In this document: positions 1-42,673 of the stretch, piece by piece
Layout of the letters: the number at the start of each line of letters is the position of its first letter
Position numbering within the stretch: position 1 is the first letter of the stretch
Virus record (IMG/VR): IMGVR_UViG_3300031707_000049
Span: 1 to 42,673 of that record
DNA from: a virus
DNA length: 42,673 nt
Strand: one strand, 5' to 3'
Made by a program: the position numbers and the translations under genes
Notes under the pieces: generated by a model
Seen by the model: the letters and a program-made list of their open reading frames with translations, nothing else
What the model was told of the DNA's origin: nothing
Database searches by the model: none

Positions 1-60
1 CTTCAGCCTATTCAACTTAAGATGGTCGGGGCGGCGGGATTTGAACCCGCGACCTCTTGG
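1..60. repeat. att core, left copy (tRNA-Pro 3' half)
   Basis: This 60-bp block recurs without mismatch at 42508-42567. On the minus strand it holds the T arm, the acceptor strand CGCCCCG and the encoded CCA of a tRNA-Pro. With the following bases TCCAAG and TTTGGG it reaches the anticodon loop (UGG anticodon). No matching 5' half lies next to it, so this is a partial tRNA carried as an integration core, not a working tRNA. Phages that integrate in tRNA genes commonly carry such a 3' half to restore the host gene. The exact terminal repeat also fits a circular genome of 42,507 bp. The base after TTTGGG is T here and A in the right copy. Confidence 0.88.
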
Positions 61-131
61 ACCCAAACATAGATAGTGTTTTGATGTACCTTGAGCCTCT
101 TGGCTATTTGTCTCGGTGTAAGTAGTCGCAT
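12..131 (-). CDS. N-terminal half of split HTH_17 protein, fused to att core
   Basis: This 39-aa ORF starts with MRLL and continues TPRQIAKRLKVHQNTIYVW, the first two helices of an HTH_17/MerR-like excisionase-type DNA-binding domain. After that the frame runs into the att core, where tRNA sequence is translated as VQEVAGSNPAAPTILS before TGA at 12-14. The expected continuation of the family (W, two variable residues, G, R, I/L, P) is missing here but is found in frame at 944-1059 on the other strand. Its promoter lies at 168-197, giving a leader of about 30 nt with only a weak ribosome site (GGA). As written the protein is probably truncated and inactive as an HTH_17 factor. In the inverted arrangement of 68-937 it would be complete at 61 aa. 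Confidence 0.7.
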   Translation of the reverse strand: MRLLTPRQIAKRLKVHQNTIYVWVQEVAGSNPAAPTILS

Positions 132-167
132 GTTTGAAGTCCAATGGTTCGTTTAATGTCTGCAACG

Positions 168-197
168 ATAATATCACAGTCTGTCACCGTTTGTCAA
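168..197 (-). promoter_or_regulatory. leftward sigma70-type promoter
   Basis: On the minus strand TTGACA (197-192) is followed after 18 nt by TATTAT (173-168). It points to the small ORF at 131-12 and, across the att core in a circular molecule, to the integrase gene at 42417-41263. The integrase has no convincing promoter of its own between 42418 and 42507. The -35 box lies inside the left arm of the operator at 189-227. Confidence 0.7.
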
Positions 198-227
198 GAA
201 GTTTGGCGATATGTTTACTTGACAAAC
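189..227. promoter_or_regulatory. inverted-repeat operator between divergent promoters
   Basis: GTTTGTCAAG (189-198) and CTTGACAAAC (218-227) form a perfect 10-bp inverted repeat with 19 nt between the arms. Each arm contains the -35 box of one of two divergent promoters. A dimeric regulator bound here would block both. The nearest candidate is the HTH/zinc-ribbon protein encoded from 279. Confidence 0.65.
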
Positions 228-248
228 AGTCACGGGTTCTGGCATAAT
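219..248 (+). promoter_or_regulatory. rightward promoter of the regulator gene
   Basis: TTGACA (219-224) is followed by 18 nt and CATAAT (243-248). Transcription would begin near 255, about 25 nt before the ATG at 279. The -35 box overlaps the right arm of the operator, which suggests autoregulation. Confidence 0.68.
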
Positions 249-278
249 TGCTGCAAATCGTGAAGGATTGTTAAAGAA

Positions 279-785
279 ATGACGCCAAAAGAGCATCAGA
301 AAAATCGCGTTGAAGGTGTAAGAAAGGCCATTAACGCGGGGTATTCTCAGGCTGGCATTGCTCGTGTGATAGGCGCATCCCGTACTAATTTGGCCTCGAT
401 TGTTTCTCGTTACGCCCCGTACAGCAAATACGGGGAGCGTCTTGACACATGGCTTCGCGAACGTGGCTTTTGGCCTGACGAGCCTGCGGCACAGTCCGTG
501 GCCACTAACCCCGCCCCGATGTTCCGGGACAGTCATCCGAAGGCCGCACAGCGCCGGCGTGAGCGAGTGCCGTACTTAACGGATCAGTGTCCGAAGTGCG
601 GTGACCTCACGGTTGATCCCGCCGAGGGCGCGCAGCGCTGCATGATGTGTGGCGCGGACCTGTGGGTCGAGTGTTCGCATTGCGGCGAGGGCAATGAGTT
701 CTACCGCGCGACATGCTCAAACCCGAAATGCCGCAGGTCGCTGAGGCCGGCCACGCCGGAACCCGAGAAGCCGATGGAGTTCTAA
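279..785 (+). CDS. HTH / double zinc-ribbon regulator (repressor-like)
   Basis: The 168-aa protein has an N-terminal helix-turn-helix (about residues 15-40, GYSQAGIARVIGASRTNL), then a short linker with WLRERGFW. Its C-terminal part has three paired-cysteine motifs (CPKCG, CMMCG, CSHCG) and a final CSNPKC, which look like two zinc ribbons. It lies inside the putative invertible segment, directly downstream of a promoter whose -35 box sits in an inverted-repeat operator. Position and fold suggest the phage's lysogeny regulator acting on the divergent promoters. That role is inferred, since I recognise no named repressor family. The ATG at 279 follows AAGGATTGTTAAAGAA, a loosely spaced ribosome site. 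The segment inverts as a unit, so this gene would stay intact in both orientations. Confidence 0.72.
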   Translation: MTPKEHQKNRVEGVRKAINAGYSQAGIARVIGASRTNLASIVSRYAPYSKYGERLDTWLRERGFWPDEPAAQSVATNPAPMFRDSHPKAAQRRRERVPYLTDQCPKCGDLTVDPAEGAQRCMMCGADLWVECSHCGEGNEFYRATCSNPKCRRSLRPATPEPEKPMEF

Positions 786-805
786 CCCTGAACGTTCATT
801 CAGTC

Positions 806-834
806 TTGACAGGCCGCGCAAGGTGTGGTAAAAT
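806..834 (+). promoter_or_regulatory. outward promoter of the early region
   Basis: TTGACA (806-811), a 17-nt spacer and TAAAAT (829-834) form a near-consensus sigma70 promoter. The predicted start near 841 nearly coincides with the last window base of the right-end inverted copy (839). Here it drives 880-1059 and then the early operon. If 68-937 were inverted it would face the att core and the integrase. Unlike the promoters at 168-248 and 41032-41060, its -35 box is followed by GGC, not AAC. Confidence 0.75.
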
Positions 835-838
835 CCGA

Positions 839-943
839 AAAGAGAGCAATACCATTGCTAACCAGTATTCGGCAAAGCAATGGCGGTACATTGTAACTTG
901 GCCGCGCCCATAGACTTAAGTGGCCTCCCGGAATCGCTTTGGG
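839..943 (+). repeat. 105-bp sequence with inverted copy at the right end
   Basis: Identical to the reverse complement of 42569-42673. It starts at the predicted transcription start of the promoter at 806-834 and ends with TTTGGG, the presumed crossover motif. Bases CCATTGCT and AGCAATGG within it (852-881) form an 8-bp hairpin. At 944 the sequence leaves the right-end copy (TACATCG here; ACCAAG, the tRNA half, there). Confidence 0.92.
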
Positions 944-1059
944 TACATCGTGGACGGATTCCAGTGGTCCAAGCGGGCAAGGGCTGCAAGATGAAATTTG
1001 ACTGGGACGCGGTTCTCGCGCGGCTCAGTATGAACGGTACTACAAACGCATCTAACTAA
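880..1059 (+). CDS. C-terminal half of split HTH_17 protein behind an unrelated N-terminus
   Basis: This 59-aa ORF begins MAVHCNLAAPIDLSGLPESLW, which matches no family I know. It then changes at the crossover motif to VHRGRIPVVQAGKGCKMKFD and ends with WDAVLARL plus a short tail. The second part is the wing and C-terminal helix of an HTH_17 domain and is the in-frame continuation of the ORF half at 131-68. No good ribosome site precedes ATG 880; an internal ATG at 991 is another possible start. It lies just downstream of the 806-834 promoter and just upstream of the early operon. I read it as a recombinant product in this orientation, not an intact ancestral gene. Confidence 0.6.
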   Translation: MAVHCNLAAPIDLSGLPESLWVHRGRIPVVQAGKGCKMKFDWDAVLARLSMNGTTNASN

Positions 1060-1077
1060 TTCAGAAAGGGCGACGTG

Positions 1078-2079
1078 ATGGGAAACGAGGTAGGGAACCC
1101 CAATGCGGAAACTGAGCCCGCGAACGCTCAGCCATTTGAACTCGCGTACATCCTGAAGTCCGTCAACGCGGACATGACATCCTATAACGGGTTTGTCTGG
1201 CCGGCTGAGGGTCCGGTGGAGGCACCGGACTGGAACGCCCAACCTGAATGCGGCGGCGGGCTGCACGGTTGGTTGTGGGGGCAGGGTGATTTTTCGCTTG
1301 CGGTGCCGAACGCGCGGTGGCTCATAGCAAGCATTAACAAAGCAGATTGCATAGACCTATCCGGCAAGATAAAGGTTGCGCGCGCGTGGGTCATTTTCTG
1401 CGGAGATCGGTTCGGGGCAACGTTTGAGTTGTTGCGGCTCCGGGAAGAACACCTGTTATGCGCCTCCGTTCAAAATGAAAAAGAATTTGTTCAGGGCGAC
1501 TCCGGTGCGGCGACCGTGAAGGGCAACTACGGTGCGGCGACCGTTCAGGGCAACTACGGTGCGGCGACCGTGAAGGGCAACTACGGTGCGGCGACCGTTC
1601 AGGGCAACTACGGTGCGGCGACCGTTCAGGGCAACTGCGGTGCGGCGACCGTTCAGGGCAACTGCGATGCGGCGACCGTGAAGGGCAACTGCGGTGCGGC
1701 GACCGTGAAGGGCTACTGCGGTGCGGCGACCGTGAAGGGCAACTACGGTGCGGCGACCGTTCAGGGCAACTACGGTGCGGCGACCGTTCAGGGCAACTAC
1801 GGTGCGGCGACCGTTCAGGGCAACTACGGTGCGGCGACCGTGAAGGGCGACTACGGCGCGGCGACCGTGAAGGGCAACGGACTTTCGACAGTTTTTGGGG
1901 CACACGGACAGGTTTCGGGCGGGGCCGGGTCCGCCCTCGTGCTCACATGGTTTCTCGATGGCAGTTCCGTTCGCGCAGTGGTTGCGCACGTTGGCGAAGA
2001 CGGGATCAAACCGGACAGTTGGTATCGCCTTAACGACGACCATGAATTCGTGGAGGTCTCCGCCGATGCGCAATCCTGA
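1078..2079 (+). CDS. DUF7666-like protein with 14 nine-residue repeats
   Basis: The 333-aa protein has an N-terminal region (about 15-125) with GGGLHGWLWG and a later WLIASINKADCIDLSGKIK stretch, resembling the DUF7666-type domain of phage proteins that carry similar repeats. Residues 143-268 are 14 copies of the unit GAATVKGNY, with K/Q and Y/C alternation, encoded by 27-bp DNA repeats at 1504-1881. Such regular G-x-A repeats probably form a beta-solenoid. The C-terminal 65 residues are unrelated to the repeat. ATG 1078 is chosen over GTG 1075 because AAAGGG (1065-1070) is better spaced. Function is unknown; as the first full gene of the early operon it may act on the host early in infection. 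Confidence 0.75.
   Translation: MGNEVGNPNAETEPANAQPFELAYILKSVNADMTSYNGFVWPAEGPVEAPDWNAQPECGGGLHGWLWGQGDFSLAVPNARWLIASINKADCIDLSGKIKVARAWVIFCGDRFGATFELLRLREEHLLCASVQNEKEFVQGDSGAATVKGNYGAATVQGNYGAATVKGNYGAATVQGNYGAATVQGNCGAATVQGNCDAATVKGNCGAATVKGYCGAATVKGNYGAATVQGNYGAATVQGNYGAATVQGNYGAATVKGDYGAATVKGNGLSTVFGAHGQVSGGAGSALVLTWFLDGSSVRAVVAHVGEDGIKPDSWYRLNDDHEFVEVSADAQS
1504..1881 (+). repeat. 14 tandem 27-bp repeats
   Basis: The unit ggtgcggcgaccgtgaag plus nine further bases is repeated 14 times with a few substitutions. Each unit codes for nine residues, so gain or loss of units keeps the reading frame. There are no spacers, so it is not a CRISPR array. Confidence 0.95.
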
Positions 2080-2368
2080 GACACGTTACAGGGTCTACCA
2101 CGGGCGCATGGCCTTCGCGCGATGGCTGCTGGGGGGCAAATGCATGATCTGCGAGACAACGTTGTTTCTCCAGTTTCATCACCGGTTCGCGGAAGAGAAG
2201 TGTTTCGAGATCAGGAACTGTCTGCACGTGAGTCCCGAACGCCTAATTGCGGAGATTGCCAAGTGCGATCTCATGTGCATCGTTTGTCATGCCCGCTGGC
2301 ATGACATAGCCACGAAGGTTCGGACGTCAAACGGCACGTGGATTGAAGAGGCCGCGTTGACCTTCTGA
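2066..2368 (+). CDS. HNH endonuclease-like protein
   Basis: The 100-aa protein has C26-x2-C29, the pair HH at 38-39, the stretch EIAKCDLMCIVCH with C71-x2-C74-H75, and H79. This is the layout of small phage HNH nucleases, in which cysteine pairs bind structural zinc and the histidines form the active site. ATG 2066 has GGAGG at 2052-2056 with 9-nt spacing, and the gene overlaps the end of the preceding gene by 14 nt. Small HNH proteins may act as homing or packaging nucleases; which applies here cannot be told. It is far from the terminase genes, which argues mildly against packaging. Confidence 0.75.
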   Translation: MRNPETRYRVYHGRMAFARWLLGGKCMICETTLFLQFHHRFAEEKCFEIRNCLHVSPERLIAEIAKCDLMCIVCHARWHDIATKVRTSNGTWIEEAALTF

Positions 2369-2377
2369 AGGAGGAAC

Positions 2378-2545
2378 ATGGAAAGCAAACGTGATCGAGC
2401 GCGAGCTTACGAGGCGGCCCGCAACGCCGTCATCAAAGCCGCGCGGGAATGGCGAGACAAGGCGAATCCGCCTACTAGGGACACCGATCTCGAGCTCATC
2501 GCCGGCGTTGACCACCTGAACTCACTGAGGAAGATCAACCAATGA
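2378..2545 (+). CDS. 55-aa protein, function unknown
   Basis: A small charged, helix-prone protein beginning MESKRDRARAYEAARNAVIK. The strong ribosome site AAGGAGG (2369-2373) precedes the ATG, and the TGA overlaps the start of the ParB-like gene (ATGA), so the two are probably translationally coupled. No family recognised. Confidence 0.7.
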   Translation: MESKRDRARAYEAARNAVIKAAREWRDKANPPTRDTDLELIAGVDHLNSLRKINQ

Positions 2546-3561
2546 CCAAACCCCCACTCGCACTCACGGGCAGCGCCGTCGCCGCGGAGCTCAAGTTCCA
2601 TCCCGTCTGCCTCATGTTCCCGAACATGAACTCATGGGACTTCAACGCCCTGGTCAGCGACATCATCCACAACGGCGTGCTGGAACCCGTCTGGCTCGAT
2701 AAGGACTACCTGGTCATTGACGGCCGGCATCGCGTCAAAGCCTGTGTGAAACTGAAGAGCATGGTCCCGTACCGCATCATCGAGGAAGGCGACTCGATCC
2801 TCTTGGCCATCTCCGCCAACCTCGCCAGACGTCATCTGACCGTGGGTCAACGGGCCATGATCGCCGCGAAAATCGCAAACATGCCCAAGGGAATGCCAAC
2901 TGCGAATAATGCCCCAATCGTTGCCCAAGCTTCTAAAGACCTATCTGATATTGCTGGACTTACAACCGAAAAAGAGAATATCGCGCAAGCCGATGCTGCA
3001 AATATGTTGAAAATATCCCGGAGTTCGGTACAGCGCGCCCACGTTCTTCACAGCTACGGTACGCCCGAGCTTGCCCGGATGGTCGAGGAGGGGAAAGTCC
3101 ATCTGACTTCGGCGTCCGAGATCGCCCGGTTGTCCCTCGAGCGGCAGGCCGAGATAGTGGCGAAGGGTCCCAAGGGGGTCGAGGAAGCCGCCGCTCATCA
3201 TCGCAAGATGGTTCACGCCGAGAATCTGGCCGTTGGCAGGCAGGAAAGGATGAACGCTGAACCCGAGGATGGCGAGGCAATACGGGCCCGGCGCGAGGAG
3301 CGACGCCGCAATGAGATCGAACGCGAACTCTCCCGACCCCAAACAGTCCCATCACGGTCCCCGGCACCGACTGCGCCGCAACCCAGTCACATGGCGCCGG
3401 GGACCGCCCTTCGTATCCCGCTTGGATACGCGTTTATAGATGCGTCCGCTCGCCTCTTGCCCTGGTCCGTGGCGAAATTGCTCGAGGCGGTGAAACACAC
3501 GGCTAAACACCGCGACACCAGCACGTATATGGTCGTCCGGTTATACGGAGAACGCGTATGA
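2542..3561 (+). CDS. ParB-like nuclease/partition-domain protein
   Basis: The 339-aa protein has an N-terminal ParB/sulfiredoxin-fold domain with the signature DGRHR at 60-64 and a following NLARRHLTVGQRAMIA stretch. A ParB/KorB-type helix-turn-helix follows, near residues 147-190 (LKISRSSVQRAHVLHSYG, then a segment resembling the usual 'G.v..A..iA' pattern). The C-terminal third is charged. No ParA ATPase lies nearby, so a plasmid-like partition role is not supported. Phages often use lone ParB-like proteins in DNA metabolism or regulation. Its start overlaps the preceding gene and its stop overlaps the next, both by ATGA. Confidence 0.8.
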   Translation: MTKPPLALTGSAVAAELKFHPVCLMFPNMNSWDFNALVSDIIHNGVLEPVWLDKDYLVIDGRHRVKACVKLKSMVPYRIIEEGDSILLAISANLARRHLTVGQRAMIAAKIANMPKGMPTANNAPIVAQASKDLSDIAGLTTEKENIAQADAANMLKISRSSVQRAHVLHSYGTPELARMVEEGKVHLTSASEIARLSLERQAEIVAKGPKGVEEAAAHHRKMVHAENLAVGRQERMNAEPEDGEAIRARREERRRNEIERELSRPQTVPSRSPAPTAPQPSHMAPGTALRIPLGYAFIDASARLLPWSVAKLLEAVKHTAKHRDTSTYMVVRLYGERV

Positions 3562-3857
3562 CATGGCATGAATCCGAACGGTTGTACACCCTGAACGAGG
3601 CGGCCACCTTCGCCCGCGGGCGCCGGAGACCCCACCTCTCAACGATCTGGCGCTGGGCCACGAAAGGCATCGGCCGGCGTGGACGGAAAGTCTTCCTCGA
3701 GACCATCCGCACGAACTCGGGGTGGCTCACGTCGAAGGAAGCGGTCCACAGATTCGAGGCCGCCGCCGCCAAAGCGATGCAGGCCGACGCGCCCCTGGCA
3801 TCGAAAACGACCCCCGCGGCCGCCGTCGAGTACCTGCAACAGGAAGGCATCGCATGA
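3558..3857 (+). CDS. DUF1580-like HTH protein
   Basis: The 99-aa protein reads LYTLNEAATFARGRRRPHLS, then STIWRWATKGIGRRGRKVFLE and later WLTSKEAVHRFEAA. It resembles DUF1580, a small DNA-binding family I know mainly from planctomycetes: 'L.EAA......R..H.STI.RW...G..G..LE..R......T..EA..RF'. It probably binds DNA through the winged HTH. This is one of two hints of a planctomycete host. ATGA overlaps join it to both neighbours. Confidence 0.75.
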   Translation: MTWHESERLYTLNEAATFARGRRRPHLSTIWRWATKGIGRRGRKVFLETIRTNSGWLTSKEAVHRFEAAAAKAMQADAPLASKTTPAAAVEYLQQEGIA

Positions 3858-4003
3858 CGAGCTTGGCTGAGTATTACTTGCGCGGTCCTCAGTGGGCCAA
3901 CTTGCGCCGCACGGTCATCGAGGCCGAACGTAAATCCCAAAAACGACGAGGTCTTGGCAAGCATGAGACGCTTAGTAGAAATACAGTCTCCCGTCGCGTC
4001 TGA
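3854..4003 (+). CDS. 49-aa basic protein, function unknown
   Basis: Starts MTSLAEYYLRGPQWANLRRT and is rich in Lys and Arg. The ATG overlaps the TGA of the DUF1580 gene. Its 3' end overlaps the next small ORF by 41 nt in another frame. No family recognised. The longer in-frame ORF from 3722 lies inside the DUF1580 gene and is less likely. Confidence 0.5.
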   Translation: MTSLAEYYLRGPQWANLRRTVIEAERKSQKRRGLGKHETLSRNTVSRRV

Positions 4004-4124
4004 CCACGGCGTTCTCTGCGAAGCGGCGCAATACGACTGCCCGATGTGTGGACACATCTACTACAGTTTGCCGGACGAGTGGCAGGAATGCCCCAAGTGC
4101 GCGCGGCGTGGATTGGAAACATGA
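3963..4124 (+). CDS. 53-aa zinc-ribbon protein
   Basis: Has CPMCGHIYY and, 16 residues on, CPKCARRG: a four-cysteine, rubredoxin-like zinc ribbon. It overlaps the previous ORF by 41 nt and the next by ATGA. A CGAGG sequence upstream is a possible ribosome site. Function unknown; phages often carry such minimal zinc ribbons in early operons. Confidence 0.6.
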   Translation: MRRLVEIQSPVASDHGVLCEAAQYDCPMCGHIYYSLPDEWQECPKCARRGLET

Positions 4125-4228
4125 TTGACGTGCTGAGCGCGATAGTCACGCTCGGAGTGGTGATTTACCTATGGAAAAGGAGAAAACAACAATGCCAATT
4201 AAAGGACTGTCCGAAAAGAGACGAATAA
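4121..4228 (+). CDS. 35-aa single-span membrane peptide
   Basis: Reads MIDVLSAIVTLGVVIYLWKR followed by a charged tail. Residues 4-18 form one hydrophobic span with a positive flank, so the C-terminus probably lies in the cytoplasm. It overlaps the zinc-ribbon ORF by ATGA and the next gene by 37 nt in another frame. Function unknown; it sits in an early operon, not the lysis cassette. Confidence 0.5.
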   Translation: MIDVLSAIVTLGVVIYLWKRRKQQCQLKDCPKRDE

Positions 4229-5196
4229 CCAGGGGCGGATTCCTCCGGCTCGGGGAAATGGTCGTCTCGCCCAAGACGGGAAAAGAGCACCCGGCAAAAT
4301 CCGACCATTTCATCCCGGACTTCGAGAACCCGGATCTCGTACCCCTGTTTCACAAATTGTACGGCGAGAAGCCTACTCGCGTCTCGATGTCATTCGCCAG
4401 CGACAATCTCGATCAGGTCTTTCCTCAATACTACAAGTGTTACGGAGCATCGTCCGGGCTAAAATGCAAGGGCGACGGGGAACGCGCCAGCAGGGCTATC
4501 AAAACAGAGGACTCAGTCGAATTCGTCGAGGTGGATTGTATTGGTCCCGAGGAGTGCGATTTCGGCAAGGAAAACGGTTGCGACAAGATCGCGAGCTTGC
4601 AGTTCTTCATCAAGGGGTTGCCTGGGATTCAGGTGTTCCAGTGCAACACCGGGTCGTACAACTCCATCGTGAATCTGAATAGCGCCCTTGAGATCCTTCA
4701 ACGACTTAGGGCGGGGAAGAGTATCGTCGGCGTGTGGCTCACCCTCGTACTGTCGCCCCAGGAGGCCCAGCACAAAGGCAAGAAGGTCCAGATCTACACA
4801 CTATCCCTCGACATCCCAGTCTCATTCGACGAGGCCCAACGGTTGACATCGCAGTTCGAGGAACCGGCCGCATTGCCGGCACCGTCTGATGCCCGGGATC
4901 CGCTACTGCGTCCGCCGAACGGTTTCGCGCCGGATCCCGAGAAGCGCCATGACGAACCCAAGACCAAACCGACGAAACCCGAGACGAAACCAACGAATGG
5001 CGATCCCCTCGCCGAGGTCAAAAAAATCATGGCCGAGGTCGGTTGGACGAACGCCGATATGAAGGTCCTCCTGAAAAAGTACTACGGCGGCAGAACCTCG
5101 CGCAAACTCACTGAGAAAGAACTCGCCGATCTGCCCGAGGCAGTCCGGGCGGCGGCGTCCACGTCGAAAACAAAACCAACGGAGGATGGATGGTGA
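4192..5196 (+). CDS. phiC31 gp3-like protein (RDF-like family)
   Basis: The 334-aa protein matches the family of Streptomyces phage phiC31 gp3, often annotated 'hydrolase or metal-binding protein'. Seen features: SDHFIPDFENP, the block VFPQYYKCYG, CKGDGERA, a cysteine pair (CIGPEEC), and TGSYNSIVNLNSALEILQRL. In phiC31, gp3 is the recombination directionality factor of a serine integrase. The integrase here is a tyrosine recombinase, so the same job cannot be assumed; many relatives sit in replication/recombination operons. The C-terminal 100 residues are a charged linker and a small helical tail. ATG 4192 is preferred over 4171 because AAGGAG lies 9 nt upstream. Confidence 0.75.
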   Translation: MPIKGLSEKRRITRGGFLRLGEMVVSPKTGKEHPAKSDHFIPDFENPDLVPLFHKLYGEKPTRVSMSFASDNLDQVFPQYYKCYGASSGLKCKGDGERASRAIKTEDSVEFVEVDCIGPEECDFGKENGCDKIASLQFFIKGLPGIQVFQCNTGSYNSIVNLNSALEILQRLRAGKSIVGVWLTLVLSPQEAQHKGKKVQIYTLSLDIPVSFDEAQRLTSQFEEPAALPAPSDARDPLLRPPNGFAPDPEKRHDEPKTKPTKPETKPTNGDPLAEVKKIMAEVGWTNADMKVLLKKYYGGRTSRKLTEKELADLPEAVRAAASTSKTKPTEDGW

Positions 5197-6962
5197 TGAT
5201 TACACGAATCGAGATTGAAGATTTTCGGTGCATCAAGCACCTGAAACTGGATCCGGTCCCGTCCTGCTTGGTACTCGCCGGCAGAAATGGGCAGGGGAAA
5301 TCGTCCGTGCTCGACGCGGTCCGGATGGCCATGTTCGGTTACTGCGGACGCACAGGCAAAACCGGTCAAAACGCGCGCGACCAGATCAGGCTGGGAGCCG
5401 GGGAGGCCCGGATCGCCGTGGCGTTCGGTGACCTCATTGCCGTCGCTGTCATCAAACAAAAGGGGAACGAGTTCATGGTCATGAACATGGACGGCGAGAT
5501 CATGCAGGACATCATGGATCGCGCGGCGATGTGGCGGACACTCGGTGTCTCAATGGAGAACGCCGCGGTCGCCGCCATGCCCGACATGGTTCTGACCGGG
5601 GGCGAGTTCGGCGACATACTGACTCGCCGGCTCGCACCAAAGATCACGTCTGAACTGGTGAAAAACCATGCCGGCGACAACTGGACTTGGCTATCTGAGT
5701 TCGCGGCAAAACAACGCATCACGTTCACGTCACTGGCGAACCTGGCAAGCCTCGGCGATCTCGCCTATGCCCGCCGCACAGACGTGAATCGCGAACTGAA
5801 ATCCGCCCGAAAACGGATCGAGGACATGGGGGATGTGTTCGCCCCGAAATCCAAGACCGGCCAGGATCTCGCCATCTCAGACACTGACCGCATCAAGGCC
5901 GATGTGGCTCGCCTGATGCGCGAACGCGAATCCCTGCTCGAGGAACGGGGCCGCGTCGCCGCCGTCACGCCCCAGGTGGACGTAACGGCTCTCAGAAAAG
6001 AACTTGATAACCTAGTCGCGCGGCTCGGCGAGATTGGCGACGAAATCGGCGGTCTGGCCGAGGACAAAGAACTGTCCGAGCGATACGGTGATGTGTCGCG
6101 CATCCAGGGGGAAATCGAGGCGGCCACGAACCAGCTCACTTTTTTCAAGCAGGGTGTCTGCCCCACCTGCGGCCGCAAGATGACCAAATCCGATGACCGC
6201 GTAACCGCACTGGCCGAGAAACTCTCGTCCGCCCAGGGTGCCCTTGGTCTGGCAACGACCGCACGCGAGACCGCTCACGACGAAGTGCAGCGGCGCCGGG
6301 TCCTCGAAGGGGAGTTCCATGACGTCCAGGGCCGCATCAAGATCGTCAATCATCAACTCGACCAAACAAACAACGCCGGCGGTTCCCAGCGGCCCTTGGC
6401 CGAGATTGACGCGGACTTGTTGGCCAAGGCGGAAACGGTGGCGCGCGGCCAGGCTATACTTCGCGACCTCGCGCGGCTCACAGAAAAGACTGATCTCGAT
6501 GATTTCGTACATTCTCTCGAGTCCGAGGTCGCGCATCTCGATTGGGCCGTCGAACAATTCCGCAACGGCGCGCTCGCCAAGTTCCTGATCCGCGACATGG
6601 CCACGCCGTTTCTTGAACGGTGCAACGTCGCCCTCTCTGCGGTCGGTAAATCCATCGAGCTCGTCATTGACGGCAAACGCGTCTACGTCATGTTGCGCCT
6701 CAACGAGACCGATGCGTTCCCGTTCGAGATGTGTTCCCGCGGCGAACAGATGTTGGCCAAGGCGGTGATCGCCGCCGATTTTGGGGCGGACAGCTTCGTA
6801 TTGTTGGACGATCTGAACGACCTCGATTTCGAGAACCGGGACAATATCGTGAAGGCCCTCCAGTCCTGCCCCAGTCTGATCTGCGCAGTGGCCGACCAGA
6901 ACGATTCCCTCAATCTCGGCGAAACCGTATTCCTCAACGATGGTGAAATTACCGAATTCTAA
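5196..6962 (+). CDS. Rad50/SMC-like ATPase
   Basis: The 588-aa protein begins MITRIEIEDFRCIKHL, typical of RecF/Rad50-type ATPases. Walker A is GRNGQGKS at 29-36. Central coiled-coil stretches are broken by a zinc-hook-like CPTCGRK near 322. Near 512 an ABC-signature-like CSRGEQML is followed near 534 by FVLLDDLND, the Walker B region. Rad50 proteins bind and tether DNA ends and work with an Mre11 nuclease; no Mre11-like gene is visible here. Possible nuclease partners in the operon are the VRR-NUC and HNH proteins. Start ATG 5196 (TGATG overlap) fits the family N-terminus; ATG 5190 is nearer to the GGAGG. Confidence 0.85.
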   Translation: MITRIEIEDFRCIKHLKLDPVPSCLVLAGRNGQGKSSVLDAVRMAMFGYCGRTGKTGQNARDQIRLGAGEARIAVAFGDLIAVAVIKQKGNEFMVMNMDGEIMQDIMDRAAMWRTLGVSMENAAVAAMPDMVLTGGEFGDILTRRLAPKITSELVKNHAGDNWTWLSEFAAKQRITFTSLANLASLGDLAYARRTDVNRELKSARKRIEDMGDVFAPKSKTGQDLAISDTDRIKADVARLMRERESLLEERGRVAAVTPQVDVTALRKELDNLVARLGEIGDEIGGLAEDKELSERYGDVSRIQGEIEAATNQLTFFKQGVCPTCGRKMTKSDDRVTALAEKLSSAQGALGLATTARETAHDEVQRRRVLEGEFHDVQGRIKIVNHQLDQTNNAGGSQRPLAEIDADLLAKAETVARGQAILRDLARLTEKTDLDDFVHSLESEVAHLDWAVEQFRNGALAKFLIRDMATPFLERCNVALSAVGKSIELVIDGKRVYVMLRLNETDAFPFEMCSRGEQMLAKAVIAADFGADSFVLLDDLNDLDFENRDNIVKALQSCPSLICAVADQNDSLNLGETVFLNDGEITEF

Positions 6963-6977
6963 AGGAGAACGCGAACC

Positions 6978-7355
6978 ATGAAACGCAAGCAAGAAATCCC
7001 AAAAACGAAAGAAGTCGCTCTCACGATGTACCTCAAATGTGCGTTGGCCGACCACGAAAAAATAGATCGCGGACGCGACCTGGCCCATCTCTACGGCGAG
7101 AAGCAACAACTCGAGGCCGACATGAAGGCAACCAGATCGCAATACCAATCCCGCATTGACGGTGTTACTGGCAAGATCTCAATGCTCTCGGACACGATCC
7201 GCGATGCGGCGGAGTTTCGGGATGTCCAATGTGTCCAAGTATTCGACTGGGCAAACAAAGAGGTCTACGTCCGGCGCCCCGATACTGACGAGATCGTTGA
7301 ATCGCGCCAAATGCGCCAGGAAGAACTGCAAACGGAGTTTCCAATTCCAGCGTGA
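6978..7355 (+). CDS. 125-aa coiled-coil protein, function unknown
   Basis: Starts MKRKQEIPKTKEVALTMYLK. Residues 25-75 look like a coiled coil (GEKQQLEADMKATRSQYQ), followed by a beta-rich C-terminus (VQVFDWANKEVYVRRPDTDE). A strong AAAGGAG precedes the ATG. It lies between the Rad50-like ATPase and the helicase and overlaps the latter by GTGA, which suggests a shared DNA-metabolism role. No named family recognised. Confidence 0.7.
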   Translation: MKRKQEIPKTKEVALTMYLKCALADHEKIDRGRDLAHLYGEKQQLEADMKATRSQYQSRIDGVTGKISMLSDTIRDAAEFRDVQCVQVFDWANKEVYVRRPDTDEIVESRQMRQEELQTEFPIPA

Positions 7356-8791
7356 TTCTCCGCGACTACCAACAGCGAGGCGTTGACCAGATCCGCGCCC
7401 GATTCGCCGCCGGCGTCCAACGGGTCTTGTACACGGCCCCAACAGGCTCGGGTAAAACCGAACTGTTCGTCTACATCGCCCGCGGCGCCGCGGCGAAGGG
7501 CAAACGCATCTGCATCCTGGTCCATCGCAGGGAGCTCGTCTTGCAGACCTGTGCGCGGCTTGACTGTCCCCACGGCGTCATCGCCGCCGGATTCCCCGCC
7601 GATCCGCGTCAGATCATCCAGGTCGCCAGCGTCCAGACCCTGATCAACCGTCTCGGGCAATACCCCCAATTTGACCTCATTGTCGTTGATGAATGCCATC
7701 ACTGCCGCGCGATGTCTTACGAAACCATTCTCGCGATGCACCCGGCCGCCAAGGTCCTGGGTGTTACGGCGACGCCGTGCCGTCTCGACGGCCGCGGCCT
7801 TGGCGATCTGTTCCAGGAACTGATTCACGGGCCGTCCGTGCGCTCCCTGATTGACGCCGGGTATCTCGCGGAGCCGGTCGTGTACGCGCCCTCCACGATA
7901 AACACCTCGGGCGTTCACAAGGCCCACGGCGATTACGTCACCCGTGAACTGGCCGCCGTCGCGGACCGGCCCACAATCACCGGCGACGCCATTACGCACT
8001 ATCGCCGGTACGCGAACCGGCTGCCGGCAATCGCGTTCTGCGTCTCCGTCGAGCACGCGCGCCACATCGCCGCGGACTTCCAAGGCGCGGGGTACATTGC
8101 CCGGTGCGTGGACGGCGGCACACCCCAGGCCGAACGCGACGACGCCATTGCCGCCCTCGGGTCCGGGCGAATCCACGTCCTCACGTCATGCGACCTCATA
8201 TCCGAAGGCGTGGACGTGCCCGTTGTCGCCTGCGGGATCATGCTCAGGCCGACTCAATCAACCGCCCTGGCGATCCAACAGACCGGACGCTGCCTGCGTG
8301 TGGCGCCGGGGAAACGCCGGGCTATCATCCTCGACCATGCCGGGAACACGCTCCGGCACGGCCTGCCTGACGATGACCGCGACTGGACCCTCGAACACGG
8401 CCATGCGCGCCGCGGGGTGTCCGATGGCGATGACAAGGTCTCCGTCCGCATCTGTCCCCGCTGTTTCTACGCGCACGCGACCGGTCCCGTCTGTCCGGGG
8501 TGCGGATTCGAGTATCCCGTCGAGGGCCGCGACGTGGCCGAGCGCGACGGCGATCTCGTCCTCCAAACCCGCGAAGAGAAGCTCGCCGAGCAGGCCGCCG
8601 CAACTGATTTTCAGTCCTTGGTCGAAATTGAGGTGAAACGCCGGTACAAACCCGGCTGGGCACTCCACGTCTGGCGCACCAGGGGGAACCCCATCACGTT
8701 CCGCGAGTACAAGGAAATCGAGAAACGCCGAGGCTACAAACCAGGCTGGGCCTGGATACGAAGCAAAATGGAATTGAGTAACGCTACCTAA
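7352..8791 (+). CDS. superfamily 2 DEAD/DEAH-type helicase
   Basis: The 479-aa protein has motif I APTGSGKTE (about 28-36), motif II DECH in VVDECHHC (near 111), motif III-like VTATP, and motif VI QQTGRCLRVAPGKRR (near 308). A C-terminal zinc ribbon follows (CPRCFYAHATGPVCPGCG, near 367). This is the standard phage UvsW/RecG-like SF2 helicase layout. It should unwind or remodel branched or duplex DNA in phage replication or recombination. The C-terminus carries the motif YKPGWA twice. The start is GTG, overlapping the previous stop by GTGA. Confidence 0.88.
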   Translation: MILRDYQQRGVDQIRARFAAGVQRVLYTAPTGSGKTELFVYIARGAAAKGKRICILVHRRELVLQTCARLDCPHGVIAAGFPADPRQIIQVASVQTLINRLGQYPQFDLIVVDECHHCRAMSYETILAMHPAAKVLGVTATPCRLDGRGLGDLFQELIHGPSVRSLIDAGYLAEPVVYAPSTINTSGVHKAHGDYVTRELAAVADRPTITGDAITHYRRYANRLPAIAFCVSVEHARHIAADFQGAGYIARCVDGGTPQAERDDAIAALGSGRIHVLTSCDLISEGVDVPVVACGIMLRPTQSTALAIQQTGRCLRVAPGKRRAIILDHAGNTLRHGLPDDDRDWTLEHGHARRGVSDGDDKVSVRICPRCFYAHATGPVCPGCGFEYPVEGRDVAERDGDLVLQTREEKLAEQAAATDFQSLVEIEVKRRYKPGWALHVWRTRGNPITFREYKEIEKRRGYKPGWAWIRSKMELSNAT

Positions 8792-8810
8792 CCTAAGAAA
8801 GGATCAACAC

Positions 8811-9152
8811 ATGCTCACGAAACAAGATCTGCTCGACAAAATCGAGTACTACTCCGCGTTGCAGAAACGCAATCTCGACCAGACTGTCACCTTCCCCCGC
8901 GAGGAGAACGACAGTGTGCCGGATGAAATCGCGGATTTCCATCAGGCAATGACGGACGTTTTCGAGGCCAAGTTCGAGATCGAAATGTTCAAGATGATGA
9001 CCGAGATCGTCAATGAATCCAAGGATGCCCCCGAAGCCGTCTCACGGTGTTGCATCTACCTGAGCAATCTCGCTAACGTAACCGATTACCCGATTCAGGT
9101 GTTTGCCGAGAAGGCACTCCGCAACGCGTACCCAATCATCGCAATGCTGTAA
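8811..9152 (+). CDS. 113-aa protein, function unknown
   Basis: An acidic, largely helical protein starting MLTKQDLLDKIEYYSALQKR. AAAGGA lies 8 nt upstream of the ATG. It sits between the helicase and the methyltransferase, with 19 nt and 3 nt of spacing. No motif or family recognised. Confidence 0.7.
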   Translation: MLTKQDLLDKIEYYSALQKRNLDQTVTFPREENDSVPDEIADFHQAMTDVFEAKFEIEMFKMMTEIVNESKDAPEAVSRCCIYLSNLANVTDYPIQVFAEKALRNAYPIIAML

Positions 9153-9155
9153 CCC

Positions 9156-10001
9156 ATGCGTGAAATTCGGGCCATAGACGTGTGTGCTGGCGGCGGCGGC
9201 TGGGCGGTAGCTGCACGAGGCACGCCTATCCGTATTGTCGCGGCATTTGACCACGACGAGGACTGTTTGGCTACGTACTCGTTCAATCATCCAGGCGTCG
9301 AATCCATTCAGTGTGACGTTACCACGCATGATTTCTCCAAGTGGGCCGGTATTGACCTCATCTTGGGCGGAATACCGTGCGAAGAGGTTTCGTTGGCTCG
9401 TAACCTAGTTCCACTGGCGGCATCGGATGAGGCACGCATAGCCGCGCTGGTTGACAGGTGCGTCGGTCTGCCTTCCGAGTTAAACGCCCAATGGTGGTGC
9501 TACGAGGACGTTCCTCAAATCAGACGGTTCTTGCCACTCTTCACCCCGTATTTTGAACTGGATTCGCAGTACTTCTCGGCGCAGCGGCGAAAACGAATCT
9601 ATATCGGCAACCTGCCTAAGCCAGTGGAACAATCAAACGATACTCGGCTCTCGCAGCACCTGAGACCGGGACCGTTCCGTATAGGCCAAAAAGTCCTTCG
9701 ATCACGACCGTGCCGCGCAAAGACATACACTGCTACGACGTTCTACGACTGGGATCCTGCTGCAAAATCGCCCACGGTAATAGGTCTGTCCAGTCGCCAT
9801 GACAACTACGCCGCCGTCGGGTTTCCCGGTGGTTATCGCCAACTGCAATGGCAGGAACTCGCATCCTTACAGGGATTTCCTGCCGATTACACTTTCATTG
9901 GCTCGCCAACCTCAACATCGAAGATGATTAGCCAAGCCGTACAAATCGACACTGCACGAGCTATTCTCTCTCGTTTCATCGAGGATCTCTCCCATGCGTG
10001 A
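9156..10001 (+). CDS. DNA cytosine-C5 methyltransferase
   Basis: The 281-aa protein has motif I (DVCAGGGG at 8-15), motif IV with catalytic Cys75 in GGIPCEEVS, motif VI as YEDV with Glu117, where ENV is usual, and motif VIII QRRKR (143-147). Near the end it has a motif X-like SQAVQIDTARAI. It is short for the family, and the target-recognition region is compact. It should transfer a methyl group from SAM to C5 of cytosine. There is no partner restriction enzyme beside it except possibly the overlapping VRR-NUC gene, so it is more likely a solitary phage methylase for escape from host restriction or for regulation. Confidence 0.82.
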   Translation: MREIRAIDVCAGGGGWAVAARGTPIRIVAAFDHDEDCLATYSFNHPGVESIQCDVTTHDFSKWAGIDLILGGIPCEEVSLARNLVPLAASDEARIAALVDRCVGLPSELNAQWWCYEDVPQIRRFLPLFTPYFELDSQYFSAQRRKRIYIGNLPKPVEQSNDTRLSQHLRPGPFRIGQKVLRSRPCRAKTYTATTFYDWDPAAKSPTVIGLSSRHDNYAAVGFPGGYRQLQWQELASLQGFPADYTFIGSPTSTSKMISQAVQIDTARAILSRFIEDLSHA

Positions 10002-10296
10002 ATCGTCGCTCCTGAAACGCATCCAGATTGCCGCGTCGCGCGCCGGGGCCCGCCTGTTCCGCAACAACGTGGGGTTCGACGCCGAACGCCGGGTCCATTA
10101 CGGCCTGTGCCGGGGGTCCTCGGACCTCATCGGATGGACTCCGATCGAGATCCGCGAGGAGCACATAGGCTCCGTAGTGGCCGTGTTCACCGCCGTCGAG
10201 TGCAAATCAAAACGGGGCCGGTTAACCGAAGAGCAACAGCGATTCCTCGATGCAGTCCGCACCGCCGGCGGTATCGCCCGAGAGGAACGAGAATGA
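9994..10296 (+). CDS. VRR-NUC domain nuclease
   Basis: The 100-aa protein spans a full VRR-NUC fold. It has the N-terminal 'R..G....RNN.G' block (RAGARLFRNNVG), GSSDLIG with the active-site Asp, VECKSKRGRLTEEQQRFL with the E-x-K pair, and a closing 'V..AGGIA' block. It is a PD-(D/E)xK nuclease; phage members are often structure-specific (Holliday-junction-like) nucleases. It overlaps the methyltransferase by 8 nt and the next ORF by ATGA. Its last 27 bases recur at 10578-10604. Confidence 0.85.
   Translation: MRESSLLKRIQIAASRAGARLFRNNVGFDAERRVHYGLCRGSSDLIGWTPIEIREEHIGSVVAVFTAVECKSKRGRLTEEQQRFLDAVRTAGGIAREERE
10270..10296 (+). repeat. 27-bp direct repeat, copy 1
   Basis: Identical to 10578-10604. 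It encodes the C-terminal residues GIAREERE of the VRR-NUC protein and contains the ribosome site GAGG and the ATGA overlap of the next gene. Confidence 0.95.
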
Positions 10297-10604
10297 TTGA
10301 CTGGTCGCGCTTCAACTGGGAGATTCATGAGGGCTCGGTGCTGTTGCGTGTTGGAGGACTGGTTAGGGCCGAGATCAGCATCAGTGGGGGGGCTGTTTTG
10401 GCTCCGTTATGGCATCTAGATGAACGTGAATTTGTCTACCAACAGGCGCGTGCGATTTGGAACTGGATGGAAAGAAAGAGAGGTAGTCATGGCAAAACAT
10501 GCGAACAAGATCAACAAACGGAAGTATGCTGCGAGGAAAACCTCGAACCCGACAAAACGGAAGTCGTGAATATCCTTGGTATCGCCCGAGAGGAACGAGA
10601 ATGA
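10293..10604 (+). CDS. 103-aa protein, function unknown
   Basis: Starts MIDWSRFNWEIHEGSVLLRV at an ATGA overlap, after GAGGAACGAGA. The first 65 residues look like a small phage protein; the rest is hydrophilic. It ends with the same IAREERE as the VRR-NUC protein because of the 27-bp repeat. A 26-codon ORF with its own ribosome site lies inside its 3' part in another frame, so the true C-terminus is uncertain. Confidence 0.6.
   Translation: MIDWSRFNWEIHEGSVLLRVGGLVRAEISISGGAVLAPLWHLDEREFVYQQARAIWNWMERKRGSHGKTCEQDQQTEVCCEENLEPDKTEVVNILGIAREERE
10489..10569 (+). CDS. possible 26-aa basic peptide
   Basis: Reads MAKHANKINKRKYAARKTSN plus PTKRKS, very rich in Lys and Arg. GAGAGG lies 5 nt upstream of the ATG. 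It overlaps the 10293-10604 ORF in another frame, so only one of the two may be real over this stretch. No function can be assigned. Confidence 0.3.
   Translation: MAKHANKINKRKYAARKTSNPTKRKS
10578..10604 (+). repeat. 27-bp direct repeat, copy 2
   Basis: Identical to 10270-10296. It again supplies a GIAREERE protein end, a ribosome site and an ATGA junction, here to the MazG-like gene. Confidence 0.95.
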
Positions 10605-10918
10605 CTCTAAACGTTATCAGCGAGAACGCAATGACTACAGCGAACAAACATGGATTTGGAGATACTACTCCAGGCGAGTGGTTTGCAAATATTCATAGCG
10701 AGGTGTCCGAGGCGTGGGAATGCTGGCGCAGTCACCAAGACGTTACACGTGTTCGCAGCGACAATAAACCGGAAGGATTACCATCAGAACTAGCCGACAT
10801 TATTATCCGAGTTTGCGATGTAGCTGCTCGGTTATGTATTGATTTAGATGTTGAGGTAGAACGGAAAATGGTCTACAACGCCACGCGAAATTTCAGGCAT
10901 GGCGATAAACGTGCTTGA
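10601..10918 (+). CDS. MazG-like nucleotide pyrophosphohydrolase
   Basis: The 105-aa protein has the metal-binding helix pattern HSEVSEAWECW and then ELADIIIRVCDVAARLCIDL, followed by KMVYNATRNFRHGDK. This matches small MazG-like/dUTPase-like phage proteins that hydrolyse non-canonical or excess NTPs to NMP and pyrophosphate. Phage MazG has been linked to nucleotide-pool and (p)ppGpp control, which remains a possibility only. ATG 10601 follows GAGGAACGAGA and overlaps the previous TGA. The region is lower in GC than its neighbours. Confidence 0.78.
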   Translation: MTLNVISENAMTTANKHGFGDTTPGEWFANIHSEVSEAWECWRSHQDVTRVRSDNKPEGLPSELADIIIRVCDVAARLCIDLDVEVERKMVYNATRNFRHGDKRA

Positions 10919-10927
10919 GTTCACCCC

Positions 10928-11176
10928 ATGACCCAGTACGCGATTCTTCCACCAGCGTGCGAACGCGAGAAACACATCATCGCCTATATCGATCTTGAAC
11001 TGAAACACGAAACCGCGCTCCGGGTGCTCCTCGCTCTCAAGGAGGATAGCGAGGGGTCCGGACCGCGGCGCGGCCTGCTTCGCGACCACGAGATCGACGC
11101 CATCGAAACCCTTCACTGCTGGTCCGCTACCGCCGGTGGCGAGATACCCTTACAAGGACCACCATGCCTACTATAG
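10928..11176 (+). CDS. 82-aa protein, function unknown
   Basis: Starts MTQYAILPPACEREKHIIAY. The middle is helical, and the last 13 residues overlap the primase-helicase gene in another frame. No clear ribosome site. No family recognised; GC content and codon use match the flanking replication genes. Confidence 0.6.
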   Translation: MTQYAILPPACEREKHIIAYIDLELKHETALRVLLALKEDSEGSGPRRGLLRDHEIDAIETLHCWSATAGGEIPLQGPPCLL

Positions 11177-13335
11177 CCGACATTCGCGCCCAACTCGACG
11201 CCGTCAAAGGTTCCGAATCCTCGTTCACGGCCCGATGCCCCGCACACGACGACCGCACCGCCAGTCTCTCGGCCAAACTCGGCGGGTCCGGTCAAATCCT
11301 TCTCCATTGCCATGCCGGTTGCACTTTCCCCGAGATCATCGCCGCCCTCGGCTACACCGGCAAGGACTTCGCCAAACCCAAACTCGCCGGAGACATCGTC
11401 GCCACTTACGACTACCGCGAGGCCGATGGCACTCTCGTGTTCCAGAAATGCCGCCTCCAACCCAAGTCATTCTTCATTCGTCACCCCGACCCTCACAATC
11501 CCGGCGAATGGATTAACGGACTCAACGGTGTCAGGTCGCGCCCTCTCTACCGGCTCCCCGACCTCATCCCGAAACTCGAACATCACAGAAAGGTCGTCGT
11601 TTGCGAGGGCGAGAAAGACGCCGACCGGCTCTGGTCTCTCGGCCTGGCTGCCACGACGGATTTCGGGGGGGCCGACACCCGTGGCGTCAAGTGGCGCAAA
11701 GAATACTCGGACCTTCTAGCTGACGCCGGCCACGTCGTTGTCCTGCCCGACAACGATCCGCCGGGCCGGGCCCGGGCCCGCGCCATCTGCCTCATGACCC
11801 TGAACTCCGTCTGTCTCACCCTGCCCGACCTGCCTGATCATGGCGACGTATCCGACTGGCTCGATTCCGGTCACACCATCGAGGAATTCCGCGTGCTGGC
11901 CGCCGAGGCCATAGCCGAGCCGCCGCCGATTCCCGAACTCGAGGTTGCCCCGGCCGCCCCGCCCGTCGTCGTCGCCACGGATTCTTCCGTCCAAAAACCC
12001 ATCGTCATAAACAATCATCCGTTGCGGATCGCCGAGGCGTTCCTCGCCCATCACTACGTCCGCGACAATCAACTCCACCTGCGCTGGCACGCCGGCGAAT
12101 GGTTCCGGTTCCTCTGCACCCACTATGAGGTCCTGCCCGTCGCCGTCCTGCGCGCCCAACTCTGGCGGTTCTGCGACGGGCTGCGCATCGCCAACAGCGA
12201 TTCCCTCAAAGTCTCTCCCCGGATCGTCAGCGAAGTCCTCGACGGTCTTCCCTCGCGCAACCTCATCGTCGAGGGGGACCGCCCACAGTGGATCACCGCG
12301 CCGCCTACACCCATGCCCATCCACGAGATTGCCGTCTGCCAAAATGGCATTCTACACATACCCGACCGGACCCTCATCCCCTCGACGCCCGAACTCTTCA
12401 CCACAACCGCGCTGCCGTTCCCGTACAACCCCAATGCCCCGCAACCCGTCCGCTGGCTCCAGTTCCTCAACGAACTCTGGCCCGGCGACGAGGAATCCCA
12501 GATCGCCCTACGCGACTGGTTCGGATACTGCCTCACGCCCGACACCCGGCAACACAAAATCCTCCTGATCGTTGGTCCCAAACGCGCCGGTAAATCCACC
12601 ATCGGACGCCTGCTATCTGAACTCATCGGACACACAGCCGTCTGCAACCCCACACTCGCCTCGCTCGCCCTGCCATTCGGCATCGAACCACTGCTCGACA
12701 AGCATCTCGCTATCATCACCGACGCCCGCCTATCGGGCCGTACCGACGGCGGCGTCGTCGTCGAACGCCTCCTCTCCATCTCCGGCGAGGACGGCCAGAC
12801 CATTGACCGCAAATTCAACTCCTCTTTCAACACCAAACTCAACGTCCGTTTCACCATCCTTACAAACGAACTGCCTCACCTCGAAGACTCCTCCGGCACC
12901 ATCGCCTCGCGGTTCATCACTCTCATCCTCACTAAATCCTGGATCGACAACGAAGACCACGCACTCACCGACACACTACTCGCCGAACTCCCAGGCATTC
13001 TCAACTGGGCACTCACAGGATTCGACTCACTCATCGAACACGGACGACTCTCTCAGCCACAAGCCTCGCGCGACATCGTCCAGGAACTCGCCGATTTCGG
13101 CTCGCCCGTCCAAGCCTTCATCCGTGAAAGATGCGTACTCAAACCCAGCGCTCTCGCCGAATGCAACGCCCTATACGACGCCTTCCGCGAATGGGCTAAA
13201 GAAATCGGCTTCCAAAATGTCCGCTCTAAACTGTGGTTTGCACGTGACTTACGTGCCGTTATACCTACTCTCAAAGTCCGCAATCTAGGCACAGACGAAC
13301 GCACCAGATGCTACGAAGGTATCCAAACAGTATGA
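11164..13335 (+). CDS. primase-helicase (TOPRIM + SF3/D5-like ATPase)
   Basis: The 723-aa protein has a zinc finger (C25, H28, C49, C53) typical of phage primases. A TOPRIM domain follows, with the conserved Glu in CEGEKDAD (near 148) and PDNDPPGR (near 194). A long linker leads to a P4/D5-type SF3 helicase with Walker A GPKRAGKST (near 469) and LAIITDARL near 519 as the Walker B region. A D5_N-like region and a C-terminal wHTH-like end flank it. It should make RNA primers and unwind DNA at the phage fork, acting alone as in P4 alpha-type proteins. AAGGA lies 5 nt upstream of ATG. The repeat-rich 13338-13553 directly downstream may be its origin. Confidence 0.88.
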   Translation: MPTIADIRAQLDAVKGSESSFTARCPAHDDRTASLSAKLGGSGQILLHCHAGCTFPEIIAALGYTGKDFAKPKLAGDIVATYDYREADGTLVFQKCRLQPKSFFIRHPDPHNPGEWINGLNGVRSRPLYRLPDLIPKLEHHRKVVVCEGEKDADRLWSLGLAATTDFGGADTRGVKWRKEYSDLLADAGHVVVLPDNDPPGRARARAICLMTLNSVCLTLPDLPDHGDVSDWLDSGHTIEEFRVLAAEAIAEPPPIPELEVAPAAPPVVVATDSSVQKPIVINNHPLRIAEAFLAHHYVRDNQLHLRWHAGEWFRFLCTHYEVLPVAVLRAQLWRFCDGLRIANSDSLKVSPRIVSEVLDGLPSRNLIVEGDRPQWITAPPTPMPIHEIAVCQNGILHIPDRTLIPSTPELFTTTALPFPYNPNAPQPVRWLQFLNELWPGDEESQIALRDWFGYCLTPDTRQHKILLIVGPKRAGKSTIGRLLSELIGHTAVCNPTLASLALPFGIEPLLDKHLAIITDARLSGRTDGGVVVERLLSISGEDGQTIDRKFNSSFNTKLNVRFTILTNELPHLEDSSGTIASRFITLILTKSWIDNEDHALTDTLLAELPGILNWALTGFDSLIEHGRLSQPQASRDIVQELADFGSPVQAFIRERCVLKPSALAECNALYDAFREWAKEIGFQNVRSKLWFARDLRAVIPTLKVRNLGTDERTRCYEGIQTV

Positions 13336-13337
13336 CC

Positions 13338-13553
13338 ACGTACGCACATTTACGTACGCACAGAATGAGCATATTTCTCTTTTTCGGTCATAAGTCCAAT
13401 AACTACGGTCAACGTACGTACACGTACGCACATTATCTTATTTCTACCCTCTCTGTTTCTCTCCTTCTCCCCCTTTTTCCTCTCCTTTTCCTTTCTCTCT
13501 GTTACTTTCCATCGCGCGTACAAATAAGTAAATGTGCGTACGTGTACGTACGT
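13338..13553. other. origin-like region: iterons, long inverted repeat, pyrimidine tract
   Basis: The motif ACGTACGCACA occurs directly at 13338, 13352 and 13422, and inverted at 13533-13543. A 23-bp perfect inverted repeat joins 13412-13434 to 13531-13553. Between its arms lies a C/T-only-type tract of about 65 nt (about 13440-13510: ctctctgtttctctccttct and more). The region follows the primase-helicase and has low coding character. Repeats plus an easily melted or triplex-prone tract next to a replication initiator suggest a phage origin or a regulator-binding array. No function is proven. Confidence 0.6.
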
Positions 13554-13583
13554 AAAACCACAAACAAAGGAGTTACAACGTAA

Positions 13584-13799
13584 ATGACGAAAATCGACAC
13601 CCTCACTAAACGCTCCCGGGACCTCCTACACAGCATCCAGTTCTCCCGCTTCGGACACCGATGCCCATGCTGCCACCTACCAACGCATTCTGTCAAGTGT
13701 TTACTCCGGGCATTGCTTCAAGACCTCGACGACGCACTCGCGGTAAAACCAACCGCTGAAAAACCAAAATCCCACAAAAATTCCGGAAAGGGTGAGTAG
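13584..13799 (+). CDS. 71-aa zinc-binding protein, function unknown
   Basis: Starts MTKIDTLTKRSRDLLHSIQF and has CPCCHLPTHSVKC, a compact four-ligand Cys/His motif. The C-terminus is Lys-rich. AAAGGAG lies 11 nt upstream of the ATG. It sits between the origin-like region and a structured non-coding stretch, at the end of the replication block. A regulatory role (for example in late-gene control) is only a guess from position. Confidence 0.6.
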   Translation: MTKIDTLTKRSRDLLHSIQFSRFGHRCPCCHLPTHSVKCLLRALLQDLDDALAVKPTAEKPKSHKNSGKGE

Positions 13800-13957
13800 G
13801 GGGATGGGCTCGGGCGGCTACCCCCCCTCCCCCGTCAAAATCCCCGGGCGGGTATGTACACGTGTCCCTGTGTGTAGGGGTGATGTGCCCCTAGATAGGC
13901 ATTCACACGCATGATGACGCGGTCCAAATGACGCTACGATCCGGCTGTGTGATCCGC

Positions 13958-14062
13958 GTCGTTGTAACTGATTGTGACACAACGACTTGAACCTGCTACC
14001 TGTTGGTCTTGTACCAAGGGGTCGCAGGTTCAGGCACTGCCAAAATGGCAGTGGGGTGCCTG
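13958..14062 (+). other. structured intergenic segment with three successive hairpins
   Basis: Within the 345-bp gene-free stretch 13800-14144 I see three hairpins in a row. The first is GTCGTTGT (13958-13965) with ACAACGAC (13979-13986). The second is TGAACCTGC (13988-13996) with GCAGGTTCA (14024-14032), enclosing TTGGT/ACCAA. The third is CAGGCA+CTGCCA (14031-14042) with TGGCAG (14046-14051) and TGCCTG (14057-14062). No U tract follows, so it is not a plain terminator. It could be a small RNA, a leader structure for the ASCH gene or a protein-binding site. It is not a tRNA. Confidence 0.5.
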
Positions 14063-14144
14063 TAAGTTGCACCAGGCGGGACGGACCGGGAAAGTGATTA
14101 GTTGAGGTTTGGTCTAGGTTTACGAAACGAAAGGGAAACTAACA

Positions 14145-14672
14145 ATGATGTGCCTGACGATCTGGCAGCCGTGGGCGGATTTGATTTGTCCGCCGATCGA
14201 GGGGATACCTGGGCTGGTTTTGCCGGGGCGGCTGCGGCTGCCGAAGGACATTGAAAATAGATCGTGGTTCACCGACTTTCGAGGAGACCTATTGATCCAC
14301 GCGGGGCGAACGGTTGACTGGGCTGCGAGGGTTCGATTTGGACTACGCCAGAATGAATTCGTCTCCGGGGCGATCATCGGGAAGGTCCTGCTGACGGGAT
14401 GTTCGAGGTACTCGACGAGTCCCTGGCATCAGGACGGTATGTTTGCGTGGCGCCTGGCGCGGCCTGAGCGGTTGCGGAATCCGGTCGAATGGAAAGGTCG
14501 GCGGGGGTTGTTTGAGGTGCCGGCCGCGGCGATCGGGGCGACGTGGGGGTCAGTCGTCGCGGGGCCGGCATGGGATGCAAACGGAAAGGAGGGATTGGAT
14601 GGATCAGATTTCCTTACGTTAGCTTTAGCTAATGAATGGGAAAAACTGGAACACACCCCAGATGATGTTTGA
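14145..14672 (+). CDS. ASCH-domain protein
   Basis: The 175-aa protein begins MMCLTIWQPWADLI and continues with IENRSWFTDFRGDLLIHAGR and GAIIGKVLLTGC, the hallmarks of an ASCH domain, a PUA-like fold that binds RNA or modified nucleosides. Several ASCH proteins have nuclease or amidohydrolase activity; which applies here is unknown. AAAGGG precedes the ATG. It is the last plus-strand gene before the convergence with the late operon, set apart from the replication genes by 345 bp, and may be transcribed separately. Confidence 0.78.
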   Translation: MMCLTIWQPWADLICPPIEGIPGLVLPGRLRLPKDIENRSWFTDFRGDLLIHAGRTVDWAARVRFGLRQNEFVSGAIIGKVLLTGCSRYSTSPWHQDGMFAWRLARPERLRNPVEWKGRRGLFEVPAAAIGATWGSVVAGPAWDANGKEGLDGSDFLTLALANEWEKLEHTPDDV

Positions 14673-14717
14673 TGAGGGGCCGATCTGAATTCGGCGGCCT
14701 CTGAATGAAAGTTAATC

Positions 14718-14734
14718 CACCGGCTCTGCCGGTG
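14718..14734 (+). terminator. hairpin after the ASCH gene
   Basis: CACCGGC and GCCGGTG form a 7-bp stem with loop TCT, 46 nt after the ASCH stop codon. No run of T follows, so it would be a weak intrinsic terminator or an RNA-stabilising end. Confidence 0.4.
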
Positions 14735-14990
14735 AGAATTCATTAGGCTCTGCCGTTCCATCGTGCGAGATGCGCACACAAGCGTTTAAGTTTACACGGA
14801 AAATATGATACGGAGCTAAGGCTGCAATGAAAGCGACACGAGAGCGTGTCTCACCACTCGTCGGGCCTGATGTCGCTGTGGCTAATACCGTGCGGACAGA
14901 CAAGGCGACCAAAGTCCGACTGATCCCGTCGGCGCGTTGGCATACACGGCCTCTTCCGATTCACCGGTTCACACGATGCTTCAATTGTTT

Positions 14991-15007
14991 GGCCCCTTTT
15001 AGGGGCC
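14991..15007. terminator. possible bidirectional terminator
   Basis: GGCCCC, loop TTTTA, GGGGCC. It lies between convergent transcription units. The flanks lack clear T tracts, so strength is doubtful. Confidence 0.35.
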
Positions 15008-15248
15008 GTCCTCATACCACGACAGTGATGGATTCGAGGGCGCGGCGAATGCCGGCGCTGGGATTTCCTAAACCGAGGAGTTCGGCGCGCGCCCAATGCG
15101 CCGGGGTGAGGCGGATCGAGCGGGCGACGAGGGGTTCGTCAGATAGTCGCGGGCGGCCCGAGCCAGGGCGGGGGCCGCGGCGGATCGCGGGCCGCTGTCG
15201 GATTTTTGGTATTCGTCGCCGGGGACGGGGACGGCGCCGGCGCGGACG

Positions 15249-15752
15249 TTACTCACGCCCTTCGGAGAGTGCGGCGAGAGCTCGCGCAGATAGGTCTGGG
15301 TTGTCAGCAGAGACGGGGATTTGCATCGAGATTGAACGAGACGACGAGACTGGACCAAACCCTGCGCGGTCGAGGAGCGCGCGGGCGGCTTCGAGGCGGA
15401 GGCGTAATTGAGGTGCAGGGCCGCGAACGATGCCAGAGGCTATGTTAATGAGGATCTCGACGGCTTGGGCGGAGGTCTCGACGAGCAGTTGCCGGGTGTT
15501 CTGAGGTCCTGCGAGGGCAAGCGTGGTGATGTGTTTCGAGACGGCGGCCTGCTTCTCTCGGCAGAGGTCGGCAAGATAGTTCTGGGCGAGTGTTGACATG
15601 AGTAGTTTTTCGAGGGTTGACTTTGAGTAGTGGTACTGTTTGCAGACGGTTTCACGTGGGATGCCCGTTGCGAGTGCGTTGAGGATTTCACTGTGGCGGG
15701 GTGAGAGTTTCTTTGGTTTCCAGGGTTTTGGGAGATAGGGATGTGGTTTCAC
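15249..15752 (-). CDS. HTH protein, possible small terminase
   Basis: The 167-aa protein has an N-terminal helix-turn-helix (about 18-50: LSPRHSEILNALATG, then ETVCKQYHYSKSTLEKLL). Long helices follow, with LRLRLEAARALLDRAGFGP, a wording I associate with DNA-binding small terminase-like phage proteins. It is the last gene of the late operon and overlaps the giant gene by 4 nt. Small terminases usually lie next to the large subunit, but the large one here is about 21 kb away, so the call is tentative. A late transcription regulator is the alternative. Confidence 0.5.
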   Translation of the reverse strand: MKPHPYLPKPWKPKKLSPRHSEILNALATGIPRETVCKQYHYSKSTLEKLLMSTLAQNYLADLCREKQAAVSKHITTLALAGPQNTRQLLVETSAQAVEILINIASGIVRGPAPQLRLRLEAARALLDRAGFGPVSSSRSISMQIPVSADNPDLSARALAALSEGRE

Positions 15753-18700
15753 TTGAGGGATTCCTGTAAAGCGCGGCGTTCGGCTTTGGTTGCGTGGACC
15801 TGAACGCGGACCTCTGGTGGGGTGAGTCCTGGGGTGAGTTTGGCGGCGTCAACGTATCGGTTTCGGAAGTCAGTGGCGGAATATGTGGGGTCGAGAGCGC
15901 CGGCGTTCTTGGCGGCATGGTACGCGTCAACCCATCCGGTGCCGGTTGTGGCGTCAGCGCCATTGAGCCGGATGTGTTTTCGGATGATGTCGCGGCACGC
16001 CTCGATGCCGGCGGCATGTTCACGCGTGACCTTGTCCATGATCTCCCGATACCGCTTCTCATCGCCCTGGTTCGAGAGGCGGACGAATCGTTTGAGGATG
16101 TTGCCGAGAACGGGGATATCGAGCGTCTGCTCGAACTCGGTCTGGGCGGCGGCCGTGTCAGACGCATTGAACCGATAGTACTGGCCGAACGAGTTGTTCA
16201 GCTCGTATTTGAGGAAATCCTTGACGGCATGTGTTTTGGCTTCGGTGCGAGCGTCAAGAGGTTCTGTGGGGGCGGCGAGTTTGGCTTTGACGGCGGCGGG
16301 CAGGTCGGCGGCGGCTTGGGTGGTCTCGGGGATGGCGAACCGGCCTCGGAACGCGTCGTAGACGTTGCCGGTCCGGAGATAGGTGGCGATGTCAGCGAGT
16401 AGTTTGATTGGCGGCGTGAGTTGAGATGTCGAGAGCGGGTTGATGCCCTCGACGGCGGAGGCCATGGCGCGTGTAGTATCCTGCTCGAATGTGGCGCGGA
16501 CGCAGGAGAACACGAATTGGCCGATGTAGTCCATGGGCATGAGTAAATAGACGGCTTTTCCGCCGATGGTCTCGGCGATGGGGATACAGTACCGATTGTC
16601 GGCGTCGTGCGAAGGGATTTTCTGGGAGACGCGCTGTACCCATGAACCCAGGAGACCGTGTATGCCGGCTGAGACGGCGAGTGCGGGAATCACGTTGAAG
16701 AGGGTGGTTTTCAGAAGGTAGTCCGATGGGTTCCTACGGGCGGCCCGGAGCGCGGCCCGGAAACCCTGCATCGCTGGGTTCTCGAACATCAGCAGCGAGT
16801 TCACGACCATGGTGAATTTGCCGTGAGCCTTGAAATCAGGACTGCCAGCGTCGCTTCGGACGCATTCGGCGATCTCCATCGGGGTGAGGTCGAGCCGGCC
16901 CGATTTGACGCCGGATTCCAAGTAGGAGAACCCGGCGATTTTGCTCCACCGTTCGACTACCTTGTTCATGCGAGACACGAACCGGGCTGGATTCAAGTGA
17001 CGGTAGAACGGCTCGATCTGTGTGGGATTATCGGCGAAATCGTTGAGCCGTTGCTCGACCTCGCTGTCCGCGGAAGACTGTTCCCGGCTGCGCCAAGCCC
17101 GGTCCACCAGTAGCATCCGGCGCAGGTACATGTTCCGTGTAAGTGGGGTCATCTTGTCGAATCCGCCGTCCAGAATCGCATCGGGCAGTGTGCGTGCGTA
17201 ATGGTAGGCGAGCCTGACAGGACCTGCGCGAGGCAGTTGTTTAAGATTTGCCTGCACGTCGCGCGGCAGGTTCCAGAGAGGAAACGCGGGATTGTACTCA
17301 GTCAGTATGGCTCTCCACGGTATGCCGGCGCCGTGAATCGCGCGGGCCGCTATATGAGCCTCGACGGGATTCCGCTCGTAGAAATCCTGGACCTGACGCG
17401 GCACGTATTTCCCTACGGGTTTGCCGTGGTCCATGTAGACCATAAGAGCTTGGTCACGGTCTGGGGGGTCCAGGAACTCGTTGTGGTCGTTTACCCAGCG
17501 GGTCTGGGCATCGGTAATCAGGTCGGCGTCAGCGTTCGTGCACAGAAATGCCTTCCCGTCGTTGCGGACCGCGGCCTGCATAAGCGAGAAGTCCTTGACC
17601 ACGGACGAAATGAAAGGGTTCTTGATGGCTTTGGTGGTGCCGTACTGTTGGTGAATCGCCGCGCCGACAGCGATCCCGTATCGGCTGTTGAGTTGCTCCT
17701 GTATCTGGAACGTGGCGTACATTTCGTTGTTCTCGATGTGCTGTTGCAGCTCGTCCGTGAGCAACGGGAACTCGGATTCCCGGAGCATCGGAAATACGTA
17801 GGTCTGCCGCCAGCGCCAGTACGAATCCGCCGCGGCTTGCACAGCCTGGAATTTCTCGTCGCCCAGCCGACTCCGCAACGCATCGAGCGTTTCCGTGGCG
17901 GCCTCGCCGGCGGCTACGGGCGACTCGATCCCGGCTCGTTCCGTGGCGGACCGGCGCAGACCCATATACACGCCAAGATCGTCCACGGTGCCGGTGCCTT
18001 TCAGGAGGGGACCAAGGACATGGGCGTCCAGGTCCCGGTGCGCGATCTCGTTTCGGCAATCGCTGTACGCGACCTCCTGCGTCCACAAGTACGGATCCAG
18101 CTCCGGGGGCGTGCCGGGTTTGATGGCCCGTTTCAGCGGCCCGCGCTCTTCCCACAGCATCCGTTCCGCTGTCTGATAGGCGGTGCGGATCATATCCCCG
18201 ATGCGCCGTAGCGCCGGTTGTGGGGATGCTGGCTCCTGGCCGCGCGCAACCATGTCGTAATACTGCTGGACCCGCTCCTCGGGCGTGGGCGGTTCGCCGG
18301 ACGGCGGTAGATTCGGCTGCACGGGCGGCTCTGGCGGGGGCGGAGGACCCTCAGCGCCGGGCAACGGCGCCTGACCAGGCGGCGGACCGGCACTGGCAAC
18401 CCGGTCGAAGTGGTCGCCCACGGCGGCGCCGAACCGATCAACGAGCTCCTTGCGAATGTCTGGATCGGTCATGTCCTGACTGTGGCCTTGGTCGCGCACC
18501 TGCCGGAGATAGTCCTCGACGTTCTCGTGGACGGCATACTCGGGCGGTTCGGCTCGCTCCTTGCGCCACAGGCGGTTCACATCTTCCGGAGCGCGTCCCA
18601 ATTGCTCGTGACGCGACCGAATGTCGGTCCCAGACCTGGTAACGATGTCCGCAAGGTCGCCAATATTATGGAGGTACTCCAAACCGCGCTGCGATTGACT

Positions 18701-21700
18701 GGATATTGAACCATCTTCATACGAAACAAAAATCCGATGACCACCAACCTGCCGAGCGAGATTTCGTAGCATATTTCCCGTTTGTGGGAGAGCGGTAGGC
18801 CGCAGATCCCCAGGCATAAGTTCCGTGCCCATGACAACATGTCCGGGTCCCGAGGTGATAACTACTGGAATACCGTCCGTGACGATGTGTTTGGCTGCTA
18901 CGGCAATATCATCAGATGACTTGATTAACAGTCCCAATGGTCCTTGGTCAAAATGGCGCAACGGATCTTCAGGCGTGTCTACAGGCAATGGACGTTTTGA
19001 GAAATTCCCCTGTGGGTCAATGAAACCGAACTCCCCGTGGTCGATGATGATGCCGCCAAGAACCCTTACAGGTGGGGGCAACTGGGCGTTTGGGCTGGCA
19101 AGGAGATCCCGCAGGATCACGTGCATATCCAGATCATCAGGAGTGCAGGCGACGTCACCGCCGGGATGGTTGTGAATCCAGTATATGCTGTCCGCACCGA
19201 GAGATTGCGCCCTGGCTCGAATCTCGGATACTTGGCGAATTGTCAGAGGTTGACCAGGTACTCGCGTAAGTCCTGCAACGCGCGAGGTTACAGCTTCGTG
19301 CCTAACACAGATTCCGTTTTTGCAATAGACGAATCGCCCAGTCTCGAATCTCGGGTCCCGCCAGATTTGAGCCAAGGCCGCAACATCTTCTGGGAGTGCC
19401 GCGTTATGGCCTTTGATATCGATATAGCCTCGCGTGGCGAAGTCGCGTACAGAGGAGATGATTCGCCGTACGGCGCCGCCGGTTCGATTATTGCCACCAT
19501 AAGTCCCGCCTCGCGCGCTTTCTGGTTCTCGCGCTTCTGACGCGTACGTTTTAACGATCTCTCGTACCGCTTTTGCTGATTCATACGCGACCTCCTTATC
19601 CGTTAGATTGTACCCCGGTTCCTTGGTTTTGTCAAGCGGGGTTTGCAAATTCTCGCGAGATTCGCCGGGCGCTTGCGGTGCGTTACGCCGTGCCACCTCG
19701 GCATCTATAGCGGCCGCAATTCTCGCGTCCCCTTCCGCTTTGCTCTTGATACCGGCGAGGTTCACCTTCAGTTTATCTGCCAGACTTTCCCCTCTGAGTT
19801 GAGCTTCGGCTCGAATTGTCGCTGCCGTCACAAGTTCAGGGGGCGCGGACTGGTAACCCCGACTTGGTTCCGATGCTGCCGCAGGCTGAGCGGGGAGCGC
19901 TGCCCGAATCGCCTTGTCCGTCTCGGGCGCGATCTGTAGTCGGCCAAGGCCCCTGCCCGAAGTGAACTCCGAGCCGGGCTGCTGCGCAACCCGGCTCGCC
20001 ATGTCCATCCCTGGTTGCTCGGGCGTGATCTCTAAGCGTCCAGGGGCGCCGGGCTGCCGAATGGCCGGCGCAAACTCCGCGCCAGCTTGCGCGGCGATGT
20101 GGAGTTCTTCCGCCGCCGCGGTCACGGGATCCCGGGCTTCCGCGGCGAACAGGCCCGACCTATCCTGGAGCGCGTTCGCGAACGCCTGTATCCGTTGCCG
20201 GAATACCGCCGGTTTGTTCCCGTCCTGCAGAATCGAGTCCACGAACATCAGCGCCCCTGGAGATACCGACTGTTCAGATTTGCCCGTAAACACATCGCCT
20301 TGACCGAGAACGTTGCGCGCTTCTGCCGATGTGCGGATCTCCGGGTTCCGCGCAACGAACCGGACCGCCTCGGCCAGCGCCGGGCTGAAATCCGACTGCG
20401 GGAAATCTCGCCGGATCTTCAGAATCGGTATGATCGCCGATTCCAGGGAACGCCGAACCTGTTTCCGGTCCGCCCCGAGACGTTCGAGTGTATCCACGTC
20501 GAGCACCTGAGACAGTAGCGCGTTCTGCGCAAGCTCCTTGCCGCCCGCCGTGAGTTGGCCTTCCGGCGTGAAATACAACGGCGCGTTCTCCCGGCCCACT
20601 GCGGTCCGGAGACCATCCCGGAACTCACGGCCAGCGGACGGATCGTTTACTGCATCCCCAAACGATTTCTGTTCCAGGTCGAGCGTATCGAGGAGCCGCG
20701 TATCCACCAAGCGCGTCAGACCCGCCGCCACGCGCGCCGGACTCTGCATCGTCGTCGTTGTACGATTCCCGGCCTCCGCGAACCGCCGGGCCTCGGGGCT
20801 TGCCGGGTTCATGTCAACGACGCGGACCAGGACCGGCGCCCGCGCTTGGTCCACCTGGGCCGGGTCAATCCCAAACTGGCCTGCCCGCTCCTTGAGGGCG
20901 TCTCTGTACCATCCGTAATCGTTTCGGCCCGCTGCAACCTGCAACGTCATCACTCGGCCGTTGCCGTTCACCACGGTCCCATCCGGCGTCACTACGGGCG
21001 CGCCGTCCGCCGGCGATGCCGTATCTGATAGCCAGTATCGTGGCTCCTTGGCCGCCGCGTGCTCGAACACCCCCGCTTCCTCTTGGCTACCCGGCGCGTA
21101 CGACCGCGGTTGCAACCCCGTTTCCACGGTCTCGCCTTTGGGATACTCCGGGTTCGGCTGTATAGCGCCCGACCGCGCGCTGTGTGACGCCTGAACCTGG
21201 TCGAGGTCCATGAGGGCGTACCGGGCCGGGATCGGTTTCATGCCCGCCGCGGATATTGCCGTCGCTTTGCCCGCCGATATCGGCTCCACAGGTGCAACAT
21301 TTGCAATGTTTGCAATATTTGCGCGTTCTTCTGGTTGAATAACGGGCTGTGTCTCTGGCGAGACTGGTTCAAGTGGCGTAACAGGCCGTTCCGCTAACGC
21401 TGTTGGCCGTGGTTCAACGATCTGCGGTTCAGGCGGTAAAGGTGTTTCCAGAGGCGCGGGCGTCTCCTGGGGCATCGTAGAGGGCCCTGGTAGGCGGGCG
21501 GGGACCTCGCCAGGGCCAGTCGAGTAAGGAGGGTTCGGTGTCGCCGTACGAACCTCCCCGCCCGCGAACTCGGTTTTAGGAATCGTCTTGGTTTTGGCTC
21601 CGTGTAACGCGCCGAGGAAGCCGCCTAGCAGACCTCCCTGTAGAAGTGCGGCCATAGGGTCCGCTTCGGTTTCCGGGTGAAACAGTCTCTCTGCTTCGCC

Positions 21701-22588
21701 CGTGGCCACGTTCGTCCCTCCAAGTAACGCGCCGCTGGCAAGGCTGTTCGCCGCGATTCGGGCAATCGGGTTGGACAATGGCGCTGTGACTACCCGTCCG
21801 ATCGGTAGTTTCAATCCCAGCCCCAGCAACGCCGTATTCACGGCCGCGCCCGCCAGCGCCTTGGCCGTCGAATCGCCAGCATCGAGGTTGCGGTTCAACG
21901 ATTCTACCCCGGTCGTGGCCAGGCCTGCCGGCGTATTTACCAGCCATGCCCATAGCCCCATCAGCCCGCGCGCAACGGTCATCCCGGTCTTCGAGAGACT
22001 CAGGAGATCGGCAAGTTCCGTTACTTCCAGGTCTGGCCTATTCGGAGGAATAGGTGGCGGCGGTTCTGGAATGAGTCCGGACACCTTGTGCGCTAAATCC
22101 CACCATGCGAAGGCGGGTGTGTAGGCTGTCGTCGCCAGATCCTCGAGCGTCGCCTTGAACGTCGGTTCTCCCTCGGGCGTGAACACGCCGGGAGAGACGG
22201 GCGGGAACTCTTGCGTCGAGACCGGCGGTCCCGGTACCGCTGTCAACGCCGCGGTCAACGCTGGATTCGCCGGTGCAACCGGGGCGACTGGCGGCGCCTC
22301 TGGTGTGATCGGCGCGATGGGTTCACGTAACCCTGCCGGGGCCGTATTGGCGGCGTCCCACAGTCCGCCGGGGATCATCTTCCAGAAATCGTTCTCGGGG
22401 CTGACCCAGCCCACTTGATCGCCGATCAGACCCGGCGTGGCCTCGGCGGCGTTCAATACTCGGCCCGCGAGTCGCGAGATCAGGCCGGGCGGTTCGTACG
22501 GGGCAACCGGCTTGAAGTCGGCAAGAATCTGGGGTTCATATGGGGCAACCGGCTCAAAGTCGATCAGACGTTTTACGGTTCCGCCCAT
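15749..22588 (-). CDS. 2279-aa polyvalent virion protein
   Basis: This is the largest gene in the window. The N-terminus repeats DF(E/K)PVAPYEP and is proline-rich, followed by glycine-rich hydrophobic segments (about 235-330). A ddrB-ParB-like domain lies near 455-810 (YALMDLDQVQASH, NPEYP, VVNGNGRVMTLQ). A RadC/JAB-type metalloprotease-like domain lies near 1060-1180, with HNHPGGD and a downstream Asp. After a proline-rich linker near 1430 comes an LPD38-like region (NPAFPLWNLPRDVQ, near 1768). Two hydrophobic stretches lie near 1970-2030. Such combinations define the 'polyvalent proteins' of phages and conjugative elements, thought to be injected with the DNA and to protect it. Its place after internal virion proteins fits an ejected podovirus protein. 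Confidence 0.8.
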   Translation of the reverse strand: MGGTVKRLIDFEPVAPYEPQILADFKPVAPYEPPGLISRLAGRVLNAAEATPGLIGDQVGWVSPENDFWKMIPGGLWDAANTAPAGLREPIAPITPEAPPVAPVAPANPALTAALTAVPGPPVSTQEFPPVSPGVFTPEGEPTFKATLEDLATTAYTPAFAWWDLAHKVSGLIPEPPPPIPPNRPDLEVTELADLLSLSKTGMTVARGLMGLWAWLVNTPAGLATTGVESLNRNLDAGDSTAKALAGAAVNTALLGLGLKLPIGRVVTAPLSNPIARIAANSLASGALLGGTNVATGEAERLFHPETEADPMAALLQGGLLGGFLGALHGAKTKTIPKTEFAGGEVRTATPNPPYSTGPGEVPARLPGPSTMPQETPAPLETPLPPEPQIVEPRPTALAERPVTPLEPVSPETQPVIQPEERANIANIANVAPVEPISAGKATAISAAGMKPIPARYALMDLDQVQASHSARSGAIQPNPEYPKGETVETGLQPRSYAPGSQEEAGVFEHAAAKEPRYWLSDTASPADGAPVVTPDGTVVNGNGRVMTLQVAAGRNDYGWYRDALKERAGQFGIDPAQVDQARAPVLVRVVDMNPASPEARRFAEAGNRTTTTMQSPARVAAGLTRLVDTRLLDTLDLEQKSFGDAVNDPSAGREFRDGLRTAVGRENAPLYFTPEGQLTAGGKELAQNALLSQVLDVDTLERLGADRKQVRRSLESAIIPILKIRRDFPQSDFSPALAEAVRFVARNPEIRTSAEARNVLGQGDVFTGKSEQSVSPGALMFVDSILQDGNKPAVFRQRIQAFANALQDRSGLFAAEARDPVTAAAEELHIAAQAGAEFAPAIRQPGAPGRLEITPEQPGMDMASRVAQQPGSEFTSGRGLGRLQIAPETDKAIRAALPAQPAAASEPSRGYQSAPPELVTAATIRAEAQLRGESLADKLKVNLAGIKSKAEGDARIAAAIDAEVARRNAPQAPGESRENLQTPLDKTKEPGYNLTDKEVAYESAKAVREIVKTYASEAREPESARGGTYGGNNRTGGAVRRIISSVRDFATRGYIDIKGHNAALPEDVAALAQIWRDPRFETGRFVYCKNGICVRHEAVTSRVAGLTRVPGQPLTIRQVSEIRARAQSLGADSIYWIHNHPGGDVACTPDDLDMHVILRDLLASPNAQLPPPVRVLGGIIIDHGEFGFIDPQGNFSKRPLPVDTPEDPLRHFDQGPLGLLIKSSDDIAVAAKHIVTDGIPVVITSGPGHVVMGTELMPGDLRPTALPQTGNMLRNLARQVGGHRIFVSYEDGSISSQSQRGLEYLHNIGDLADIVTRSGTDIRSRHEQLGRAPEDVNRLWRKERAEPPEYAVHENVEDYLRQVRDQGHSQDMTDPDIRKELVDRFGAAVGDHFDRVASAGPPPGQAPLPGAEGPPPPPEPPVQPNLPPSGEPPTPEERVQQYYDMVARGQEPASPQPALRRIGDMIRTAYQTAERMLWEERGPLKRAIKPGTPPELDPYLWTQEVAYSDCRNEIAHRDLDAHVLGPLLKGTGTVDDLGVYMGLRRSATERAGIESPVAAGEAATETLDALRSRLGDEKFQAVQAAADSYWRWRQTYVFPMLRESEFPLLTDELQQHIENNEMYATFQIQEQLNSRYGIAVGAAIHQQYGTTKAIKNPFISSVVKDFSLMQAAVRNDGKAFLCTNADADLITDAQTRWVNDHNEFLDPPDRDQALMVYMDHGKPVGKYVPRQVQDFYERNPVEAHIAARAIHGAGIPWRAILTEYNPAFPLWNLPRDVQANLKQLPRAGPVRLAYHYARTLPDAILDGGFDKMTPLTRNMYLRRMLLVDRAWRSREQSSADSEVEQRLNDFADNPTQIEPFYRHLNPARFVSRMNKVVERWSKIAGFSYLESGVKSGRLDLTPMEIAECVRSDAGSPDFKAHGKFTMVVNSLLMFENPAMQGFRAALRAARRNPSDYLLKTTLFNVIPALAVSAGIHGLLGSWVQRVSQKIPSHDADNRYCIPIAETIGGKAVYLLMPMDYIGQFVFSCVRATFEQDTTRAMASAVEGINPLSTSQLTPPIKLLADIATYLRTGNVYDAFRGRFAIPETTQAAADLPAAVKAKLAAPTEPLDARTEAKTHAVKDFLKYELNNSFGQYYRFNASDTAAAQTEFEQTLDIPVLGNILKRFVRLSNQGDEKRYREIMDKVTREHAAGIEACRDIIRKHIRLNGADATTGTGWVDAYHAAKNAGALDPTYSATDFRNRYVDAAKLTPGLTPPEVRVQVHATKAERRALQESLK

Positions 22589-23574
22589 TGACCATCCCCC
22601 AAGTATTTGGCGATCCGGCCGTCTTTGTCCTTGTACAAGCCGCCGACCTTGTACGGATCGGCTGGTGCGCCACCAGACTTATCACCGCCTGCAAGTTTTC
22701 GCAATGACGGCTGTGTGTAAACAGGTAGATTCGTCGAGTTCGGATTCATCAGCATTCCAATAGCACGCAGTTGTGCATTGATGTCCGATCTTTCTTCCCC
22801 TTGCTGCAACCCCTGTAATCGCGCGTATAGGTTGCCCATCGGGATCGCCTTGCGCGACATCCAATCCGCAAACCGGTCCATCCACCCTCGCGTATCCTGG
22901 ACTGGTACCGTTTTGGCGGTCATCGCACGCGGGTCTAACGCGACGATGCTTCCGTCTATGTTCATGAACTTTGGCTTGTCCTCGTCTCCGCGGCGTCTGT
23001 AGATCTCCGCGACTCGTTCCGATCCTTCCTGGGTCATTTGACGCAGGACCTTCTGGTTCTCGAACGAACGTTGGTCGTGGGCTGATTGGAGCGCCGCTTG
23101 GGCCGTCCGGAGGTCCATGGCCTTCTGGGTGTCGTACTGATTTGCCAACACGTGGCTGGCAATCTGCATCTTAAACTGTTCTTCCGGCGTTGGCCGGTTC
23201 CCCTCGTTCTGAATCTCCAACGCCATTCGTTGCCGGGCAAGATCATCCTGTGCCTGCGCCCGCTCCTCCGCCGCGGCCTGCGCCCGCTGATCCATCGCGA
23301 ACTTGTCCGAAGCCATGCCCATGCTGGCCAGACTCTGGATCATCTCCGGGCTGACGTGCCATCCCGACACGCTCGGTACGTACGATTTCGCCGGCGTCAA
23401 GGCGTTCCGCACCGCCGTCGCAATCCTCAGTATCGGATCGGGCGTCATTACGGCCGGTACAGCCGCGCGCGGCGCGGACGCCCCGTGTATCTTTAACCAG
23501 ATATTCGCTGCTTGGTCCAACGGGTCAATCGCCGGGGAGAATCCCGGGAATGTCGGCGCCATCATCGTGGACAT
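22573..23574 (-). CDS. 333-aa internal virion protein, putative
   Basis: Starts MSTMMAPTFPGF. A long Gln/Ala-rich coiled-coil stretch (about 90-200, e.g. RAQAAAEERAQAQDDLARQR) is followed by a small C-terminal domain ending LGDGQWAEP. GGAGG lies 5 nt upstream. It sits between a glycine-zipper protein and the giant polyvalent protein and overlaps the latter by 16 nt. Composition and place suggest a DNA-ejection or internal core protein; no named family recognised. Confidence 0.6.
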   Translation of the reverse strand: MSTMMAPTFPGFSPAIDPLDQAANIWLKIHGASAPRAAVPAVMTPDPILRIATAVRNALTPAKSYVPSVSGWHVSPEMIQSLASMGMASDKFAMDQRAQAAAEERAQAQDDLARQRMALEIQNEGNRPTPEEQFKMQIASHVLANQYDTQKAMDLRTAQAALQSAHDQRSFENQKVLRQMTQEGSERVAEIYRRRGDEDKPKFMNIDGSIVALDPRAMTAKTVPVQDTRGWMDRFADWMSRKAIPMGNLYARLQGLQQGEERSDINAQLRAIGMLMNPNSTNLPVYTQPSLRKLAGGDKSGGAPADPYKVGGLYKDKDGRIAKYLGDGQWAEP

Positions 23575-23583
23575 GTTGTCCTC

Positions 23584-24198
23584 CTATTCCAGACCCCCGG
23601 TCATCAACGCCAACATCATGGGGTCAATCCCCAGGCCAGACAAACCTTGGTACATCGCCAAACGCTGCGCCGTGGACATCCCCGCAGTACGCGCCACAGA
23701 CCCTGCTGCCGCCGGAAGCAGGTTTGTGCCCGCGCGCCCTGCCGCCGCTGTGCCTTCCACAGCCGCACCACGAACACCGGCGCCGCCCTTACCCAGCCAG
23801 CCGGTACCGCCGAGACGACTCATCATTGCCCCGCCCGCCAATGACGGTAATCCGGCGTCCATGACTGCCGACCCAAAGTCTACGCCGCCGCCGCCCATCG
23901 CTTGGCCCGCGACATCGCCCGCGGTGCCGCCAATCGCGGCCCCGATTACCGGACCCACACCAGGGATGAACGATCCCGCAACCGACCCGATCGTCCCGAG
24001 GATCTTGCGGAACTTCGCTTTCTTTTCTTCCTTCTTCTGTTTCTCGATGGCCTTCTGGTACTCGATGTTCCGTATCGCGTCCTGATTCCACTGCTGTGAA
24101 GCCGTGGCCGCTGATCTCAGTCCCGGATCATCGCCGGCCAGACCCTGCGCGATGGTTGAGAACACGTTGCCGATGCTGGGGAAAATCTCGTTGTCCAT
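23584..24198 (-). CDS. 204-aa glycine-zipper virion protein
   Basis: After an N-terminal helical part with KAIEKQKKEEKKAKFRKI comes GTIGSVAGSFIPGVGPVIGA and further G-x3-G-rich hydrophobic stretches, typical of phage ejection proteins that insert in membranes. AGGAG lies 9 nt upstream of the ATG. It belongs to a set of internal virion proteins (22573-25116) and probably helps form the channel by which DNA crosses the host envelope; this role is inferred. Confidence 0.65.
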   Translation of the reverse strand: MDNEIFPSIGNVFSTIAQGLAGDDPGLRSAATASQQWNQDAIRNIEYQKAIEKQKKEEKKAKFRKILGTIGSVAGSFIPGVGPVIGAAIGGTAGDVAGQAMGGGGVDFGSAVMDAGLPSLAGGAMMSRLGGTGWLGKGGAGVRGAAVEGTAAAGRAGTNLLPAAAGSVARTAGMSTAQRLAMYQGLSGLGIDPMMLALMTGGLE

Positions 24199-24210
24199 GT
24201 TGTGTCACTC

Positions 24211-25116
24211 CTAGAATGCTTTGCCGATTGCTTTCATTAACGGTTGACTGCCGAGGATCGCTCCTGCGCCGGAGAGAAAAATTGACGCTATCGCAGCCCA
24301 CGCGGGCGTGCCTTTTTGTGTCACCGGCGCTCCCGATATCGGGGCGCCGCTCATTCCCCGCTGAAGCAGCTCGAGGTTCCACTCCTCTGCCTTCACATCT
24401 GAGTCGAGACGTTTCCCTGAATAGTCGTCGTTCGCTACGATGTTCATGCGAGCCATCTCGAGTTTCAGTTGCGTTGCTGCCCGGCCCGCTTCGATCCGGT
24501 ACCGGATCTGTTCCATGATTTGACCGATCATCTCCGCGATTGCACGAAGCCGGTCTTGATGGGCCGTCTGCGTCAACGTCGCCCGGAGTCCCGCCACCTT
24601 GTTGTTGTGTTGCGCCTCGAGGAACGCGATTCCGCCCCAGTACGCGCTACCGTAAATTGCCCCGGTCTGAGCCAAACCTGCTGCCATTCGCCCTTCGCTG
24701 CGCATTAGTTCCGGGGTCTGTTCGGCGTCAAACGTATCGGCAATATCGGCGATATCCTCGGTCCACGACAATTCGGAATCGTACTGGGCCTTCACGATGT
24801 TCGAAGCCGCGAGCCAATCGGCGGACGGATCGAGACTCATTACGTTTGAGTCGAATTGCGAAAACCTGGACGCCACCTCGTCCAGGTCCGGGTTCGGGTC
24901 CTGCCAATCCACAGCAGCGTACGGACAGCGGTAGCCGGCGTCATTCCACAACCGTGTAATCTCTGTGCGGAGGTTATAGGTCGTGTAGAGGGGATCTCCC
25001 TCAAATGGGTTGACAACCAGCGGGTCGCTCATGGTATGGAACCCAGCATAGAGGTCGTATGCCGAGGTCAGTTGTGTTGGTACTTCAGACCCGCCCCAAG
25101 TAGCGCCCTGTCCCAT
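24211..25116 (-). CDS. 301-aa internal virion protein, putative
   Basis: Mostly helical, with a long amphipathic stretch (AGLRATLTQTAHQDRLRAIA) and a C-terminal hydrophobic segment (AAIASIFLSGAGAILGSQ). AAGGAGG is 6 nt upstream. It clusters with two similar-composition proteins ahead of the polyvalent giant, as ejection proteins do in podoviruses. No family recognised. Confidence 0.6.
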   Translation of the reverse strand: MGQGATWGGSEVPTQLTSAYDLYAGFHTMSDPLVVNPFEGDPLYTTYNLRTEITRLWNDAGYRCPYAAVDWQDPNPDLDEVASRFSQFDSNVMSLDPSADWLAASNIVKAQYDSELSWTEDIADIADTFDAEQTPELMRSEGRMAAGLAQTGAIYGSAYWGGIAFLEAQHNNKVAGLRATLTQTAHQDRLRAIAEMIGQIMEQIRYRIEAGRAATQLKLEMARMNIVANDDYSGKRLDSDVKAEEWNLELLQRGMSGAPISGAPVTQKGTPAWAAIASIFLSGAGAILGSQPLMKAIGKAF

Positions 25117-25117
25117 C

Positions 25118-25564
25118 TCATACCTCCTTTTGATCTAGCGGGAACCGCACCCAGTCGGAGTCGCCCACCACATTAGCGCCGAGGAGGCGCTGGTACATCG
25201 CCCGGACTGCATCGTTCTCCACGCAGCCAACGACCTCCGTACATCCGGCGTTTCGCGCGAACGCTTTCAGCATATCCAGACCTCGGGCCAGCATTCCGGG
25301 CGGCATCGCCTCGAATCCAAACACCAGATGAATCTCTAACGTGTGGTCCACGATTCCTGTAATGACGGCCCCGTAATATCGCGTTGTCCCATCGTCATCG
25401 CCCGTCGCAATCCAGCATTGCAGTTTGCCCGAGACAATCTGCTCAAGAATCTCCGAGATCCGTTTCGCCGAGAACCCGCACACCACGCCGATGACCGACC
25501 GGAGCACATCCCATGTCCGGGCGACCTGGTGCGAATCCAATCGTGTCAGCGCGTACGTCGTCAT
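25118..25564 (-). CDS. GNAT-like acetyltransferase in the virion operon
   Basis: The 148-aa protein starts MTTYALTRLDSH. It has an acetyltransferase-like core: a beta strand CWIATGDDDG, then TLEIHLVFG, LARGLDMLKAFARNAGC and a final NDAVRAMYQRLLGA helix, where GNAT folds place the last acetyl-CoA-binding part. Phages often carry such a small GNAT-like gene among tail genes. Its substrate is unknown. ATG 25564 just follows the previous stop codon; the longer start at 25624 would overlap that gene by 59 nt. Neither has a strong ribosome site. Confidence 0.65.
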   Translation of the reverse strand: MTTYALTRLDSHQVARTWDVLRSVIGVVCGFSAKRISEILEQIVSGKLQCWIATGDDDGTTRYYGAVITGIVDHTLEIHLVFGFEAMPPGMLARGLDMLKAFARNAGCTEVVGCVENDAVRAMYQRLLGANVVGDSDWVRFPLDQKEV

Positions 25565-25565
25565 A

Positions 25566-27578
25566 TTAGTCTGGAACCCGTGTCTTGTACCCGCCCAAGC
25601 GCCCGCCAACAGACCGCCGGTCATCGAGGGCCCATCGGACGGTGATGTAATCGATCTTGCCTGCCGGTCCCCATATTCCCGTTACCACGAGCCGAAAATC
25701 CGTTCCGCTCTGAATCGGGAAACAGAACCCCTCTTGTGTCGCCAGCACACCCAAACTCCGGTTGAACTCCACATCACGGTTGAACCGGTAATCCACGCAC
25801 ACCATAAGGTCTGTCACATCCGTGGCCGCTATCTCGACCGCCTTGATCGTCTTCAGTCCGCGCAGCCCCATATCGAATGGCGTGGTGATAATCGAGAATG
25901 CGTTCGTCGCGCCGGTCGTTGGCGAATACGCTCCGATTAGACCCTCCTCGATGTATGACAGATGCGTCGGAAACACCTCCGTCTGACCGCATCCCGTGGG
26001 CGTCTTCACCAACCCGATGACCCCATCGCTGATGTGGAAGTCCCACAGATCGGGATCGTGAGTTATGATTACGTTGTCCGCCTCCAGGTTGGCCGTGAAC
26101 TCCCCGTACCCGTACCGTTGGGCGCCGCCATCTGGCGTCACCCCCCACACCGTGCGTGCGAGGTCGAGAAACAGTTGCCTGCGGTGATCCCCGCCAACCG
26201 CTCCGCGCGACAGCACACCCACATCCACGACGCTGTCCCGGCGATAGATGGCCAACCCCGACTCGGATTGAGGGACCAGGGCCGTTACACCTCCGGCACC
26301 GTACACCACGGCGATCTGTCCTAGCGGGCGGACCGCACGAACGGTCCCTTGCCAGGGCATCGGTATGAACCCAATGGACCCGAGTTTGATTTTGTCCAGG
26401 TAGTACGGTTGCAGTTCATCCGTATGATCGTATGGCAACCCGAATATCGCCGCCTCGACGGCGAACGGCCAGTAGTAATCACCACCGGCCAGGTCACTGT
26501 AAAACAGCCACGATGAACCAAACGTCAGGGTTTCATCGGACATGAGGTCTTGAGGTTTGTGTTTCATCCACGCATCCCACAACTCAAGCCATCTACCGTA
26601 ATTCGTTGGGTTCGACTCGTACGAGAAGTAGTCGGGGTTGATTCCGCCAATTAACAATCTATTCTGGAAGTTACATACTGTCTGCGGTATCAGGTCGAGG
26701 TCCCATTCGTTGATCCATCGGTACACGGTCCAGCGGCCGTAGAGGTACTGCCGCGAGATTAGACACACCCCGTTTGTCAGGAACCACGTATCCTCGAAAT
26801 CCGCAAAGTGCCACGGACCCGTGCCTGCCGGAATCGTTGATTCTGCGATCTCCATAACACTGACATCGTCTACCGTGCCCGTGAAGTTCGATGCTTCAAT
26901 GTTGATGGGTCCGACGTTGCTAACAACACCCGCCTTCAAGTCCTGCACATATGTACCGCTCTGGGTATGATACGTCCCCACGTTCGGATCGGTGTCGTGA
27001 AAGTATACGCCCAAAGACATCCTAACCGAACCTTGTGTAACGGTGATGGTGTAACGTACCCGGTACAGATGGTTATTGACCAATGATACGGCCTGTTTTG
27101 CCTTTGACTGAAATAGCATGCTGGAGTGATTTGTGATCGACGCTCTTCCGTTCGCGATGGTCCAGTAATTCGTGGTCTGTTCGTCCCAATTGGTGCCCTT
27201 AGCCGAACTGAATACGCCATCAGTCACGGATTCCGTCTGTGGGTTTGCCAGTTTGTACACCGTCAGCGCTGTGCCCGCCTGCCAGTCCAAATCACCGTTC
27301 TGATCCCGCTGTTCCGTTACCTCATAGATATCCGTTTTCGCGCACAGGAGCGTGTGCCGTTTCCCCCGAAACAGTTGGGGGTACGGCCAGTCCAACACTT
27401 CATCGAGATCGAGATCCGTGAATGGCCATTGCGGCGCATCAATCACCGACAACGCGAACTCCGTAGGTTTCGCCGCGAGGCATTCGGCCAACAATGGCAG
27501 GTTCCGGCCCGCCCGCCGGTCCGGGATAAGCCCCTTCTGGAACGCTTCCAGGATCTGTAACGATTGCATGTCACCCAT
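25566..27578 (-). CDS. 670-aa tail protein with inserted jelly-roll-like domain
   Basis: A beta-rich virion protein. It shares architecture with the next upstream gene product (27571-29457): conserved framing parts, an inserted lectin-like domain near 135-245 (WTIANGRASITNHSS to FTGTVDDVSVMEIA) and a C-terminus ending in a 'Y..VRW' strand. The inserted domain resembles carbohydrate-binding jelly rolls. In podoviruses the corresponding position holds tail hub/needle or stabilisation proteins. Role inferred from position and composition only. AGAGG lies 6 nt upstream of the ATG, and the start overlaps the upstream gene by 8 nt. Confidence 0.6.
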   Translation of the reverse strand: MGDMQSLQILEAFQKGLIPDRRAGRNLPLLAECLAAKPTEFALSVIDAPQWPFTDLDLDEVLDWPYPQLFRGKRHTLLCAKTDIYEVTEQRDQNGDLDWQAGTALTVYKLANPQTESVTDGVFSSAKGTNWDEQTTNYWTIANGRASITNHSSMLFQSKAKQAVSLVNNHLYRVRYTITVTQGSVRMSLGVYFHDTDPNVGTYHTQSGTYVQDLKAGVVSNVGPINIEASNFTGTVDDVSVMEIAESTIPAGTGPWHFADFEDTWFLTNGVCLISRQYLYGRWTVYRWINEWDLDLIPQTVCNFQNRLLIGGINPDYFSYESNPTNYGRWLELWDAWMKHKPQDLMSDETLTFGSSWLFYSDLAGGDYYWPFAVEAAIFGLPYDHTDELQPYYLDKIKLGSIGFIPMPWQGTVRAVRPLGQIAVVYGAGGVTALVPQSESGLAIYRRDSVVDVGVLSRGAVGGDHRRQLFLDLARTVWGVTPDGGAQRYGYGEFTANLEADNVIITHDPDLWDFHISDGVIGLVKTPTGCGQTEVFPTHLSYIEEGLIGAYSPTTGATNAFSIITTPFDMGLRGLKTIKAVEIAATDVTDLMVCVDYRFNRDVEFNRSLGVLATQEGFCFPIQSGTDFRLVVTGIWGPAGKIDYITVRWALDDRRSVGGRLGGYKTRVPD

Positions 27579-29457
27579 GAAGCACCTCTCGAATACTCAT
27601 TTTCTGTAGGGATTCCCACAAAATACGGATATAATCCATCTCAATATCTTGACCGTCGCTGTCCAACGTCAGCCGGAACTCGACGCCACTGGTCATGCAG
27701 TGCAGCCATCCGGACTGCTTTAAGCTACCCCGCGCGCCGATAGCCCAATTGCCGTCGTACGACGTGCGATACTCGATTGTCACGTCAACCACAGTGCCGC
27801 TCGCCAATGCAACGTATACACCACGAACCGTCTTGAGATCGCGAACTCCGAAATCCAACGTTTCTGTGACTCCACGGAACCCCGTGAACTGCGCCGCGGT
27901 TTGGGCCACGGCCCATTTCCCATTGCACATGCCACCAGACGCGATTTGCCTGGGAACAAACGTCACGCCGCCACTTTCGGAAATGCAGTATGCGCCGGCG
28001 TCAGAGACGTTCAGGTAGGTCTCTCGTTTGAGCGGATTGAACGCGCACTTCGGAGTCGAGGGGTAGTTCAAGGCAATCAGGTTCAGGTGTTGGTAATCCA
28101 ATCTCTCGACCTTAGTACCCCGGATCTGCCAAATGCAGCCCGCTGTGTCAACGAACGTGTTCAGCGCCGCGTCACCGCATACGCAATGTGTCCACAGTGG
28201 CCCGGTAGGAATCAACGGTAGATGACCAAATGTCGGTTCCGGTTCGACTATGGGTGTTAGGAGCGAGACACTTTCCGCCCCGAAAACCAGGACGCCTTCG
28301 TCAACCGATTTGAGGGCGGTGATTAGTCCGAAGCGTGGTAGTGGCATCAAACCCATGTCGTTCCGTGCTCGATAATCCAGGAAGAACGGACGTTCCAGGT
28401 TGTATGCGTCAGGTTGCAGAACGCGCGCGCAGATGACGTTGGTTACCGTTCCGGTGAACTCTTCGCCAACAATGGAAAAGTTTATCCCGCTGGTAACCGT
28501 TCGTTCTGCCCAGTAGTGGTTCGTGGTTGTAGTAATTGCGGCGCCTGAGTCATTTCCCAAACTCAGCCGGACCGCCCCGCTTTCTACGGTTATCGCTGCG
28601 TGGACAATGTATGTGCCCGGTAGAAACGCGGGGATGTTTTGCGACACGATGCCATCACCGAAGAAATCCATGTGATGATTGGTCTCGTCATAACTGACAT
28701 CGCCGTCAATACTCCAGTCCTCCGGTACGTCTGTTCCATACAAAAACCATCCGTTATACAACAGCGACGGAGTAGTCCCGTGGGAGCTGTAAATCATCAT
28801 CCATGGCCACAGACGCCACAGGAAATCTTCCGCCCCGTGCCCCGTCCAGTAAACCGTACTGGCGCTAGGACCATAACCCCACTGTGTTACTTCCCCATGT
28901 GTCAGATACCGTTCCACCAGCGAGAGGCACCAGTCATCGAGTATATCAGCATAAACACCATACAAGAGCCGAGTCTGATGTTCGACACAGGGGTACAGAA
29001 GAACTTTGTTGGTGCCGTAGTAGTACCCGTCTCCTGTGCGCAATAGCGTGTTTGTACAGTTTGAGGCAGCAATGCCGCCGGGGACCTCGGCAATGGTCCA
29101 CTGACCGCCGTTAGCGATAATATCGTAGTCCTTGTTCACGGACAGAACATCTTTGAACGTAATCTCTGTCAGGTCCCAAGCGTCGCCGGCTGGGAGCGAC
29201 GCCTCGTACACAGCCTGTTCAAGGAATACCAGTATCCGATTACGTCCACAGTGAATCTGCGGGAACGGGGGAGATACGGTGATCTCTTCTTCCTCAAGCC
29301 AATCAGCCAACGGTTCCCATTGTGTTGGACACGGCACGATTCCCACATCGGATGTCATGACGCCTTCCAGCGCCGCAAACGACTGTGAATCGCGGGGCAT
29401 ATCCGCACGCGGGCTGATACCGCGTACCAACGCATCTTTCAACAGGAACTCGTTCAC
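27571..29457 (-). CDS. 628-aa tail protein, paralog-like to the 670-aa protein
   Basis: A beta-rich protein with the same plan as the 670-aa product: a middle insertion (about 245-345: DWSIDGDVSYDETNHHMDFF, then SGAVRLSLGNDSGA and EFTGTVTNVICARV) and a shared C-terminal module with 'VEFRLTLDSDGQDIEMDYIR'. The two probably arose by ancient duplication and may occupy related places in the tail. The start is GTG 29457, with AGGCGAAG upstream and a GTGTGA overlap to the preceding gene. Confidence 0.6.
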   Translation of the reverse strand: MNEFLLKDALVRGISPRADMPRDSQSFAALEGVMTSDVGIVPCPTQWEPLADWLEEEEITVSPPFPQIHCGRNRILVFLEQAVYEASLPAGDAWDLTEITFKDVLSVNKDYDIIANGGQWTIAEVPGGIAASNCTNTLLRTGDGYYYGTNKVLLYPCVEHQTRLLYGVYADILDDWCLSLVERYLTHGEVTQWGYGPSASTVYWTGHGAEDFLWRLWPWMMIYSSHGTTPSLLYNGWFLYGTDVPEDWSIDGDVSYDETNHHMDFFGDGIVSQNIPAFLPGTYIVHAAITVESGAVRLSLGNDSGAAITTTTNHYWAERTVTSGINFSIVGEEFTGTVTNVICARVLQPDAYNLERPFFLDYRARNDMGLMPLPRFGLITALKSVDEGVLVFGAESVSLLTPIVEPEPTFGHLPLIPTGPLWTHCVCGDAALNTFVDTAGCIWQIRGTKVERLDYQHLNLIALNYPSTPKCAFNPLKRETYLNVSDAGAYCISESGGVTFVPRQIASGGMCNGKWAVAQTAAQFTGFRGVTETLDFGVRDLKTVRGVYVALASGTVVDVTIEYRTSYDGNWAIGARGSLKQSGWLHCMTSGVEFRLTLDSDGQDIEMDYIRILWESLQKMSIREVLHG

Positions 29458-29855
29458 ACCTTCGCCTCATACACCGCTGAAAACCAAACGCCTTCAACCT
29501 GCGGCGATTCCACGTTCACGTACAACCGATGTCCCGCTTCCACCTCGATTTCGTACGGAATGACGTTATCGCCGGCCTTGATTTCCACGCGGCGAATCTC
29601 GCCTGCCTGAGACGCTTCCGGCGCCAAGTCCACCAGGGCCGTCTTATCTTCTTTCAGACTGTCAATCCGTATATGGATCGATTTCACCACGCCCGCCGCT
29701 GGAAACATGAACTGACCCGCGCACCCGACGCCGTTTTTCTCGGGTTGTTTGCAGTAGTTCTGCACGACGGATATCCCGCGTTCCCGGATGATCTCCTTCG
29801 GCGGGTCCGCCGGACGTCTGGTATCCCGAAAATGAATCTTGCCGGTATGTCTCAT
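29454..29855 (-). CDS. 133-aa virion protein, putative
   Basis: Starts MRHTGKIHFRDTRR and is beta-rich toward the end (NVIPYEIEVEAGHRLYVNVE). A single Cys pair lies in the middle (NYCKQPEKNGVGC). ATG 29855 overlaps the TGA of the adaptor gene (ATGA), with AAAGG 9 nt upstream; the longer ORF to 30002 lies inside that gene. It sits between adaptor and tail proteins. No family recognised. Confidence 0.6.
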   Translation of the reverse strand: MRHTGKIHFRDTRRPADPPKEIIRERGISVVQNYCKQPEKNGVGCAGQFMFPAAGVVKSIHIRIDSLKEDKTALVDLAPEASQAGEIRRVEIKAGDNVIPYEIEVEAGHRLYVNVESPQVEGVWFSAVYEAKV

Positions 29856-31336
29856 GGTCGCCATCCTTTCATCACTATCGAACCATCTGGCCGTTGCAGT
29901 CGCCGGAGATCGCCGCGAATTCGATCCCGCCGTCGTTCGTCTAAGGCTCGCTCGAAATCCGCCAAACGTTCGTCGGAACTCCCGCCGGCTTGCAGTGAAC
30001 ATGCCGTCTTGTACAGCGCCGCCAGTAACACAAGTTCGCTGTAGTGGGTCGTCAAGAAGTTCTCGTCCGCGGGATTCTCCAGGTCGTCCGGATAGAACAA
30101 CCCCATCACCGTCACCGTGTACGCGGTTAACGGTGGCGGGGCCAACAGTATGTTCAATTCGCCGTTGTTCGCGAGCCGTTCAATCGTGTCCTCGACGAAT
30201 TTCACCGATACACTGTCAATGGAGCCCCGGTAACTGACCCCCATGATCGTCACTATCCCGTTCGGGGCCGATATCTCGACCTCATACGTGGAGGATTCGC
30301 CGGAATGCGTTGGCTCAACTAATTTGCCGTTGATAATAAGGTCGCCCTGGGTCTCGGTCACCACCACTGTCACCGTGAACCGATCTGCGGCCTGTACTGG
30401 AAACACGCAGTCAATCCGCGTCAACAGCGACCCGTTCGCGCTGGCGCCGTGCATTGACGCGCCTGTATTGGTTATGTTCCCCAGGTGGTATTCCCACGTC
30501 ACGTTTTTCATACTGATGGACGAGAACGTCGCATCAAGGTCATTCGAGGGTACGATGGATAGTCCGGCGGCACCGAATGGGCAAACGGCGAAGAACCCCG
30601 TTGCCCCAGTTACGTTATGGAACACTCTCGATCCGAATTGGACATCATACGATCCGCACTTGACCTCGGCGTCGATCTGCACACGGTAACAATAGCCCCC
30701 GACCAGGGGTATCGCCATCCCGGGGTTCAATTGGGTTAGCCATTCGGTATGATCATCGCCAAGTACGTGGGTCATGACCTCCAGATCGATGTCGTATACC
30801 CACCCATGCCCGAGGTCCCACTCGGAACCCGGCTGGCTTAGGTCCGGGTTCGTCAGAGACTCCGGAGCCATGTTCCAGTGCCAACCCCATTGCATGATAT
30901 CGCTGAAATCCGTGTCAACGAGACACTCGCACAGCGGTGAGATCACCACTTCCGGAGATTGCATCCACCACTTGGGCGGTCCCCGATCCACCAGGGCGAA
31001 CGGTTGAAGGTACTCGTCGCACACGTCAACCTGGGACACGCTCGGGGTCACCCGCTGTTTCGAGGCGGCGTCCACCAGGATCACCTGGTCCGCCGATTTC
31101 AGGTGCGGGCAAACGAACTGAAACTGGCCCGCCGCCAAACTACGGGTGTAAACGGTCCGTGGCGATAGCCAGGGCGCCCGGTCGCACACGAACCGGACGC
31201 CCTCATTCACGAATCCGACCGCGCCGTTGTCCACGGTGTAGTCGGGTTCCTGATGGCTATCCACAGTCTTCCGGCCAACCAGATCCGTACGGCCACTGCG
31301 CCGCACAAGATCCCGGCAAAGATCCGTAAGCGTCAT
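29852..31336 (-). CDS. head-tail adaptor-like protein with inserted domains
   Basis: The 494-aa protein begins MTLTDLCRDLVRRSGRTDLV and ends with a helical part (ENFLTTHYSELVLLAALYKT), the pattern of podovirus adaptor/gp4-like proteins, which are usually only 150-250 aa. The extra length is two beta domains, about 165-300 and 300-385, ending in 'DATFSSISMKNVTW' and 'YRGSIDSVSVKF'. These resemble the domains inserted in the next two tail proteins. AGGAGG lies 4 nt upstream of the ATG. The adaptor assignment is moderate. Confidence 0.6.
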   Translation of the reverse strand: MTLTDLCRDLVRRSGRTDLVGRKTVDSHQEPDYTVDNGAVGFVNEGVRFVCDRAPWLSPRTVYTRSLAAGQFQFVCPHLKSADQVILVDAASKQRVTPSVSQVDVCDEYLQPFALVDRGPPKWWMQSPEVVISPLCECLVDTDFSDIMQWGWHWNMAPESLTNPDLSQPGSEWDLGHGWVYDIDLEVMTHVLGDDHTEWLTQLNPGMAIPLVGGYCYRVQIDAEVKCGSYDVQFGSRVFHNVTGATGFFAVCPFGAAGLSIVPSNDLDATFSSISMKNVTWEYHLGNITNTGASMHGASANGSLLTRIDCVFPVQAADRFTVTVVVTETQGDLIINGKLVEPTHSGESSTYEVEISAPNGIVTIMGVSYRGSIDSVSVKFVEDTIERLANNGELNILLAPPPLTAYTVTVMGLFYPDDLENPADENFLTTHYSELVLLAALYKTACSLQAGGSSDERLADFERALDERRRDRIRGDLRRLQRPDGSIVMKGWRP

Positions 31337-31347
31337 GACGCCTCCTA

Positions 31348-32649
31348 TTACGGCGCGTCAACGCCCACGTTCAACAGGATCATGTACTCCATGGGAATGC
31401 CCAACTCGAGCGTCCCTTGGCTGTACCATTCCTCGAGAATGCCGTCGATCCCGGACTCGCCCTCGTTGGATTTCTTCGGGGGGCTCGCCCGGAAATGCGT
31501 ATCCAGGTTGTTGTAGGGTTTCCAGCCCACGTTGCCGGGATAGAAGATGAGGATGGCGTTGTCCAGAACCGGGCCCTTAAACAACGGATGCGTCGAGAAT
31601 GCGAGTATTCCGTGAGTGGTCTTGTACTCGGTCAACTGAAGCCCGAACAATTTGTCGTTCGGTGTCAGATTCAGATTCCCGTACGTAAGCGCGAGCATGT
31701 CAATGCCCTGCGCCGCGCCGCCGCCGTTGAACGCCATTCGTTCCGGATTACCGTAATCAAACGTGGTTTTCAGGCAATCGTTGAACCAGCCCAGGCCATC
31801 ATCAAGCCAGATCCCGGTCGGGCAATCCACGAGAAAGTCCCGGATATGATCCGCCGGCGCGTACGCCTTCGCGAACGGCCACATCCCGTTCATGTACTGG
31901 AGTGGCTGACCGGTCTCCGGATCTGTGGTGTCGTACTTGTTCCCGAACAGAAACGACTTCTCGAGTTCAACCGAGTGCAGCTCGAGCTTCTGTTTCTTCT
32001 GACGCTGGTACTCTTTCTCGCCGTACTTCGTGTCGGAGTTGAGCATGTTCGAGGTGAGCCGCAACGATGTCCGGAAAATCTCCGGGTAGTTCGTGTGCCG
32101 CGTCGGATGATACGTGATGCTCCGGGGCGCTGGGGCACCGTGAGAGTGCGCGGACCCGATCACGCGGATGTAGTCCGCGTCGCTCAAATCCTTCCCGCCG
32201 ACCGCCGCGTCGTCCATCAGGAGCGAGACGGGCAGATACGAATTCACCCCGTCGATCACCGGGGCCGATGTCACGTACACGTTCATCTGGTATGCCGCGG
32301 ATGTGCTCACGTTGATCATCCCGGTGTGTCCCGCGCGGAACTCCTGCGCGGTCACGGAGGCCATCTTGATGAACAGTCTATCGCCTGTCACGCCGCCCGT
32401 CGTGTACGCGTTCGACAACGCACTGTCTGTGTAGACGCCCGTGACCGCTCCCTGCTGCATCGCCAGACCTTCTACCCACCAGCCATGCTCCCACGACCCG
32501 AATGATCCGCGGTCTTTCATGATCGCGGTCAGCGCCGTTAATTTTGCCCGGCCGTTCGGCCAGTATTTGAGCACCGTGTACCGATGCGATTCCATGAGGG
32601 CCTCGTTGTTTTTGAGGTCCTCTACGGAATCCAAACCATAGTTAGCCAT
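31348..32649 (-). CDS. major capsid protein
   Basis: The 433-aa protein lies in the usual place after portal and scaffold genes. It has a helical N-terminus, a long central helix region with YGEKEYQRQKKQKLELHSVE then KSFLFGNKYDTTDP, and a beta-rich C-terminus. This wording ('Y......Y.R..K...LE..ELE...LFG') is typical of HK97-fold capsid proteins of the DUF5309/SU10-like group. It should form the icosahedral shell. GGAAAG lies upstream of the ATG. Confidence 0.75.
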   Translation of the reverse strand: MANYGLDSVEDLKNNEALMESHRYTVLKYWPNGRAKLTALTAIMKDRGSFGSWEHGWWVEGLAMQQGAVTGVYTDSALSNAYTTGGVTGDRLFIKMASVTAQEFRAGHTGMINVSTSAAYQMNVYVTSAPVIDGVNSYLPVSLLMDDAAVGGKDLSDADYIRVIGSAHSHGAPAPRSITYHPTRHTNYPEIFRTSLRLTSNMLNSDTKYGEKEYQRQKKQKLELHSVELEKSFLFGNKYDTTDPETGQPLQYMNGMWPFAKAYAPADHIRDFLVDCPTGIWLDDGLGWFNDCLKTTFDYGNPERMAFNGGGAAQGIDMLALTYGNLNLTPNDKLFGLQLTEYKTTHGILAFSTHPLFKGPVLDNAILIFYPGNVGWKPYNNLDTHFRASPPKKSNEGESGIDGILEEWYSQGTLELGIPMEYMILLNVGVDAP

Positions 32650-32685
32650 TCCACTTTCCGTTTCTCCCTACCTCATTTCCTAACT

Positions 32686-33273
32686 TCATACTTTGGTTGC
32701 GGCGGTGAGAGTAGCCGTTGGCACACACCGGATATAACCGACCGTTCGGCCAGCGGTACCATCGCCCTCCTGCGTTACCACGAACGAGATCACGCCGCCA
32801 CTCGCGTAAGCTTTCGGTGCAGATCCATAAGCCCCAACTTCTGCCTCTTCACTGAATCGGCTCAGGCCTTGATGGCTCAACAGGTCAACCGCGGCGAAAT
32901 ACCCGTCCGGGTCGTCGGCGTCGCCTACGTCGAGGTCGGAGACGTGACCCTCGCCGGCGCTCCATAGCACATCACTGTAGAACCCAACCTCAACGACACT
33001 CATGCCTGCCGGTACCGTGATGCTGCTGGTATAGGTCCCGTTGCCCGTCGTTTGGGTGATGGAGATGTACTTCTGGATCATGCTGCCGATTGCAGACAGC
33101 AGCCCCAACGTCTCCGTCATAATGTTGAGTTCGGCCGCCGTCGCGGTGACCGCATCACCGGCGAGTTTCAACGTGCCGGTAACGTCTATGGTGCCTGTTA
33201 CTTCTACGGAATCAGCCCCGCAATCTAGGCCGAAGCCCCGCAGAATGTTCTTTAACATGTTTCTGATGCTCAT
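32686..33273 (-). CDS. 195-aa virion protein, putative
   Basis: Starts MSIRNMLKNILRGFGL. It contains short repeats of the kind VTGTIDVTGTLKLAG, then a beta-rich body (TVPAGMSVVEVGFYSDV). GGAGGGAACC precedes the ATG. Its place next to the capsid gene suggests a head fibre or decoration protein. No family recognised. Confidence 0.6.
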   Translation of the reverse strand: MSIRNMLKNILRGFGLDCGADSVEVTGTIDVTGTLKLAGDAVTATAAELNIMTETLGLLSAIGSMIQKYISITQTTGNGTYTSSITVPAGMSVVEVGFYSDVLWSAGEGHVSDLDVGDADDPDGYFAAVDLLSHQGLSRFSEEAEVGAYGSAPKAYASGGVISFVVTQEGDGTAGRTVGYIRCVPTATLTAATKV

Positions 33274-33288
33274 GGTTCCCTCCGGTTA

Positions 33289-33639
33289 CTACGTGGTCAG
33301 GTCGTAGATGGCGTACCACTCCTCGCCATCACAGGTCAGGACCAGTGCATCGCCCGCCGCGGTCAGTGCTTCGCTGGTAAACACTTTGCCGCCGCCATCC
33401 GATTCGTACGATTCCGCGGTCACTTCATCGGTATCCTCGACGCTCATCACCTTGATCGTGTAGATCTTGCCCTGCGCTTCGGGTGCCGGCGGCAACGTAA
33501 TAACGAAATCGTCAACATCGGGGATCGTCACCTTCACATGTGTATCCCGGACCGCCAGACTCGCCGCCTCCGTCACCACTTTCCAGGTATAGGGAACCGC
33601 CTGCTCCTGGACTGTTCGATTCAACGCTCCATCTGCCAT
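33289..33639 (-). CDS. 116-aa decoration-like protein, paralog A
   Basis: Near-duplicate of the upstream gene 33663-33980: the central 40 residues (AVRDTHVKVTIPDVDDFVIT and following) are identical or nearly so, and both end in an 'A.GD......DGEEW' block. Beta-rich and single-domain. GGAGG lies 6 nt upstream of the ATG. Location among head genes suggests a capsid decoration or fibre protein; not proven. Confidence 0.62.
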   Translation of the reverse strand: MADGALNRTVQEQAVPYTWKVVTEAASLAVRDTHVKVTIPDVDDFVITLPPAPEAQGKIYTIKVMSVEDTDEVTAESYESDGGGKVFTSEALTAAGDALVLTCDGEEWYAIYDLTT

Positions 33640-33662
33640 TGTTTACCTCCATTCCCTACCTG

Positions 33663-33980
33663 TTAGATCTTGTGCATAAAAGCCGCACACCACTCCTCGC
33701 CATCACAGATTTGAAGTAGCACATCGCCCGCCGCGGACAGGTCACCACAGGTGTACACCGGGCCACCGTTATTCGATTCGTACGACTGCACGGTCGCCCT
33801 GTGCTCGCCAGCGACGCTCATCACCTTGATCGTGTAGATCTTGTCCTGAAGAGCTTCGGGTGCCGGCGGCAACGTAATAACGAAATCGTCAACATCAGGG
33901 ATCGTCACCTTCACGTGAGTATCCCGGACCGCGAGATTCACCGCCTCCGTCACCACTTTCCAGACTGTTTCATCAGGCAT
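33663..33980 (-). CDS. 105-aa decoration-like protein, paralog B
   Basis: Starts MPDETVWKVVTEAVNLAVRD and is the tandem paralog of the gene at 33289-33639. DNA similarity is very high across the central 120 bp, so the duplication is recent or kept by gene conversion. Differences lie mainly in the C-terminal third. AGAGG lies 8 nt upstream. Confidence 0.62.
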   Translation of the reverse strand: MPDETVWKVVTEAVNLAVRDTHVKVTIPDVDDFVITLPPAPEALQDKIYTIKVMSVAGEHRATVQSYESNNGGPVYTCGDLSAAGDVLLQICDGEEWCAAFMHKI

Positions 33981-33992
33981 TGTCTACACCTC

Positions 33993-34199
33993 TTAATCGT
34001 TCAATCGCGGACATCGCTTCGTTCGTTCATCAATCGCGTCCAGACGCTCTAGGATCTTCCCCAGCACTCCGGCGAACATTTCCTGATAGTGGGCCAAAAT
34101 CCTTGTAACAATTTTCAGGAGCGTCAGGGCAAATACCCCGAGTATTACGACCGCAGGCGCTTCTCTGGCCAACAAAGTCCACAGCTCTGATTCCATCAT
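33993..34199 (-). CDS. 68-aa membrane protein
   Basis: Starts MMESELWTLLAREA, then one hydrophobic span AVVILGVFALTLLKIV, then an amphipathic helix GVLGKILERLDAIDERTKR. The topology is reminiscent of small phage holin-associated proteins, but it lies among head genes, not beside the lysozyme. ATG 34199 overlaps the scaffold stop (ATGA), with GAGGAG just upstream; ATG 34196 is also possible. Confidence 0.55.
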   Translation of the reverse strand: MMESELWTLLAREAPAVVILGVFALTLLKIVTRILAHYQEMFAGVLGKILERLDAIDERTKRCPRLND

Positions 34200-34897
34200 G
34201 CTCCTCGCATAGCGAGACGTTCTTGCTCTACGCGACTCAGTTTCGGCGCCGGAACGCGTGTCCCCGGCGTGCGCACGAATGCGGATGAAGGAGCCGATGC
34301 GGTTGCCGGATACAACCCGAGTTTGCGCTGGGCCTCCTCCGCCGTGACCCGGTACAGATCGTCCAAGGTCTTGCACTTCCCGGTCTGCATCACCTCGATG
34401 CAGATCTCGCCTATCCGCCGTTCGTGTCCCTTCAGTTCCGGGTGCGCTTCCCAGAACTGTTCCGTCTTCGCTTGCACTTCCTCGACTTGCCGGCGCTGGC
34501 TGATCTCCGCACGTACGGCGTCTGGCAACACCCGCGAAAGACGTTCGATGGTCCGCGCATCACGCCGGTCCTCAACTTTCTGCATCAATTTGGTGAACCC
34601 ATCAAACGATGAGAGGCCCTGGATGTACTCATCCTCTGTAAACGGTGCGGTGTAGGGCCCAGGTTCTGGAGGCGTCTCATCCGGTTTGTTTGCCGCCTCG
34701 AGTATCCCCGCCAATGTCGATCTCATCGTATTTACATCGTGCTCGAGTTGCTGGTTCCGCCGCGTCAGTTCTGCGACGGGATCCGGCGGGGGCACCTCCA
34801 CTGGTAGCGTTTCCGGGAGAGGCGTCTCCAGTGGTGGCGTTTCCGGGATCGGCCCTTCGACCGGCGTTTCGACCGGGGGTGTCTCATTTTGTAGCAT
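34196..34897 (-). CDS. scaffolding-like protein
   Basis: The 233-aa protein has a proline/glutamate-rich N-terminus (PVETPVEGPIPETPPLETPL) and a coiled-coil middle (ELTRRNQQLEHDVNTMRSTL). The body is charged and helical, with a basic C-terminus (LSRVEQERLAMRGA). Composition, size and place between portal and capsid genes fit an internal scaffold that guides procapsid assembly. AGGAGG lies 8 nt upstream. Confidence 0.62.
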   Translation of the reverse strand: MLQNETPPVETPVEGPIPETPPLETPLPETLPVEVPPPDPVAELTRRNQQLEHDVNTMRSTLAGILEAANKPDETPPEPGPYTAPFTEDEYIQGLSSFDGFTKLMQKVEDRRDARTIERLSRVLPDAVRAEISQRRQVEEVQAKTEQFWEAHPELKGHERRIGEICIEVMQTGKCKTLDDLYRVTAEEAQRKLGLYPATASAPSSAFVRTPGTRVPAPKLSRVEQERLAMRGA

Positions 34898-35123
34898 TGG
34901 GTATTCCTCCTTTGTTTTTCATGACCTCTATGCACGTATCGGGCAAACTCAACAGGAAACTGTCCTCCATGACGGCTCCCTGTGCTCGAAAAAGCGCGTT
35001 TCCTTCGAGTTTCACGCAATCACTCAGATTCAATTGCCGGCGCGCCAGCAATTTCTCGACCATGTACTGCCATACCCGATGTCCCTTGAAATCGGCGATC
35101 TCTTGCAAGGTTACGGCGTCCAT
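34884..35123 (-). CDS. 79-aa protein, function unknown
   Basis: Starts MDAVTLQEIADFKGHRVWQY. AAGGAGG precedes the ATG; it overlaps the portal gene by 13 nt and the scaffold gene by 14 nt. Small helical proteins at this place in head operons are common, but I recognise no family. Confidence 0.6.
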   Translation of the reverse strand: MDAVTLQEIADFKGHRVWQYMVEKLLARRQLNLSDCVKLEGNALFRAQGAVMEDSFLLSLPDTCIEVMKNKGGIPNATK

Positions 35124-37072
35124 GGCGTTCCTCCTTCCGGGACCGGCTGCAAATCCCCTCGTTGCGCCGCATCCTGAACCTGCTCTGTTGGTATCGGGAT
35201 CGGCATCACCGGGTGTTTCACGATAAAATCCTCGACGTTGCCCACACCCAATTCCCGCGCGACGTGCAGGGACGCACGCAACATGTCAATCCGTTGAGCC
35301 GTCGTTGGATTCGACCCCACGAATTGAAGCCATTGTAAAAAACCTTGAACGTTCGTGCCGCCAGGGATCGACGCGGATCTCGGAATAACGTCAAATGCCA
35401 CATCGATCATTCGCGGGTCTACGAGGACGTATGGGTCGGTGACGCCGTACTCGCTCCGCAAGGTATCTTCCCATCTACCAGCAGTCCGCAGATACTGTTG
35501 TTTGGTCATGTGCTGTTGAAGGTTTCCGCCGCAGATCCGGCCCAGGTCATAGATGCACTGGACCTGGCCCATCGAGATCCCGCTGTGGACTCGCGACAAA
35601 CTCGCCGCCCGGGCGCCGCCGACCTCCGTGGCCGTCCGCCGCTCTCCCCCTGGTTCGATCATCCCTTGCAGATTGTTCGCCGCCCCGGTCACCCGCTGTA
35701 TGATGTCATTCACGAATCCTGCATCGGATACGTTGCTACGGGTCACGTCAAAGAACTGCAACTGGTGTACCGCATCGCCCACGCCACGGCCCCAGTATTC
35801 CTCCGCCGTCAGGATCACCTTGCCGGGTTCCGGGGATTCCAACGACTTGACGTTCACCATTCCGGGGTCCGCGATCAGCATCGAGGAATTGGTCTTCTCG
35901 ATGTTGTAGATGTGGCTGTTAATCAGGAAATCCTCGGTGATCTGCAACCCGTAGATCGATTCCAGCGTACTAATCGGCGTCGTTGTGTAACCGTCAAAGT
36001 CCGGCGCTATCGCCGTGACGGGAAACATCCCGTGCCGATCCATGCACCGCCGCGCGTTTATGAGAATCCTGTCACCAGCAATCTCGAACATCCAACGCTC
36101 CGGGTATCGGTTCGCGCCCAATTTCCAATCCGCGGGGATAAGTTTAATGAACATCGTGATAACGTCAACCGGGTTTGATCTTCCCAAACCCGAGGACCAC
36201 GTCTCATCCGCATCTCGCGAGTTACGGCCCGTATCCTGTGCCCGAAAAAGCGTGCTCGTAGCCGGTTTGAGTTCTTTCACAGCCTGCACATTGAACAGGC
36301 CCTCGACGCCGTTCTGTTCCGCCGACAACAGATTCATCAGATTTTCGCGGGACCGCCACGCCACGTATTCGGCCCGGTCCAGATTCTCGATGGCACAGTT
36401 TGGTTCCGGTAAAAACGTGAAGGGGTCTACGTTGCTTAGGCGGTTCCCCTCGAAGTACACCTCGTTCGTGTAACTGGGCGCAGGTGCCCGGCCCAGTATG
36501 GCGTTCAACATGGCCTGCATCGGGTTCACGGGTATCTCACGCTGCCGCGTCTTCACTTCCCACTGCACGGCGGAAATCCCGACTCCCAATGAAATCGCAT
36601 CTCGAATCTGCGTGTGTAACTGAAGCGCGAACTTGTTCTGCACTGCTTGGATTTGTAACAGCATCTCCATCAAGATCGCCCCGTACGTGTCCTCGGGGCC
36701 CACGCCCTGCAACGGTATCATCGGCTCTTGAAGGAGGGATTGGCACCATTGCGTAACTATCGTGTCGAGCACCGCCCGCGAGATCGGGACAACCATGAGG
36801 AGAGGGCTGGACTCGTCTTGGCCGAGTCGATCCAAAATCTTCTTGTCCGTAGGAATAAAGCAGGACAACGTTTCGTTGACTTTCCGCCAGGAATCGTGCC
36901 GCGTCGAGATCGTTCTCCATGAATCCTGCGCCCGGTCCATGATTTTCCGCACGATGCTTCCGTGCAACGGGGAACCGGGCCGGAGGTCGAGACCATTGGG
37001 ATACTCGTATCCGTAGTCCTTACCCTCAAACGACGGGCTGCTTTCGGGATATGTGTCAATTGGCACGGGCAT
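35111..37072 (-). CDS. portal protein
   Basis: The 653-aa protein follows the large terminase and is long, as in podovirus head-tail connectors. N-terminal helices (DSWRTISTRHDSWRKVNETL) and the middle block RVTGAANNLQGMIEPGGERR with TATEVGGARAASLSRVHSG read like portal proteins of P22-like or phiKMV-like phages. It should form the dodecameric ring through which DNA is packaged and ejected. It overlaps the terminase gene by 17 nt. Ribosome site CGAGG. Confidence 0.75.
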   Translation of the reverse strand: MPVPIDTYPESSPSFEGKDYGYEYPNGLDLRPGSPLHGSIVRKIMDRAQDSWRTISTRHDSWRKVNETLSCFIPTDKKILDRLGQDESSPLLMVVPISRAVLDTIVTQWCQSLLQEPMIPLQGVGPEDTYGAILMEMLLQIQAVQNKFALQLHTQIRDAISLGVGISAVQWEVKTRQREIPVNPMQAMLNAILGRAPAPSYTNEVYFEGNRLSNVDPFTFLPEPNCAIENLDRAEYVAWRSRENLMNLLSAEQNGVEGLFNVQAVKELKPATSTLFRAQDTGRNSRDADETWSSGLGRSNPVDVITMFIKLIPADWKLGANRYPERWMFEIAGDRILINARRCMDRHGMFPVTAIAPDFDGYTTTPISTLESIYGLQITEDFLINSHIYNIEKTNSSMLIADPGMVNVKSLESPEPGKVILTAEEYWGRGVGDAVHQLQFFDVTRSNVSDAGFVNDIIQRVTGAANNLQGMIEPGGERRTATEVGGARAASLSRVHSGISMGQVQCIYDLGRICGGNLQQHMTKQQYLRTAGRWEDTLRSEYGVTDPYVLVDPRMIDVAFDVIPRSASIPGGTNVQGFLQWLQFVGSNPTTAQRIDMLRASLHVARELGVGNVEDFIVKHPVMPIPIPTEQVQDAAQRGDLQPVPEGGTPWTP

Positions 37073-38660
37073 ACCAGTTCCTCGTTACCGTGAATCCGCT
37101 CGCTCGCCGGCGGGTTTCCAAGGCCCGCTCAAAGCTCGCTTGCCGTTCCTTCTCCGGTTTCCACGCGCCGTGGAAGAACATTTCCCGCTTGTCCTGGTAC
37201 TCGACGATATACGCCAGCGCGTCAATGGCGTCACACCGCCGATTGCGGTCCGGTATGAGCCGGAAATCCAGCAACTGCTGTTCGATGATCCCGCAGACGC
37301 GCGGGTTGTGGAATACCTGGCCTTTGCGATAGAACGGAATCAGGCCGGATATCCGGCCTACTTTGCCGCCACCCCGTCCGGCGAATTCGCCTTGCCCGGT
37401 CCGCGCGTGTAACTCCAGGAATTCAATCCTATGGCCACTGGCCGCTATCGCGTTCCGAAACGGGCCGCGGATGAACTCCGAGAGCCCCGTGATCTCGCAC
37501 CCTATCGCCCGCGCGCCAAGTGACACGGCCATCTGAATCGCTTTCGCGTACAACTCGTCGCTGGGCATGTGCGCCGCTACAACGTCTCTCACGTAGAACG
37601 CATTGGTCTCACGCGATATCCCCACGCCCACGATTGCGCTGAGAGCGTTCCCCTGGCCGTCGGCCCTGGCCGGATCGACGAGCACGATGTTGTGCAGCGT
37701 CAGTTTCTGGAACTCCGTCGAGGTCTCGCTGTAGCGCTGAAAATACTCTGGCCGGAAGGGTTGACTATCTTGCGCGGACGCTTGGTTCATGTACTCGCGG
37801 CGGAACACGTGCAGCATCCCCGCCGTCTTGTACCGTTCGACCGTCTCGTCGAGTTCCACCTGAGACATGTACTCCGGGCACAGCGTCTGGTAGTTCTCGT
37901 CGCAAACCGACAGATTTACCTTATGCCAATCCGGCTGCGCCAATAAAAGGGACAGCAAACAGTCATCCCCGCTCATTGTCCCGATGTACACGATCTGGTG
38001 TCGGGGATCGTACCGGCTCACGCACGGCAGAACGTCGCCGAACCACCATTCCTTAAGCTCCTGACGCACCTTCTCGTTCGTAATCACCCGCGGATTGTCT
38101 ATGTCGTCCCCCAACACCAAATCGGGGCGCGCCTCTCCCTCGCCCAACGACCGGATCTGTTGGTCGCCTCCGCGCGGCATCACCATCGTGCCGCGATAGT
38201 CTGGCCCCTGGCCCCGTGGCATGTACGCAATGTACCCGTCTTTCGCGAACGGCAGATCTATACCCTCGATGGGTTTCTCGTTGATCCGGCCAAACCGCTC
38301 CACGATTGGACGGCTCCACAAAAGCTCCCGCTTCAGCGTCTCGGTCTTGCGGATTGCCACATCACCCGCCGCCGTAATGTATAAGATGTACCGATACAAG
38401 CCGTGGACAATGGACTGCCCGCCTTTGCCCAGAGTAAGCAGATTCGTTTTCCCAAGACCACGTGGCGCGGCAACGACTATTCGCGGATGAACCGGTGTCC
38501 CGTCCTCATCTCGCGCGTCGAGCGGATCTAAAATCGCTCGGTGAAACGTGTTCAGCGGGCGATAGAACACGTGGGGGAACGCCATCCGGCAGAACACCCC
38601 CGTGTCCCGTTTGGAGTCCCGCCATGCGTCCGTTACGCTATATGTCGCCAGTGCTCCCAA
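37056..38660 (-). CDS. terminase large subunit
   Basis: The 534-aa protein has Walker A APRGLGKTN (65-73) and a Walker B-type DLVLGDDIDN. C-terminal nuclease-like residues appear in IVLVDPARADG, then GCEITGLSEFI and RRCDAIDALAYI. It packages DNA into the procapsid, using an ATPase motor and an RNase H-like nuclease. Start TTG 38660 is the furthest-upstream choice; an in-frame ATG begins MAFPHVFYRPL at residue 27. No small subunit lies next to it. Confidence 0.85.
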   Translation of the reverse strand: MGALATYSVTDAWRDSKRDTGVFCRMAFPHVFYRPLNTFHRAILDPLDARDEDGTPVHPRIVVAAPRGLGKTNLLTLGKGGQSIVHGLYRYILYITAAGDVAIRKTETLKRELLWSRPIVERFGRINEKPIEGIDLPFAKDGYIAYMPRGQGPDYRGTMVMPRGGDQQIRSLGEGEARPDLVLGDDIDNPRVITNEKVRQELKEWWFGDVLPCVSRYDPRHQIVYIGTMSGDDCLLSLLLAQPDWHKVNLSVCDENYQTLCPEYMSQVELDETVERYKTAGMLHVFRREYMNQASAQDSQPFRPEYFQRYSETSTEFQKLTLHNIVLVDPARADGQGNALSAIVGVGISRETNAFYVRDVVAAHMPSDELYAKAIQMAVSLGARAIGCEITGLSEFIRGPFRNAIAASGHRIEFLELHARTGQGEFAGRGGGKVGRISGLIPFYRKGQVFHNPRVCGIIEQQLLDFRLIPDRNRRCDAIDALAYIVEYQDKREMFFHGAWKPEKERQASFERALETRRRASGFTVTRNWYARAN

Positions 38661-38681
38661 TGTCCATGACCAAATCCCTAC

Positions 38682-39872
38682 CTATGCCTCCGCGAGCACC
38701 ATCTTATACAATCTGACCCGTGCATACGTATTAGTAGCCGTGGGATTAAACGTGTAATCAAACTCTACGTAGTTTCCAAAGTCCGCGCCTTCGGGACCGA
38801 TCTTAGTAACCTTAATCCACGCCATGTAATGCAATTCTGTCACAACCCATTCTACGTAACAGTAGTCATCTACCGCAACGTACTGGAATGGATGGCCGTC
38901 GTTAGCTGTGATTCGACCATGACCATCCTCGCCTGCGTTATTCACAGTCGCGTTAACGAAGAGATACGGTCTACCGGGATAAATGTCGTACTGATACCGG
39001 AATGGATGGTACCACCACGCGGTGGACGTGATCTGTTCTCCTGGCTGCAGGTACTCCAACAACCGCAGATACGTGTTGTACACCGGATCGCGGAACACAT
39101 TGTTTATCTGGTCATCAATGGGGAATCCGACGTTGGTAATCGCCGGGATCACCGGTTCCTCGATGGTCGAACCGTCAGCAGCGCTTTCAATGGCTTCCGC
39201 GTGGTTGAGTAGCGTGGACATCTGACCAATACAATTTGAGGCCAACGCCAGACGGTTTTGCCAGTCCGCCAAACTCGCTACGAAGTACTCTGTCATTGAT
39301 TCAACCACCTTTATGAGCGTGATCCTCACATAGGTGTTGTCTATTACAGGAGAAAAGGTGTGGTCAAACTCCAGCACATTCAGGCCAGTGCTGGTTACTA
39401 CGATTGACTCATACACCTGATGATTACCGTTCGCGTCCAGGTAGTCAACATCCACCTTGTCACCCTCAAGAACTTGTGCGAACGGGTTTCCATTATTGGA
39501 GGTAATTCTACCGTTGTCACCATCATTATCCACGTTTCCGTGGGTAAACAGGGCGGGGCGTCCAGGATAAATATCGTACTTGTATCGAAACCGATAGTAC
39601 AGTTCGGGGAAATTGCCAAGGTCAATCTGCTTTCCCGGCTGTAGGTATTCGAGCATCCTCACGAATGCGTCGCACGCCGGGTCACGGAAAATGCCGTTTA
39701 TCTGATCGTCGATCGGGAATGCCACGTTGGAGATCGATAACGGAGCCGTTGTGGCCAGAGTCTCAATCGCCAACGCCCGCCCCAGAAGGACGTGCATCCG
39801 CGTCAAGTAAAGACCCACCCTTTGCAGGCGTTCACGCCACTCCGGCAGACTTACAACGTAGACATCAAGCAT
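38682..39872 (-). CDS. 396-aa protein made of two similar halves
   Basis: Residues 1-190 and 191-396 repeat one plan: 'E(W/Y)......L', then 'FPIDDQIN(G/N)(I/V)FRDP', 'LEYLQPG', 'RY(K/Q)YDIYPGRP.LF', 'GRIT.N.G.PF', and a closing 'Y.R..L.K.V'. This is an internal duplication. No family recognised. It lies directly upstream of the large terminase and overlaps no gene. It could be a virion or tail-fibre component or an accessory protein. Confidence 0.62.
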   Translation of the reverse strand: MLDVYVVSLPEWRERLQRVGLYLTRMHVLLGRALAIETLATTAPLSISNVAFPIDDQINGIFRDPACDAFVRMLEYLQPGKQIDLGNFPELYYRFRYKYDIYPGRPALFTHGNVDNDGDNGRITSNNGNPFAQVLEGDKVDVDYLDANGNHQVYESIVVTSTGLNVLEFDHTFSPVIDNTYVRITLIKVVESMTEYFVASLADWQNRLALASNCIGQMSTLLNHAEAIESAADGSTIEEPVIPAITNVGFPIDDQINNVFRDPVYNTYLRLLEYLQPGEQITSTAWWYHPFRYQYDIYPGRPYLFVNATVNNAGEDGHGRITANDGHPFQYVAVDDYCYVEWVVTELHYMAWIKVTKIGPEGADFGNYVEFDYTFNPTATNTYARVRLYKMVLAEA

Positions 39873-39875
39873 AAC

Positions 39876-40220
39876 CTATTTGACCGTACCCCCATGTTTC
39901 TCGCGATCCGCGTGGAACACCGAGTACAACATCCACCCTGATCCGCCTATCGTGTTCAGTCCGGCTAGCACTTCGACATCGCGGTCCGCGGACCAGGGGA
40001 TCAGGTCCGGCCACACGGCCCGGATCGCTATCAAGGCCGCCGAGATGATACCGTTGATCTTCGCGGCCGTCCACGCGCTTGTCGCCGCCTTCTTGTACGA
40101 CCGTTCCGGACTCCACGTGCCGTCAGGATTCGGTTTTCCCAGCGTATCCATCAACGCGCGGGCATCCTTCAACGCGCGCCGGGCCGCCAGTATCGCCCTG
40201 ATTTTCGCTATCAATCCCAT
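39876..40220 (-). CDS. 114-aa protein, possible holin
   Basis: An N-terminal basic helix (IRAILAARRALKDARALMDT) is followed by a hydrophobic stretch INGIISAALIAIRAVW and a weaker one VLAGLNTIGGSGWMLYSVF. AAAAGGAG precedes the ATG. It lies directly downstream of the lysozyme and the 30-aa ORF, where holins commonly sit. The membrane segments are weak, so the call is tentative. Confidence 0.5.
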   Translation of the reverse strand: MGLIAKIRAILAARRALKDARALMDTLGKPNPDGTWSPERSYKKAATSAWTAAKINGIISAALIAIRAVWPDLIPWSADRDVEVLAGLNTIGGSGWMLYSVFHADREKHGGTVK

Positions 40221-40249
40221 GATGTTAGTCTCCTTTTACTCAAATCCAC

Positions 40250-40342
40250 CTATTTCCCATGGCGTCCTCGCACTTTTGGTTTCGGCTTCCACCAAATGCT
40301 GAGAAGCTTTATCATGCCGATCCGTTTCAACAGTTCCTTCAC
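40250..40342 (-). CDS. possible 30-aa basic peptide in the lysis cassette
   Basis: GTG start overlapping the lysozyme stop (GTGA); reads (M)KELLKRIGMIKLLSIWWKP and a Lys/Arg-rich tail. An amphipathic, basic, Trp-containing helix. It may be a lysis-related peptide or a chance ORF filling the short gap between two genes. Confidence 0.4.
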   Translation of the reverse strand: MKELLKRIGMIKLLSIWWKPKPKVRGRHGK

Positions 40343-40869
40343 GTCAGGCGCTCCTGAACACACCACGCGCCTGTGCGAATCATCTCGGAAATGTCAATCG
40401 CCCGGCTCGGCGTCTGTTTCGCCCATGTCGAATTGAGCATCTCGCGCGCCGCTTCCTCGAATTGTCTCGCGGAAACTAAATGAATCGTCTTCTTGAATTG
40501 CGCGAACCCGGTCCCGCCCATCTGAAACGCCATGTCCACTAACGCGGCGCGGCGCGGCAACGATAGGTTCGCCCATACGGCGCAACCAATGACGTCAATC
40601 ACGTCATGTTCCGCGTCATCGAGATCATCGGAGAAAATCTGGTCGACAGCCTGATTCGAGATGGACTTCGCGTCCAAGTTATGACCAACGCCGATTGTCA
40701 TGTGTCCGGATGGGCACGGATACATGCGGCGTTTCCGCCCTTCGTGCCGTTCGAGCATCATCCGGCACTCTTTCACGTTTACCACGCTCGTCTCGGACAC
40801 AATCGCCTCAATGACGGCCCGGTGCGCATCTTGCCACATCAACAACGTCAGCAGTAATGCTACCAGCAC
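40339..40869 (-). CDS. T4-type lysozyme (endolysin), probable signal-anchor form
   Basis: The 176-aa protein has the phage lysozyme triad E43-x8-C52-x5-T58 in ERHEGRKRRMYPC and SGHMTIGVGHN. Cys replaces the T4 Asp, as in many phage enzymes of the E-8aa-D/C-5aa-T type. It should cut the glycan chains of peptidoglycan at the end of the cycle. GTG 40869 is chosen because GGGAG lies 4 nt upstream. It adds an N-terminal hydrophobic run (LVALLLTLL) that could be a signal-anchor segment. A start further upstream would read through the terminator hairpin. First gene of the late operon. Confidence 0.82.
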   Translation of the reverse strand: MLVALLLTLLMWQDAHRAVIEAIVSETSVVNVKECRMMLERHEGRKRRMYPCPSGHMTIGVGHNLDAKSISNQAVDQIFSDDLDDAEHDVIDVIGCAVWANLSLPRRAALVDMAFQMGGTGFAQFKKTIHLVSARQFEEAAREMLNSTWAKQTPSRAIDISEMIRTGAWCVQERLT

Positions 40870-40985
40870 CGTTCTCCCTGGAGGTGGCACCCAGGGCGGG
40901 CCACACAGAGGCGCCGCCCCCACGTGCCAATGCGCGGGTAGGGTTTCGCGCAATTTCTCGGAGCCGCCAAACCGAGAACGAAAAG

Positions 40986-41017
40986 GGGCCGCCAGAACAT
41001 TCTCGATCTGACGGCCC
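40986..41017 (-). terminator. intrinsic terminator just after the late promoter
   Basis: On the minus strand GGGCCGTCAG (41017-41008) pairs with CTGGCGGCCC (40995-40986), a 10-bp stem with one G-U pair, followed by CTTTTCGTT. It begins about 8 nt after the predicted start of late transcription and lies between the promoter and the lysozyme gene. Confidence 0.65.
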
Positions 41018-41031
41018 TTCAAACCACAAGA

Positions 41032-41060
41032 CTTATACTACGTTTTTACTCGTTTGTCAA
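41032..41060 (-). promoter_or_regulatory. late promoter
   Basis: On the minus strand TTGACA (41060-41055), a 17-nt spacer and TATAAG (41037-41032). It is near consensus and points to the whole late operon (lysozyme to 15249). Its -35 box lies in CTTGACAAAC, the same 10-mer as both arms of the operator at 189-227. Confidence 0.75.
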
Positions 41061-41076
41061 GCGTCCTGTTGCGCTG

Positions 41077-41099
41077 TGCAAATAATACGAGTATTTGCA
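41077..41099. promoter_or_regulatory. palindromic site upstream of the late promoter
   Basis: TGCAAATA and TATTTGCA flank a 7-nt centre, an 8-bp-arm palindrome 16 nt upstream of the -35 box. Position fits an activator or repressor site. It lies partly over the sequence just beyond the stop of the small membrane-protein gene. Confidence 0.5.
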
Positions 41100-41103
41100 A
41101 TCA

Positions 41104-41244
41104 CTAAGCGGTGGACGTTGTTCCAAAAACCATGTCGTACATCGCCCATCCCATCATCCCTATGAGCATTACGAGGTACATCACTAGGGCCATGGCACCC
41201 AGACCACCAACGATATAGCCGAGCACGTTCTCTTTATCGTCCAT
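41104..41244 (-). CDS. 46-aa membrane protein downstream of integrase
   Basis: Starts MDDKENVLGYIVGGLGAMAL and continues VMYLVMLIGMMGWAMYDMVF: nearly all hydrophobic, one or two spans. A perfect GGAGGTGA lies 8 nt before the chosen ATG. It follows the integrase by 18 nt and is probably co-transcribed with it, so it may be made in the lysogen. Superinfection exclusion or a lysis accessory role are both possible; neither is shown. Confidence 0.65.
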   Translation of the reverse strand: MDDKENVLGYIVGGLGAMALVMYLVMLIGMMGWAMYDMVFGTTSTA

Positions 41245-41262
41245 TCCATTCACCTCCTTTCA

Positions 41263-42417
41263 CTACCCAATCGCCCTGGCGACTTCGACGGCAGCGCGTT
41301 CGTCGCGTTCCGCGTAGATCGCCGTCGCATCCAAGGTTTTATGCCCGAGGATCACGCGAGCCGCCTCGGGCCCGTGCGATGCCCGCACCATCGTTGCCGC
41401 CGTATGTCGCAACTGATGCGGATGCCACAACGGTATCCCGGCTTTCTCGCACGCCCGAGTTACGGCCCGCCGATACGCTGCCGCGTCGTAGCGTTCGCGC
41501 AAGCGGCGGGGCGTGCGTCTCAGGTTTACCTGTTGGTCTGGTCGCCGATGCCCGCGCGCCAGTGCTGCCCGTCGTTTCACCGATTCCGCCGGCGTGAACA
41601 CGTACTCGAGTGGTTCACGCCCATCGAGGTACGGCGCCAACACAACCTGCGCTTGGGGGCCGAACCGTAACGTACGCGCCTGACCTCGCCACGCGTTCTT
41701 GTGATCCGAGATCTCTGCGGACCACACTCCGTTCGTCCTCACGATATCGCCGACACGAAGGGAACAAATCTCGCCGGGCCGCGCTGCGGACAATAACTGG
41801 ACCTGGACCATGTCCCACACGACTGCCGGCGCGTGCGGTCGCAGCGCCTCGATGTGTTCGGGCGGGACCGGCCTGACCGGTTCTCCGTCTCGGGCTTCGC
41901 TGCGCCCTTTCCGCAATGGTTCAACCGTTTCGAGCGCTTGGTAGACGGTGACGGGTATCATCTCCCTCGATGCCGCCCAACGGAACATCCGCCGCACGGT
42001 TCCCATATAGTCGTTCACCGTCTTACGCGCGTGACCGGGAATCAGTTCCTGTTGGTATTCTCGAAACGCGTTCGGACCAAACGCAACCGCGGGCAGCATC
42101 GCGTGCGGCATCAGTGATTGGATCACGAGCTTCGCACGATAGACCTCCGCAGGCGAGTTCATGTAGTACTCCTTCGCGTACTTCAGATACTCCGCGCAGA
42201 TTTCCGCGACCGTGCATTCCCCGCCTGTCAGCAACGTTGGCGCGGGCGCGGGCAAGTTCTGTTTCGCGGACCGTTCATAGTATCCTGCGAGTACGCTGTG
42301 GTATCGCGCGAGCGTGCCTGGGTCATCCGGTGATCCCAGGTAGATTCGTTGCCCCTCGATCTCGACAAACGACTGATTTCGTTTTTTGTTGGTACGAAGT
42401 TGGTGAGTGCGTTTCAT
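41263..42417 (-). CDS. int: tyrosine integrase, planctomycete-type
   Basis: The 384-aa protein has catalytic R213 (SAARPGEICSL), K240 region (SDHKNAWRG), H334-x2-R337 (HPHQLRHT), H359 (ILGHK) and Y368 (ATAIYAERD). The N-terminus (SFVEIEGQRIYLGSP) and the catalytic wording match integrases I associate with planctomycete genomes. It should catalyse exchange at the tRNA-Pro core whose left copy begins 91 nt upstream. The overlap TTTGGG(A/T) lies in the anticodon loop, a known site class for tyrosine integrases. ATG 42417 follows AAAGGAGCC; the ORF to 42450 has no such site. It is the best candidate for the enzyme that inverts 68-937. No strong local promoter is visible. Confidence 0.92.
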   Translation of the reverse strand: MKRTHQLRTNKKRNQSFVEIEGQRIYLGSPDDPGTLARYHSVLAGYYERSAKQNLPAPAPTLLTGGECTVAEICAEYLKYAKEYYMNSPAEVYRAKLVIQSLMPHAMLPAVAFGPNAFREYQQELIPGHARKTVNDYMGTVRRMFRWAASREMIPVTVYQALETVEPLRKGRSEARDGEPVRPVPPEHIEALRPHAPAVVWDMVQVQLLSAARPGEICSLRVGDIVRTNGVWSAEISDHKNAWRGQARTLRFGPQAQVVLAPYLDGREPLEYVFTPAESVKRRAALARGHRRPDQQVNLRRTPRRLRERYDAAAYRRAVTRACEKAGIPLWHPHQLRHTAATMVRASHGPEAARVILGHKTLDATAIYAERDERAAVEVARAIG

Positions 42418-42418
42418 A

Positions 42419-42476
42419 GTGCGGCTCCTTTTTTTGCACCGGAATAACATCCGTTATTCCGGGGGTATGGCCGCAC
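42419..42476 (-). promoter_or_regulatory. int: integrase leader with nested hairpins
   Basis: In the mRNA, CCGGAATAA and TTATTCCGG (42462-42439) form a 9-bp hairpin with a 6-nt loop. An outer pair GTGCGGC (42476-42470) with GCCGCAC (42425-42419) encloses it. The second outer arm lies between the ribosome site AAAGGA and the ATG, so the outer stem would occlude translation start. The 24-bp inner palindrome could also be a DNA operator. Confidence 0.6.
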
Positions 42477-42507
42477 CACTCAACTATGAGTAGGTAACAC
42501 TTAAGTG

Positions 42508-42567
42508 CTTCAGCCTATTCAACTTAAGATGGTCGGGGCGGCGGGATTTGAACCCGCGACCTCTTGG
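42508..42567. repeat. att core, right copy (tRNA-Pro 3' half)
   Basis: Exact copy of 1-60. It is followed by T and CCCAAA, so on the minus strand the loop reads TTTGGGA, as in ordinary tRNA-Pro (A38), while the left copy has T. Upstream of the loop (minus strand) comes the inverted copy of 839-937, not a tRNA 5' half, so no intact tRNA is present at this end either. Confidence 0.88.
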
Positions 42568-42632
42568 TCCCAAAGCGATTCCGGGAGGCCACTTAAGTCT
42601 ATGGGCGCGGCCAAGTTACAATGTACCGCCAT
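42519..42632 (-). CDS. recombinant small ORF, inverted configuration
   Basis: A 37-codon ORF made of the same start as at 880 (MAVHCNLAAPIDLSGLPESL) joined at the crossover motif to the att-core tail (QEVAGSNPAAPTILS). It documents the alternative junction. Probably not functional in itself; transcription from the 806-834-type promoter beyond the window end would pass through it to the integrase. Confidence 0.4.
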   Translation of the reverse strand: MAVHCNLAAPIDLSGLPESLWDQEVAGSNPAAPTILS

Positions 42633-42673
42633 TGCTTTGCCGAATACTGGTTAGCAATGGTATTGCTCTCTTT
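42569..42673 (-). repeat. inverted copy of 839-943
   Basis: All 105 bases are identical to the reverse complement of 839-943. The sequence stops at the window end. It shows the att core joined to the other end of the 68-937 segment. Confidence 0.92.

Follow-up and report, generated by a model that had tools for sequence, protein, structure and literature searches.

The window, that is, the whole stretch of DNA analyzed here, is the 42,673-nt virus record IMGVR_UViG_3300031707_000049 from IMG/VR, derived from an uncultured bacterial virus; our analysis covered this one genome and used the contig sequence alone. Comparison of the contig ends showed that bases 1 to 67 recur at positions 42508 to 42574 with a single mismatch (61A versus 42568T) and that, directly after an att core, the exact reverse complement of positions 839 to 943 follows as positions 42569 to 42673. 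The two ends carry both orientations of an 870-bp segment (positions 68 to 937; here termed S): orientation A is found at the 5′ end of the contig through position 945, and the start of orientation B forms its 3′ end. Over the 105 bp present in both orientations, S is identical. When orientation B was rebuilt with a script, the last 166 bases of the contig were reproduced exactly. Three of the four junctions are present in the contig, namely, core/S (position 61), S/early region (938 to 944), and core/inverted S (42568), and from these we infer the fourth (inverted S/early region). Jointly with the whole of the explanation preferred below, we regard it as reasonably probable that the assembly drew on a mixed population and that the window represents a temperate-phage genome, circular and nearly complete. 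The features of the locus are the following.

13 to 21, no strand: CAACTTAAG, with a CTTAAG motif, proposed integrase arm site
23 to 67, minus strand: att core in orientation A, tRNA-Pro 3′ half (overlap, 61 to 67, TTTGGGT on the minus strand)
62 to 131, minus strand: 5′ half of the HTH_17 gene, severed by the inversion in A
68 to 937, no strand: inverted segment S, identified by the reverse-complement match at the contig end and the rebuilding of B
168 to 197, minus strand: promoter-like site covered by an operator-like repeat (TTGACA-18-TATTAT; 11/12)
183 to 233, no strand: inverted operator-like repeat CTTGACAAACRGTSAC, copies at 198 to 183 (minus) and 218 to 233 (plus)
219 to 248, plus strand: promoter-like site of the repressor-like gene (TTGACA-18-CATAAT; 11/12)
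279 to 785, plus strand: gene for a 168-aa repressor-like protein
806 to 834, plus strand: promoter-like site without the operator repeat (TTGACA-17-TAAAAT; 11/12)
914 to 922, no strand: ACTTAAGTG, proposed integrase arm site
938 to 944, plus strand: second crossover site, TTTGGGT, within the HTH_17 gene
938 to 1059, plus strand: 3′ half of the HTH_17 gene
1078 to 13335, plus strand: early operon region (collagen-like protein, ParB-like, DUF1580, SbcC-like, helicase, methylase, and primase)
41263 to 42417, minus strand: tyrosine integrase gene
42498 to 42506, no strand: CACTTAAGT, proposed integrase arm site, one of the genome's CTTAAG sites
42530 to 42574, minus strand: att core in orientation B, tRNA-Pro 3′ half (overlap, 42568 to 42574, TTTGGGA)

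The 45-bp att core matches a bacterial tRNA-Pro gene exactly (locus L005, with W at position 61) and is also matched by phage tRNA-Pro genes; the bacterial match, which is from Bacillota, was used solely for fixing the tRNA sequence, and no inference about the host was drawn from it. The loop of this tRNA reads TTTGGGA, as does the core overlap in B, and the stem CTTGG/CCAAG encloses the loop, so that the 7-bp overlap coincides with the anticodon loop, which fits a tyrosine integrase. Cores of attP and attB lying over the anticodon loop have been described as common in mycobacteriophages (PMC10865867). The two endpoints of the inversion (61 to 67 and 938 to 944) have all seven bases in common in A, and the core in B differs at one of them. 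The crossover partner of attP is GTT TGG GTA, the V-W-V codons of the HTH_17 gene, inverted relative to attP; its likeness to the tRNA is confined to the overlap, with matches at 5 of the 10 flanking bases. Sites of the form TTTGGGW number 14 in the genome, 4 of them in the inverting orientation. The hexamer CTTAAG has four copies genome-wide, three of which are clustered in 98 bp in B, flanking the core on either side; the inversion to A takes the copy in ACTTAAGTG from ∼18 bp to ∼850 bp away from the core overlap. We propose these motifs as candidate arm sites of the integrase, their clustering around the core in B being as expected of such sites.

The initial annotation had held that inversion would rebuild an HTH_17 gene, and this is borne out: the two halves are in frame with each other only in B, where they form an intact gene for a 61-aa protein, MRLLTPRQIAKRLKVHQNTIYVWVHRGRIPVVQAGKGCKMKFDWDAVLARLSMNGTTNASN. 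This protein scores 37.2 bits against HTH_17 and 37.6 bits against TIGR01764 (excise family), both above the curated cut-offs. As fused in A, the N-terminal half falls below the cut-off in both families (23.7 and 22 bits, respectively) and the C-terminal half has no match in either Pfam or NCBIfam; the open reading frame nevertheless continues across the junction in both orientations. In B, the gene directly follows promoter 197-168 and is the first gene of the early operon. Going by family, the protein is probably a directionality factor (excisionase), although HTH_17 proteins are not all directionality factors.

The initial annotation named neither orientation as native. Judged by its sequence features, orientation B is the native form, and A is derived from it by recombination between attP and the TTTGGGT within the HTH_17 gene, because it is in B that the tRNA-Pro loop TTTGGGA, the intact HTH_17 gene, and the CTTAAG cluster around the core are restored. 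B runs from the repressor-like gene through the promoter and attP to the integrase, and its divergent early operon begins with the excisionase-like gene. The converse assignment, A as the native form, was considered and rejected, since it would entail a broken gene, an altered tRNA loop, and a split motif cluster.

The integrase (Phage_integrase, 54.4 bits; phrog_1, 1.4e-33) probably starts at position 42417, which has a good ribosome-binding site (AAAAAAAGGAGCCGCACTATG). Its catalytic-type residues R224, K251, H345, R348, H370, and Y379 (numbered from 42450) are shared, in an alignment, with the single distant viral relative (L004) recovered by an integrase search. Just 5′ of the ribosome-binding site is a perfect 10-bp hairpin, CCGGAATAAC-ATCC-GTTATTCCGG (42439 to 42462), which could be an operator or could act in RNA control of int translation. 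The 168-aa protein encoded within S has N-terminal helices and a zinc-ribbon-like C-terminal part with a DZR match below the cut-off; a structure model of low confidence (pLDDT, 52) has four N-terminal helices, and a PDB sequence search returned nothing useful. Its position suggests the role of a repressor. With regard to the other genes, the first large early gene (1078 to 2079) contains tandem 27-bp repeats (1489 to 1875) encoding units of the GAATV(Q/K)GNY type that match collagen-like phage tail families, despite the place of the gene in the early operon. The DUF1580 protein (3558 to 3857; 36.1 bits, above the cut-off) belongs to a family known from Planctomycetota, and it provides the sole hint of the host. 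The structural region has a 2279-aa open frame on the minus strand (15749 to 22588), and the portal and capsid of the phage are SU10-like.

Three promoter-like sites matching the sigma-70 consensus at 11 or more of 12 positions lie within bases 1 to 1075, compared with one in the other ∼41.4 kb under identical criteria; first-order Markov simulations of bases 1 to 1075 gave a mean of 0.006 sites, and 0 of 2000 contained three. As initially annotated, the minus-strand site 197-168 and the plus-strand site 806-834 face out of S, and in both the −10 element is preceded by TG. The third site, 219-248, had been overlooked; it also faces out of S, on the right side through the repressor-like gene, so that inversion changes its downstream partner as well, which is int in B and the early operon in A. 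Promoters 197-168 and 219-248 are back-to-back, pointing apart and not face-to-face, and the two operator-like copies overlie their −35 regions; these are the only exact copies of CTTGACAAACRGTSAC in the genome, and none is found at promoter 806-834. An imperfect inverted repeat (161 to 255) spans the operator-like region. A palindrome, TGAACGTTCA, at 789 to 798, just 5′ of promoter 806-834, might allow separate control of that promoter.

A scan of positions 40900 to 42673, which hold the integrase gene and its leader, recovered no promoter-like site; hence, once the genome is circular, transcription of the integrase gene would seem to require a promoter on the far side of the att core. Between promoters 197-168 and 806-834 and their targets, we found no convincing terminator in either orientation, nor any terminator-like site downstream of promoter 219-248 before position 945. 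The reading first proposed for the contig as written, in which 197-168 reads across the att core into the integrase and 806-834 into the early operon, accordingly agrees with the sequence of A. The predicted exchange follows directly as well: upon inversion, 197-168 would drive the rebuilt HTH_17 gene and the early operon, and 806-834 would drive the integrase. Outside this region, a strong promoter-like sequence (TTGACA-17-TATAAG) on the minus strand at 41060 to 41032, missed by the scan because its −10 element ends in G, precedes the endolysin and structural genes; its −35 context, CTTGACAAACGAGTAA, resembles CTTGACAAACRGTSAC, and the late region may come under the same repressor as the immunity region.

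We consider it probable that the inversion is a by-product of the integrase, leaving A nearly locked in lytic growth, rather than a programmed switch that can be reversed. In B, the native form, the operator-free promoter 806-834 would read through attP into int, the repressor-like gene and operators would lie beyond, and the divergent operator-controlled promoter 197-168 would start the early operon with the HTH_17 gene first; integration at attP would separate int from promoter 806-834. The phage integrase, as the presumed catalyst, would recombine attP with the TTTGGGT in the HTH_17 gene, 870 bp away and in the opposite orientation, inverting S to give A. There, the HTH_17 gene is in two pieces, and one of the proposed arm sites has moved off the core. 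The integrase would come under the repressor-controlled promoter 197-168, which would read through half of the HTH_17 gene into int, and the early operon would be transcribed from 806-834, together with read-through from the repressor's own promoter. Early genes would then be largely outside repressor control, and A would be incompletely repressible, poor at integrating, and poor at reverting, the last because the probable directionality factor is gone. Should this hold, it would be a natural case in which the off-target reaction of a phage integrase rewires, in a single step, the decision circuit of that very phage, and, if recurrent, the choice of recombination target would be a way of committing a temperate phage to lytic growth. 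For metagenomic phage contigs, it would mean that attP regions can mix rearranged forms, such that switch genes seem broken or missing.

The initial annotation had gone further and coupled the lysis/lysogeny choice to DNA orientation. A programmed switch of this type, with an attB mimic maintained in the HTH_17 gene and reversible inversion between a lytic-leaning A and a lysogeny-competent B, would account for the clean exchange of promoters and its neat logic, the coexistence of A and B in one sample, and the reading frame that is uninterrupted at the junction in either form. The promoter swap stands, but the coupling is open to doubt: A has lost the probable directionality factor and its attP is divided, and for this reason we read this form as a hard-to-reverse side product of the integrase. 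Moreover, with 4 of 14 TTTGGGW sites in the inverting orientation, one within 1 kb of attP is unremarkable by chance, the flanks of the secondary site match the tRNA at just half of the positions compared, and the searches described below recovered no relative with the module that could show conservation. We therefore hold a programmed switch to be rather unlikely. A variant in which the integrase picks either the host tRNA, leading to lysogeny, or an attB mimic kept in the phage's own excisionase gene, so that target choice itself decides between lysis and lysogeny, seems to us distinctly unlikely; internal recombination would in that case destroy attP and the excisionase gene and release the early genes from the repressor, e.g., when the host attB is occupied.

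Whole-genome amplification can yield inverted chimeras, and the identity at the breakpoints is short (the 6- to 7-base match CCCAAA/TTTGGG) with the B junction sitting at a contig end, so the junctions might be thought to be chimeras of amplification or assembly. This would, however, require two reciprocal A junctions plus a B junction at the att overlap, and the restoration in B of a gene, a tRNA loop, and a motif cluster argues that B is real. The base at position 61 is likewise not accounted for by a template switch within the match. At loop position 7, the B core has A, but both A junctions have T. Had the strands crossed at one point in the shared CCCAAA, one of these junctions would have kept the A allele, whereas a heteroduplex overlap produced by staggered cuts can resolve either way. 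The pattern thus argues for site-specific strand exchange and against a chimera, and we rate an artifact as very unlikely. The least probable account is an old, fixed rearrangement, with a temperate B strain and a stable, lytic-leaning A derivative coexisting without ongoing inversion. Form A, without an intact attP or HTH_17 gene, might persist as a separate lineage, and the overlap base does differ between the copies (61 versus 42568); yet the identity of the shared part of S in both orientations would make any split recent, and the integrase gene is seemingly intact in a lineage hardly able to use it.

Searches seeded with the integrase and repressor-like protein, the terminase, and the primase, and pattern searches with the HTH_17 codons, the junction, and the tRNA core in viral contigs, together with searches of plasmids and phages, recovered no related module, with the proviso that near-identical records may be absent from the collections searched; the primase search yielded 80 loci, and tblastn detected the immunity module in none of them. 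Desulfofustis phage OP947158 has a related terminase, portal, and capsid (32 to 33% identity) and no annotated integrase. Several characterized systems nonetheless bear comparison with the proposed by-product of the integrase. The Rin shufflon of bifidophages is a phage tyrosine-recombinase invertase (PMC6109161) and likewise involves a tyrosine recombinase, a short common crossover sequence, and inversion within a phage genome; there, however, a dedicated recombinase acts on repeated sites for receptor-binding proteins, whereas here the integrase, with its own att overlap, is implicated. In mycobacteriophage BPs, with its integration-dependent immunity, recombination by the integrase similarly alters a switch gene, both in what it encodes and in how it is expressed, but it does so by integration at an attP inside the repressor gene, whereas here the event would be an internal inversion that leaves the repressor ORF intact. 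Immunity of the BPs type was rejected for this locus, as the overlap in B (61 to 67) is outside the repressor-like ORF (220 to 726, both in coordinates of the rebuilt B).

In P2 and 186, the directionality factor is first on the lytic transcript and int is on the lysogenic one (PMC2951348, PMC7498355), and form B shares this layout, its early operon opening with a directionality-factor-like gene and its int lying on the lysogenic side. The lytic and lysogenic promoters of P2-like phages are face-to-face (PMC7498355), whereas here they are back-to-back, attP separates the repressor-like gene from int, and the repressor-like protein is of another type. A closer precedent for such a side reaction appears to be HK022, as far as it is described in the later accounts cited here: its Int inverts the DNA bounded by attP and a secondary site of the left operon, and Xis was reported to prevent the inversion (Dorgai, Oberto, Weisberg 1993, via PMC5495485, PMC6379469). 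As would be looked for in an event of the HK022 kind, the tyrosine integrase gene adjoins attP, the endpoints of the inversion are the attP overlap and an internal site with the same overlap, and both orientations occur, on three of the four junctions. The likeness extends to the setting, a phage tyrosine integrase acting on attP and an att-like site in the early operon. Going by those accounts, the present case differs in that the probable excisionase gene itself contains the second site, that the repressor gene, the operators, and the three promoters all travel with the inverted piece, and that a natural sample yields both forms.
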